The notes below the pieces were generated by a model. It worked only from the letters and a program-made list of their open reading frames with translations. It was not told where the DNA came from and made no database searches. Shown piece after piece: positions 1 to 64,000 of a DNA stretch of 64,000 nt. The DNA is from Escallonia rubra. Lineage: Eukaryota > Streptophyta > Magnoliopsida > Escalloniales > Escalloniaceae. How positions within the stretch are numbered: the first letter of the stretch is position 1; the number at the start of each line of letters is the position of its first letter. Location of the stretch: positions 1-64,000 of the forward strand of contig JAVXUO010001888.1 of NCBI GenBank assembly GCA_033065855.1, written 5' to 3'. The position numbers and the translations under genes are program-made.

Positions 1-1200
1 AACTTAATTAGACAGTTTCACGAATTTATAAAAAATCTCTAAAATGATTTTTAAAGTCAAAAATGAGACCCTAGTTATTTTAGAATAGCGTATCAGGTTA
101 AAGCACTTAGATTTTTCCAAATGCTGGAAAGGGGTTAACTGATACGCGCAACCTTGTAACTTCGCAGTCTAATTTAAAATATCAAGCTAGCGCGGTTTCG
201 CGCGAAATTTTTTTGAGAGCCCTAGGATGTTGGAAAGTTCCATGGTCCAGGAATTCGGGCCATTCCGAAGCCGGTAGCAATTTTTTGCCGAACGGGCTTT
301 TTAGCGCTCGATCCGGACACCGGTTCGGGATTTTTTGACGAAAAATCCCTAAAATGCTTTTTAGATCAAGGATGGACTCAGCAACCTTAGAATAGCGTCT
401 TAAAGCACTTTTGAGATTTTTCCCGATGCCAGGGGCATTTTGGTAATTCGCCGCCCGAGAGGGGTATTTTCGTAATTTCACGCTGTCAACTTTTTCGAAT
501 GACTGCTCAGTCCGTAAATGTAAGCAAACCCTAGCGAAGGCGGCTAGGGTTCCATTCCCCAGGAATTCGGGCCATTCCGAAGCCGGTAGCAATTTTTTGC
601 CGAACGGGCTTTTAAGCGCTCGATCCGGACACCGGTTCGGGATTTTTGGACGAAAAATCCGTAAAATGCTTTTTAGATCAAGGATGAACTCAGCAACCTT
701 AGAATAGCGTCTTAAAGCACTTTTCAGATTTTTCCGATGCCAGGGGGCATCTTCGTAATTCGCCGCCCGAGAGGGGTATTCTCGTAATTTTGCCCCTTTC
801 AACTTTTTCGAGCACCTTTTCAGTCCGTAAATGTAAGCACACCCTAGCGAAGGCTGATTTGGCCGTTTCGCGGGGCGTTGGGGTCCTAATGAACCCCGGG
901 CCATTTCGGTAATTTGCCGCTCATCGGGTTCTATTTTCCTAATTTTACATTACACGAATTTCCCGAACCACTTTTAGTTCAGGAAAGGGTGTGAGACATC
1001 CGAAAAGTTATACTTTAAAGTTGTGAATTAGATAAAGCTTGTTGGGGCGATGACTGAAAAAACTATGAAGCTTTTCTGATGGCAGGGGGCATTTTGGTAA
1101 TTCGCATTCCCGAGAGGGGTATTTTCGTTACTTTGCCCCTTTCAGTTTTTCAAATGACTGCTTCGTCCAGAAATGTAAGCAAAGCACCTGAAAGGTGCTT
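1..1200. repeat. MULE1 left terminal inverted repeat with 311-bp tandem subunits
   Basis: Two tandem units of about 311 bp, anchored at about 252 and 563, each carry an AATTCGGGCCATTCCGAAG-like core, an ATCCGGACACCGG block and a degenerate GTCCGTAAATGTAAGC block. A partial third unit lies around 1075-1190. Together with positions 1-233 they mirror the right end of the element. An open frame across 182-904 on the minus strand is only the translation of this repeat. The rest to 1404 is AT-rich 5' flank; a TTTTTTTAG at about 1385 could be the acceptor of a 5' UTR intron just before the transposase start. Confidence 0.85.
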
Positions 1201-1404
1201 TCGAAGCTGATTTGGGGCGTTATGGTGATAATGAACCCCCAGGGCATTTCGGTAATTTGCCGCTCATCGGGGGCTATTTTGGTAATTTTACATTATACAA
1301 ATTTTCCATCAATTACACTGAAAATAGAGTCCATTCTTCTTTTATTTAATTCTATGACTTGTTGAGAATGATATAATTTTTATTTTTTAGATTTCAGTAT
1401 AAAT

Positions 1405-3705
1405 ATGGATGCAACTGGAGGAAATATTTTTTGTGAAGGTTCTGATCCACCTTACTTGGGTCAAATTTTTCAAACACTGGACGAAGTCGAAGCATACTAC
1501 AGAGCATATTCGAAAACGATGGGTTTCGGTATTAGAACTAAGACGACTAGAAAACGGGTGAATACCGATCAAATTGGTGCAAGGTTATTTGAGTGTCATA
1601 GAGGAGCACCGCATGTGCCCCCGGTCGTTCAGATCAGTGACGAAGGGACAACAAGACAAAGAAAACGGGACACATTTCCGGGTACCGGCTGCAAAGCCCA
1701 TGTGTATGCAGTGCACCGGAAAATTGAAAACCATTGGGTTGTGACGGCTATGGAGTTGAGCCATAATCATCAGTTTTGCACCCCTAGTATGATTGGTCAA
1801 ATTCATCAACACCGAGAAATACGCGCGGCACAGAGACAACTGATTTCAACAATGGCCGACGCTAAAATTCCACCTTCTAAGATGATGGGGGTTTTCTCAG
1901 GCCAGGCTGGGGGGATTGACAAGTTGAGTTTCAACGACGTAGACCTTCGAAATGAACTTCGTGCTCAGAAGAGAGAGTCTTTCGGTAGGAATGATGCTCA
2001 AGCTACCATTGATCTCTTCAGGTGCCTTCAGAGTGAGAATTCTGGATTTTTCTACAGTATCCAACTCGATGATGAGAACCGCATTAGTACTATATTTTGG
2101 GCGGACCCCCGTTCTATAGCTGCTTACCTAAATTTTGGGGATGTTGTGACGTTTGACACCACATACCGCACCAATAAGTACTCTATGCCTTTTGCTCCGT
2201 TCACGGGGGTGAACCACCACTATCAGTCAATCTCGTTTGGCTTTGCCCTGCTTAGGGATGAGACGGAGGAGTCATTTACGTGGTTATTTGAAACGTGGCT
2301 TCAAGCAATGTATCGTATTCCTCCACAGACCATCATCACCGACCAAGATCTGGCAATGAACAATGCAATCGCTAAGGTCCTTCCAGATACTCACCATGGC
2401 CTGTGCACGTGGCACATAAGCAACAAATATCCCGAACGGCTTCACCATGTATATGCAACCCATCCGGAATTCAAGACTGACTTTAATACATGTGTGAAGA
2501 AATCGTTGACGGTAGACGTGTTCGAGGAGAGGTGGGCCACGTTAATGGATGACTACTCTTTGCACAATCATGGCTGGTTACAATCGTTGTATGCGATCAA
2601 GACACAGTGGGTCGGTGCCTACACCAAGAAGTTTTTTGCAGCCGGAATGACTACGACCTCGAGAAGCGAAGCTATGAATTCATTCTTTGATGGGTACGTA
2701 AGCCAGTCTTCAAGTATAGTGGAGTTCGTACTGGAGATGCAGAAAGCCGTTGATAGGCAATTGTACCGTGAGAGAGAAGCCGACGCGGCTACGGCTTACA
2801 AGGAAAGAGCCATACTACTCTTTTCACCTTTGGAGGCTCATGCGGCTCAAGTCTATACGAAGGAAATGTTTAGACAGTTTCAAGTTGAACTACTAAAGTC
2901 GAATCAATATGGCATGACAAAGTTGCACGAGTATTCCACCAGAGATCTCAAGGTTTATGCTTTGACAAACGTGACGAATTTTCCCAATCCGTGCTCTTCG
3001 TCGACTCCGAGGAACAGAAGACATTTTACCGTGGCTAAATGTATGGACACCGGGTTGGTAAATTGCAACTGTCAATTGTTTGAGCATAAAGGTATACTTT
3101 GTCGACACGCGTTGAGGCTTTTGATCTCGAAGAATGCTAGTGAAATCCCTCAACAGTATATCTTGGAACGGTGGACGAAGGAAGCCAATAGAGTCCACGG
3201 TCACATTCCTTACGTGCCCAATGTTTCAGTTGATTTCGAGCAATCTGAGCCGCTGCGATATAATCACCTTTGTAACATCATGCACAGTTTATCATTGGAT
3301 GCAGCGTCAACGTTTGATGGGTACAAGTATCAAGTTGAAGCAGCCGCACGGGATACGGCTAAGCATGCACAGTTTAGGATGGCTGATCCACAAAGACGGG
3401 ACACTCCGACTACTCGGACGACTCGAGCCGGTAGATTCAATCGAGCCAAACAGCCAGTCATTGACGGCACTAGCACGCAAGTTGAGGAGGACGACATTTT
3501 TGATCCAATTATTTCTCAAACAAAAGGGCGAAAACGAGAAATACGCATGAAGAATCCCATTGAAAAAGAAACGGGTCAAAAAAAATTGCGAAAGTGTGCG
3601 TTGTGTAATAAGATGACTGATCATGACAAGAGAAACCATTATAAAGCGTTAGGTCTTGCACCTGGCAGTATGGTCGAGGAGGACGATGATGATGAAGAGT
3701 GTTAG
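1405..3705 (+). CDS. FAR1/FHY3-like MULE transposase (MULE1)
   Basis: An uninterrupted 766-residue protein with the full order of a FAR1-type Mutator transposase. An N-terminal FAR1 (WRKY-GCM1-like) DNA-binding domain spans about residues 20-130 with putative zinc ligands C64, C96, H120 and H122. The MULE catalytic domain carries D251 in VVTFDTTY, D313 in IITDQDLAM and E422 in SRSEAMN, the expected DDE triad. A SWIM zinc finger follows (C554, C556, C566, H568). The tail carries a basic KGRKR stretch and a CALCNKM...HDKRNH cluster where FAR1 proteins often have a CCHC knuckle. The ATG follows a likely 5' UTR intron acceptor. It should bind the element ends in the nucleus and cut the element out. 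No stop or frameshift is visible, so it may be active; a domesticated FAR1 host factor is unlikely given the flanking TIRs. Confidence 0.93.
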   Translation: MDATGGNIFCEGSDPPYLGQIFQTLDEVEAYYRAYSKTMGFGIRTKTTRKRVNTDQIGARLFECHRGAPHVPPVVQISDEGTTRQRKRDTFPGTGCKAHVYAVHRKIENHWVVTAMELSHNHQFCTPSMIGQIHQHREIRAAQRQLISTMADAKIPPSKMMGVFSGQAGGIDKLSFNDVDLRNELRAQKRESFGRNDAQATIDLFRCLQSENSGFFYSIQLDDENRISTIFWADPRSIAAYLNFGDVVTFDTTYRTNKYSMPFAPFTGVNHHYQSISFGFALLRDETEESFTWLFETWLQAMYRIPPQTIITDQDLAMNNAIAKVLPDTHHGLCTWHISNKYPERLHHVYATHPEFKTDFNTCVKKSLTVDVFEERWATLMDDYSLHNHGWLQSLYAIKTQWVGAYTKKFFAAGMTTTSRSEAMNSFFDGYVSQSSSIVEFVLEMQKAVDRQLYREREADAATAYKERAILLFSPLEAHAAQVYTKEMFRQFQVELLKSNQYGMTKLHEYSTRDLKVYALTNVTNFPNPCSSSTPRNRRHFTVAKCMDTGLVNCNCQLFEHKGILCRHALRLLISKNASEIPQQYILERWTKEANRVHGHIPYVPNVSVDFEQSEPLRYNHLCNIMHSLSLDAASTFDGYKYQVEAAARDTAKHAQFRMADPQRRDTPTTRTTRAGRFNRAKQPVIDGTSTQVEEDDIFDPIISQTKGRKREIRMKNPIEKETGQKKLRKCALCNKMTDHDKRNHYKALGLAPGSMVEEDDDDEEC

Positions 3706-4530
3706 GGTTAATGTTTCAGTTGTATAACGAATAACGTTTATAATGTTTAAATGTGTGATTTAGTTTGTTGAATCTTTAATTTGTGATTTGGTTTGTTCTT
3801 CCGAAAAATCTTGTACTTTTTTTGTCACTTTTTTTTCGCTCATTGCACCTCAGGCACGCTAGTTAGCCCATTCGTAACAATTTCGGCGAAAAACGAGACA
3901 CATTATTTTTTGGGTTTTCCTAGGAAGGGCCTATTCGGGCACACTTTAGGGCCCAATTCATAGCTTCCGAAAAATTGAGTAATTTTTTTTGTCATTTCTT
4001 TTTTGCTCATTGCACCTCAGGCACGCTAGTTAGCCCATTCGTAACAATTTCGGCGAAAAACGAGACACATTATTTTTTGGGTTTTCCTAGGAAGGGCCTA
4101 TTCGGGCACACTTTAGGGCCCAATTCATAGCTTCCGAAAAATTGAGTAATTTTTTTTGTCATTTCTTTTTTGCTCATTGCACCTCAGGCACGCTAGTTAG
4201 CCCATTCGTAACAATTTCGGCGAAAAACGAGACACATTATTTTTTGGGTTTTCCTAGGAAGGGCCTATTCGGGCACACTTTAGGGCCCAATTCATAGCTT
4301 CCGAAAAATTGAGTAATTTTTTTTGTCATTTCTATTTTGCTCATTGCCCCTTAGGCACGCTAATAGGCCATATATATATGAATTTAAGCGAAAATCGAGA
4401 CAAATAATTTTTCAGATAATCCTATAATGTATTAATATGGGTGCACACTGTATCGCCAAATTCGTAGCAACAATAAAAAAATTATGAACATTTTTTTCAG
4501 GGGTTCTTTGCTCATTGCACCATAGTCACG
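3706..4530. repeat. 167-bp tandem array between the two MULE1 genes
   Basis: Units begin at about 3798, 3964, 4131 and 4298, each starting with CTTCCGAAAAAT and running through GCTCATTGCACCTCAGGCACGC and AGGGCCCAATTCATAG. The first three are near-identical; the fourth decays after about 4350. The array fills the space between the convergent 3' ends of the transposase and PMD-Ulp1 genes, so it includes or replaces their 3' UTR and terminator regions. No coding potential is seen. Confidence 0.9.
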
Positions 4531-7500
4531 CTAAGTAGGATAATGGTAATGAAGCCATCTAGCTTCATTTTTTTTCAGCTCCCAGGCTATCCTATACCTA
4601 AACGTCAAGGCAGCCTTCCTTGTCCACGACGTATATCTGAGCACCTCCGAGCGAGCAATGTAGTCCATGTACTTGAGGACGTAAATCCCGCAATCATGAC
4701 TGTTATATTGCTTTGGTCGGTCCTGTATCGTCTCGACCGTCCAAGGATCTACCGTCGAATTCCTGGTGATGGATTCCCCCGAATAATCTCGGCACGCTAG
4801 CGAGAAGATAGTAGTCTGCATCCAACAATTAAAAAAGGTCATCAATATATGTTACGATAAGAATATACTATGAGCCAAGGTCAACCGATAAAAACTAACC
4901 ACTGCAGTGATGTACTCGCTGTATGTCTGTGCCAGCGACCGAAAGGGAGAGTCCTCCCGTAGGCTATCGTATATGTTGACCACTCTGTTCGCTGGATAGA
5001 GAACTAATAGGAACCAGTGGTGTTCGTGATGGCAAGGCATCATGACAAGGTTCGCATGAGCAGCGTGACATTGATTCTCTGCGGTCAACAGGGCTAACAA
5101 GTTTCTAGCTGGTTTCCACTTACCCATGCCTGCCCCTCGCCTCCTCGATTCTGTGAACTCCCTCATGCTGGTCACCATTAATGGGACAAGATAAGTGGGA
5201 TACATGTTAAGCTTCAAATCTTCGCGATGGTTATAACGTAGCTCTCTAATCCGGAGCAGATCTATATAAGCGTTCATGACAAAATTTGAAATATCTGTCT
5301 CCGGTGCCAACATTCTCACATCCGTGTGACCTAGCAATGTTCCAAGAGGAAAGTCTGTTGAATCGTTGACAGGCTCAGGCCCGAAGTAGTGCTGGTCGAT
5401 CCAACCCCGCTTCCATCGCCCCAATGGCTTTGTCGCTTGTCCTTTATCCGACCGGTTTCTTGGGCGCGAGGCCTGGATTCCTACTTGGGTCACCTGACTC
5501 TGGCGCTGAGAGTCGTACGTGTCAGGAGGCAAGCGACTAGACGGCTCCCAGAATTCACTCTGGGGCACAAAGTCGTACGTGTCAGGAGGCAATCCACTAT
5601 TCGGCTCCCACACCTGACTCTGGGGCTGAAACCCGTACGCGTCAGGAGGCAAGCCACTAGACGGCTCCCACACCTGACTCTGGGGCTGTGGGATGTACGC
5701 GTCAGGAGGCAAGCCACTAGACGGCTCCCACACCTGACTCTCGGGCTGTGGGATGTACGCGTCAGGAGGCAAGCCACTAGACGGCTCCCACACCTGACTC
5801 TCGGGCTGTGGGATGTACGCGTCAGGAGGCAAGCCACTAGACGGCTCCCACACCTGACTCTGGGGCTGGGGCTGAGAGCCGAACGGGTCAGGAGGCAAGC
5901 GAGTAGACGGTTCCCCTTGGTAACCCCGGTACGCAACACCAAAGTTGTGAAGATCAGTCTTGTACGACTCAACGGAGCTCTTGAAACTGTCAGGCGCATG
6001 CGCGACATACCAGTCAAACCGCTCGAGCTGCTTGAACATCTCAGTGCCCTTGTCAACCTACAAACATGCATAGAAAAATCACCGTCATCATTTCAGGCAT
6101 GGTCGAGAAGGTGCGCAAATCAATATTGAAACGACACTCAAGCTGACTTACAATGCTCAATGCCCAGAACTGGTCATAGACCTCACGTGGCGCGTACGAT
6201 GACGTCCTCACTTCGGAAGGGCGATTCACCCTCGTGCGCGTCACCCTGAGAAACCACTGTAAGTATTCCTCAGTACTGGTGCCGTCGTCCTTGAGCGATA
6301 CAAGGCTATCATACGTTTCCTGCCAGGTATTCCACTGATCCACCTCGTCACCCAACAAAATCAAGGCATTAGCCACCTCGAAGTTCGGCCCTCGACCACC
6401 CCTGTATGGCCGCATGTCTACAGCGAGTTTTGGAATCCCTTGTGGACAGCCAGCTTGCTTCATAGCTCGATCGGGCATCTGAAACTCACATACTTCGAAA
6501 TGAATAAGTGGCACCCGAACCAAACCTGCCAGCACGTACGACACCGGCAGTTGCCAACACGTCTCATCCAACCGATGCATCACCTTCCCATATGGCTGCC
6601 ACGTCACCAGGGATGCATCCATCATATCTAGTTCCCCCCGATAGAACATTAGATTGTGGTGAGGGTCTACCCGTTTAGTCCGTCTGGGCCTAGGCCCCCA
6701 GGCCCACACCCTAGGCCACGTCTCATCGGAATCAGCTACGGGCTGTGGACGACCCGTGGGTAGCCTCTCGTAAGACCAAACCTGTGAATGCAAACATTAT
6801 TTTTTAATTAGTTATTAATCACGAATATATTGACACGTCAACGAAGAATATTAATGCTCAAACCTGTAACAGAGTGATGCAGGCGGCAATGGACTTGGCA
6901 CCCTTTCTCGTAGCTTTGTGCAATGCTCGATATAGGTGCGCAAGGACAGCTGAACCCCACGAATACGAGTATACCTCCCCAAGATCCTCCAAGAACACCA
7001 AATACTTCGGATGCACCGTGTTTTTTTTTGCGTCGGAAGTAATATAGATCCAATAATATACAAAAGGAATGCCTTCGTATACACCGAAAAATCATGAGGA
7101 GTGTATTCATCCGGTAGCTCGCCGTACTGCTCTCTCAGCCATTTAAGTTTTATGCCGTTGGTTGTAAGAGCTTCCCTTGGAATTCCCGGAAAATACTGCA
7201 TAGCCATCTTCGCTATGGATGCAGACCCATTACCCGAAGTAATGGGTCTACCGTGACATGGGATTCCAAGTATAAATCCAACGTCCTCTAATGTAATAGT
7301 CATTTCACCAAACCGGAAGTGAAATGAGTTCGTCTCGCCCCTCCATCGTTCAACTAGAGCAGATATAAGGCAATCGTCGTGCCGAGCCCAAATCCCGCAA
7401 TCGGTGAACACCGTCAAATTTTGATCTCGCAGTAGTTCTATTTGTTCCTCATTCAGTACCCACTCGGAATGGCCACTTGTGCTTTGACGTGTTTCCAAAA

Positions 7501-7594
7501 CACCCCTATCGACACCGTTAAATACGTGCCTCGCGACGTGGTCATCGTCATCGTATAGGATTGATGTATCATGAGGTCCAGGGTTGAAATCCAT
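4531..7594 (-). pseudogene. PMD (plant mobile domain)-Ulp1-like C48 protease gene, frameshifted (MULE1)
   Basis: A four-exon gene. Inferred exons are 7594-6864, 6781-6152, 6057-4900 and 4815-4531, all with GT-AG borders. Exons 1-2 encode the PMD domain (MDFNPGPHDTSILYDD start, GEMTITLEDVGFILGIP, DPHHNLMFYRGELD, PLIHFEVCEFQMPDRAM). Exon 3 has a Pro/Ser-rich repeated linker and the first half of a Ulp1-type domain with His in HHWFLLVLY and Asp in NIYDSL. Exon 4 supplies Gln and Cys in PKQYNSHDCGIYVLKYM, so the catalytic residues are complete. The A run at 7020-7028 is one base short of keeping exon 1 in frame; past it the expected PMD sequence continues in another frame. This is either a true one-base lesion or an assembly error. 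PMD-Ulp1 fusions are known passengers of plant transposons; the substrate (SUMO or ubiquitin-like) is unknown. Confidence 0.85.
5510..5900 (-). repeat. 60-bp minisatellite coding the PMD-Ulp1 linker (MULE1)
   Basis: About seven in-frame 60-bp units (starts near 5521, 5581, 5641, 5701, 5761, 5821, 5881) each encode a 20-residue Pro/Gln-rich unit with the core PSSGLPPDAYIPQPESQ. The central units are almost identical, indicating recent expansion. The other frames across this block are also open but are shadows of the repeat. Confidence 0.9.
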
Positions 7595-7599
7595 ATCTG

Positions 7600-8928
7600 T
7601 AAGAACAAAATATAATCGTACATTAACTTAGCGTCCATAATATTTACATTCCAAAACTGTAACTGAATCGTTAACCTAGCTTACCAACGCAATAACAATA
7701 GTCATTAAATCATTACTTTAATGTATGAAAACCATTCCTCACTTCCAACGACTCCGAACGCTTAATAACCCTAGCCGCCTTCTCTAGGTTTTGCTTACAT
7801 TTACGGACTGAAAAGGCGCTCGAAAAAGTTGAAAGGGGCAAAATTACGAAAATACCCTTCTCGGGCGGCGAATTACCAAAATGCCCCTGGCATCGGGAAA
7901 AATCTCAAAAGTTCTTTAAGACGCTATTCTAAGGTTGCTGAGTTCATCCTTGGTCTAAAAAGCATTTTAGGGATTTTTTGTCAAAAAATTCCCGAACCGG
8001 TGTCCGGATCGAGCGCTTAAAAGCCCGTTCGGCAATAAATTGCTACCGGCTTCGGAATGGCCCGGATTCCTGGGGAATGGCACTTCCCAGTCTTCGCTAG
8101 GGTGTGCTTACATTTACGGACAGTATTGACGCTCGGAAAAGTTGAGAGCGTGAAATAACGAAAATACCCCTATCGGGCGGCAAATTACCAAAATGCCCCC
8201 TGGCATCGGGAAAAATATCAAAAGTGATTTAAGACGCTATTCTAAGGTTGCTGAGTTCATCCTTGGTCTAAAAGGCATTTTAGGGATTTTTTGTCAAAAA
8301 ATCCCGAACCGGTGTCCGGATCGAGCGCTTAAAAGCCCGTTCGGCAAAAAGTTGCAACCGGCTTCGGAATGCCCCGAATTCGTGGGGAATGGAACTTTCC
8401 AACATCCTTAGGGTGTGCTTACATTTACGGACTGAAAAGACGTTCGAAAAAGTTGAAAGCGTAAAATTACGAGAATACCCCTATCGGGCGGCGAATTACG
8501 AAAATGCCCCCTGGCATCGGGAAAAATCTCAAACGTGCTTTAAGACGCTATTCTGAGGTTGCTGAGTGCATCCTTGATCTAAAAAGTAGTTTAGGGATTT
8601 TTCGTCAAAAAATTCCGAACCGGTGTCCGGATCGAGCGCTTAAAAGCCCGTTCGGCAAAAAATTGCTACCGGCTTCAGAATGGCCCGAATTCATGGGGAA
8701 TGGAACTTTCCAACATCCTAGGGCTCTCAAAAAAATTTCGCGCGAAACCGCGCTAGCTTGATATTTTAAATTAGACTGCGAAGTTACAAGGTTGCGCGTA
8801 TCAGTTAACCCCTTTCCAGTATTTGAAAAAATCTGAAATTTTTACCTGATACAGATCTTTTAAAAATAACTAGGGTCTCTTTTTTGCACTTTGGTAAAAT
8901 CTAGCTCTAGCTATTTTTTATAAATTCA
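7600..8928. repeat. MULE1 right terminal inverted repeat with three 312-bp subunits
   Basis: Three tandem units of about 312 bp (about 7785-8095, 8096-8407, 8408-8760) are the reverse complement of the left-end units. The right end has one full unit more than the left. The outermost part, 8761-8928, mirrors positions 1-180. Small open frames inside (7829-8020, 8193-8411, 8504-8761) are the same repeat translated and are not genes. 7600-7785 is AT-rich 5' flank of the PMD-Ulp1 gene. Confidence 0.88.
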
Positions 8929-9106
8929 TAAAAAATCATAATTTTGACGGCCTAAAAAATCGCTATTTTCGAATCTTTCGAATGTAATACCCCGATTTGT
9001 AAAAACGTAATTTTGACGCCCTAAACACGAATTTTAGGCTATGGTAAGAACAATTTAAGCGTAACAACAATTTAAATAAACATTGAATTATAAGAAAATT
9101 CAAAAT

Positions 9107-9290
9107 ACTTACTTGTTTTGACTTGAAAAAAATGACGAAGAAATCCACCGATCTTCTTCTAGCGGTTATCCACCGATCTTCTAGCGTAAATTTTTTTTCG
9201 CTCGTATTGTTGTGGAGATTATGTAGGTGAGATAGGGAGACTGATGAGAGTGTAAGAAATAATTCGGGGGAAGAGGGTTTTTATAGGCAG
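9107..9290 (-). promoter_or_regulatory. Possible promoter and first exon reading toward MULE1
   Basis: On the minus strand a TATA-like CCTATAAAAACCC (about 9275-9288) is followed by about 160 bp of leader-like sequence and a consensus splice donor AA|GTAAGTATTTT (GTAAGT at 9112-9107). The leader holds two copies of a GATCGGTGGAT motif. No start codon or protein was recognised. It could be a 5' UTR exon of a transcript running into the MULE1 right end, or of an older gene disrupted by MULE1. 8929-9106 is AT-rich and featureless. Confidence 0.35.
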
Positions 9291-9294
9291 AAAA

Positions 9295-9732
9295 GTGAGC
9301 CGTGGGAGGGGGGGGGCCAAAACAAACAAGCAAATTGGAGGGAGGAAGGTCTGCCGAAGGGGGGGGGGGTGGGGGTCTAAGGAAAAAATTGGACAAGTGG
9401 GGAATGGGGTGGGGGTCTGGGAAAAAATTTGGACAAGTGGGGAGGGGGGTGGGGGCCTAGGGGGGGGGGAAATAAACAAGTGGGGAGGGGGAAGAGGGGT
9501 GGGGCCAAGGTGGGGGTTACTTCGGGTGAGGTGAGAGGAGGCAAGGCCGAAAAAACAAAAAAAAAATTGGACCGTGCGACGAAAAAAAAATTGGACCGTG
9601 CGATGGCTGGACCGTGTGGATGGCTGGACCGTGTGGACCGTGCGATGGCTGGACCTGGCTGGATCGTGCGGATGGCTGGACCGTGTGGACCGTGCGATGG
9701 CTGGACCTGGCTGGATCGTGCGGTGTGACCTT
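9295..9732. repeat. G-rich low-complexity DNA and a short GGACCGTG minisatellite
   Basis: 9295-9540 is almost pure G/A with many GGGG runs and a few TGGGGGT spacers, giving G-quadruplex potential. 9590-9725 repeats a unit of about 63 bp built from GGACCGTGTGGACCGTGCGATGGCTGGA. Open frames on both strands here encode only Pro- or Gly-rich low-complexity sequence and are not called as genes. Confidence 0.7.
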
Positions 9733-9799
9733 GGGCCAATCGCATGAAAGTCAGGCGATTGGCTTTGGGCCAATCGCCTGACTTTCATGCGATTGGCCC
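9733..9799. repeat. Perfect 31-bp inverted repeat with 5-bp loop
   Basis: The arm 9733-9763 is the exact reverse complement of 9769-9799, with TTTGG between. A related third copy of half the arm (GACTTTCAGGCGATTGG) lies at about 9870-9887. The arms extrude as a 31-bp hairpin. It could be a transposon footprint, a small-RNA-producing hairpin or part of the flanking minisatellite structure. Confidence 0.9.
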
Positions 9800-9934
9800 A
9801 ATGCCAATCATTGGCCCTTTTTCGCCATTAATGGCCCAGTCCAGCCGTCTTTTTTCTTTTGGTATGCAATCGGTAGACTTTCAGGCGATTGGGTGGGAAA
9901 AATTTTTTTTCCCACCGGTGGGTGTGTATCGAAC

Positions 9935-10000
<66 letters not shown>

Positions 10001-10247
10001 CCCAGATCCACTCAAACCCATCTTCCCTTCCAACCCACGCTCCACACCCTCGTAGCAGATTGACTTCCTCTCTCACCACCCGTTTCGTTTCCAAATAAAA
10101 CAACCATTTATTTCATGCGAGAAACAGGGCCATGGCAGCCATGAACCATACTTCGTGAATCACATATAAAAGAAAAGGGTTTAGAAAACTCACCGGTAAA
10201 AAGAAAACTAAATTCCGATCGCCGGAGAATCCTTCCGATCTCTTCCC

Positions 10248-10288
<41 letters not shown>

Positions 10289-10640
10289 CGAATTCTGAAA
10301 ACCAAGATGGGGACGGCTGCTCTCTCTCATAAAAGGGATATAAATATAAAACCCTAATCGGGCATATTACCAAAAACTCCCTTGAGCTTTCATTAGTCGC
10401 TAAAAAAATTACCTGAACCTTAATAATTGTGAAACGGTCCAAAATGAAATTATTTAGGATAAATACGTGTTAGGAAAATTTTTAACGGCTGTTACACTAT
10501 CTTGCTTTACTATTTGTCGTTAAAAGTTGTTAAACAGAAATATCGATGCCAACCAAAAATTTCGTCACTAAATAAAAATATCAGCGTCAAGTAAAAAGAA
10601 TATTTTCACCGCTAAATGTTTTAAATAAAATAAAAAATAT
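9800..10640. other. Noncoding DNA with (TA)n and (CT)n microsatellites
   Basis: A (TA)n tract covers about 9938-9996 and a (CT)n tract about 10250-10287. Between and after them the DNA is mixed-composition and then AT-rich. A minus-strand open frame at 10113-10442 runs through the CT tract, shows no recognisable domain, and is not called. Nothing else is seen. Confidence 0.6.
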
Positions 10641-12165
10641 CGGGGTGTTACAAGTATTCTCAATTGTAACATCATTTTTTTCTCTTCTAAATCTAATATG
10701 GTATTTTCGTTTTTAAGATATTTTCATTTTTATATTCATAATAGAGAGTGGTTTTAGGGATACAATAGTCGAAATTATGTCCTAATAAGTTAGTTCATCA
10801 ATAAGTTAGAGTTTTAGAATGTTTAGAATTAGTTTTTCAATTATATAAAGCTCAGTAATATAAAAATTAACTTCTCAAGAAATAAGAACCTCATCTAGGA
10901 TAATATTCTCAATTGTAGCATCATTTTTTCCTTCTAAATCTAGTATGTAATTTTCGTTTTTAAGATATATGAATTGTTATATTTATGTTAGAGAGTGATT
11001 TTAAGGATATAATAGTTAAAATTAAGTCATAATAAGTTAGATCATCAATCAGTTAGAGTTTTAGAACGTTTAGCGTTAGTTTTTCTATTATATAAGGCTT
11101 AATAATATGAAAATTAACTTATCAAGAAATAAGAACACCATCCAAGATAATATTTTACACCTTTAGTGACACTTATAATAGTTATAATTCTATTTCACAT
11201 TGAAACATAATGTGATGACATGTCAAGTAAAGAAGCTATATTTCTGTGACGGTGGTCGCGCAAAGGAGCATCATTTTTTGCTCGATACGTCCAAGATAAT
11301 ATTCTCATTTGTAGCATCATTTTTTTCTCTTTTAAATCTAGTATGTAACTTTCATTTTTTAGATATTTGAATTTTTATATTCATAAAGAGAGTGGTTGTA
11401 AAGATACAATAGTCCTAATAAGTTAGTTTATCAATGAGTTCGAGTTGTAGAATGTTTAGAATTAGTTTTTCAGTTATATAAGGCTTAATAATATGAAAAT
11501 TAATTTATCAAGAAATAAGAACCGCATCCAAGATAATACTCTCAATTGTAGAATCATTTTTTTTCTCTTCTAAATATAATATATATGATATATGAATTTT
11601 TATATCTATAGTAGAGAGTGATTTTAAGGATACAATAGTTAAAATTAAGTCCTACGAAGTTGGTTCATCAATCAGTTAGAGTTTTAGAATGTTTAGAATT
11701 AGTTTTTCAATTATATAAGACTAAGTAATATGTAAATTAACTTATCAAGATATAAGAACCCCATCCAAGATAATATTCTCAATTGTAGCATCGTTTTTTT
11801 CTCTTCTAAATTTAGTATGTTATTTTCGTTTTTAAGATATATGAATTGTTATAATCATGTTAGAGAGTGGTTTGAAGGATACAATAGTCAAAATTAAGTC
11901 CTAATAAGTTAGTTCATCAATCAGTTAGAGTTTTAGAACGATTAGAGTTAGTTTTTCAATTATATAAGGTTTAGTAATATAAAAATTAACTTATCAGGAA
12001 ATAAGAACCCCAACGAAAATAATATTTTAAACCTTTAGGAACACTTATAATAGCTACAATTCTATTTCACATAAAACATAATGTGATGACGTGTCGAGTA
12101 AAGAAGTCAAATTTATGTGATGATGTGTCACACAAAGAAGCTCTTGCTTCGCTTATTATATATTA
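10640..12165 (-). mobile_element. Helitron-like element A, internal tandem repeats and 5' end
   Basis: Degenerate units anchored on ATTCTCAATTGTAGCATCA begin near 10655, 10904, 11300, 11538 and 11774, with spacing mostly 236-249 bp. The right end GCTTCGCTTATTATATATTA abuts the CTAG end of the next element and reads on the minus strand like a Helitron 5' terminus. A related inner end block occurs at about 11155-11280. The left (3') terminus was not found. No protein coding is seen, so it would be non-autonomous. Confidence 0.5.
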
Positions 12166-14589
12166 CTAGCCCAGAATCCCATGCCAAGCACGGGACAGTT
12201 TATTAACAATAATTTATCTTAATAGTCTTGAAATGCATAATAAAATATCTTACACAATTTTATAATTTTATGGTTATTTTATCAAAGATAATTACTTTAA
12301 TTTTGGCTTGAACTTTCCTGTAATAAAATAAATTAACCTTTCTGATCAAATATCAATAAGGAATGACCTTGTGCATATTTGCTAATTCTGATTGGGTAAC
12401 TATATAGATGTACAAGATTTAAAAGCTTATTTAGTACACAAAAAAGAATAAGTAAATTCTACTCATAAAAATATGCGGAGAACATATTGAGATCAATTTG
12501 CTATTGCATAAGACATTTTTATTATTTTCTACGTATCTTAAAAAAAAAAATGTATCTTTGAATGGGTTGTCCATAACATTAGTTATATATTAGTTTAATT
12601 TTGATAGAGAAAATTTTGGTCCATATATTTGTTTATAGCATGTTATAAAAGTTAATCAACACAACTAATAAAGTAAGAATGGTGTGACATTTTTAGAAGC
12701 ACATAAAATAGTAATCAGTGCATGAAGTAATTATATAAAGTTTAACCAACATGACTATATGCGATAGCTCAAAACCTCATAGTAAGAAAATTACTGAACA
12801 AAATTTAACCAACATTTCACAAAGTATACAAAAAAAAAAAAAAAGCAGCATGCTTACTAAGTAAGATTTATCTTTAGATATAATAAGGATTTCAATCTCA
12901 ATTTTAGTCTACATTCATCACACAATAACTAATGTCTTTTTAGATTTTATATGCAATTCTATTCAAAATTATAAAAGTTAACATAATTAAAATCATAAAT
13001 GATATATTACTAATGCAGAATTTATAATGCTTAATAGTTAATTACTCACAATAAAAATACTATAGAAAAAAATTAGTTCAAAACATTTTCAACATAAAAT
13101 TAGTTGAATTTAAGAAAAGCTTACATAATTAAGGTTTTAAATTTACACTATTTTTTTTAATGTATCTCATATAGAATCTGCATATTACGGTATTGTTACA
13201 TTTAACCAATGCGACTAAATAGGATACCGCAAAATTTTAGAGTAAGGAAATTATTGACCAAAATTTTTAATCAATATAGTTATCAAGTTAGATTCATATT
13301 TAAAGTTAGAGAAAACTTAAATATGAATTTTAAATACAACCTAAGTTTTCTTATTAAATCTCTTAAGTAATTTTTTTTACAGATTAATATTTTATGTTAG
13401 AGAGCTTTTTTAATATATAATATTCCAATAAAGTCCAAATATATTACTATATTGGTTAGAAAATTTTAAATATTTTGAATAGATTTTTGAATTGCATAAG
13501 GCTAATTATTTAAATGTCTATTATATTTGTTGATTTAATTAATTGTAAAATTAAGGACCCTATTCAAAATAATGTTTGGAGAGCTTTAGTAATATTAATG
13601 TGATTAACATTATTTTTTTATAACTCTTATTATTTTAAAACCACAATGCAATAAGGTGTCATGATTGCATTTCTCGCCTCAGTTATTAATTATTATAACT
13701 CAAGATCCCGAGTCAAGTTCGAGTAAGTTAATAAAATATTTTAAAAAGTTACAAAAAGTGTATCAATGAATACCACATTTCAAGAAACAAAAAGAGATTT
13801 ACATCTCATGGAAAAAAAATCTAATTCCGCTAAAACTATAATTGTAGTTAGTAAGAAATTTTTAATACTTTATTTGTAACAGTTTCAAGTAACTTGTCAA
13901 GATTATATTATTATTAAATTCTTTTAGTGGCCCAATTTGATTCATTTTAAAACCAAGTCTATTAGCTTGAAAAGTTAGGTTAAGAGTACTCAGCAAAATT
14001 ATTTAGACATAAAAATTAGGATTCTATGAAATTTTAAATTAATTATTAGATCAGGTTTTTATTTTATATCTCATAAGTTAATTTTTGGGTCTATGGATTT
14101 TAATTTTCATATTGAAAAACACTTTCAAGAAAATAATTGTAAAAAAAAAAAGTCTTAATAGATTAGTATGTTGATTAGATAGAGTTTTAGAAGGATTAGA
14201 ATTAGTTTTTAAATTAATTTTTTTCTTCTAAATCGAAAGTATTATTTTCATTTTATATATATATGAGTTTCATATTCATAATAGAGAGTTGTTTTGAAGA
14301 TAAAATAGTGAATATTAAGTCCTAATAAGTTAGTATAATGATAAGGTTAAGTTTAAGAAATGATTAGAATTAATTTTTGAATTTTAAGGACGTAATTGTC
14401 AAAAAGAAGTCTTAATTGATTAGTATATTGAATAGGCAGAATTTTAGAATGATTAGAGTTAGTTTTTAAATTAAATAAGACTTACTAATATAAAAGATAA
14501 TTAATTTGGTGACGTGTCATATAAAGAAGCGATGATGTGTCGCACAAAGAAGTTATCAATGTCTTTCTCGCTTCGCTTATTATATATTA
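12166..14589 (-). mobile_element. Non-autonomous Helitron B
   Basis: The left edge is a textbook Helitron 3' end on the minus strand: CTAG at 12166-12169, preceded by A on the plus strand, and about 8 bp inside it a hairpin CCCATGC-CAA-GCACGGG (12178-12194). The right edge repeats the GCTTCGCTTATTATATATTA block seen at the end of element A. About 2.4 kb, strongly AT-rich, with no Rep-helicase or other coding sequence. The interior from about 14200 shares the TAATAGTCAAAATTAAGTC-type units of the neighbours. Confidence 0.65.
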
Positions 14590-17500
14590 CTAGTTCAGTA
14601 ACTCGAGCAAGGCCCGGGTGAGTTCTATTTAAATGTTATGAGTATGTTTGAGTTTCAACATATTTTGGTAGAGTTAAAGTTGCGTATGGAAGTATCATGT
14701 CGATGATTTTGAATATTACGATTTATTCATATTCGCTTGAAGAGAACCATCAAATTCAAAACATATCGCATTCATGCATTTCACATATAAGCAGTATCAT
14801 AATCAAGAAAAACTTAATGAAAGCATAATCCCGAAATTATTTCATAAAGTAAAGCATATTATAGTACTTAAAAATTACTAAAATGCTAAAATTCAAAATA
14901 AAGTATTCAAAAAGTGAAGCATACAATGAGTAATCAATTATTTCACATCACATTAGAATGTTACTTTGTTCTTTAGTATTTCAGGTACTATTTTTTTTTT
15001 GTACGAAAAAGTTCAATTTTAAGAATTTATATACAAAATTATAACTACGCTATTCATTTTGCTTACTATAGCCATATAAGTGTTAGACATTTTTTTAGTT
15101 TTTCACGTTATTTAGCTTATCGTTGATCAATAGTTTTATTTTGTAAGTACCTCTGATAGAACTCTTACCATATATTAAATTAGACATCACTACAATGAAA
15201 TTTAAAAGTTTATAAAAAGAAAATACAAAAAAGGCACAAAATAATTTTTTTAGTTAATTATTGTCTAGACTGAATAAACCTACTAAAACACATTCCACGA
15301 AAACCTTAGAGCAAAATGGATGTAAGTGGAGCTATTTTACTTCCTTTAAGACAATCAACCTTTTAAAATATAGAAATACCAAAAAATAGTGTTATAATGG
15401 CAATATATGTATTCTAATTGCTTTGCTTCATGGTCACGTTCGGCACTCTCTCGACCATCCACTTAATTTTGAATATTTTTTAAGATAATTAATTTGAAAA
15501 TATGTGTGCATTGTACAGTAATTATTGTTTGAACGATCATAAAAATTTTATATCATTTTACAAAACCTCTTTTTATGTTTGAGACTAAACAATCAAGCAT
15601 ACACCGGAGAATATTCGTACAGTTGTCTAAACTATGATAGATGTGGGTGTAATTGCTTAACGTTGCAAAATTCTTATAATTCATCTTTGATTTGTAGATT
15701 GTTCATTAAGTTCTAAGCTTATAGTATATTAAGGTAATTATAGAAGTCTGTGAAATTAAAATATCACATATTTAACATTATTTTTTGTAGATTACCCGAT
15801 ATATATACATGAACTAAAATAATGAATTAAAAATCAGTCGCAACATTTGTATTAGAAAAGAAAATTCCTAAAAAAGGTGCATGAACTATACAATTAGTAA
15901 TTTATTGTAAATAGGAAACTAAAAATAGACATTGGAACTGGAATGGAAGCACATGGAGTAATTTTAATTTATTTCAGATAATAAATTATTTTTTCATACC
16001 ACCAATGAAAATTCTTACAACCCTCTATAGAAAACAGTTAATGATCGAAATATATGCTTATTTTCATTTTTGTTGACACCATAACTAACAAATTTTAAAA
16101 GTACATTTTTAAAGTTACTAAATAAGTGTCACTAAAAGTATGTAACGACCATTGAGTTTCACTGTATGTGAGGTTATAGGCATCTTTTTATGACCTAGGA
16201 AGCGGCCAAAATTTCTTATATAACCATCATTTTAAAAGATAGAATTAACCCTATAAAAGAAATGTCGTACCACTACGGTTACAATCCTTGTGTTTAATTG
16301 TTTCACTTCAAAATCATGTTCAACAATTTTTGGAGGTGCCATTTTGATATTTTTTGAAGATTTTCTAAAATAATGAATTTAAAAATGCGTTACATTTGAT
16401 TCTTTGTTTTGGACATTCAAAAGAGTATATGATTTATACTTTAGACTTTGAGTTATTATATTAAAATTAATTTGTGAAGTAAACTGCTATTTTAGCATTT
16501 CAATGAAGTCATATTCGTTTCTTATTTGAAAAGATGTTAAGTATTAATCTTTATTTTTGATATATAATCTTTGAACTTTATATTTGTGAGATTCTATTTT
16601 GTTATTTTAAAGTGCACTTAAGGTATTAACGGTCAAAATTAAGGCCCAATATGTAAGTATATTCATAAATAGTGTTTTAAAATCTTTAGAGTTAGTTTTC
16701 TATTTTTAAAAGGTTTACGAAAATTGGGCCAATAATATCCACATTTTTTTAACAATAAATTTTAATACATAGTTAATAAGTTAGGGTGAAACCGAAAATG
16801 ACCAAAACAAATAGGATGACGTGTCGCATAAGTAAGAGAGGTAAAAAGAAAAAAAACTAAAAAGCCTAATGTATTTTAAAGTTCAATGTTATATAATAAA
16901 AAGTTAGAAATCCTTTTCTAATTTTAAAATGTTTACAACAATTGGGAAAATAATGTTCACAAATATTTTAATAATAAATTTTAGTAAAGAGTTAATAAGT
17001 TATGTAAAAACAAAAAAGACATTACAACAAATAAGAGGATATGACGCATGAGTAAAGGAAGTAAATAAGGAAAAGAATACTTAGAAAAGCTTGTGTTTTA
17101 AAGTTCAATCTGATATAATTAGAATTAACTAATGAAGTAAAATCTTATAAGGATATTTTTAAATTATTTACACCAATTAACTCGTATTCTTTTTACATGT
17201 TGATTCTGTATAAAGAAAAGAAAGTTTCTAATTTGTGGCTTACAATTTTTTTTTCATAAGTGACTTATGTTTTCTGTATGTTTGAGTGTTTATGTTGTTA
17301 TTTAAAGTATTTTTTAGATGTTAATAGTCAAAATCAAGTTTCAATACGTTGATACATTGATTAGGTAGAGTTTTAGAAGGTGTATAATTGATTTTTTACT
17401 CTTATAAGGTCAACTAAATTTAATATAAATACACCTCCGAATTTTTAAATAAGAAGTTACAATAAAGAGTCATGATGCATGTGTGACAATATTAAGTAGA

Positions 17501-18973
17501 AGTAGGAGAGGAATGGAACACCAAAGCAAACATGATGACATGTAATTTATATTTTCTTAGTTTAAGTATTTGTCTTATTATAAAAAGTGTTTTTGAGGTA
17601 TTAATAGTAAAAATCAAGTCCTAATATGTTAATACATTGATTAGATAGAGTTTTAAAAGGTGTAGAAGAGATCTTTTACTCTTATAAGGTCTACTAAATT
17701 TATGGTAATAATACCTCCGAATTAATAATAAGTTATGCTAATAAAGAGTCGTGATATACGTGTGACTTTAAAAAATAGAGGTAAATGAGGAATATAACAC
17801 CAAAATAAACATGATATGTAATTTATGTTTTCTTTATCTTTTAGTGTTTATTTTGTTATTTAAAGTGTTTTTGAGGTGTTAATAGTCAAAATTAAGTCCT
17901 AATTTGTCGATACATTGATTAGGTAGAGTTTTAGAATGTGTAGAATTGATTTTTTATTCTTGTAAGGTCAACTAAATTTATGATAATTATAGCTCCGAAT
18001 TTTTTAATAATAAGTTACAGTAAAAAGTGACGAGGCATGTGTGACTATATTAAGTAGAGGTAGAAGAGGAATGAAACACCAAAACAAAGATGATGACGCG
18101 TTGCAAAATTGAACAAAGATGACGTGTCTCATAATTAAAAGGGGTAAAAAAGAAAAAGAACACTAAAAAAAGCTTATGTGTCGCCTTCAAAACGCACAAC
18201 ACTTCGTCTATTATATATTTATATGACATGATATGATTGATTAGGAATATGTAGAATTGATTTTTTTACTCTTATAAGGTCAACTAAATTTTTTTACTCT
18301 TGTGAATGTTTATTTTGTTATAAGAAATATTTCTGAGGTGTTAATAGTTAAAATCAAGTCCAAATATGTTGATATATTGATTAGGTTGAGTTTTAGAAGG
18401 TGTAGAAGATATTTTTTACTTTTATAAGGTCTATTAAATTTATGGTAATAATACCCCCAAAATTTTAATAATAAGTTATATTAAAGAGTCATGATACATG
18501 TGTGACTTTAATAAGTAAAGGTAAAAGAAGAATAAAACACCAAAATAAACATGATGACGTGTAATTTATGTCTTTTTATTTTATTTTATGTTTGACTGTT
18601 TATTTTCTTATCTAAAGTGTTTTTGAGGTGTTAATAGCCAAAATTAAGTCCTAATATGTTGATATATTGATTAGGTAAAATTTTATGATGTGTAGAATTG
18701 ATTTTTTACTCTTATAAGGTAAACTAAATTTATGGTAATAATACCTCCCAATTTTTTAACAATAAATTATAATAAAGAGTCATGACGAATGTGAGACTTC
18801 AATAAGTAGAAGTAAAAGATGAATGAAACACCAAAACAAAGATGATGGCGTGTCGTAAAATTGAACAAAGATGACGTGTCACATAATAAAAAGGGGTAAA
18901 AAAGGAGAACAACACTAATAAAAGCTTATGTGTCACATCCACAACGCCCAACGCTTCTTCTATTATACATTTA
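14590..18973 (-). mobile_element. Non-autonomous Helitron C
   Basis: The left edge has CTAG at 14590 followed by a GC-rich imperfect hairpin (CTCGAGC-AAG-GCCCGGG), matching a minus-strand Helitron 3' end. The first 380 bp are closely similar to the start of element D at 18974, as is the stretch near 16000 to that near 19440. From about 17250 to 18950 the interior is made of tandem units of about 280 bp (GTGTTTATTTTGTTATTTAAAGTG to GATGACGTGT). A Helitron-like 5' end block occurs at about 18190-18215 and again at 18950-18973, so this may be two elements or one with a duplicated end. No coding sequence. Confidence 0.6.
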
Positions 18974-21645
18974 CTAGTTCAATAACCTGGGCAAGGCCCG
19001 GGCAAATTCTATTTAAACACTATGAGTATGTTTGAGTTTTAACATATTTTGATAGAATTAAGTTTGAGTATTTAAGCATCATGTCGATGGTTTTGAAAAT
19101 TACAATTTATTCGTATTCACTCAAAGTGAACCATCAAATTCAAAACATATCGCATTCATACATTTTGTATATAAGCAGTATCATAATAAAGAGAAATCCA
19201 ATGAAACCATAATCCCGAAATTGTTTCATAATAGTAAAGTATGTTATAGTGCTTAAAAACTAATAAGATTCAGAAGTTCAAAATAAAGTATTCAAAAATT
19301 GCAGCATACAATGAATAATCAATTATTTCACATCAAATTAGAATGTTAAATTTTGTTTTTTTAGTATTTTAGGTACTAATTTTATTATTTTCACATCAAA
19401 AGGAAGCACATGGAGTAATTTTATTTCATTTCAGATAATGAATTACTTTTACCTAGCACCCATGAAAATACCTACAACCCTCTATACAAAACAGCTAATG
19501 CTCGATAAATATGCTTCTTGTGATTTTTGTTTATACCATAACTGACAATTTTTAAAAGTACCTTTTTATGTCACTCAATAAGTGCCACTAAAAGTATATA
19601 ATGACCATTGAGTTTCACTGTATGGGAGTTGTAGGCATCTTCCTATGACTTGGGTAGGGACAAAACCTTTCTTAGATAACCACCATTTTAAAAGATAGAA
19701 TTAACCTTGTAAAAGAATAGCGTAGCGTTTCTATCACAATCACTGTATTTAATTGTTTCACTTCAAGATCAAGTTCAACAATTTCGGGAAGTGCCGTTTT
19801 GATCTGTTTTTGAAGATTTTCTAAAGTAATCAACTTAAAAATGTGTTATATTTGAATCTTTGTTTTGGATATTCAAAAGAGTATATGATTTCTCTTTAAA
19901 CTTTGAGTTATTATAGTAAAAAAAATTGTGAAGTAAACTGTTATTTTGACATTTAAAAGATATCTAAAAATGAAGTCATATTCGTTTTGTATATTGCTTA
20001 TATAAAAAGATGTTAAGTATTGATCTTTATTTTTTATACATGGTCATCGTACTTTATATTTGTGAGATTCTATTTTGTTATTTTAAAGTGCACTTAAAGT
20101 ATTAACAGCCAAAATTAAGACCTAATATGTAAGTATATTCATTACGTAGTGTTTTAAAAACTTTAGAGTTAGTTTCCTAATTTTAAAAGGTTTACGAAAA
20201 ATGAGTCAATAATATCCATAATTTTTTAATAATAAATTATAATGTATAGTTAATAATAAGTTGGGGTGAAGAAAGAAAATGACCAAAAGAAATAAGATGA
20301 CGTGTTACATAAGTAAGAGGAGTAAGAAAAAAAAACACTAAAAAAAACTAATGTATTTGAAAGTTCAATATTATATAATCAAAATTTTAGAATTGTTTTT
20401 CTAGTTTTAAAAGGTTCACAATAATTGGGGCAATAATGTTCACAAATATTTAAATGATAAATTTTAATAATGGGATAATAAGTTGTGTAAAAAAAATGGA
20501 CATTAAAACAAAAAAGATAACGTGACACATAAGTAAGAGGGTAAATAAGAGAAAGAAAACTTAGAAAAGCTTATGTGTTTTGAAGTTCAATGTCATATAA
20601 TTAGAATTAACTGATAAAGTAAAATCTCATATTGTAATTTTATATTATTTACAACAATTAACTCATATTTGTTTTACATGTTGCTTCTGTATAAAGAAAA
20701 GAAAGTTTTTAATTTGTGACCCGCAATTTTTTTTTCATAAGTGACTTATGTTTTCTTTTTATGTTTGAGTGTTTATGGTGTTATTTAAAGTATTTTTGCT
20801 GTGCTAATAGTCAAAATCAAGTTCTAATATGTTGATGCATTGACTATGTAAAGTTTTAGAAGGTGTAGAATTGATTTTTTACACTTATAAGGTCAACTAA
20901 ATTTATGGTAATTATACCGCTGAATTTTTTAATAATAAGTTACAATAAAGAGTCATGATGCATGTGTGACTATAATAAGTAGAGGTAGAAGATGAATGAA
21001 ATACCAAAGCAAATATGATGACATGTAATTTATGAATTCTTTATGTTTGAGTGTTTATTTTGTTATAAGAAGTGCTTTTGAGTTGTTAGTAGTCAAAATC
21101 AAGTCCTAATATGTTGGTACATTGATTAGGTAGAGTTTTAAAAGGTGTCGAAGAGATTTTTTACTTTTATAAGATCTACTAAAATTATGGTAAAATTAAA
21201 GAGTCATGATACATGTGTGACTTTAATAAGTAGAGGTAAATGAGGAATAGAACACAAAAACAAATATCATCTATTTTGTTATTTAAAGCGTTTTTGAGGT
21301 GTTAATAGTCAAAATTAAGTCCTAATATATTTATACATTGATTAAATAGAGTTTTAGAACATGTAGAGTTGATTTTTTACTCTTATAAGGTCATATAAAT
21401 TTATAGTAATAATACCTCCGAATTTCTTAATAATAAGTTATAATAAAAAAGCCATAATGCATGTGAGATTCTATTAAGTAGAGGTAAAAGAGGAATGAAA
21501 CACCAAAACAAAGATGATGAAGTGTCGCAAAATTGAACAAAGATGACGTGTCGCATAATTAAAAGAGGTAGAAAGGAAAAAGAATACTGAAAAAAGTTTA
21601 TGTGTCGTCTCTACGACGCACAATGCTTGGTCAATTATATATTGA
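18974..21645 (-). mobile_element. Non-autonomous Helitron D, sister copy of C
   Basis: CTAG at 18974-18977 is preceded by A, and the hairpin CCTGGGC-AAG-GCCCGGG lies just inside. The far end GCTTGGTCAATTATATATTGA gives a minus-strand 5' TC terminus at 21645 followed by T on the plus strand, as expected for insertion between A and T. It lacks about 1 kb present in C (the counterpart of roughly 15000-15960). Its tail has the same 280-bp tandem units (about 20750-21530). No coding sequence. Confidence 0.65.
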
Positions 21646-21936
21646 TTGATATAATATGATATGACGCAGACGCAGACGAGACAAATCATTCAATTCACTA
21701 GTGAAAGGGAAAAGAAGCAACGAATTACCGTGAGGGTAAATTACACTAAAACCCCCTGAGGTTTTACGTAATTACACTCCACTACCGCTATCTTTAAAAA
21801 TTACACTCCGCTCAAAAAGTTACATTTTTTCTTACGGTGTTAACGATGCAATACAAAAAGACATAAATGCCCCTCAACAATGTTTTCTTGGAATTTGGCT
21901 GAAATTTACAAAAACCATAAACCTCCATTAGACCCA

Positions 21937-22105
21937 ATGCCAGACCTCCCATCTGATGTAATCGCCGACATACTCACTCGATTCACAGTCCAAATGCGTT
22001 TCAAAGCCATGGTGCGCTCTGATTGACAGCCCGAAGTTCATCAAGATGCATCTTAATCGGTCCATCAAAACTAGCTCCATTCTGGCCCTAATATTCGAAG
22101 GTAGA
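21937..22105 (+). pseudogene. F-box domain fragment, frameshifted
   Basis: The first frame reads LPSDVIADILTRFTVQMRF, the start of an F-box helix pair. It then hits a stop near 22024, while the continuation ALIDSPKFIKMHLNRSI, typical of the end of an F-box, lies in another frame from about 22010. At least one frameshift therefore separates the halves. Only about 55 codons remain and no Kelch, LRR or FBA region follows. It is a captured scrap inside the Pack-MULE-like element. Confidence 0.7.
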
Positions 22106-22140
22106 GCACCCTCTGTACAACACAATTCACTGCAAATATA

Positions 22141-22451
22141 AAGATGAAGCCGACTGGGGCATCGGAGTAGGCGAGTTGAAGGGAGCTGTCCTAGTGGGTG
22201 AAGGCGTCGCGGTTGGGGTTGGAGACGGTGACGTACTGGAGGAAGGTGAAGTCCACGGTGCCGTTGGCGACGGAGAAGGTTGGGAACTGGATGGCGTCGA
22301 CGGCAATCTTGGGGTCTTTCGGTTTGAAGAGGATGAAGTAAACGATGACGATTCCGGCCGCCAGGAAGAGCAAGAAGACCGTGGCCACTATGCACGAGGC
22401 AAGGTTGGTTGTACGACCGGCCTTAGATCTGTGAGGCTCGTACATGGCCAA
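22141..22451 (-). pseudogene. LEA_2 / NDR1-HIN1-like protein fragment
   Basis: From 22451 the minus strand encodes a short basic N-terminus, a membrane segment (about residues 19-40, IVATVFLLFLAAGIVIVYFI) and the start of a LEA_2 domain ending NPNRDAFTH. A stop at 22191-22193 replaces the Tyr codon that the second copy has at this place (22822-22824 region), after which DSSLQLA..APVGFIF continues in frame to about 22141. LEA_2/NHL proteins are membrane-anchored and stress- or defence-linked; this copy lacks the rest of the domain. Confidence 0.75.
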
Positions 22452-22624
22452 GCTACATCTCCTCTTTTTACCACCACCACCATTGGTAAAGGGTAGAGTT
22501 GGGTGGTTGAGTGATTGTCAGTAGTTCAGTAGTTGATGTTCTGGATCTGAAAGGTGGGAGGGAGGGGGTCGGGTGTCTTCTATGGGAAGGGAGATGTTTG
22601 ATAGGCCTGGAGGGCAGGCCGGCG

Positions 22625-22768
22625 GTAGGCAGCGGGGGAGATGCCGAACTGGGCGAGCTTGTCCGGATGGTGCTGGAAGGCAAGCCGGCGGTAGGCGGAG
22701 CAGATCTCGTCGGCGGTGCAGTCGCCGCCAAGCCCCAGCACCTTGTATTGGCACTGCTTTACTGTAAA
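22625..22768 (-). pseudogene. DnaJ (J-domain) fragment
   Basis: The minus strand reads QYKVLGLGGDCTADEICSAY followed by RRLAFQHHPDKLAQFG: helix I-II and the HPD motif of a J-domain, resembling the N-terminus of JJJ1/DNAJC21-type plant DnaJ proteins. The sequence leaves the family right after the HPD loop, so helices III-IV are absent. It is joined in frame to the neighbouring LEA_2 scrap upstream, making a chimeric frame that ends near 22580. Confidence 0.75.
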
Positions 22769-22905
22769 ATGAAGATAAAGCCGACGGGGGCGCCGGAGCA
22801 GGCGAGCTGGAGGGAGCTGTCGTAGTGGGTGAAGGCGTCGCGGTTGGGGTTGGAGACGGTGACGCACTGGAGGAAGATGAAGTCCACGGTGCTGTTGCGA
22901 GAATA
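22769..22905 (-). pseudogene. Second LEA_2 fragment (partial duplicate)
   Basis: The minus strand encodes STVDFIFLQCVTVSNPNRDA and on to DSSLQLACSGAPVGFIFILQ. It matches the 22141-22270 fragment with few differences but keeps the Tyr codon that is a stop there. The two copies have the same orientation and flank the DnaJ scrap, suggesting duplication within the element or two separate captures. Confidence 0.7.
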
Positions 22906-23157
22906 GTATATGTATTTTATGTTATAAAATGTTCTAAAGGGAGGTATTTTGGGTATGAAAATTACATAAAGGAGTGTGTCAGGGAATCTTGAAACGGAGT
23001 TGGACGGGCCGTTAAAAGTGTATAGTTGTGTGTAATGCGGGTACAAACCTCAAGGGGTCAGAGTGTAATTTTTAAAGATAGCGGTAGTAGAGTGTAATTA
23101 CTCTTACCCTGAGCCAAAGTGGCAGTCGGCCATAAGCAGCTATCATAGACCCAGTGA

Positions 23158-23412
23158 CCCACCTCAACCACTTGATATGGTCATGCATTGAAATTTCAGA
23201 GGAGTCAATAGCATTAGTCAGTCTTCTGCTGATCCATAAGCTAGGAAACTGAGAGGAACCCCTCCTTTTGAAATTTTAATCAAGTGCTTGGAACAGAGAC
23301 CGACCTCAACCATTTAATATGGCCATGCATTGACTTTTTACTGGAGTCAGTAGCATTAGTCAGTCTTCTGCTGAGCTATAAGCTAGGAAACTGAGAGGAA
23401 CCCCTCTAGAAA
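23158..23412. repeat. Direct duplication of about 110 bp
   Basis: 23158-23270 and 23303-23412 share CATTAGTCAGTCTTCTGCTG and AAGCTAGGAAACTGAGAGGA with a few substitutions, spaced about 144 bp. No coding content is seen. 23413-24627 holds no gene that can be supported, only a short CTACTTTTCTCATGTTGA repeat at 23752-23830. Confidence 0.7.
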
Positions 23413-24627
23413 TTTCAATGAAGGGCTACGAAGTATTGAAATAAGGGACAATCCTAGTTCTAATCGTTTCAAGAAACACTAAATCACAGCTAACTGTCAT
23501 GTAAATCTACGGGTTAGAAAATAAAGACCAACTAAAGAACCATTCACTCAGTAATTTCCAACAAACATAACACGAAATAGAGAAAAACAAAGGCTGACAA
23601 TAAATTTAAGTCAGGTCGGTCGATTGTAACAAATCATGCGAGCTGATGTAACAAGTATTTTCCTTTCAGCCTCAGCTACATGTCCAAATGGCAGTTCTGT
23701 CAAAATCATCACTGAATTGAAGGCGAATGCCTTGAGTGGTGTCTGTCAAACTACTTTTCTCATGTTGAACTGTCAAAACTACTTTTCTCATGTTGAGAAA
23801 TGTAGTTCTGTCAAACTACTTTTCTCACGTTGAACTGGCATTTTTGTTCGGCTACAATTGTTGGAGGAAGAAGGGATTTAAGAATAGCTCTAGGCCTCTT
23901 GGCAGATGTAGTATACATGCCTAAACATAGTTTAAGGTAAAAGGAGACATTTTGAAGTTTTCTTAGGATCTTCCCAAGAGTTAATACTTGCTATATGTCT
24001 TCCAAGTGTTTAGTACCTCCAATCTTATGTTCAGAGCCTATTCAGGTACTCTACACCACCCTCGTCAGGTTAGGATTTACTGCAGTAACTTATTCAATGG
24101 AATGCGCAACATTAAAGTTCTCTCTAGGAAAATTAAGCTCACTCACTAGTGCAATTATAAAAGTACTTAACGCTCTAACATTTGAATTACAATCATAAGC
24201 TCTAAATGGGTAACATTTTTTTTTAGTTAGCTCTCAATGGCTAAATGCTTCTCAATATTAGTATTTTGGTGTTTGGTGTGTATAAACTTTTTCTGCAAAC
24301 TTCTTCTTTTATAAGAGAAAAAGTAGGTGGAGATTATCCGAATAAAGTCATTTCACACCTATAGCCTTTAAAGGAATAGTGCATCTGAACTAGGTAGGAA
24401 GGAATTGTCAACCACGTAAACTAGCTAGGATAGAAATTGTCTACCACCTCTCTCAATTCATGGAATTGGTTTTCCATCATGTGAAACAAATCCTTCTTGA
24501 ATCCTTTAGACAAAATTATTGACTATTTCCACATGTGAGAAGTGAAGGACAATATCCAACACATCTCAAGTATTCTAATTCACTGGATTGGGCATGCATA
24601 TTTAATCTACTAAATCTAGTTCTTAAT

Positions 24628-25400
24628 GTTGGGTTTGTAACTTTGTTTGAAAACAAGGAAACCCTCATTCGTTCCATATTACTTGAAAATAGATTTTGAA
24701 AAGGGGTTATAAGTAGAGAGGTATTTTTACGATGAATTGGTTAGTAAGATTAGAGTGTGCTAGTCCCCATAGTACCTGCGTGCGGGTGCACGAGTTTAGG
24801 TACGTTTAGATGCCTTATTAGGCGAACTTAGCACGGTTGCGAAAAATGTGATTTCTTTTTAGAAAATATTTTGTATTTTTGGATTAAAATTGTTTTACTG
24901 AAAAGATGTGACTTATTTAAATTCAAATTTTAATTTATTTCAAATTCATTTATGACAGTTATTTATTTTAACTGTTATAACTGTTTTTCCTAAAGTTGTG
25001 TCTGCCCAAATACACACCCTTTCAGGTTATATAAATACAAAATTTTATGTTCTTTCAAAATACATAATTGCAGTCTTGAACTCTTTTCTTTCTGTAAAAT
25101 TACTATAACCAATTCGTACACTGCTTGAAAGAGAATTCGAAAGGAATTTTCGAATTTGCTATTTGCGGATTCTCAAAAGTCTTTGTTGTATCGTGAAGGA
25201 TTATTTGTCATTAACCCATTAGCAAACTCGTTTTCGAGTGAGAACAAATGAAATCTTAAAGGCAACGATTACGCGCCTTAAGGTCTTTATTTGTGACTAG
25301 CGAGCATATTGTTAGTAAGGACTTATGCGAGTTTCCTTAGCCAATGATATAAGATGCGGCTAAACTCACACACTTTTTTATGATACCCAAAATATTTGGT
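24628..25400 (+). other. LTR-like stretch, possible solo LTR
   Basis: It begins TGTTGGGTTTGTAAC, as many Ty1-copia LTRs do, has a TATA-like GGTTATATAAATAC at about 25024 and a downstream R/U5-like section. No matching second LTR, primer-binding site or gag-pol is present, and the right end and target duplication could not be located. It may be a solo LTR or unrelated intergenic DNA. 25401-25994 contains short direct duplications (TTCAATCCTTTGGAAACAAATG twice; GATCGAGGTCACCACA twice) and no supportable gene. Confidence 0.25.
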
Positions 25401-25994
25401 TGCTAAAAGATGCATTATTCAATCCTTTGGAAACAAATGGGTATGAATGTTATTAGCGGGAGACATGGTTTATTCAATCCTTTGGAAACAAATGGTTGCT
25501 AAAAGATGCTTTATTACTTTAATTTTCTATCATCATGTTTTAACTGCTAGAGCTTTGCTTTAACACTATCATGGTTCATGTTTTAACTGCTCTGAGCTGT
25601 CCTGTAGCATTTGAGCCAAAGAGTCGTAAAAGAAAAAGGCCTGTATGATCTGGTCCTACTTGATCGAGGTCACCACATGATTGATCGAGGTCACCACAAG
25701 ATTGCTCTTGACCAAGTTCAATCAATCGATGCCTTAGCCCCAAAGACAAGTCAGTTTTCCTCACACCGTGCCTTGACTTGTCTAAACCTGGTGTTCCCGC
25801 CTCCTTTCTTAGCATTTCGGAACTAACATCTTAGTTGAATGTTGAAAAAAATAAACATGAGACACGCTTGTAAATTGAGGGAAAGACACCATAAATGAGT
25901 TGAAATTTGGCCCCATATTCTGGTTATAATTGACGTACAGGCCTTTAAGTCAGGGTGGTCTCTCAATCCCTATTCCTCCTCTTGTTAATAACCA

Positions 25995-27221
25995 CTAGCC
26001 CAGTAACACAAGGCAAGCTCGGTTGGATTTATAAAATACATTATATCATTAAATCTTAAAGAGTATATTAATGTGTACACATATCGTGAGATAAAAAAGA
26101 CAATAACATTATTTTAAAAAATTCTTATTTGGCTATAAAAAATAGAGAGCGATACAGTAGAGCCGTTAAATACTTGTCTTCTTTAATCTGTCAATTAATA
26201 TTTTAAATGAATATTGACTTGGCACTTATAATAGTAGAATAATTATGGTGGTGCCATATAGAGCTAAATAATGAATAGGATTGTAGTTGAAATTAAAAAT
26301 TGATCAAGCTATAACGTATCTCTTTTAAATTATAGATGTTATATATGAGTATAACTCTTTAACTTCAAAAGTTTTTGAGGTGTTACGTGTTTTTCGAAGG
26401 TTATTATAATGATTAAGTAGAAATCTTTATGGAATAAAATTGCATTTCAAATTTAAGAGCACTTATATATACACCTTATTATTTTTAAAAAAGTTATTAT
26501 TGTCTGTAAAAATAAATTTGACAGAACGACCACACAATATCGAGTGTGTGTGTGTGTGTGTATTTCTTTAATTCTTGTAAGATGCTAGTAATGATAAAAT
26601 TAAATTGATGAATATGACGTATCCTTGTTTTAAAGTGTTGGAATTATTTTCTACATTTTTCAATGATTTGTCACCAAGTTATAGTTTTTATATCTATTAA
26701 GTGCACTCAAAAAAAAATTTCATGAAAATTTAACTAAGTATAAACAAAAAGTCATTTCATTGATTGTAAGGCCCTATGCAAAAAAAATCAGGTTAATTAT
26801 TTGTTTTGTATAACTACGTAGAAATTTTTTTATATTCTAAAGGTTTTAAATGTTCTCAAATATAGTAATTAAGAATTATTTGATTTAATTGTATCTTTTT
26901 TTCTAATACATACTTGATTTGTTTTCAAAATTTCATGTATGCAGTGTAATCACTTTGATTATTTTACGGTATTACCAAAGCAAAAAAAACTGTCATATAA
27001 TTGTACTATTGATCTTATAATTTACATTAATAATATTTTTTTTGCAAGGAATATGTTATGTGTAAATAGATATACATTTATTACATTACAATAAACTTAA
27101 ATTAACTATAACATGATTTTTTTCCCTTCTAAATCTCATATGTAATTTTGTTAATAGATACATGATTTTTTTTATCATCATATGAGAGAATTAGTTTTAA
27201 GGTAGTCAAAATTAAATCATA
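25995..27221 (-). mobile_element. Degenerate Helitron relic E
   Basis: ACTAGCCCAGTAACACAAGG followed by CAAGCTCGG at 25994-26022 matches the 3' end of Helitron B base for base at most positions, although the hairpin is degraded. The last part (about 27120-27220) resembles the internal tandem unit of element A. It is interrupted or ended at 27221 by the Stowaway-type end. AT-rich with no coding sequence; a (GT)n run lies at about 26546-26560. Confidence 0.45.
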
Positions 27222-27427
27222 CTCCCCCCGTCCCTGAAAATTTGATCATATTTTCTTTTTGGGTTATCCCACAAAAACTGATCACTTCCAAATTAAGAAA
27301 GATTCTGTAGGTATTTTTACATATTTACCTTTTTATGTTTTTTGTATTATATTTCACTTTCTTTATTTAACTCTATACCAACTCATTTTCTCTTTCCTCG
27401 CCCACCACTTTACACTTTTTTATTCTA
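27222..27427. mobile_element. Stowaway-type MITE, left part
   Basis: CTCCCCCCGTCCCTGAAAA directly after a TA dinucleotide is the canonical Stowaway/Tc1-mariner MITE end. The body continues to about 27427, where a Helitron 3' end begins. The matching right end (GGGACGGAGGGAG) was not found downstream, so it is truncated or the rest lies beyond the inserted element. Confidence 0.6.
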
Positions 27428-27460
27428 CTAGTTATGGTGTACGTGCGTTGCACGTGAATA
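27428..27460 (-). mobile_element. Helitron F 3' terminus
   Basis: CTAG at 27428-27431, preceded by A, is followed by TTATGGTGT and a perfect hairpin ACGTGC-GTT-GCACGT (27441-27455). Read on the minus strand this is hairpin, short spacer, CTAG, then T: a diagnostic plant Helitron 3' end. The element would extend rightward from here, but its 5' end was not located. Confidence 0.7.
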
Positions 27461-30400
27461 ATTTTGATAAACAATGATCACACGGCATGTTCTCCTTTAT
27501 TACTAATGACAGTTTACACCACAAATGATACACAGTGTAACAATCGAAAAACATTCAGCTAGTAACATACATTTGTGAAAACGAAGGAAGAGATTCAGCC
27601 CCACAAAATGTAATATATGGCCAAGTTTCTTTTCTATTATTTTCAGAATTGTTCATCTATAGGAGAAAGTAACCATCAATTTTCATCCCAAGACTTTTTA
27701 AACGATAGGTTTTTCAAGATTTGACTGGGATATTGTGGGAGGAGCAAGTGTCAAAGCGAAAATGAGAGCTAGAGAGCATATTCTTAACCTTGTTACATTA
27801 ATTTCTATAGCAAGGGCATGAGAACATAGTAACATTAAGGGAGCACCGAAGTATTTATATCCGTACGAGGATAAGCTATCCTCTGTATCACCGAGGAGAG
27901 AAAGGCCAATTCTTTAAGACCCCAAACTTCAATACTCTCAAGAATAGATATAACTTCCAAGAATGGTTTATCCTCAATCAACCTATAGTTAAGAACTATA
28001 ACAACACAACTTATGGGGAAGAGAGAAGTGCTACAGTTCTCCTAGTGTTCACGTGATTTATGAAATTTGGTGCCTAAACATTAAACTAAAATATCACCAA
28101 TATAAGTTGGTAAATGACGTAAAGCAGTGTGCCTAATGCTCTCAGCCCAAGATGTATCCAACAGACATCTAACATCATTTCACATGAATTTGGATGAGCC
28201 TGCCTTCATGAGCATTCAAGAACATATAACTCCCAAGTGTTTCTAGATCTATCCATGGCCTCTCTCATTAAACAGGCTCTTGATTCCAGAGCTTAGGTGA
28301 GGAAAAAGATCACCAGCCTGCCTAGTCAATGGGAGCACTTTATTCACATTAAAGACATGAAAAAATCTAAATAATCTATTGTGACAAACCAATACCAATG
28401 ATTATTTCCACGAAAAATAAGTATTTCAGCCTGAATTTGTCAATTACACAAATACAAGTGAAGAAGTCATCAACTCGTTTCCATCTCTTGCAAAAAATAT
28501 ATGGTAGTTGTACAAAGTGGATTTATGCAAAGACCAATTCATATATGGCTCTTTGTTGTCCTACTTTGTTGTGATCCTTCCATTTTGCAACAAGGCTTTC
28601 CTTTACGGAGCTTTTAGGGATAAACCATTTCCCAAAAGCATATGAGTTTCTTACCACCTGCTTTGCTTTCATTAAATCTTCTTACAGAAACTCAATGGAA
28701 AACAAACAAAACAAAAATCAAAACAGTTTAGTTAGAAAAATTCTTACCCTAGATATGTCAGTCTTAGCATCAAGCTCAACTTCATTCAAGTGCCCTACTC
28801 AACATGTTTACTTCAGCAGAAACTATCAAAACAAAGTTATGGTAAACGAGCAAGGAAGCAAATACTGATAAATAAATAAATAAAATGTGCATACATTTGG
28901 TGGAGTCGCGCATTAGAAAAACATTGACAAGTTGTTACACTGTTTCACATTGCGGGTATAAACTTCTACATATCTATTGATGGGGCTAACGTTCGCGACT
29001 TTTTCGTGAATATGTCTCTTCGTTTAACCCTAAGGTCCTGAACATGTTTTCAGAATTTGGTATTGTAGGAAACTTATATCTTTCGACAGCAGTAACTGAG
29101 TCTTAAGATGGATTGTTGTTGATTTGGACCCAAGCAGTCGATGATCAATGTTTTTGTGCCAACTGACATACATATGTAAGACCTTTCCAATTAAGAACCA
29201 TTAGAAATGCACCACATTCCGTGGGAGCTATCCAACCCTTCCAAAGTCACTAAGCATGGGTTGCACAATAACAAGCTTTACAAATAGATACTACAAAATT
29301 AGAACAATAAGTAGGTAAGTGAAAGTCTGTTAATTTTTTATGGAAAAGAAAGTGGAACGATAACCAAGTAACTAAAGACTCCGAATGACAGAGGGCAAAC
29401 TAAATACATAACCTGATGGAAGATGATAAAAGATGTTGAGGAAAGTACATACCTTTGTTCATTTTCTCTCTCTTCACCTGGAACTCACCGATAACAATTT
29501 AGAATTGGGTTTCCATGATCACAAATCTTTCCGGTCTTAAATCTTAGATGCCAAATAAGGGCTTTAAAGATAATTTCTACCATCTCAGTGAAGTACGACT
29601 TCCTTTATCCAATAAAGGCTAATCTAATAAAGGAATAGAAGAATAATAGGCATCCACTAATATTAATGAGAGAGCAATCTTCTCTTACCGACTTCAGATG
29701 AAAAAACATGTATTGCTTTAAGAAGTAATATAGTTTGATCTGGTCAAACTTTTACCCTTACCAAGTACATATTCACACTGAAGGCGAGAAACCCATGTGA
29801 GTATGATATATGCATATGATCTATGCGAGGTATTAAAAAGGGTACATACATCAAGTAACCAATTGGAGGCATATTGTCTTGACGGCGGGTCGGGGGATGG
29901 GGGAGGGGGGGGGGGGCACTACCATGTGGCCGTCACAAAGGCAATACGAAGTTTACATTTGGCATTGCCAAACAGTTTCAGAAAGTGACAGTCTGAGAGG
30001 ATGCTTCAGTGGTAATAGACTAACCAAAAATGATGACTACTATACTCATCCTCCTATAACAAGATACGGAAACCTTGCAGATTTTAGCATGCCAATATCC
30101 TACAAGTTCACCCAATAACAGTTGAAATCTAACAACTATTTCACAATTTACATAATTCCTAGGATATTGTTAGATTCAATCATCAAAAATAAGTTTGCTA
30201 AACACGTAAGTCCCAAGGCACTACTTCTAGCATAACAAGTTTGCTAAACACATAAGTCCCAAGGCGCTACGTCTAGCATAGCCTCTTTAATACACCAAGT
30301 AACTTATCTTTTATTCTCATAAGTTTCATTAATATAGTATATCTGAGTTCAAAAACTAATAAAAATATCTAGCCTGAAACTTTTGCTTCTCTGCCTTCAT

Positions 30401-30869
30401 TAACATTTCTTATTATATCTTCATTGTGTTTGACATTCTGCCGCAATTACTTAACCAACTCAAGATGCGCGTGCACACACACAAAATGAAGACCTAATTT
30501 GCAAGTTTGGCAATAATTGACTACATTAATGGAAAACATAACTATTAAAAGCTTCATTATCTAACATGGTAGAGTACCTAAACTATCTATGGCATTGGGG
30601 AAAGCCCAACCTCAAACCAAACTACTTCCAAGGGGCCATACATGTCTGAAGCCCACCCATCCAAATTCAGCAATCAACAAATTATCCCCAGTATAGCTTC
30701 AGCTTGAGCGACTTCTTTCCTTTTTCTTTGGGCAATGGCATCAAGTTCGGTACTTCTTAGTTCTCACAAGAACGTTCTGAGTTTCCATGCAACAAAAGAA
30801 AAATTATTGCACAAGTATCCGCCTCTGTGTTCGCAAAAGATAAATTGCAATTTAAAACAGAAAAAGAAA
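27461..30869. other. Noncoding or unassigned DNA, possibly Helitron F body
   Basis: No protein family could be recognised on either strand. Composition is less AT-extreme than the Helitron block to the left and reads like introns or UTRs, so captured host sequence is possible. Visible features are a poly-G tract (about 29900-29915) and a 46-bp direct duplication (GTTTGCTAAACAC.TAAGTCCCAAGG at about 30192 and 30238). Open frames of 60-80 codons here have no support. Confidence 0.5.
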
Positions 30870-31265
30870 CACTACAAGAAAACAGGGTTTTAGCGACGGA
30901 ATAATCCGTCGCTAAAAGCCAAAAATCCGTCGCTAAAAGAATTAACGACGGATTCACCGTCGCTAAATATCCGTCGTATAAAAGCCCGTCACTAATAGTT
31001 TAGCGACGGAATTTCTAAATCCGTCGCCAAATATTCATTTTTACCGACGGATTTATTTTTCATTAGCGACGGATACGCCGTCGCTAATTACATTTTTTAG
31101 CGACGGATTTACTATTTCGGACGGAATATTCCGTCGCTAAAAAAGTTTATTAGCGACGGATATTCCGTCGCTAAACAACTTTAGAGACGGAATAAATCCG
31201 TCGCACAAAGTCAATTAAAATCCGTCGCTAATTATTTGGCGACGGATTAAATCTGTCGCCAAAAG
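30870..31265. repeat. CACTA1 3' subterminal repeats
   Basis: After the 13-bp terminus the sequence is packed with more than fifteen copies of TAGCGACGGA in both orientations, often as facing pairs. In CACTA elements such repeats are binding sites for the TNPA-type protein. 31265-31514 contains an AT-rich stretch and a G tract, forming the 3' flank of the TNPA-like gene. Confidence 0.85.
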
Positions 31266-31514
31266 TCAATTTTTTTTTGAATTTTTTTTTATTTTTCAAT
31301 TTCCCAGACCTGTAATACAATTTTCAAATCTCAACAATAATCAATACAGAAAAAAATATATATAATCAATTATAAAAAATATTTATTATAAAAAAAACTC
31401 ATATGTACAAGCCGAGAACCGGGTATAGCCGGTTAGGAGAGGAGAGAAGAGTACAAGCCGGGCACGGGGGGGGGGGGGGGGGGGAAGCTAGGAACGGGCA
31501 CGGGAAGGGGCTCA

Positions 31515-33198
31515 TCAGGGGTTCCCGGGTCCCGGATCTGGATCCTGCTGATCCGGGGCCGGGGCGGCCTGTCCAGCAGTGCCCTGCTCCCTGATCATCC
31601 GGCACACCACTGTAGCAATGCGCTGGATCTCCTCATCGTCCAACTGAGGCCGAGGCGCCGGTGTCTGTGGAGGGGCAACAGGGGGTGAGGACGCTCCTAT
31701 CACGGCACGAGCAGTCGTGCTAGGCAGGCCGCGTATGCGGCCTTTCGGCCGATTCACGACCTCCGGCGTATCCAGCCATCGCTTCAACCCCCCAGTACTC
31801 GCAGCCGTACTAGTGGACGCTGATGGCTGTCCGGACTGCTGCTCGGACCCCCTTAGCTGTTCATACGAGGCCTGCAAAAATAGTGGTTTAACGATATGTT
31901 AGGGCATTAATTAACGAAACAGACATTGAGGATAGAAAGAAAAAACATTAACTTAAATAAATTGACTCACATCGATCCGTCGGGCAATATCTGAAATATA
32001 GTCGCCCGCCCGGTGCGTCTCGTCCTTGTCCTTCTTCCGCACGTGCGTCTGAGTATAGGTCAGAGCTATGACCTCATCCTCCTCCAGATCCGGGTGCTCG
32101 ACCGCGTTCATGTGTCGGATGATGTCGTGTGGCACCGACCCCCCCATGTGCGTCGGATCTCGGTTCTGTCTGTTCTTAGCCCCGCTCTTACTCTTGGTGT
32201 CCCAATCTGGATCCGTAGCCCACCGATCTATCATCTGCCCCCATACACGGTGAGATATCCAATGTGGGGGATATCTCGCCATGTCCGTCATCGGGGCACC
32301 CGCGGGCAGCTCCTTCTTTGCCCGGTCCCGTGCATCGTGGAGCCATCGGCGGTAATTCTTGCCGATGTAGGCAAAGAAAGCCTGCTGCCCCAGTACCTGC
32401 TGCTGAGGCGTGTCAAACGTGAACCCCTCCTGTAAGGCATTCAATAACACAAATTAACAACATAAAACAAACTGCAATTTAACATTTACTAACGCTGAAA
32501 AAAATACTTCACCGTACCAGCCACTCCTCCCATAGGGCCTCCCTCGCAGCGGCATCCCAGTCCTTCCAGTACAGGCGTGGCTCGAAGAATCGGCCCTTCA
32601 CAAGAACGCCGATCTTCGTCCTCGCCTTATTCTCTAGGATCCTGCCAAAGAAGTAATTAAATTAATTAATACAGTTCAAATATAAATTAACACCCCAAAA
32701 TTTTAAACCTAAGGCATAAGGTGATATTTTTAGTACTTACAGGCCCTCCTGCGTGAGCGTAACTCTCTGTTTACGCTGGGGGTCGATGCGTACCCCGCGT
32801 GTCGGACCACGGCCTCGTCGAGATCCTACAAAAGACAGACATTAATACAGTTCAAATATAAGGCTAGCGAAAATGTACGAAACACCGTTATCAACTATAC
32901 CTGAGGTAGAATCCACGGAAGATGCAGAATGCACATGCGTGTGGGATGAATCTGCGTCGGGCTGGGGCGACGGCTGGGGCTGGGGCGACGGCTCGAGCTG
33001 GGGCTGGGGCGACGGCGATGGCTGGGGCTGGGGCGACGGTGACGGCGACGACTGGGGCTGGGCCCCCGATGGCTGTCCGCGATCACTCTGTTCCTCGTCA
33101 TCAGTAGGCAATGACGAGGTGGGACTAACCGGGGAGGAAGCAGCTCGGCGTCCAGCCCGACCACGAATAGCCCGTATCCTATCCATATCTGACTTCAT
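31515..33198 (-). CDS. Transposase_24 (Ptta/En/Spm, TNPA-like) protein of CACTA1
   Basis: Five exons with GT-AG borders are inferred: about 33198-32901, 32826-32742, 32642-32519, 32431-31970 and 31872-31515, giving roughly 440 residues. The N-terminus is Arg-rich then Pro/Ser/Gln-rich with a short tandem repeat at about 32960-33060. Exons 3-4 carry the Transposase_24 core: LVKGRFFEPRLYWKDWD, FFAYIGKNYRRWLHDARDRA, ARYPPHWISHRVWGQMIDRW, KNRQNRDPTHMGGS. The C-terminus includes LDDEEIQRIATVVCRMIREQ. This is the usual second CACTA protein, thought to bind the subterminal repeats and assist the transposase. No stop is visible in the exons. The start could also be the Met codon at 33186. Confidence 0.82.
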
Positions 33199-33261
33199 AT
33201 AGATTATATACAAAGACATTAACACGTGAAAAACAATAATTTAGGCATACATCATCATCGG

Positions 33262-33319
<58 letters not shown>

Positions 33320-33321
<2 letters not shown>

Positions 33322-33513
33322 GAGCTGATCCCTTGACCGCGTAGGCAAAATAGGATATCTTGCCAGCGCGATCTGGCCGTCCATCCCGAAGGGATGGACG
33401 GTCCAGATCACTTTTTTTTGCGGCGCTGTCAGTCGTCCGCTACACAGTCTCGCGGACGGAAATTTTTACCATCTTGCCCTCGCTCCCCCGTCCGCTACAC
33501 AGTCTAGCGGACG
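33320..33513. repeat. MULE2 left TIR
   Basis: Identical to the reverse complement of 42030-42223 over 194 bp. It contains an internal hairpin at 33371-33409 (arms of 17-18 bp with one bulged base around a GAA loop) and two copies of the GTCCGCTA...TAGCGGAC palindrome. Two more palindrome copies follow just inside, at about 33537 and 33624. A leader exon is then likely, with a splice donor CAAG|GTAAGTTTG at about 33787 and a 5' UTR intron running to about 34100. Confidence 0.95.
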
Positions 33514-34157
33514 GAAACAACCTGCGACAAAAAGTAGTCCGCTACACTGTCCAGCGGACGACTGACATTCTGACACAATTGTGACTTGTCTGACACAAGT
33601 GTGACTTGATGTCGGCAATTCTGTCCGCTACACAGTATAGCGGACAGTATTGCCCATCCCCTTTCTTTCAGCACAATTTTCTTCTACTCAATTCTTTCCG
33701 CACAATTTTCTTCTCCTTCAGACTCGCTTCCATTTTCAGCTGCCTTCAAGCTTCGAGTAACACTTGCTTCAAGCTTCGCTCAAGCAAGGTAAGTTTGCTT
33801 CAAGTTTTCTTGATGTTCTAGAAATTTGTCACTGTATTCATCAATTTGTGATTTTATACTCTAGATTTTTTGTGATGTTCTAGACATGATGTTCATCAAA
33901 AAGGTATAATTTGTTAACTTTATATTTAATTCATTATAGTTTAATTCGATTTTTTGGCATGATGAATTCGTCTATTTATCTTACTAATTTAAATTTGTTA
34001 TGTTCAATAAATTTAAATTAGTAATTGTTAATTTGGAGACACTTTTGAGATTATGCATACCGTATGTTTGCCATCCTAATTTTTAGGTAATATTTTCAGT
34101 TAGAAATGCCATTTGATTGTTAAGCGCAGTCTATTTCTACACAGCTCTTGTTTCACA

Positions 34158-36455
34158 ATGTCTGATTTCGTGTCGAGCTCCAACGTCCCCGTAGATGCTA
34201 GTGATCCGTATCTAGGACGAACATTTGCTACGTTGGAAGAAGCTGAAGATTGTTTTCGAGCGTATTCATTGAGGGTTGGTTTTGGCATTAGAATAAAGAC
34301 TTCAAGAACGAGCACCATAACGAGAAAGATATGCTCTCGCTTATACGAGTGCCATAGGAGCAGAAACCCAGTGCAAAATGAGACATGTGTAGGCAATGAT
34401 GACAGTGAGGACGAAATAGGATATCCGCGTAGAAGACGGGACTGCTTTGAGCGCACAAATTGCCAGGTCAAGATGTTCGTAAGCTACAAACCCAAACAAG
34501 ACCATTGGCTTATTACCAGCCTGGAACTGGCACACAATCACCCGTTAGTAACCCCTTCTAAGGTGAGTGAGATGCATCAACACAAGAAGATGGGTAAGGT
34601 CGCAAGGAGCCTGATTCAGACAATGAGCAATGCGCGACTAGGACCTACCGACATGATTAATGTTCTTGCTGAACAGGCTGGGGGAATTCAAAATTTGACC
34701 TTTAACACGACAGACGTTCGTAACGCGGTCCGAACCCATAGACGAGCCGCGTATGACCTCAATGATGCTCAAGCCACAATGAGCCTATTGAAACGGATGC
34801 AGATGGAGGACCCGCAGTTGACCTTCGATTATAAACTTGACGACGAGCATCGAGTTAGCACAATTTTTTGGGTCGACGGTCGTTCGAGGCTTGCTTATAA
34901 GCATTTTGGGGATGTCGTGACGTTCGACACCACATACCGTACCAACAAGTACTCGATGCCGTTCGCCCCTTTCACGGGGGTCAATCATCATTATCACTCC
35001 ATCCTGTTCGGGTTCGCCTTGTTAAGGGACGAGACCGAGAGTTCTTTTGAATGGTTGTTTAGGACGTGGCTGGAAGCAATGAACTTCAAAGCACCCAAAG
35101 TGATCATCACCGATCAAGATTTGGCAATGAAGAAGGCTATTGCGACCGTCTTCCCAGACACTCGGCACAACTTGTGCACCTGGCACATAAGCAACAAATA
35201 CCCGGAACGGCTGCATCACGTGTACGCAAAGTATCAAGACTTTAAACAGGATTTTGACAAGTGCGTCCTCAAGTCGTTAACGATTGAGGAATTCGAGGAG
35301 AGGTGGGAAAAGCTTGTTCGGGATTACTCATTGCAAGACAACGAGTGGCTCCAGCACTTGTACGAGCGCAAAGAGCAATGGATTGGCGTTTACACGAGGA
35401 GGTATTTTTCAGCGGGCATGAAAACGACGGGCAGGAGTGAATCCATGAATGCCACGTTCGATAGTTATGTGGGTACAGCTACCAATTTGAAGACTTTCGT
35501 TGCATCCGCACAAAAAGCGGTAGCTTCGTTGTTCGTAAAAGAAAGGGCTGCCGACTTTGCAACAACGTACAAACAAAGGAGAACGTTGCTCGAGACCCCG
35601 CTGGAGATGAACGGTGCCAAAGTCTATACGAAGGAGATCTTCTTGCTATACCAAGTAGAGCTGCGAAAATCCGGACGATACAGTATAAACAAGGTGGCAG
35701 AAATGTCTACGCGTGAGTACAAGGTTTATTCGCTCGTGAATGACCTAGTCCCTGAGAAGCTGCGCAGAATGTATACGGTGAGCCACGACACATTGACGGA
35801 CTCGGTGACATGTGTTTGCAAGAAGTTTGAGTTCCATGGCATCCTGTGTAGACACGTTCTGCGGTTTTTCACCCAGAAGAATATCAGGACAATCCCCGAT
35901 AAATACGTCTTGCCACGGTGGACAAAAGGTGCAAACAGGTTGCACGGTACCATTTCCTTTCCGGAGCACCCGTATACTGACTTTGAAGAATCAGAGACGC
36001 TGCGGTATAATCATCTGGTGACGATGTTCACCCGTTTGTCCGTAAAAGGTGCTGCTACAATGGTCGGTTATAAACATCTCCTCGAGGTAGCTCAGCAACA
36101 AGAGCCCATCGTCGACCAGTTGGAAGCAGCTTCAGTCACCAATGCGATTGACACCGAGCCTACGACGGGGGTATCAGAAGATGACGAGCCGGAGGAGGAA
36201 GACGACAATGATATCCGTTTGTTGGATCCAATTATATCGCAAACGAAAGGCCGCAAGAGATCTACGCGGATGAAAAGCTCTATTGAAACGGCAACTCAAC
36301 CTAAAAAGCTGCGAAGGTGTGCATTGTGCAACAAAATGACCGACCACGACAAGCGGAACCATTACAAGGCACTGGGGATAAGTTCAAGGGGTTTGCAAGA
36401 CGGGGAAGAAGGTGACGCCGAAGATGAGGACGAACAAGCTGCAGTGGACCTATAA
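34158..36455 (+). CDS. FAR1/FHY3-like MULE transposase (MULE2)
   Basis: An open 765-residue protein; the Met at 34158 is preferred because its first residues align with the MULE1 protein, although an in-frame Met lies at 34113. The FAR1 DNA-binding domain covers about residues 18-135. Catalytic acids are D257 (VVTFDTTY), D319 (VIITDQDLAM) and E428 (GRSESMN). The SWIM finger uses C552, C554, C564 and H566. The tail repeats the basic KGRKR block and the CALCNKM...HDKRNH cluster of MULE1, then becomes acidic. The two transposases are clearly homologous although the element ends are unrelated. No lesion is visible. The expected role is binding and cutting of the MULE2 TIRs. Confidence 0.94.
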   Translation: MSDFVSSSNVPVDASDPYLGRTFATLEEAEDCFRAYSLRVGFGIRIKTSRTSTITRKICSRLYECHRSRNPVQNETCVGNDDSEDEIGYPRRRRDCFERTNCQVKMFVSYKPKQDHWLITSLELAHNHPLVTPSKVSEMHQHKKMGKVARSLIQTMSNARLGPTDMINVLAEQAGGIQNLTFNTTDVRNAVRTHRRAAYDLNDAQATMSLLKRMQMEDPQLTFDYKLDDEHRVSTIFWVDGRSRLAYKHFGDVVTFDTTYRTNKYSMPFAPFTGVNHHYHSILFGFALLRDETESSFEWLFRTWLEAMNFKAPKVIITDQDLAMKKAIATVFPDTRHNLCTWHISNKYPERLHHVYAKYQDFKQDFDKCVLKSLTIEEFEERWEKLVRDYSLQDNEWLQHLYERKEQWIGVYTRRYFSAGMKTTGRSESMNATFDSYVGTATNLKTFVASAQKAVASLFVKERAADFATTYKQRRTLLETPLEMNGAKVYTKEIFLLYQVELRKSGRYSINKVAEMSTREYKVYSLVNDLVPEKLRRMYTVSHDTLTDSVTCVCKKFEFHGILCRHVLRFFTQKNIRTIPDKYVLPRWTKGANRLHGTISFPEHPYTDFEESETLRYNHLVTMFTRLSVKGAATMVGYKHLLEVAQQQEPIVDQLEAASVTNAIDTEPTTGVSEDDEPEEEDDNDIRLLDPIISQTKGRKRSTRMKSSIETATQPKKLRRCALCNKMTDHDKRNHYKALGISSRGLQDGEEGDAEDEDEQAAVDL

Positions 36456-36602
36456 TTTTTTGTACAACTTTATGACATTTGTAATAATATTCGAGGGATA
36501 ATTTTTCGACGGGGTACTGGGATTTTTTTAAAATGGACCTATGAGAGGCCATCGAATCAAATCTAAAGTCTTTATTACGAGGTTTTTCTTTTATTTTGTA
36601 AT

Positions 36603-36836
36603 CCCCGTCCGCTATACAATGTAGCGGACATCATTGACTTTGGTCTTTTACGTCCGCTATATTGTATAGCGGACGGGTGGCATCGAAGTAAAACTTTTGG
36701 TCTTTGTACGTCCGCTATACAATGTAGCGGACGTTAGAGCAGGCAAACTTTTGGTCTTCTTTACTGTCCGCTATATAATATAGCGGACGTCATAACTTTT
36801 GGCCTTTCATGTCCGCTATACAATGTAGCGGAGAAG
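36603..36836. repeat. Five palindromes upstream of the B3 gene
   Basis: Five copies of GTCCGCTAT.CAATGTAGCGGAC or a close variant lie at about 36606, 36652, 36706, 36762 and 36808, with spacing of 44-56 bp. They fill the gap between the transposase stop and the B3 gene. The arms GTCCGCTA/TAGCGGAC are conserved while the middle varies, as expected for a protein-bound or structure-forming site. Confidence 0.9.
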
Positions 36837-36979
36837 TCTATATGATATAAATTAATCATATCGGGCAATCGGCTGTTATCAGTCCAACAGTCTCTCTGCT
36901 CTCTCTGTCTGGAACATCTAGCCCAGGCCAATACTCCACAACTCCGGCGATAAACCGTCCCCCCTCAACGCCGACCTCG

Positions 36980-37443
36980 ATGGCTTCTGGATCGGAGACC
37001 ACCTACGATTTTATTGGCAACTTGCACCTGGCAGGCAAACACTTTTTCAAAGTCATGATGCCGGGGTTTGAGAATGAACTTGTATGCCATCCCTCTATCT
37101 CTGTATTTTCGTGTGTTAACTCTTTTGGTTAAAAACTAACCTATTTTTTGTGTATTGTGTTTGTTAGGACATACCGGAAGCCTTCACCAATCAATTTACA
37201 ACAATTCATGACAGTGCAAGATTATATAGCCGCAAGGGGGCATGGCAGGTTGAAATCAAGCTGAAGCCCGGCCGACCCCAAAAAAAGCAATTCGCAGAGG
37301 GTTGGAACGTCTTCGTGCGCCAGCATGGCCTCGAACTCGGGGACTTTGTAGTATTTGAACACCTTGGGTGGTGGGATTTTGAAGTTGTAATCTTTGATCG
37401 GAGCACTTGTGAAAAAATTTCTTTCCCCCAATGTGAACCCTAA
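36980..37443 (+). CDS. Stand-alone B3 DNA-binding domain protein carried by MULE2
   Basis: Two exons, 36980-37081 and 37168-37443, are joined in phase 0 across an 86-bp GT-AG intron and encode 125 residues that are almost entirely one B3 domain. Family marks include KHFFKVMMPGFENEL, then DIPEAFTNQF, then WQVEIKL, FAEGWNVFVRQHGLELGDFV and FEVVIFDRSTCEKI. It looks most like a REM-type B3. No other domain is present, so it would act as a DNA-binding factor or as a competitor for sites. An AT-rich TATATGATATAAATT lies about 130 bp upstream of the ATG and a CT-rich leader follows. The reading frame and splice sites are intact, arguing for a kept function rather than a dead captured scrap. Palindromes lie on both sides. 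What it binds is unknown. Confidence 0.87.
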
Positions 37444-37556
37444 TTTATGATTAATAAAATTATTTGAGTTCTTGTTGATTGTGTTTCGAAATTTTTCCTC
37501 GCTTAATTGTGTCGTTTGAAATACACTTTTGTTATAAACACTTCGAAAAATTTGGA

Positions 37557-38642
37557 TTTTACGTCCGCGATACAATGTAGCGGACGGCGCAGCAGAAACT
37601 TTTGGTCTTCATTTCACGTCCGCGAGACAATGTAGCGGACGGCGCAGCAGAAACTTTTGTTATCAACACTTAGAAAAATTTGGTCTTCATTTTACCTCCG
37701 CGATACAATGTAGCGGACGTCGCAGCATAAAACTTTGGTCTTCATTTTACGTCCGCGAGACAATGTAGCGGACGACGCAGCAGAAACTTTTGTTATCAAC
37801 ACTTAGAAAAATTTGGTCTTCATTTTACGTCCGCGAGACAATGTAGCGGACGACGCAGCAGAAACTTTTGTTATCAACACTTAGAAAAATTTGGTCTTCA
37901 TTTTACGTCCGCGAGACAATGTAGCGGACGACGCAGCAGAAACTTTTGTTATCAACACTTAGAAAAATTTGGTCTTCATTTTACGTCCGCGAGACAATGT
38001 AGCGGACGACGCAGCAGAAACTTTTGTTATCAACACTTAGAAAAATTTGGTCTTCATTTTACCTCCGCGATACAATGTAGCGGACGGCGCAGCAGAAACT
38101 TTTGGTCTTCATTTTACGTCCGCGAGACAATGTAGCGGACGACGCAGCAGAAACTTTTGTTATCAACACTTAGAAAAATTTGGTCTTCATTTTACGTCCG
38201 CGAGACAATGTAGCGGATGACGCAGCAGAAACTTTTGTTATCAACACTTAGAAAAATTTGGTCTTCATTTTACGTCCGCGAGACAATGTAGCGGACGACG
38301 CAGCAGAAACTTTTGGTCTTCATTTTACGTCCGCGAGACAATGTAGCGGACGACGCAGCAGAAACTTTTGTTATCAACACTTAGAAAAATTTGGTCTTCA
38401 TTTTACGTCCGCGAGACAATGTAGCGGACGACGCAGCAGAAACTTTTGTTATCAACACTTAGAAAAATTTGGTCTTCATTTTACGTCCGCGAGACAATGT
38501 AGCGGACGACGCAGCAGAAACTTTTGTTATCAACACTTAGAAAAATTTGGTCTTCATTTTACCTCCGCGATACAATGTAGCGGACGACGCAGCAGAAACT
38601 TTTGTTATCAACACTTAGAAAAATTTGGTCTTCATTTTACGT
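37557..38642. repeat. 15-copy palindrome array of MULE2
   Basis: Fifteen copies of a GTCCGCGAGACAATGTAGCG-type core, ending in GAC, are each followed by a GCAGCAGAAACTTTTG tail. They alternate between spacings of about 78 bp (with TTATCAACACTTAGAAAAAT) and about 56 bp (without it). Units are nearly identical, with a variant core CCTCCGCGATAC in several. The array starts 114 bp after the B3 stop codon and ends inside the truncated Ulp1 domain. Open frames across it are translated repeat. It resembles a direct-repeat array but has no unique spacers, so it is not CRISPR. Confidence 0.95.
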
Positions 38643-41447
38643 CATCAGAAAAATCAGTATTCGACAATCGTCGTGGAGACTGTCGATCACCGATACGACT
38701 TTAGTTGTTGGGGAGTAGCAAACCAAGTACCAGTGGCTGTGCCCTAGAAATGGGATTAGAAACACATCGGCAACACTTGCGCTCACCGGACTATCCCTAT
38801 TAATATATGCTCCTAGGTTAAAGGACGGTCTCCACTGGGCCAACTTTTTCTTCCCCCTATGTTCGACCCACTCCTGCCATTCAGACACTAGCATCTGATG
38901 AAAAAAGGCATCGAACAGAAAAACGGCCGGATAGCTCGGCTGCTGCCGACACCTTTCCCTCAGAATCTCCACGTAGGTGGAGACGACACCGGTGTCTAAC
39001 CAACTCCCCGGAGCCAGCGAGGCCAGTTCTCCCCACGAGCAAATGTAATCCATGCCCTCCGGATGATCCACACTATACAACGCTTGGTCATGCGGGACGC
39101 CGCTAAAATAACGCTCTCTGATTATCTGGCATTTCTGCGGCTTTAGGGGCTTCAACGGATGCCCTTTGCGATATTGCCCTCGGGGGTCGACCGGGGGGTA
39201 TTGCACTCCTTCGGGGGGGTCGACCGGGGGGTATTGCACTCCTTCGGGGGGGTCGACGGGGGGATATTGCACTCCTTCGGGGGGGTCGACGGGGGGATAT
39301 TGCACTCCTTCGGGGGGGTCGACGGGGGGATATTGCCCGCCTTCGGCAATAGATGGTCCTGCCCACGGGACAATGGGCAGACTGATGTTTCCGAAAATCC
39401 AGTCTTGCGTGACTTGACTCTGGGAGAGGGGTTGGGGTTCCGAATCCAATCGTAAAGAGAAGGAGGGCGCACTGTAATAATCCCACGGCGCTTGAGCCTG
39501 GCCCATGGTGCTTGGCGGTCCCCAATCACCAGCCATCTCTGGTACAGAGGGAAAACCATATCCCTGGCTCACTCCCGAAGTCTGTCCCGAGGGATCGGTG
39601 CATCCCTCGGGAACAAACGGCCGCTGCCACCCCGGATAACCCATTCCCGGGTTTGGCTGTCCCGATGCTTGCCGCAAAAAATTCCCGCAGCCAAGCGCCA
39701 ACGCTTCAGCCTGTTGGCGAAGCTCCTCGCCCATGGCATCCACCAAATCCTTCCGCTCGCTCAACTTCTGGAAGAAGGCGAACGAGGCATTAACCTACAT
39801 CCAGAGAGATAATAAATAAGTAACTTCGTACACACTTAGAATGATCAAGTTCAATTAGAAGCACTGGTTGGGCAACTTACCAGATTGTATGCCATGTGCT
39901 CATCGATCTGACCCCTAGGGTGGTACTTCTCCCCGCGTTCAAACCTTACTGGAGCTACTCTCCTCCGGGTGATGCGGTAGTACCACTCGTTGTACTGTTC
40001 GATACTGATGACGGGGTCAGGCTCCGACACAATGGCCGCCAGCGTGTCCTGCCAAGAATTCCAGACCTCAATTTCACGCGCGCACAACTCGTGCGCATTC
40101 GCCCTGCCAAACAGTCCGACACCCGGTGGGTTCCTGTTAAGCCTCATATCTGGCGCACCGGCTGGCAACCCCTGCAGGCAGTCAAAATGGCGCATAGCGC
40201 GATCCGGCAGCTGCCACTCTGCGACCTCGAAGTGGATCAGGGGTGTGCGTTGCAACCCGGAGAGCGTGAAGACGAACGACTCTCCCACCCGTCGCGCCAA
40301 ACGTTTGTACGGTGCCCATCGCATCTGGCCAGGAGATAACGAGTCGAGCTCCCCCCGATAGTATGAAATGTTGTGATGGGGATCGTCTCTCCTCTCGTAG
40401 TGGGTTTCCTTCCGGCTGTACTCCCAGGCGCACAACCGAGGCCACACATTATCTGTTCCGTCCCTACGCCTGGGTGCGCCGGTAGCAAGGTGTTCATAAG
40501 ACCACACCTGAGAGCAAAGACATTGAAAAAAGTATCGTCAACATTTATTGTCCATTCAACAACAAAAAAAAACAACAAAGAGCACGTAATGAAGAATTGT
40601 ATGATATACCTGCAATAGCGAGAGACATGCACATATCGCTTTGGAGTCGGGCCTCGTTGCCTTGTGCAATGCTCGGTACAGGTATGCAAGAGTTGCTGCA
40701 CCCCAGGCATAATCCCCAACCTCAGCCAGGTTACGCAAAAACGGTATATATTTGACGCTGACCGTGTTCTTCGACGTCGTTGGGAATAATATTGCCCCCA
40801 TCACCCACAAGAGGAAGGCTTGTGTGTACAGCACAAGGTCATGGCCCGTATAGTTTTCCGGCAAAACCCCGTAGGTATCTACCAACCACTTCAACTTGAT
40901 ACCACCACTGCTAAATCCATCCTGGGGTACCGAAGTAAAGAAGTCCCTAGCGGTCCTCTTATTCGTTGCTTCGGACGGATGAGCTATTACCGGCCGCCCC
41001 GTCACCGGTAACCCTAAGATGAACCCTACATCTTCTAGGGTAATTGTCATCTCTCCGAGAGGGAAGTGAAACGTATTCGTTTCACTTCTCCACCTTTCAA
41101 CAAGGGCACCTATTAAGTGCCGGTCAAGTTGTTGAAAGATCTGCCCATGCGTGAAAATCCCAAACCCAATCCCACGCAGTAATCTTTTCTGGGTTCTGTT
41201 CAATTTCCAGGCGTTGAAATTATCGCTTACTTCTACCGTGTTGACAAGTGCTCTTTCCTACGAATTAATAAATATTATTTAAGCAAAATAAACACTATAC
41301 AACGTTCGCAACTGAAATACGTAAGCAAAATAAACGATATAAACGATAAAATAAGTATCTTACTCCACCATCCCATATGAGCGTACTGATATGGGATGCT
41401 TGGTCATATAATACGGACGAATCTTCTGGTCCAGGGTTGAAATCCAT
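38637..41447 (-). CDS. PMD-Ulp1-like gene of MULE2, protease end truncated
   Basis: Inferred exons are 41447-41364, 41257-40610, 40507-39881 and 39794-38637, with GT-AG borders; a 5' UTR intron (about 41676-41466) is also likely. The start MDFNPGPEDSSVLYD and the motifs GEMTITLEDVGFILGLP, PHHNISYYRGELDSL and PLIHFEVAEWQLPDRAM match the MULE1 PMD protein. Exon 4 has a Pro-rich repeated linker and the first half of a Ulp1 domain with His in HSHWYLVCY and Asp in VIDSL. The frame then runs into the palindrome array and stops, so the Gln/Cys part found in MULE1 exon 4 is missing. The PMD part is intact and probably expressible; protease activity should be lost. Confidence 0.85.
39180..39344 (-). 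repeat. 33-bp minisatellite coding the PMD-Ulp1 linker (MULE2)
   Basis: Five in-frame 33-bp units encode PPVDPPEGVQY. They sit at the same place in the protein as the unrelated 60-bp repeats of MULE1, between the PMD and Ulp1 regions. Confidence 0.9.
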
Positions 41448-41869
41448 TTTTTGCAACTGAAATAATGGAAAGAGGGCAAGGTTGGAAGCGTAAACATTCC
41501 CAAACATACAACGCTAGCATATTCAGCGCTAGCATGTGATCAGATAATACGCAATACACATATATAATATATATGTATATACATTGACAAACGCTAGCAT
41601 AGTGCCTATCTACTTGCCAACGCCGCAAGATGAACTCTAGATTATGAACAAAGTAAGGATTAGTTTGTGAACTTACGTGATTGATGAGACGATTAAAGGA
41701 TTTCTTGCAAAGAAATTGCGCCGATCTACTTGCCAACGCCGCTGGTTTGATCGTGAGAAGAAGGAATAGTTTGATTGTGAGAAGAAGGAATAGTTTGATT
41801 GTGAGAAGAAGGAATAGTTTGATTGTGAGAAGAAGGAATGAATAGAAGTTTAGAAGTATTCGAATGCTT

Positions 41870-42220
41870 GCCAACGTCCGCTACACTGTGTTGCGGACGC
41901 TGGGATAACGACAAAGTAACAGACGTGCATCGACTGATGTGACAACTGTCAGGGGGAAGTGGGTGGTTTGACGGACAAAGTCGTCCGCTAGACAGTGTAG
42001 CGGACTACTTTTTGTTGGCCCAAGAATGTCGTCCGCTAGACTGTGTAGCGGACGGGGGAGCGAGGGCAAGATGGTAAAAATTTCCGTCCGCGAGACTGTG
42101 TAGCGGACGACTGACAGCGCCGCAAAAAAAAGTGATCTGGACCGTCCATCCCTTCGGGATGGACGGCCAGATCGCGCTGGCAAGATATCCTATTTTGCCT
42201 ACGCGGTCAAGGGATCAGCT

Positions 42221-42223
<3 letters not shown>
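41870..42223. repeat. MULE2 right TIR and subterminal palindromes
   Basis: 42030-42223 is the exact reverse complement of the left TIR. Four palindrome copies lie at about 41876, 41981, 42031 and 42085. Just inside, at 41740-41840, a short repeat TTTGATTGTGAGAAGAAGGAATAG occurs four times in the likely leader of the PMD-Ulp1 gene. Confidence 0.93.
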
Positions 42224-42255
<32 letters not shown>

Positions 42256-42335
42256 CGGATGTGCAAAAACACATCAATAAACACCAAGTTCTAAAATGTT
42301 ACTACATTTTTCCCGTGATGTTACAACATTACAAG

Positions 42336-45300
42336 TCAATCATTTTCAGTTTGCGAATCATCTTCATCACTTTCCTCGTCGCCCTCTTCTTCGTGGGACT
42401 CGTCGTCCTCTTCATCTTCTAATTCATCCTCTTCATCAGTAGACTCGGTCACATCATCTCCAACACTTTCAACATCTTCCGCGTCATCATCTACGACTTC
42501 TTCTCCCACAAGAAGTGTTGTTGGAAGAGGAAGATCGTCCTCCTCGTTGTTGACCTCAACAGGGAACAAGACACGTGGTTGGTCGGCTTGAAAGGAGTCT
42601 AGCTCACTGTCATATGTCACGGGCAATTTCTTGGACTTGATAGTTGTATACCAATGAGATTTGGGATTGGCGACGTCCTCCGCGTAAAAGACTTGTACAG
42701 CTTGACTAGCAAACACAAAAGGCTCGTCTGATGCAAGTCTTGACTTGACATTGACATCTACAATCCCTTGAGAGCTAACACGGATTCCTCTACTGCATGT
42801 GACATCGAACCACGTACACTTGAACATTACCAGGCGGTTTTGGGAACCCAGATATGTTAGCTCAACAATCTCATCTAGCTCTCCGTAAAAATCCATGCAA
42901 TTCTCGGCATAACAGTCGCCGTTGACCAAGACTCCACTGTTTTGGGTTTGTTTTGTTCGGTCATCATCTTTTACGTTAAACCTAAACCCGTTGATGATAT
43001 AGCCTCCGTAACAGGATGTTTGTTTGTTAGGGCCTTCGGCTAGTAATTTCAAGCAGGAGGCCACTGGTCTATCCATTGACTGAACCTATTGTAGATGACG
43101 GTAAAAATTAAGGATAAATCAGTATACTAATTGGCCACAGAACTGTATATAACACATAATATAATTTCGTTAAATAATCTTACACGGATTTTGAACCACT
43201 GTACAAATTGTGATTTCCGATGAGATTCAAGTCCAGCGGGATCAGTGATTAAAGATTCCGCATCGAACTCACTGCAAACCAATATGCATTTAACTCGCTT
43301 AACACACACTTTCAATTATGTACAGCAATGTAAGTGAATTAAGACTTTAACTTACTCAACGAATGCCGAAACTTCATCGCAATTTAGAAGGGCATATATT
43401 GTTGCAGCACTGTACTCTTCATCTGTTAGCCATCGAGTATACGTTCGGCCGAACGGACTACCTGACTGCTTGAATATTGACAATTGCCCTTCCAAATTTG
43501 TGCTTGCTCCGGGATCATTTCGGCCTAGTTGATTTAACCTTGTACCAACATCAGGCCCGAAATATTGACTACAAAAGTTTACAAGTTCTTCCATTACGTA
43601 AGCCTCCGCAATTGAGCCCTCAACCCGAGCCTTATTACGGACTTTTTTCTTTAAATGGAACATGAACCTAGAAGTTTAGCGAATCGAGTTAGGTGGAATA
43701 TCAATGATAACAGATGTCGCATTAAGTGTAAACGAACAACTGTAACAATTTAAGGATTACCTCTCGAAGGGATACATCCACCGATATTGCACGGGTCCAC
43801 CCATCTTAGCTTCATATGCCAAGTGAACAGGCAGATGCTCCATTGAATCAAAGAACGAAGGTGGGAAGATTTTCTCCAGCTTGCAAATCGTCACCACAAT
43901 GTTCTTCTCAAGCACTTCCATGTTACTCACCCGGATCGTAGAAGAGCATATATCTCGAAAGAAATGAGATAATTCAGTCAAAGTCTCGCAAACAACCCGT
44001 GGCAACAGTCCCCGGAAGGCAATAGGAATGAATCTCTCCATGAATACGTGGCAGTCGTGACTCTTCATCCCTTGGAACTTGCATTCCGATACATTGCAAC
44101 AACGAGATATGTTGGACGCAAACCCATCCGGAAGCTTCAAATTCTTAACCCACTGACAGACCTTCTCCACTTGTTTCTTGTCTAGACAGTAAGGTGCTTT
44201 CGGAAGTATGGTCCTCCCACTGACTGTCCGAGGATGCAATTCACGGCGTACACCCAACTGTTGTAGATCCCTTCTCGCTTTAAGGTGATCTTTCGATTTG
44301 CCCTTGACATTCATCACTGTGTTGAACACATTATCAAAAACGTTCTTCTCAATATGCATCACATCCATGTTGTTTCGGATAACGAGCGTCCTCCAGTAGG
44401 CTAACTCCCAGAAGATACAAAATTTTCTCCAGTTGTGCTCTTTCCCGAACCCTGCAATCTTCTGATCCGGCACACCCTTACCGTGTGGTATGTCAGTATC
44501 AAGTGCCTCCAGGTGTGAGAGTACTTCTTCACCAGATGGGTAGTCCAGTGTGACAACCTCACGCTCGATTGTCCCGTCAAATTTATCCTTCTGCCTACGA
44601 AACTGATGGCCCGGTGGCAAAAGCTTACGGTGACATCCGAACCACGAGGCCTTTCCGCCGTGCTTTAACGTATGACCGGGGTTCACGCCCATACAAGCAG
44701 GGCATGCTAGCTTCCCATGTGTGCTCCAGCCACACGTCATTCCCAATGCGAGGAAATCATGTATAGTCCACATCAAAGCAGCCCTCATCTGAAAATTTTG
44801 TTTAAGGGATGCATCATATGTTTCGACTCCATGATTCCATAATTGTTTTAACTCATCAATCAACGGCCTTAAATACACATCTATGTCCTTACCGGGACTC
44901 TTCGGCCCCGGAATAAGCAACGACAAGAACATATACGGCTTCTTCATGCACATGCCTGGTGGAAGGTTGTAAGGGACAATAATAACAGGCCAACAGGAGT
45001 AAGGCGTGGTAGACTGACCGAAAGGGTTGAACCCATCGGTTGCCAGACCAAGTCTAACATTCCGAACTTCCTGAGCAAAGACTGGATGCCTGCGGTCAAA
45101 CTCCTTCCACGCCTCTCCATCAGCTGGGTGTGTCAGCACATCGGCATCGTTGCTGCGAGTCTCACGGTGAGCCCTCATATGTTCAGCTGTACTGGAGGAG
45201 TAGTACATTCTCTGAAGCCGTGGTGTGACCGGGAAATATCGCAATATCTTCCATGCAATGTTTTTCTTCTTCCCTTTGTCCGGTTTGTACCTCGAATGAT

Positions 45301-45994
45301 CACATACTGGACACCGTGACAAATCCTTATTCTCTTTCCAGAATAATACACAATCGTTATTGCACGCATCTATCCGGTTATAGCTCAACCCAAGTTTCCT
45401 CATCATCTTCTTCGCGTCATAGTACGACGGCGGTAGCTTTTCACTTTCGGGCAGTATTTCTTTGATGAAGGTAACAAACTCGTTAAAACCTTTCTCACTC
45501 AGCCCGTGGTCTGATTTCAACTGTAATAACCTACTAACCGCAGACAGCCGTGTGTGTTTCGGAGCTCCATCCCACAGCGGCTCTTCCGCAGCTCTCAACA
45601 ACTCATAAAACTGATGAGCCCCCTCGTTCGGCGGTTGTGGACTGTCGTTACCCCAGTCAACATTAGCATGCCCAGCATCCATAATCATATCTCGAAAATC
45701 ATATTGTGCCGCCTCCCTAACTTCAGTTTGACTAGCCAGGTTGGACGACAATACTATCGTTTCCCCGTGCTGCGTCCACCTTGTGTATCCACCCATAAAA
45801 CCGTACCGACGAAGATGCCATTTTACTTCAATTCTTTTTCTCCAGTGCAACAACTCACATCTACCGCACGGACACCTTATCTTATCAAGGTCAACATGTG
45901 CAGGATGCGCATAAGCGAAGTCGAGAAATTCGTCAACGCGACACTCAAAATCTTCAGCATTCTTCCTTTTCATCCAACTTCGATCGACTGACAT
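42336..45994 (-). CDS. CACTA TNP2-type transposase (CACTA1)
   Basis: Four exons are inferred with GT-AG borders: 45994-43762, 43672-43356, 43272-43183 and 43087-42336, about 1,130 residues with no internal stop. The N-terminal transposase-associated domain (about residues 1-80) has RSWM and CPCGRC (41-46). The TNP2 domain follows with YYSSSTAEHMRAH, LATDGFNPFG, IIVPYNLPPGMCMKKPYMFL, HDFLALGMTCGWSTHGKLAC and DVMHIEKNVFDNVFNT. The DUF4218 region spans exons 1-2 (GMKSHDCHVFMERFIPIAFR, VHLAYEAKMGGPVQYRW). Exon 4 holds DUF4216 (NGFRFNVKDDD, FKCTWFDVTCSRGIRV, FASQAVQVFYAED) and an acidic tail. The protein should cleave the 13-bp CACTA ends. Its 3' end is about 110 bp from the MULE2 insertion. Confidence 0.94.
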
Positions 45995-46148
45995 GACGAC
46001 TGAATTATCGTACTGTATACCACCTTCAATTTATGCCCAGTGATTAGGCATTGCCGATGTAAATATCAATGCATGAATGTTACAACATGTCTACATATTT
46101 CCCCTCCACTCTTGAACAGGTAGTGGTCCTATCCCATTCAGAAAAGCA

Positions 46149-46398
46149 CATGTTTATAAAACAGTGAATAACTCATGCTTAGTCCGATGTCTGTGGAAAA
46201 TTCGGCAGCACCTCCCCGTATTTCTCCAAGTACACCACATCGATTAGGTGTTCTAACATTAATCTAACCTTGCTCAGGAAGGTTTGACGGATGTTAGAAC
46301 ACCAGATCTGTATGCACCCGGAGAAACACACGAGAACGTGTACCAAATATCCACGACATAGAACATAAAGCATGAGTCAAAATACTGTTTTATAAACA
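46149..46398. repeat. Fold-back element upstream of the CACTA transposase
   Basis: The outer arms pair GTTTATAAAACAGT...ACTCATGCTT (46152-46181) with its complement at 46367-46397. Inner pairs include GGTGTTCTAACAT with ATGTTAGAACACC and AACCTT with AAGGTT around a GCTCAGG loop. The whole 250 bp folds into one long imperfect hairpin. A second small hairpin (GGCTCATTACAA / TTTGTAATGAG) lies at about 46436-46468. It could be a MITE or a small-RNA precursor. Confidence 0.7.
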
Positions 46399-46689
46399 AT
46401 TAGCTTTTCCAAACTGTCCAAACTGGACATCCAAAGGCTCATTACAAGGCATTACTTTGTAATGAGTACCTTTGAACGGGAACTAAGAGTTTCTATGCAT
46501 GCATGTGTTCAGAAATTGATAAGATATGCAAGAATCTTTCCGAAATATCAAAACTACAGAATGATCGTTGCATATGTTACCAATTCCACATTAAATAGAA
46601 CTCGTTGGCAACGAGTTGAACCATCTCGTTGCCAATGGACTTCTCAAAATAACAATTAATATAAAGAAGGCAGGGTTTGTAAACAACGA

Positions 46690-47580
46690 GTAATTGAACC
46701 ATCTCTGGGCAACATGGAGTAATTATGGGATGTACAAGGGCTAATTAGGGCTAACTGGGTTATTAGGGTTAATTACGATTATTAATTATAGCTGATTAGG
46801 GTTGATTAGGACTAATTAGGGTTATTTAGTCCTAATTAGGGTTTAATTATGCCGAGTAGTGATGATTAGTCCTAATTAGGGCTAATTAGGCTATGTTAGG
46901 GCTAATTAATGTTAATGAGGGATAGTTTCGGATAATTATAGCGGACTAGGGTTGATTAGGACTAATTAGAGTTATGTAGTCCTAATTAGGGTTTAATTGT
47001 GACGAGTAGTGCTGATTAGTCCTAATTAGGGCTAATTAGGCTTAATTAGGTTATGTTAGGGCTAATTAATGTTAATGAGGGCTAGTTTTGGATAATTATA
47101 GCTAATTAGGGTTGATTATGACTAATTAGGGTTTAATTGTGCCGAGTAGTGATGATTAGTCCTAATTAGGGCTAATTGGGCGTAATTGGGTTATGGTAGA
47201 GCTAATTAATGTTAATGAGGGCTAGTTATTGACAATTATAGCTAATTAGGGTTGATTAGGATTAATTAGGGTTATTTAGTCCTAATTAGGGTTTAATTGT
47301 GCCGAGTAGTGATGATTAGTCCTAATTAGGGCTTAATTGGGTTATGTTAGGGCTAATTAATGTTAATGAGGGATAGTTTCGGATAATTATAGCTGACTAG
47401 GGTTGATTAGGACTAATTATAGTTATGTAGTCCTAATTAGGGTTTAATTGTGCCGAGTAGTGCTGATTAGTCCTAATTAGGGCTAATTAGGCTTAATTGA
47501 GTTATGTTAGGGCTAATTAATGTTAATGAGGGCTAGTTTTGGATAATTATAGCTAATTAGGGTTGATTATGACTAATTAG
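46690..47580. repeat. Degenerate AATTAGGG repeats
   Basis: Dozens of CTAATTAGGGTTAATTAG-like units are arranged in a higher-order repeat of about 230-260 bp marked by GTGCCGAGTAGTGATGATTAG. They are telomere-motif-like (TTAGGG) only in part and are not a telomere. The related tract 50364-50930 suggests one array split by later insertions. Confidence 0.8.
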
Positions 47581-47811
47581 GGTGTCCGTGTCTGCGCTAA
47601 CTAACATGTATCTCAATCCAATTGGGTCTCATCCTCCGTCAACAACCTCAATTCCGAGACCTCATATAGGGTGTCGATATGGTGTCCGATACGTGTCTGA
47701 CACCTCCGGACACGTGTCCGACACATACCGACGCGTGTCCGACGCCTCTGGACACGTGTCCGACGCCCACCGACACGCACCTCCAGACACATCAGCATAC
47801 GTTAACTTGTT
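47580..47811. repeat. GTGTCC repeat, copy 1, with G-box palindromes
   Basis: It begins GGTGTCCGTGTCTGCGCTAA and contains repeated GGACACGTGTCCGAC palindromes with CACGTG cores. It is homologous to 49099-49355 and to the partial copy from 49368, so it is part of a tandem array of about 270 bp period interrupted by a Pack-MULE. Confidence 0.8.
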
Positions 47812-49059
47812 GAGTTAATTACACCTATGTCCCTAAGGTTTGGGTGAAATTACAGTCAAGGACACTAAGTTTCAAAAGGTAACAAACCGTGACCACAAAC
47901 GTTAAAAAGGTATCACTTGTGTCCTTCCGTCAAGTATCCGTCCAAAAAATATATTTTTTTTTGATTTCACTAATACGTATTTTCAAAATGACAATCTTAC
48001 CCTTGTATTACCCTTCTCTCTCTTCCCTTTACGATTTTATCATTTTCTTCTCCACATCTTCTCCCATCTCCCCGCCACTGCCCCCACCTTCCCACCATTC
48101 GACTGCATTCACCACCCTCCACAACCCCACCGCCGTGCCCACCTCTGTAGCGGCCTCGCTGGTATTGCAAGAATATCGGAGCTTCTCGTCCATCGGACAT
48201 GCCTCGAAGAACTTGCGCCCCATGCGCCTGATCTCGTCGAGCAGTTTTGGAGGCACGCCATGGTTGGTCATGTGGAACGCGCCCCACTCCCCGCAGGCCG
48301 CGCTGATTTCGATGCGGAGGAAATCGGCTTCGCGCACGGCGTTGCTCAGGTCGATTGACGAGATAGGGTTGTTGTTAGTGGGGTGGGCTGTCGGGTTATT
48401 GGGCCAGGTCTCTAGGGGTTGGATGCATTCAGACTTGAAGAATAGGAATGGGATTAGACAGAGACATACTATGATGGCATTAATAATTCTCGATGGATTG
48501 CCGAACCCACCATGGCGGTGGCTAGGAGGGTGCGATGACGGGATTGGAGGAGGATCTGTACAACGATGGAGCGGGGGGAGGGTGGTTGGGTGTGGCGAAG
48601 AGGAGGGGGGTGCAGCGATGGCATGGGGGGAGGGTGTAGGCACCGACTGTGTTGGGGGGAAGGTGAGTGCCGCGACAGAGAGGGGGAAGGGTGTAGAGGC
48701 CAACTGTGTTGGGGGGAAGGTGGGTGCTGCGTGACGAGGTGGGGCTTGGGTTACCGATGACATGGGTTGAGGGACAGGGCTGGGCTGCCGATGGTGTAGG
48801 GCGAGGGAGGGGGCTTGGGCTGCCGGCAGTGTGGGGTGAGGGAGTGGGCGGCGTGGTTTTGAAATTCTGAAATTAGGGAGATAGAACAAGTGGCATGACA
48901 AAGAAATTGCCTTTCAAATCATGGGCAATATGGTCATTTTGACCATTCCGTTATGTATTTGGGTAGTCCGTTAGGTCAAAGGACATAAGTGCCTATTTTC
49001 CAAACTTATGGACACGTGTAATTTCACCCAATCCTCAGGGACATAGGTGTAATTAACCC
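47812..49059. mobile_element. Pack-MULE with captured dioxygenase fragment
   Basis: The ends are GAGTTAATTACACCTATGTCC and the complement of GGGTTAATTACACCTATGTCC, with a TIR match of about 40 bp (GGGTGAAATTACA included). They are flanked by 9-bp direct repeats TAACTTGTT (47803-47811) and TAATTTGTT (49060-49068), the size expected for MULEs, with one mismatch. The 1,248-bp element encodes no transposase. The TIR resembles that of the element at 21734-23109. 48540-48850 is GC-rich with a short GGGGGGAAGGTG minisatellite. Confidence 0.85.
48160..48385 (-). pseudogene. 2-oxoglutarate dioxygenase N-terminal (DIOX_N) fragment
   Basis: The minus strand reads PISSIDLSNAVREADFLRIE followed by ISAACGEWGAFHMTNHGVPP, LLDEIRRMGRKFFEACPMDE and KLRYSC, the DIOX_N domain of plant Fe(II)/2-oxoglutarate oxygenases. 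It most resembles gibberellin 2-oxidase-type proteins. The catalytic jelly roll with the HxD...H iron ligands is absent. The fragment lies in a longer open frame (48901-48029) whose first half is Pro-rich low complexity. It is a captured scrap in the Pack-MULE, not a working enzyme. Confidence 0.8.
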
Positions 49060-49068
49060 TAATTTGTT

Positions 49069-49730
49069 TTTTAAATGCTGGACACCGTCGATCATACGTG
49101 GTGTCCATGTCTGCGCTAACTAACATGTATCTCAATCCAATTGGGTCTCATCCTCAATTCCGAGACCTCATATAGGGTGTCGATATGGTGTCCGGTACGT
49201 GTCTGACACCTCCGGACACATTTTCGACACATACCGACGCTTGTCCAACGCCTCTGGACACGTGTCCGACGGCATCAGACACGTGTTCGACGCCCACCGA
49301 CACACACCTCCAGACACATCGGCATACGTTAATTTGTTTTTTAAATGTCGGACACCGTTGATCAGACGTGGTGTCCGTGTCTGCGCTAACTAACAGGTAT
49401 CTCAATCCAATTGGGTCCCATCCTCCGTCAACAATCTCAATTCTCAAATGCTCAATTCTCAAATGCTCAATGCTCAATGCAATAAAAATTAGGGCAATTG
49501 ACAAATTAACAAAAAATTGAACCTAAATTGACATACAAATCTAAATAATTCAGATAATTTAGGGCATGTAACCTAAATTGACAAATTAGGGCAATTGACA
49601 AATTAACAAAAAATTGAACCTAAATTAACATAGAAATCTAAATAATTCAGAAAATTTAGGGCATGTAACCTAAATTGAAGAAAAATTAACAAAAAATTCA
49701 GATAATTTAGGGCAATTGACATACAAATCT
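49069..49730. repeat. GTGTCC repeat copies 2-3 and AT-rich tract
   Basis: 49099-49355 is a second copy of the 47580-47811 repeat and a third begins at 49368 and fades by about 49440. From 49440 to 49730 the DNA repeats short units such as CTCAATTCTCAAATG and ATTTAGGGCATGTAACCTAA. No gene is seen. Confidence 0.75.
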
Positions 49731-50363
49731 CGAGGTGGGTACGATGGCGGCAGCGTTGGTGGTGCGGCGGCAGTGGTGCGGCGGCAGTGGTGGGTTTCCT
49801 TGCGCGGCGACATTGGAGGGCTTTGTGGCACGACCGGAGTGCAAGGCTTGGTGGCGCGGCGTCGGGTGGGGGACAGGAGTGTCGCCGGAGCTGGGTCGCC
49901 GTAGAGAAGGGTCGTCGGAGGTGAGAACGGCGGTGGGTGGGTAGGAGCAGAATTTCAGAGAGAGAACGGGGAGAGAGAAAGAAACCAGATCTGCATTTAA
50001 ATGGAGGATTTTTAGCGACGGAATAACACCGTCGCTAAAAATCCGTCGGTGAAAGTCTTATTATAAAGACTTTTACTGACGGAATTTTTAGCGACGGTTT
50101 TATTCCATCGTTTAAATAATTTTAAAAAAAACTCAAAATTACTAATTTTATAAAAAAATATTTAGCGACGGTAATTCCGTTGCTAAAAGTCCGTCGTTAA
50201 AAATCCGTTGCAAAATACTTTTACCGACGGTGTCTTCCGTCGGTAATAGTATTTTACAACGGATTTTTAACGACGGTATATTCCGTCGTTTAAAGACATT
50301 TTTAGCGATGGAATACCTTCCGTCACTAAAACTCCGTCGCAAAATACATATTTTCTTGTGGTG
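49730..50363 (-). repeat. CACTA 5' end: leader and subterminal repeats
   Basis: Reading on the minus strand from 50363: CACCACAAGAAAA terminus, about ten TTTAGCGACGGA-type repeats (50340-50010), a CT-rich leader (about 49950-49990) and a GC-rich exon-like block. The same order occurs at the ends of CACTA2 (54203) and the fragment ending at 55316, so this is the conserved 5' promoter region of the family. Confidence 0.8.
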
Positions 50364-51066
50364 TTCAATTAGGTTGAATCGAGGTTCATTGCAATTAGTT
50401 GGTTCAGTTAGGGTTAATCAGGTTTAATTGGGGTTAATTCGTTCAATTAGGGTTACTCGGGGTTCATTGCAATTATGGATAATTAGGGTTTGATTAGGGT
50501 TATTGGGAACAAATTAAGGATAATTAGGGTTTATCCAGGCTAATTAGGGTTAAGCAGGGCTAATTAGGATTTATTGGTTCAATTAGGGTAAATCGGGATT
50601 AATTAGGGCTAATTGATTCAATTAGTTCAATTTAGGGGTCGGTTGAATTGGGGCATTCAATTTAGGGTTCAATAAGTTTAATTTATTGGATTAGGGCATT
50701 CAATTTAGGGTTCAATTAGGGGGGTCAATTAGTTTAATTTAGAGTTCGATTCGATTAAGGCATTCAATTTAGGGTTTAATTAGGGTTCAATTACTTCAAT
50801 TTAGGGTGCAATTAATGGGTTCTATTAGTTTAATTTAAGGTTCGATTGAATTGGGGTATTCAATTTAGGGTTCGATTGTATTATGTCATTCAATTTAGGG
50901 TTCAATTAGGGGTTCACTTGACTAGGTTCTCGGCTATCATGGTATCCTGAGTTTGTGGTATCAATTCTGGAGATTTCGGTCGGTGGTAAAAATGTTTATA
51001 GTTTGTGGCTTTACGAAACTTGCATTCCTTTTTGCAACTGCTCGAAGACTGCTATCCGATATCAGT
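50364..51066. repeat. AATTAGGG/TTTAGGGTTCAATT repeat tract
   Basis: Short degenerate repeats such as CAATTTAGGGTTCAATTAGG continue to about 50930. The last 130 bp are unique sequence that continues at 54207 on the other side of CACTA2. No gene is seen. Confidence 0.7.
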
Positions 51067-54000
51067 CACTACAAGAAAAAAGACTTTTAGCGACGGACTT
51101 TTCCGTCGCTAAAAGTCATTTTCCATCGGTAAAGGCTTTTAGCGACGGACTGTCCGTCGCTAAAAGTCCGTTGGGATAAAGGCCGTTGCTAAAAGATTTG
51201 CAACGGAAGTTGGTGGTTCGTCAGCAAAAGTCTTACGTTTACCGACAGAATTAATTACCTTTAGCGACGGTAAAGTCCGTCGCTAAAGGTAATTTTAATT
51301 TTTTTATATTTTTAAAGTTCATTTTTCAAAAGACTTTTAGCGACGGAATTTCCATCGCTAATTGTGATAATTTTAGCGACGGTATTTTCGTTGCTAAAAG
51401 TCCATCCATAATAAGTGAATAAGACTTTTAGCGACGAAAAATCCGTCGCTAAAAATCAATGGCAGATTCTTCTTTTGTACTTTAGCGACGAAAAAACAGT
51501 CACTAAAAGTTCGTAGCTAGAAATATATATATATTTTAAAATTTTCTTTAATCCTTCAAACTGTTCCCACAATTCAAGTATTGTAAACAATAAACACAAG
51601 AAAAGTTGATGCTAATGGCGATTGCAAACTACACCACCTACCAACATTCATAATCTCAACAAACCCCAACCAATCTTGTACAAGTTTAACATAAAATAAG
51701 AAGCCTTTAATTCAAGGTGTTATTCACACCGATAGACAGGAAGAATTGAATTTGTTTGACATGCATACATAAGAAATTTTTGGTCTCCCTGTGAATATAA
51801 CATACAAGGTATCTTTGAATGCTTTCTTAGCATCATTTATGGCATGCTTTTTGTGCTAAAGTTCTATCAACCATCCTTTGCATCTTGAACATGGCTTCAA
51901 CCCCTACAATATGAATAAATAGTTTAGTGACGCACAAACACATAGCCCACTAATGCAAGGGAAAAAGCTTATCCTTTGCATGCTATTTATTTGATGAACT
52001 ATTACTGATAGAAAGAAATCTTTTACAGCTATAAGGTTTTGAAGCAAAGGCATTTGCAGGATGAACTACATTATCATACATTCGACTACAATGTTTTTCA
52101 TCCTTGCAACAAAACAAAGCCTGGCAAGAAACCGCAGCAAAAAAGGAATAATGACATAAAGTTGGGAAATAATTAATAATGTACAATAAGATACACCAAA
52201 ACAAGAATTGGAGTTGGACTATGGTGAAGACTTCCCTGAAAGAAGTAGAGAGCTTACCTTCTTTTAGAGAAGCATAAACACCATCTACATCTTTGCTAGT
52301 ATTCAAACACTCAAACGGAAAGTGAATCAAATAAATTAAAACACATCTACATCTTTGCTAGTATTCAAATGCATCTCCAACAAATGAAAGAACATTGCGA
52401 GAGAACAAAAGGAGTCAAGAATATATAAGATAAAAGTAAACAAACCTTAGTATGATAATACTTGTGAACTTAAATAGCAATGCAGTTGGTTTGCATGGTT
52501 GGAATTGTTAGAAGTGCTATAAGTGCTCGAAGTTAATTCATACTAAGCAACCGTGGAATGAGATGACTGGTCTTAGAAGGTTAAAGCTCTTAAAATCAGC
52601 TTATGGACATAAAAGTTGTAGATAACATTGTCGTGATGTAGTAAACCAATCTATAGTTCAGTACCTAAATTTTGACTGTTGTTGAACAGATTACAAGCAA
52701 CGGATCCGTTAATATTTCCCAGATTCTAATGAATAAACGAGCAGTTATAAGCATAAAAGATAGATGCCACAGACAAAACGGTGAAACTTGATGCTTAGAT
52801 TGGTGTAAAAGCTAAACAATTCCACCTGAGAAAATGTCAAATAACAATCCCAAAACCATAAAGCTGAGCAGCGATGCCTCTAGTATAGCAAATATCAAAC
52901 AGACAGGATTGCCAACTACACCAACATCAACCAGCAATTGGTGTACTAAAGCTATGCATCCTAATGCCCAACGTCAAATGGACCACACATAATGTTTAAG
53001 CTTAGATCATGCAACTTCTAAACAAACTGAAGTCCAGGGCTTTTCATTGCCTAAATTTCCCGCTTTCCTTCGTAACAAATTGTTCCCAGAGTTTTCCAAA
53101 CAAATTACGATGAAGACCAAGAACGTTTGCAGCATGAAAAAGAATTTGGATAAACCATGACGTAAAACGCCTTTATAAAGCATAGAACATGATTCAGAGC
53201 AATTCAGAAGAGACTTCAGAACAAGAAGTCTGACCTGGGCACCCAATCAGCTTTCAGCATATATGTTTGAATACTAGCAAGAAATTCATCCTTGATGGTT
53301 TAAAGACACACCACTTCAATTAAGATACCTCAGTATAGTTAAATATTGTATAACCTTATACAGGTAGACAAGAATATTTAATTAGCATGATAATGCAGGC
53401 ATGATTTTGCCAAATAAAAATGCAACAAAAATAGGTACACCATTTTCTTTGCAAAGCAGTTTCAAATGAAGGGAGAAAATCAAAAGAGAATGTGATGCAC
53501 ACAGATCCATGGCACATAGCAGTAGTATAATCCAAGTTGCTGTCATGAAAAACTAGAGAGTATATTATAATGATATCTCCGAACTCACCTCCGCTGAAGT
53601 GCTTTAAAACTTGCAATGTAGTGTGGAAGGGCGTGCGGTGGCGGTCGAAAAATAGCCGGATTTTACGCCGGAGAGGAGACACGGGGGCGTGGGTGGAGCG
53701 GTGGCCGGTAGCGAAGGAGATGGCCGAAGAAGGACGGACAAGCTGCCGACAGGAAGAGAGAGAAGGGAGAGAAAAAGAGAGAGAAATGAGAAGCGGCGGG
53801 GAGAGAAAGAGAAATGGCTTTAGGGTTTCATACTTAAATGACTTTTAGCGACGGAATTTGGCCGCTAAAGGTCCGTTGTTAAAATTCATTAAAGTTTTCA
53901 TAATATTACCTTTACCGACGGAATTTAATCCGTCGACAATTATCCGTCGCTAAATCATTTTCAAAAAATTTTCTACCAAACCAAAAAAACCATCTAAATA

Positions 54001-54203
54001 TTTGAAAAAAAACTTTTAGCGACGAAACTTCCGTCGGTAAAGATCCGTCGCTAAAGGTATTTATTAACGGACCATTCCGTCAGTAAATACTTTTAGCGAC
54101 GGACCTTTACCGGCAGAGTAATCCGTCGCTAAAGGTAACTTTTAGTGACGGATTTTGATCCGTCGCTAAAAGTCTGTCGCTAAAAACTGTTTTTCTTGTA
54201 GTG
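51067..54203 (-). mobile_element. CACTA2: 3.1-kb non-autonomous CACTA element
   Basis: CACTACAAGAAAAAAGAC at 51067 and TTTTTCTTGTAGTG ending at 54203 are flanked by the 3-bp direct repeat AGT (51064-51066 and 54204-54206), the exact size for CACTA. TAGCGACGGA repeats fill 51067-51500 and 53840-54203. No transposase domain is found inside. Minus-strand exon-like pieces with consensus donors occur: MSPLRRKIRLFFDRHRTPFH up to a GGAG|GTGAGTT donor at about 53588, and VDGVYASLKEG before a GTAAGC at about 52258. They could be captured host exons or remnants of CACTA genes; no family was recognised. Confidence 0.92.
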
Positions 54204-54986
54204 AGTTTCTAATTTCTACATAATGGAACACCCCGCTTTACCAAATAACAAATGCAACAAGTATAAAGAATATTTTCAAATCTAGATCCGATTGTTCTAA
54301 GAGCTTTAGATGGCACAGGACCATAACGATATATCAAGCTGAAACCGTAGGGAATCTGAGCTTCATGAGTCACCCAAGAGTCGCACATGAGGAGAGACCC
54401 AACATAGACAAAGAATTCACAACGGGGCGCCTTCTATGCGTTCACAAATAGTATGCACAAAAGGGCACAAAGGTTCTGAGGGACGAAATGCCAAACACTA
54501 GCAGGTTAGAGTCAAACCGAGACCATGAGAACTAGCTCCAATACTATGTCAACCCCAACTTTTTCTCTTGTGAAGCCCTATTTATTAATTTTTCGTTGAT
54601 TTAATTAGAAATTCAAGAGACATATACGAGTATAGGTACACATTACTTGCAAAGCGAAATCAAATACCAAACAACAATATAGATTACAGATAAAACTAGC
54701 ATCTAGTGGTTGATAATCTATCAAAACCTAAACAAATCAGCACCCTTCAGAAACCCCTAATTGAGAATGCATACCTTTATGGGCATTCGGCGAAAGAGAT
54801 GTGTGTGCTAAGTTTAGGTGCTCTAAAGAACCGATTGTTCGGCAAAGAAGCTGTTAGCCAAAGGTGGGGGTTCGACGAAGGAGATGTTTAGCGTCGACGT
54901 GAAGACGGGTGCCGTTGGGGGTTTGCTAGAGGTGGGTTGCCGTAGAGAAGTCGCCGGAGTAAGAACGCCGATGGTGGGAGAATTGT

Positions 54987-55025
<39 letters not shown>

Positions 55026-55316
55026 GGGAGAAAAAAAAGAAAGAAAAAAGGACCTAGATTTAAGCAGGACTTTTAGCGACGGGAACATTCTGTCGCTTAA
55101 ATATTTTTCAAAAAATCATCGAAAATTATTAAATTCTCTGAGATATTTAGTGACGGTTGTTGGCAGATCGGAGGTTGGCGCTTGATCCTAACAACGGTTT
55201 TACCCGTCGGTCAAAAACCATCGGCAAAGACGAATTTTTGCCGATGGTTGTTTCCGCCGCTGAAAGTTCTTTTAGTAACAGAATTTCCGTCGCTAAATCT
55301 ACCTTTTCTTGTAGTG
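54204..55316 (-). mobile_element. CACTA 5'-end fragment (third CACTA terminus)
   Basis: The stretch ends at 55316 with TTTTCTTGTAGTG, preceded by TAGCGACGG-type repeats (55065-55300), a (GA)n leader (54990-55022) and a GC-rich exon-like block (54890-54985) like that near 49880-49940. No left end of its own was found; it may be the 5' end of CACTA1 or a truncated relative. 54207-54880 shows no supportable gene. Confidence 0.65.
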
Positions 55317-56839
55317 AATTCAAATGTGTAGTCATCTTATGTAGTTATCTTATCCTATGTACAAATTTCAAATGTAGATAGACTATATATATAGACTATT
55401 GTGTACAACAATAGTTTATGAGAATACAAAATCAATTTTCTATTCTACTTTAACAGTACACAATCACAAGATACACACCCTCTCTCTTCCCATTAGATGG
55501 TGTTCTCTCTCTCTCTCTCAATGTTGGTTTCCAGCTACACCACTCCTGAATTTCTTCCTTTGCCAAGACAATCTGAGGTTATCTTCTCATTTGGATTTTG
55601 TAGAGGGCCATCATATCCCTGGGTACAGCTTTGAAGCACCATAATACAAATGGCTTTTCTAATGAAAAAGCAAGTGCAAGTTTTTGATTTATGGAAATGG
55701 AAGAGCAAGTCATAAAGTTATGATTGGATTTTGTAGAGTTTCTCGTCGATACAATTTTGGGGACACCACCATTACTGAACCTTTATTACCAATCTGTCAA
55801 TTCAACTGGTGGAATACACATCTCTTCAATCGGTTGCTAGTATGTCCAATTAGGAAATGTTTCAATTTTCAAGCAAAACAACATGAATCAGATCAACTCA
55901 TTGGTTGTTCAGCAATTCATAACTACGGTTACCTCACTGGATAATCGCGTTGACGAACAATGATATAAGACATGATTTTCATCCCAGATTTGTGGTTGAG
56001 CAACACAAACAAAAAAAAAGGGTGCTCCCGATGAGAGAAATCTGCTACAATTTCAGATTATTAATACTTTCGAATTTTTGAATGGAATTTATTTGAGATG
56101 AAACCCCATGTGTACTGGTTGGATATCCACCCGGTTAGTAATTTTTAGATTGAAGTATTTGTCGTAATTTCTGTACACTTCTGCCCTAAAAACTTTCTTA
56201 GTGTTTGTGATAATCTTTGTATGATATATTACCCATCATATTCATATATAGTGAAGTGTTAACCCGGATTCCCACAAAAGAAAATCATTTTTTCAGTACT
56301 TGTTTCTTCTTCTTTGTGGGTTCCATAAAGTATGTTAACAATTTTCTAGTGAGGCTGGTATGTGTATGTGAGTTTATGTAGCTTGTGAAAAATTGGCAAA
56401 AATGGCTGCGCATAAGTCAAGTCCAGGATGGTGGAGATGGTGGTTGGTGAAAATGAAAGAGTACACGGGGGAGATTAAGAGAACAAAGAGAAAGAGGAAC
56501 AGAAATGGTAATTCAATGATGGTTGAAATTTGTAGGCGGGCTGTTTAAATTTGACAAAATTTGAATTTTAAATTTTCATTAACCATGGTAAACTATGTTA
56601 TGATTTACTATTAATCATGAGAAATATCTTAGCATTTGACAATCTTGCTTAGTTAAAAAATGTAAGTGGTAGTCTAATACCACTTAAGACGATGACGTAG
56701 TATTAGACAATCAATGAATATTTTCTCGGCTTTGATTGTGACTTTTGCTTATGTCTTGGAGTAGGAAAGTATGGCAGAACGAAGGGATTTAGGGAAAAGG
56801 TAAAGGAATGATTCATTCCGCACCATGAACGTCTACGCT
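55317..56839. other. Intergenic DNA, no gene supported
   Basis: Mixed AT-rich sequence with a (CT)n run at about 55506-55520. Open frames of 60-86 codons (for example 55684-55944) show no recognisable domain, signal peptide or splice context. No RNA gene was recognised. Confidence 0.55.
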
Positions 56840-58240
56840 GGTTGAGAATAGAACTTATACGTGGTTCCTGGATTTAGCTTCCACCAAAAGCTCCAATTAG
56901 TATTTGTTTTAAGTGCTCAAATAGACGAAAGCGTAGTCTGGATAACGCCTATATTCCTTTGGTAGGTCAAATTATTTATTTAATTTGTATTCTTTAAACA
57001 ATTGAATTGTTTGATTTAATTTCCATGAAACGTTTAGTGATGAACATTTAAGGGCCATCTTGGGATAGTGCAATCAATGGCTTGAGCTTGTTAGCATACT
57101 TTTCTTTCATCAAATGATTTGTGAAGCTCAAATAAAGATTTTCCACCATGAAATTAATCGAAGTTCATAAGAAACAACAACAATAGTCCATCTTTATTCC
57201 ATACAGATAGATACTAAAAGGAAGGGAGGGCGGATCAAACTTTAGAACGAGGAAGTAGCTCAAAAACAAGGAAAACAAACTAGGGACCAGGAGCCTTTGA
57301 ACATGAAAGTAGGGGAAGCGCGCCGTCGATTCTAACACTTGGAATATTTTTGCGCCAAAGGCGTGGCGACTTGGGACGTGCATTATGGGTTAACCAGATT
57401 GAAATAGTTGAACTATGACCGTTGAATACTCGTTTACGTGTCACGAGAACGAATCCAAGAACGGTCAAAAGTGCGTAGACAGGATGGGCTAGCAACAACT
57501 TATTTACTGGATATCCTTAGCAGCAAATTTTATCTTAGCCTGAAGAATTAGATTTGGAGAATTAAGTTTGACCAAAAGAATTATCAAAATATCCTCACAT
57601 ATAAACAGACATTAAATGCTCCACTTCAATTTGAATACACAATATGGTAGTTTTGCCACACTAAACTACTTTAATCCCTTTCTATATATCCAAGCACCTT
57701 CAACAACTTTTAATCTATTATGTTTAAAATAGATTAAAGCTTATTTCAGAAATTGATTCAGGTTTAATTAAAATATACTTTTGAGGATCAATCACAAATG
57801 GCTCTTAATTACATGATTCCTCGAATTAGCTTCCATCGAGAGCTCTAATCAGAATCTGTTTTAAGTGATCAAGCAGAGGAAAGCGTTCTGGATGATGCGT
57901 ATTGGTCTTCTCTTCAATTTACTTTGTATTGATTCCAAGTGAAACGTTTAGTGAGAAACATTCGAGCAACATCTTGGGATAGTACAATAACTGGATTGAG
58001 GGTGGCAGCATACTTTTCTTTCCTCAAAATAAATTGTGAAGCTCAAACAAGCATTTTCCCCAATCAGATTGATCAAACTTCATAAGAAACAACTAATAGT
58101 AAAAGTCCATTATTCCATACAGATATACAACCCCCACTGCAACAGGAAAGGGGGAATCTTACTTCAGAACGAGGAAGTAGCTCATAAACAAGGAAAGATA
58201 CAAGCAACCATGAGCTTTTGGTGATGGACTAGGACTAACG
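56840..58240. repeat. Diverged tandem duplication of about 950-bp period
   Basis: 56846-57260 and 57800-58200 are similar in order: TTAGCTTCCA.C.A.AGCTC, then AAACGTTTAGTGA, ATCTTGGGATAGT.CAAT, AGCATACTTTTCTTTC and TTCATAAGAAACAAC, then TTATTCCATACAGATA. The right unit overlaps the last exon and 3' flank of the peptide gene at 58159-59177. The left unit covers the corresponding part of a degenerate neighbour. 57500-57795 is AT-rich spacer. Confidence 0.75.
57177..57380 (-). pseudogene. Degenerate copy of the secreted-peptide last exon
   Basis: One minus frame retains LFLSYFLVLKF, matching the end of the 58159-58283 exon. The more upstream part (SPRLWRKNIPSVRIDG) matches SPSRKLPSIQAG in a different frame. 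The two matching parts are thus split by a frameshift, and no signal-peptide exon was found upstream. It is probably a dead tandem copy, though an alternative gene structure cannot be excluded. Confidence 0.35.
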
Positions 58241-59177
58241 CCCGCCTGAATGCTAGGCAACTTTCTACTGGGACTCCGACTGCCTGCAGTAATTATCAGC
58301 ATGCTTAAGTACACGTTTCTAATTTGAACATGAAAGCTTTGAAAAGGAACAATTTTACCAGCACGTAGCTTTTATATCATGCTAATTTTTATCTTGGACA
58401 TGTATAAAATAGTTGGTCCGGAGCCTATGTCGCCAACCTGGACCACCGTAGCTGCCAGTGTCTCGCTAGGTGCAGACCAGATGTCCGCAACCGGCTCACT
58501 CGAATTTCTTGGCGATCAAGGAACATCACTCTGCACCCTGATCTCTGTTGAACCGAGACTCAGCGCCACCAGGAACATTAGTCCATCAGGACTCAGGAGA
58601 CAGTGCCAGAGTGGACCACGATCGAAACTCTGAGTCCCACTAGAAGAGGGCTACCTAGCTAGAGTAGCTTTTCCTAACCCTAGCCAACTTAGATCAGTCT
58701 ACATTTACAAGTAGTGGAGACGACAAATGTTCAGACACGCTAACGCACATACTCGTTTTGACTTGGGCATCAAGTGTTTTTATGTCTAGTAAGTTGTATG
58801 TATGAAAACATCCCACTAAAAATGAAAAAAGCTGTAAGAGCTAGACCCAGAAGGCTTATGTCTTGAAATATAGTTTAATATTTTCTTGACGTTAGATTTA
58901 TATCTCAACAGTATGATTCCCGACCCGATCTTCTCCGTCAACCGTGTCCATCAATATCCACTCCAGACAATGGTGCTTAATATGCATGTTCAATTTACAA
59001 GACAAGATACTGGTGAAGGAAAGTTGCATTCCAAACATGATACAAAATAAACTTACAGGGTCCGGGACTTGTTTCTGTGGGTGATGAATTGTTATGTAGC
59101 GACGCAGATTCCGTTGGTGTAAAGATGATGGTTATTAGCAACAGAACGAAGAGGACAAGAGACACCCTGCTTGCCAT
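58159..59177 (-). CDS. Candidate small secreted peptide precursor (two exons)
   Basis: Exon 1 (59177-59057) encodes MASRVSLVLFVLLLITIIFT followed by PTESA, a clear signal peptide, and about 15 more residues. It ends at a consensus donor CT|GTAAGTTT in phase 1. An acceptor ACTGCAG before 58283 leads into an exon (58283-58159) in the matching phase that closes with TAA, giving 81 residues. The mature part is Ser/Pro-rich (AGVSPSPSPKAHG) with a hydrophobic C-terminal tail (CLYLSLFMSYFLVLK), so a signalling peptide or a small arabinogalactan-type peptide are both possible. No known peptide family was identified with confidence. The join over about 770 bp is inferred from phase and splice consensus only. 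It is the only plausible host gene seen in the right part. Confidence 0.45.
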
Positions 59178-60430
59178 TTGGTATTCCTTGGTCTAAGATG
59201 ATCATAATGTAGGATTCTACCCTTCTGCCTTTGTCTTATAATGTTTTTGCTTTAACTTAGAAGTATGAAAATTCAACTCAGGTGCTAGTTTTTCCACGCA
59301 ATAAATGAGGTGAAGGCACCAGGCTTAGCCGAGTCTTGGCCTTTGCCCAGGCTCAGACAAGTCAAGGCGTGTAAGGTGGGAAATGAAGACATCGTATGCG
59401 AATGAAATGCTCCAAAAGACCTGTTATAGAGTTGCTGTAAACTGCTTAAACTAGAGGACTGTGTGCATCAGCATCTGTGTCATAAGATAAATAAGGATCA
59501 ACGCTTTCTTCTGGTTGTATTATTGGCTCCCTAGAGCTCCCCTTGATGAACATGGCCCTTAAATTATACACGATCCAACAAGTGGCTTTCACGACTGAGT
59601 TGCTGCTATGATCGAAGGAAGGGAATGGATGCTCTATAGACCTTGCTCCTTGTCCATGAAGGAACCAAGAGGATTCCTTCTTTGGTGCTCTTCGCCTTAA
59701 TGCTAGTAGCCCTAATTGAATAAGATCGTCACATACTGCAAACGGGTTTGGAAGTTCGCAAAATTCCAATAGGAATTTTACTATAAACGGCTGTAACCCT
59801 TATTTGGGCTAAAAGAGTTGGGACTCTTGTTTTTGTGTCTTCTCACCCTCTATAAACAAAGGCACGGTCAATCAAATACTTGCAACAAATTATCTCTTTC
59901 TTTGTAAATCTGTTCTTTACTGTATACTTTGTGATATTGATTTTGTGGGCAATTCATTGGATTGGTTCACAATTGTTTTGGTAGTCGTGCTATCAGAAGA
60001 GACGTCACAACGAGTTTTTAGGCTAAGTCATGGATCGTTGTTTCTCGTTAGGACCTACATGTAAGCAGCTAAGAGCGATTTGTTTCATTCTTGTCTCTTA
60101 CATGCTAATGGCTCTGTCACATTACTTATTCAGTTTTGCGATATATAAACACACACATTGACAAATGGCCACTGTCACGTTACTTTTAAGTTTTGCGATA
60201 CACACATATACACATACACAGGTGTGTAGGTGTATGTGTCCCTCTGTGTGTGTGTGTGTGTGGGTACAAACATATTTAATAAGACCATCGAGTTCCGCTT
60301 TGACAATCGATTGATACTTATCACAAAAGTTATTTTTTTTTTATTTTATGTTTTCCTTTTTTCTGTAATGCTTTGATGAACAAGTTCTGAATTTAATATT
60401 TTAAAGTTTTCATATTTTATATAGACTTGA
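59178..60430. other. Intergenic DNA with LTR-like and microsatellite stretches
   Basis: 59800-60010 resembles an LTR core (CCCTCTATAAACAAAGG, then AATCAAATACTTGCAACAAATT, then a weak TATCAGAAG), but no partner LTR or retroelement protein is present. A 59-bp near-duplicate (CTGTCAC.TTACTT...TTTTGCGATA) lies at 60113 and 60172, and (GT)n at about 60245-60262. A 107-codon minus frame at 59446-59769 has no recognisable domain. Confidence 0.4.
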
Positions 60431-63400
60431 ACCTTTGGAGAGCCATCAATGTTTTTTAATGTCTTTTTCTGCCCCCCCCCCCCCCCCCCCCCCCAAGCAT
60501 GAAAAAGGCTTGAAGCCTTACCTTCTCTATACCGACGATATTCATCGGGTTGTACATGTAGGACTGTGGTTTTGTTGTGACAGGAGGTGGTGGGTGTGGT
60601 CAGTAGCGGTCTACAGGGTACCAAGGCAGGTAGCTAGCTTTCCACCCCACCGCTTAGTCCATCAACCACCTCTAGCAAAGGCCAATCTGAAATCTTACAT
60701 CTTTCTGTTGGACAATCTCAACCCCTCTTCCAATGTCATCTCTCTGTACCTATTTTTCTTCTTATGTATCTTCATCTTCCTTTAGTTTTTGGTTTTTTCA
60801 TGAATTAATTTTATATACCCGGCCACTAGTCATCACCATTAAGCATCAACCATCTGCAGGACTCGGTTCACCATTTTTTCAGCCTCAGTGATAATTTCAT
60901 TCTGGCCACGGTGGGTTTCAATAGTTTCGTTGTCAAAGTGAGTGTGGTGTCTGTCAATTTTTATGATAAGAAGTTAGTCATGGTAAGTAGCCTGGGAAGA
61001 ATGTGTTTTTACCATTGTGGTTTATATACATCGTGTACGGGATATAATGGTGTATTGAAAAAGATTAGGTTGAATGGTAGAAAGGAGCCCAATCTTCAAG
61101 TCCTTATGGTACATGAAAAAGCGGGAAAATAAATTGACGTAAAAAAAAAATAGTTGCTTGCGAATTCAATCACAGGTCTATAGCAGGTTTACAAAATGAC
61201 TATTAATAAAATTGTCGGAATATTTCACTTGAGTCCATTTGACCATACCAAGATCGTACCAATATAGTGGGTCTAGTAAGCAATTATATTTTGATTATTC
61301 GAGTTAAAATTTTCCTTTGGATAAGTGCCTACCTTGTGCTTCCTTTTTGCTGTTGCAAAGTTGTATTGGAAGAATTGGACGGCAACAGGTGGACACGTGT
61401 CCCCCTGTGCTCCTTGCTGTCTCCGCTACTGGGTGTTGTGAGAGTTGTTATAAAATTTGTAAAATGGTGTAAATTAAAGAATCCATAAAGTCATGACGTG
61501 CGCTTTGTCCTTACCAATATCTGCTCCATATTACTTCAACGGCACAAATTTGTCTTCTTGGATAAACATACCACCTTTGGTCAAAATTAGTATAGAACAA
61601 CCAGCGGAGAAAGTTCATTAACTTCGAGGAAAGGCAGGAGACTTATTTCTACCGCACCAAGCGATAGATGTTTAGTCAGTTGAAAACAGTCATTAAGCCA
61701 TTAAAAGTCTTAGCTTGGTGAATGAAATTTGTCAAAAATAAAATAATGATCACAAGCCTTAAAAAGAAATCCAAGATTGACCAAATCTAAAAAAGTAGGT
61801 TCAGAGCGCTTTCTGGAAATGATGTCCGAGCTGGCCCCAAACGCATGCATTTGTTTGCAATGCGGTGTCTCACGTGTTAGCCCATGTCTTCCACACTATA
61901 TACTAGCCAATGGACCGTGCATGTAATTTGGTCGGATTGAGGTGCAGTCTGGGTTTCTCGTCAATCACATATTATAAAATAATCGATAATATTTTAAATT
62001 ATAAAAAAAATAAAAATAAAATGACTTTCACATATGTAATGGAGCATATATACATTATAAATCATCATAATCGACATCAATTATGACATAGATTTCATGA
62101 ATCAACTAAACATCTACTTAAGATGGTTAGAATTATATTGATAACAATTTTATAAATAGTGAAAATGTATATCATTTTAGTGTATCACTAAGCTAATAGA
62201 TCGTATCAACGTACCTAAAACTACCATCAAAGTAAAAATATATTTAGTTTTCACTAACATGTTAATTTTCAAGTTCCTTATATATCCTCCTTTAATTTTT
62301 ATATATCAGAATATAGTAAATATCATTCGCATACTCATATCAGAATGGCCTAATACATTGTGAGTGAGGCTATTCACACCCAAACGGAGAAAACAAAATT
62401 AGTATGTATTTTCAAATATAATATTTTACGGAGTACTATGTAATTTGAGTAAAAGAAATGTCAAACAGAGTTTTTGTTCATGCCTATCTTATCGTACTTA
62501 CAAATATACAAAAACAGAAAACCAATACTTTGTTTCTTATGATTTTTTATTGGCTTTAAGTTAAGATTTGTGAAATATAGTGGGTAAGACATAAGTAGAA
62601 AGTTATAGTTATATTACATTTTCCATAAAGTTTTGCAATCGTTCAAAAAAAAATTTTTACACTCAAAATTATTAATAATGTTAATGTTAAAATATACAGA
62701 TTGAATACTGAATTTCAAAATGCAAAAATATATATTTGTACGGAAAGAGACAGTAGAGAACCATTCAGAATAAGGTCACACATGCCATCACTGACACGTG
62801 TAACCAAGTTCAAAAAAATAAGATCACGATCTCTTACTCATCCCACTGAGTTAGCCCACGTTCTAATCTACGTGGGTAAGTCAGAAACATAAAAGTCACA
62901 TACGCTGTGATATGGCTCCCCAGAATAGGTATTTAATTATAGCCAACATATAAGAAATACATCAGCACGTTAACTAAATAGGATTCACAAGTTCCTTACG
63001 TTTAGCAACCAACTAATGAATGCCACTCATAAGCCATACGAAGGAATGCGGCGGAAACAGAAATGGTGGAAAAAATAGATGGCGGAAGTACAAGAATAGG
63101 ACATGTTACGATCCATCATAAATATACGAGTATTTTACATGACCGCTATAGTTGACATGTCACGAGGGTAAATGAACCAATTTAACGTGTTCAAAATGTT
63201 GGACCAAAAATTATTCCATAAGAAATCAACTCTTGTTGGGCGGATTTTATATTCATGAAAGTTCCAAAAGTCCAAATGCTGGATGAAAGAAGAGAAATTC
63301 TCAAAAGAATGGCGTGTGGCAATTCATTGGTCAATGACTATAAGCTGCCTAACAAGAACAAGCAGGTAGAATGAATATATACAAAGGCTGCCTAGTAGTG

Positions 63401-64000
63401 AAATTTTATACACGTATGTGGAACCCATGAAAACCACAAAGTCTTAGATGGCTGAATGTGTTGAACAGCTAGAAAAGAGAAGGTTGGCTATCATGATATG
63501 AAATGAGTATATATGAGTACATGATGACTCTCAGTTTCTTGTATATAGAACCATGTGACAGTAGCAGATGCTCAAATCATGCATACTTCACCATCCAAAG
63601 AAAGAGCTGACGGGATCTTAAAAGAATTCAGAAAAGGTGTATCATGCCGCCGACGAACAAATAATCCCAGAGTAAGAAACAAACGTACAGAGAATCTAAT
63701 CCACACTGATTATCGACGGACATAATCCACTGGGCTTAGATAAATCGAGACCATGAAATCTCAAATTTACAATAAAAACCAACCTTCACGAAATAAGTTC
63801 GAACAAATCCATTTATAAGTCAATAATTGAAGGGATTCTTTCTTATAACATACGACCGATTGGTCCAACACTGATTTGGATTTCAAAGGTAATAAATTCT
63901 TACCTTCAATCACGCAGTTTAAATTAAAGTCTTTATCTTCCCAATCAAATTGTATCAAAAGCCTCAAAGTGACGATCAAAATCTTAAAAGCTCTCTTCTT
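60431..64000. other. Noncoding or unassigned DNA to the window end
   Basis: A poly-C tract occupies about 60472-60494. The remaining sequence is AT-rich (extreme at 61970-62700), with no convincing gene on either strand. Small sites seen: an inverted repeat CCCACGT...ACGTGGG at 62855-62876 with G-box-like arms, a CACGTG at about 61872, and a TATACTAGCC...CCGTGCATG at about 61900-61925 that weakly resembles a Helitron 3' end. None is enough to call a feature of its own. Confidence 0.5.

Follow-up and report, generated by a model that had tools for sequence, protein, structure and literature searches.

Why a MULE should carry a gene for a B3 DNA-binding domain, whether that gene is a resident part of the transposon, where it came from and what its product would do there are the questions raised by an 8.9-kb element (33320..42223) of Escallonia rubra. 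It was analysed within a stretch of 64,000 nucleotides (contig JAVXUO010001888.1, positions 1 to 64,000, here called the window). To our knowledge, few element-encoded proteins are known in detail for escape from plant DNA methylation. The element was assigned to the MULEs by its MULE-type transposase (PF10551, E=3.7e-33) together with terminal inverted repeats (TIRs), and its features are collected in Table 1. A second MULE of the same window, MULE1, encodes a transposase of this type as well as PMD-Ulp1, but no B3. A target-site duplication of 9-11 bp is a hallmark of MULEs; in the window copy any such repeat would be masked by the (TA)n on both flanks. The left flank was TA-rich in 5/5 fetched burst copies, four of them with clean (TA)n, and TA flanks were also seen at L048, at the window copy (both sides) and at the older copies L018, L022, L025 and L027. 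By the flanks sampled, which cover part of the copies, the family inserts into TA microsatellites.

Table 1. Features of the B3-bearing MULE and its flanks, in window positions
Feature	Position	Strand	Basis or remark
Left-flank (TA)n microsatellite	33265..33319	.	probable insertion target; other copies with same flank type
Left TIR, 194 bp	33320..33513	+	100% complementary to 42030-42223; 2 dyad sites inside
4 dyad sites (2 in left TIR, 2 just inward)	33436..33644	.	
FAR1-type MULE transposase, single exon, 765 aa	34158..36455	+	open frame and Pfam
5 dyad sites, transposase-B3 interval	36608..36832	.	
B3 gene exon 1, 34 aa, including start of B3 domain	36980..37081	+	homologous exon in 34 other copies
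B3 gene exon 2, 91 aa and stop	37168..37443	+	Pfam and comparison of copies
Tandem array (55/78-bp units), 15 dyad sites, amid convergent B3 and Ulp1 ends	37525..38643	.	
PMD-Ulp1 exon 4: tandem peptide repeats (39182-39346) and first half of Ulp1 domain, truncated	38637..39794	-	
PMD-Ulp1 exon 3, PMD second half	39881..40507	-	E=1.5e-18; splice sites by eye
PMD-Ulp1 exon 2, PMD first half	40610..41258	-	E=4.1e-50; splice sites by eye
PMD-Ulp1 exon 1 (MDFNPGPEDSS...)	41364..41447	-	boundaries read by eye
4 dyad sites (2 in right TIR, 2 just inward)	41877..42107	.	
Right TIR, 194 bp	42030..42223	-	complementary to left TIR; 2 dyad sites inside
Right-flank (TA)n microsatellite	42224..42252	.	

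An earlier, sequence-only reading had described perfect 194-bp TIRs, an open FAR1-type transposase, an intact two-exon gene encoding little beyond one B3 domain, and a PMD-Ulp1 gene; the first three descriptions held and the fourth held in part. The transposase frame is open from 34104 to 36455 with an ATG at 34158, matches Pfam MULE (E=3.7e-33), FAR1 (1.1e-12) and SWIM (5.3e-05), and was open and about 100% identical at 59/59 scored genome places (window copy counted). The two B3 exons are joined by a GT..AG intron and encode 125 aa with a single Pfam match (PF02362, E=1.5e-10; no further match up to E=1). Both halves of the PMD are present in the PMD-Ulp1 gene; the Ulp1 match of the window copy is weak (E=0.0026, under the curated cut-off, profile positions 2-116 of 217), and the gene breaks off at 38637, on the border of the tandem array, without the exon that holds the catalytic Gln...Cys. 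PF02902 occurs in two parts, one in the window exon (under cut-off) and one in the last exon of L025 and L026 (over cut-off). Truncation as a family-wide trait was rejected: the junction (40 bases) occurs once genome-wide at ≤2 mismatches, and copy C1211, 99.87% identical to the window copy across the first 4.6 kb, retains the catalytic exon with RPKQRNTSDCG.

For the fold of the B3 protein, a model of its Escallonia herrerae relative P0001, standing in for the spliced protein of the window, was compared with known structures; it matched At1g16640 (E=2.7e-07), the TEM1-DNA complex (1.3e-05) and also the VRN1 B3 domain, from which the B3 protein is predicted to bind DNA. A homologue search confined to proteins that resemble B3 in length and have 5-residue words in common with it gave, beyond this genome, one close protein (P0001) and six distant ones.

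The sequence-only reading had also named two signs of a one-off gene capture, namely family copies without B3 and neutral decay of B3. The first was not seen. Marker matches in the 566-Mb genome numbered 514 for B3 vs 539 for the transposase (controls 0), and the B3 frame was intact in 20/20 loci reached via transposase matches (20 taken from 58 other places), with GT..AG in all 20 and identical proteins in 17. The gene also sits at the same position in 18 older copies (L018, L022, L024-L039), which were picked by their B3 match; dyads (described below) are present there too, and the transposase adjoins B3 in 17 of the 18 (the exception is L031, with 2.6 kb available). A one-off capture is ruled out by the marker counts and the 20/20 retention: B3 is a resident gene, the permanent third gene of a MULE family that is recently and massively amplified and of which the window copy is a young member.

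On the second sign the outcome was mixed. Among MULE copies with an intact gene (n=11) the B3 omega was 0.71 (p=0.036 vs 1), and it was 0.73 for 23 intact MULE and CACTA copies (p=0.011), a set that excludes the 12/35 without a 110-aa frame and in which intact splice sites were no criterion; with broken copies included (17 MULE copies) it was 0.84 and not significant (p=0.16). The missing frames fall on 8/18 older MULE copies and 4/16 others, and the intron GT or AG is lost in 6/35, five of them within the 23 scored intact (L043 and L044, not of the family, were excluded). Variant codons among MULE copies gave an N/S of 3.2-3.7 vs a neutral 2.6, with multi-hit codons counted as N, and coding changes among the 20 burst copies comprised three nonsynonymous and one silent. 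Strong purifying selection on B3 is thus unsupported by the omega values and the N/S count; constraint is weak (omega 0.71-0.84). Transposase omega was 0.58. Indels shared by at least three copies were multiples of 3 in 5/5 coding cases vs 2/15 in intron and 3'UTR (p=0.001), or vs 5/19 with the 5'UTR added (p=0.006), this threshold having been picked after the list was seen; at two or more copies the counts were 5/8 vs 5/20 (p=0.08).

These numbers bear on the reading that B3 is a passenger, a gene acquired in a single capture that drifts while a successful element transports it. The near-unity omega of the whole MULE set, the frames lost in older MULE copies, the changed splice sites among the 35 compared copies and a B3 dN to other copies about 4x that of the transposase are what it would lead one to expect. 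Against it stand the 514/539 marker matches and the 20/20 intact burst genes, the frame preserved by shared indels, and the comparison of the window B3 with CACTA-type copies, where omega is 0.42-0.62 at a dS of 0.58-0.81. We consider a passenger unlikely.

As to origin, CACTA-type elements contain a homologue of the B3 gene, interrupted by the same intron, and MULE copies hold remnants of CACTA repeats past the B3 gene, adjoining the MULE repeats. In a protein tree rooted with six database B3 proteins, MULE B3 formed a single clade (99/94) nested within CACTA B3 (93/89, just under the program's star). The MULE copies were not one group in a nucleotide tree, L022 falling among CACTA copies with weak support; L041 and L042, whose B3 is degenerate and whose 2.6 kb showed no CACTA repeat, went into that tree under the label CACTA, and a single MULE clade was not rejected by the AU test (p=0.289). 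Transfer from MULE to CACTA is disfavoured by the rooted tree and the CACTA remnants. A direction from host to CACTA to MULE with one single transfer is supported, though not proven, by these comparisons: a REM/VRN1-like B3 gene of the host would have been captured by a CACTA-type element and passed once to the MULE lineage as a genomic segment that still contained the intron and some of the CACTA subterminal repeats, after which it diverged fast. Among the fetched CACTA-type loci the only CACTA transposase sequences were incomplete matches to tnp2, located close to the locus ends in L013 and L023, and no autonomous B3-CACTA was present; with no transposase gene inside the B3-CACTA elements, these loci look non-autonomous.

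What the B3 protein may read is suggested by a 21-bp dyad, TCCGCTAYAYWRTRTAGCGGA (pattern TCCGCTA-N7-TAGCGGA), of which the window MULE holds 28 copies, none within its genes and 24 outside the TIRs; over both strands this makes 56 matches vs a chance mean of 0.13 for the whole window. Eight long copies of the family held 91 strict sites, none in gene-matching stretches, and the spacer is itself conserved (A9 99%, T13 98%) at positions that were not used in site selection. No dyad was found in the B3-less MULE1, and one loose match in the remaining 55 kb of the window. The CACTA-type B3 loci do not carry the MULE dyad (five loose matches in 127 kb, 13 loci), and their repeats have only TAGCG(G)ACG in common with it. 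The CACTA-type elements hold the repeat TTTTAGCGACGGA.

The dyad sites make it more plausible that B3 is a self-encoded regulator that uses the repeats of its element, as had been proposed from the first reading. The protein would be a transposon-specific factor recognising repeated sites in the noncoding DNA of its own element, with TCCGCTAYAYWRTRTAGCGGA as the best candidate site; bound to the repeats, it would raise expression of the element or counter its silencing, much in the manner of VANC in VANDAL and TnpA in Spm. Our preferred reading, which we hold tentatively, is therefore of a young MULE with a resident, CACTA-derived B3 gene whose product most likely reads the element's own repeats to such an effect. 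A more specific version appears improbable to us: a transposon-specific B3 lineage, domesticated from a host gene in CACTA as a reader of subterminal TAGCGACGG, then housed in an unrelated MULE with noncoding DNA full of TAGCGGACG dyads, where it would have provided its own anti-silencing and a recent, explosive burst of about 500 copies. Several observations temper the preferred reading. Constraint on B3 is weak; the MULE dyad is missing, loose matches apart, from the CACTA-type B3 loci; the dyad arms are constant although B3 exon identity drops to about 51-75%, unlike the prediction of simple protein-site coevolution; and repeat arrays of another kind occur in MULE1, which has no B3, so an array does not by itself call for the gene.

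The dyads might instead be read by the PMD-Ulp1 protein, in the manner of VANC or KIU, or by the FAR1-type transposase, with another or a minor role for B3. The PMD protein in particular, faintly VANC-like, is a serious rival as dyad reader, and we rate this explanation as rather unlikely overall. Its PMD exon overlaps a weak match to DUF1985 (E=0.025, under cut-off), a VANC domain (PMC5735166, available text), tandem peptide repeats are present in the protein (39182-39346 here, 5491-5868 in MULE1) and likewise in VANC variable regions (PMC5735166), and KIU genes with Ulp1 are classed as VANC-type in the available part of PMC13317346. PMD-Ulp1 is also under more constraint than B3 (omega 0.47-0.51, codon sets of 5 and 4 copies). 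Dyads do occur in the TIRs, the expected place of transposase binding, but most of those in the window copy lie elsewhere; and MULE1, with the same transposase type and PMD-Ulp1, has no dyad, the visible difference in gene set being B3, in a sample of one.

B3 domains are found in repressors as well as activators (VAL1, TEM1), and a 125-aa protein with a B3 match alone could compete for sites, so that B3 might target host genes or, as a repressor, restrain the copy number of its element, in place of an anti-silencing role. Hundreds of near-identical marker matches are unlike tight copy control, and we regard this reading as very unlikely.

Returning to a B3 that acts on its own element, what is new here is the B3 gene homologue with the same intron in CACTA-type elements, together with the 28 dyads in the MULE. 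No transposon-borne B3 gene turned up in the literature searched, whose coverage was limited; the term 'B3 domain' is absent from the available text of the review PMC13317346 and of a MULE survey, and in papers with both 'B3 domain' and 'CACTA' the terms were unrelated where checked. The family offers a natural experiment, with an amplified set of copies, an intact transcription-factor domain of plant type, a sharply defined candidate site, older relatives and a nearby MULE that lacks both gene and site. If the more specific, improbable version of the preferred reading were true, it would be a second, independent invention of a VANC-like system, spread across transposon superfamilies.

Among known systems, the insertion into TA microsatellites is shared with the MuTAnT MULEs of Medicago, of which one autonomous element has a Jittery-like transposase and for which the available text describes no accessory gene (PMC4486113), whereas the window MULE has B3 and PMD-Ulp1. 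The Ulp1 (C48) gene beside a MULE transposase recalls Kaonashi (KIU), with the window copy's Ulp1 truncated; KIU is described as non-TIR in the part available (PMC13317346), while here the TIRs are long and perfect, a PMD lies ahead of Ulp1 and B3 is added. VANDAL/VANC of Arabidopsis is alike in three respects, a MULE with an extra DNA-binding gene product (here predicted), a short motif enriched in the element's noncoding regions and in its tandem repeats, and an accessory protein whose conservation falls below that of the transposase (PMC5735166, PMC10398659, as far as their available text goes). By the same sources VANDALs are non-TIR, whereas the window MULE has 194-bp TIRs; VANC carries DUF1985/DUF287, whereas the accessory B3 protein matches PF02362 only; the VANC21 motif YAGTATTAY is a short one repeated in a single orientation, whereas the site here is a 21-bp dyad; and VANC binds its motif and removes methylation, whereas the sites here are candidates. 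MULE1 has the gene set of the window MULE, minus B3. TnpA of the CACTA element Spm/En is not known to be a B3 protein. It is an element-encoded protein linked to reactivation and demethylation (PMC10398659, available text), and the likeness is that the probable donor B3 gene here sits beside the subterminal repeats of a CACTA-type element; in contrast with Spm/En, the fetched B3-CACTA loci showed no transposase gene inside the element. The apparent transfer of a regulatory gene between plant transposon superfamilies compares with the TET/JBP genes, common to unrelated fungal DNA transposons and proposed to counter silencing (PMC12730594, in the part available): in both, a captured accessory gene has moved, apparently so in the plant case, between superfamilies, the fungal one encoding an enzyme and the plant one a DNA-binding domain.

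The anatomy of the window copy, as claimed from the sequence alone, was recomputed and largely held: the TIRs described as perfect are complementary over their full length, the transposase described as open is so, and the two-exon gene described as intact encodes a single B3 domain. Transposase and B3 run in one direction and PMD-Ulp1 in the other, so that the B3 and Ulp1 ends face the array. A (TA)n run flanks the element on left and right and, since CACTA-type genes lie on both sides, the insertion target of the window copy may have been a TA run within a CACTA element.

Features of the window copy, its neighbours, MULE1 (a second MULE in the window) and two older copies (L025, L028; positions within the fetched stretch)
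Feature	Position	Remarks
MULE element (window copy)	33320-42223	TIRs 194 bp, fully complementary
FAR1-type transposase	34158-36455	one exon; MULE, FAR1, SWIM domains (Pfam)
B3 gene	36980-37081 + 37168-37443	two exons, 125 aa, one B3 domain
Tandem array	37525-38643	1.1 kb
PMD-Ulp1 gene	41447-38637	strand opposite to transposase and B3; Pfam, exon ends by eye
PMD-Ulp1 linker repeats	39182-39346	tandem, about 11 aa each
Left CACTA-type neighbour	31515-33240	weak Transposase_24 match
Right CACTA-type neighbour	42336-46030	minus strand; tnp2, DUF4216, DUF4218
MULE1	22-8927	long terminal repeats containing 311-bp units
MULE1 FAR1-type transposase	1411-3660	50% identity to that of the window copy
MULE1 tandem array	3798-4362	167-bp units
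MULE1 PMD-Ulp1	near 4710	position of the catalytic motif
MULE1 PMD-Ulp1 linker repeats	5491-5868	tandem, about 20 aa each
Extra small frame	L028:4723-5154	+; no Pfam match
Extra small frame	L025:4687-5118	-
Extra small frame	L025:5484-5942	+; no Pfam match

The claimed PMD-Ulp1 gene is present, but in the window copy it lacks its catalytic exon: the Pfam match to Ulp1 spans the first half of the domain only, the frame stops at the array, and the additional exon with a Gln...Asp-Cys-Gly motif found in MULE1, L022, L025 and L027 (Asp-Cys-Ser in L026) is absent. Because the 40-base junction at the break occurs once in the genome, and because the one further burst copy checked for this exon (C1211, 99.87% identical to the window copy over the first 4.6 kb) retains exon and motif, the family encodes a complete PMD-Ulp1, the catalytic end of which has been lost recently in the window copy. 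The linker repeats of the window copy and MULE1 look unrelated in sequence. Older copies contain one or two additional small open frames between B3 and Ulp1 (144 and about 150 aa), and no counterparts of those of L025 and L028 were seen in the window copy.

Copy number was assessed in the genome holding the window (566 Mb, 3222 contigs). At least 59 places, the window's included, hold a full-length, open and about 100% identical transposase; this is a lower bound, 59 of 4771 candidates having been scored. At up to 2 mismatches, 40-base markers gave 539 matches for the transposase and 514 for B3, and reversed-marker controls gave none for either. The sequence-only reading had asked whether other copies keep the B3 gene, and they do: in all 20 copies fetched from the 58 other transposase places the B3 frame was intact with a GT..AG intron. 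The protein was identical in 17, carried Q122H in 2 and had two changes in 1 (3 nonsynonymous and 1 silent coding changes, a number too small for a test). Eight of the 20 stretches aligned poorly in their first bases, 5' of the B3 gene, probably from differences in leader length. The element has undergone a recent burst, and B3 is a permanent part of it.

From a genome-wide list of B3 matches, 36 stretches were fetched. Half of them (L018, L022, L024-L039) belong to this MULE family as older copies that contain both dyads and B3, and the transposase adjoins B3 in 17 of these 18 (L031 excepted). As they were picked via B3 they are uninformative on its loss; evidence on that comes from the marker matches and from the 20 copies chosen by transposase. 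The transposases of seven long older copies differ from that of the window copy by 0.16-0.27 silent changes per site. B3 of the window copy differs from that of L024-L028 by dN 0.20-0.24 and dS 0.30-0.38, where the transposase gives 0.05-0.06 and 0.16-0.17, and from that of L018 by dN 0.43 and dS 0.52. Since dS is raised as well as dN, weaker constraint alone does not account for the divergence of B3; accelerated mutation, exchange among copies or replacement may have contributed.

Low dN/dS in B3, proposed as a check, was found in part: codon-model omega was 0.71 for intact MULE copies (p=0.036) and 0.84 (p=0.16) once broken copies were added. The value was 0.79 (p=0.07) for intact CACTA-borne B3 and 0.73 (p=0.011) for the intact copies of both jointly, next to 0.58 for the transposase (p=9e-12) and 0.51 and 0.47 for PMD. 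Mean NG86 dN/dS among 23 intact copies was 0.65 within MULE, 0.55 within CACTA and 0.68 between them; a cruder count of variant codons in B3 revealed no constraint. 'Intact' refers to the frame only, irrespective of splice sites: 12 of 35 compared copies have no full frame, and the intron GT or AG is altered in 6, of which 5 are among the 23. Indels are more telling. Among those found in three or more copies, a threshold chosen after the list had been seen, 5/5 coding indels are multiples of three as against 2/15 in intron and 3'UTR (p=0.001), or 5/19 with the 5'UTR added (p=0.006); at two copies the figures are 5/8 and 5/20 (p=0.08). Because shared coding indels are multiples of three, the lineage seems to have preserved the frame, with residues loosely constrained.

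Of the remaining 18 stretches, 14 (L009-L017, L019-L021, L023, L040) carry a homologue of the B3 gene that lies in no MULE, all with the CACTA-type repeats TTTAGCGACGG/CCGTCGCTAAA. In L016 an element of about 3.7 kb runs from CACTACAAGAAAA to TTCCTTGTAGTG, with B3 the only gene recognised before any Pfam scan of its other frames; it looks like a non-autonomous CACTA element, and L012 and L021 show the right end too. L041 and L042 hold a third, degenerate type of B3 with broken frames, and neither MULE dyads nor CACTA repeats within the 2.6 kb fetched; L043 and L044 lie outside the family.

The MULE B3 gene is homologous to the CACTA-borne one, with common exon borders, alignable intron and alignable flanks. 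DNA homology between L016 and the MULE copies begins at or just 5' of exon 1 and stops past the stop codon in most, extending into the 3' flank in L018, L022, L029, L036 and L038. A CACTA subterminal stretch was matched by BLAST in L018, L022 and L036; in L018, TTCCGTCGCTAAAA...AATTAGCGACG and similar repeats were seen by eye to abut the first MULE dyad, and several other MULE copies have weaker remnants. In a protein tree rooted on six B3 proteins from the database (one outgroup row on a very long branch), the 11 intact MULE sequences form one clade (99/94) within a paraphyletic CACTA set, the nesting supported at 93/89, just below the program's star; the nucleotide tree did not recover a single MULE clade, yet did not reject it (p=0.289). 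These data support a transfer from CACTA to MULE, and the simplest reading is the order host, CACTA, MULE.

A word-based search of 5.8 billion proteins returned one close relative, P0001 of Escallonia herrerae (78% identity by BLAST, 92% across shared columns), and six distant ones at 39-48% from sources including Sesamum, Bertholletia, Cuscuta (two) and Cryptomeria. Pfam recognised B3 domains in two database proteins, P0122 and P0123, which are in our reading host REM/VRN1-type genes. The gene model of P0001 lacks the end of exon 1, probably because the splice site was misannotated; its structure model (eight aligned sequences, mean pLDDT 77) resembles solved B3 domains, among them At1g16640, VRN1 and TEM1-DNA.

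The window copy contains 28 TCCGC-type 21-bp dyads; counted on both strands they give 56 matches, where chance would yield 0.13. The array holds 15 of them, each end of the element 4, and the interval separating transposase from B3 the other 5; in eight long copies, none of 91 strict sites fell in a gene-matching stretch. The logo of 228 sites in 19 copies, many of them tandem copies and hence not independent, reads TCCGCTA-YAYWRTR-TAGCGGA. Its spacer is symmetric, though unused in site choice (A9 99%, T13 98%), and information is 1.1-2 bits inside, except at a few variable spacer positions, and 0.02-0.7 beyond 2-3 bases outside. This is the form expected of a candidate symmetric-dimer site. 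The CACTA half-site TTTTAGCGACGGA, which frequently occurs as facing pairs separated by 5-8 bp, and the MULE half-site TRTAGCGGACG have TAGCG(G)ACG in common, a suggestive likeness short enough for chance.

Which protein might read the dyad can be weighed against MULE1, which has PMD-Ulp1 and neither a B3 gene nor a dyad; this favours B3, with a sample size of one. The chief alternative casts PMD-Ulp1 as the VANC-like reader: the protein weakly resembles DUF1985 and carries tandem peptide repeats, which in both MULEs are like the variable repeats reported for VANC. That the dyad arms are constant when B3 changes fast and PMD more slowly somewhat favours this alternative. The odds of the rival explanations are not mutually exclusive.

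In the literature collection searched, B3 with MULE, CACTA, transposon or capture gave no transposon-borne B3 by title or start of abstract, and 'B3 domain' is absent from excerpts of a 2026 review (PMC13317346) and of a MULE survey. MULE insertion into TA microsatellites (PMC4486113, excerpt), Ulp1-bearing MULEs (PMC13317346) and, in fungi, accessory genes common to transposon superfamilies (PMC12730594, excerpt) are already known; the novelty is the combination. By analogy, B3 would bind DNA within the element and serve as a regulator or anti-silencing factor, a role made reasonable by two comparisons drawn from excerpts of the sources: VANC, with motifs in noncoding tandem repeats and a fast-changing accessory protein (PMC5735166, PMC10398659), as here with noncoding, tandemly repeated dyads and a fast-changing B3, and TnpA (PMC10398659).
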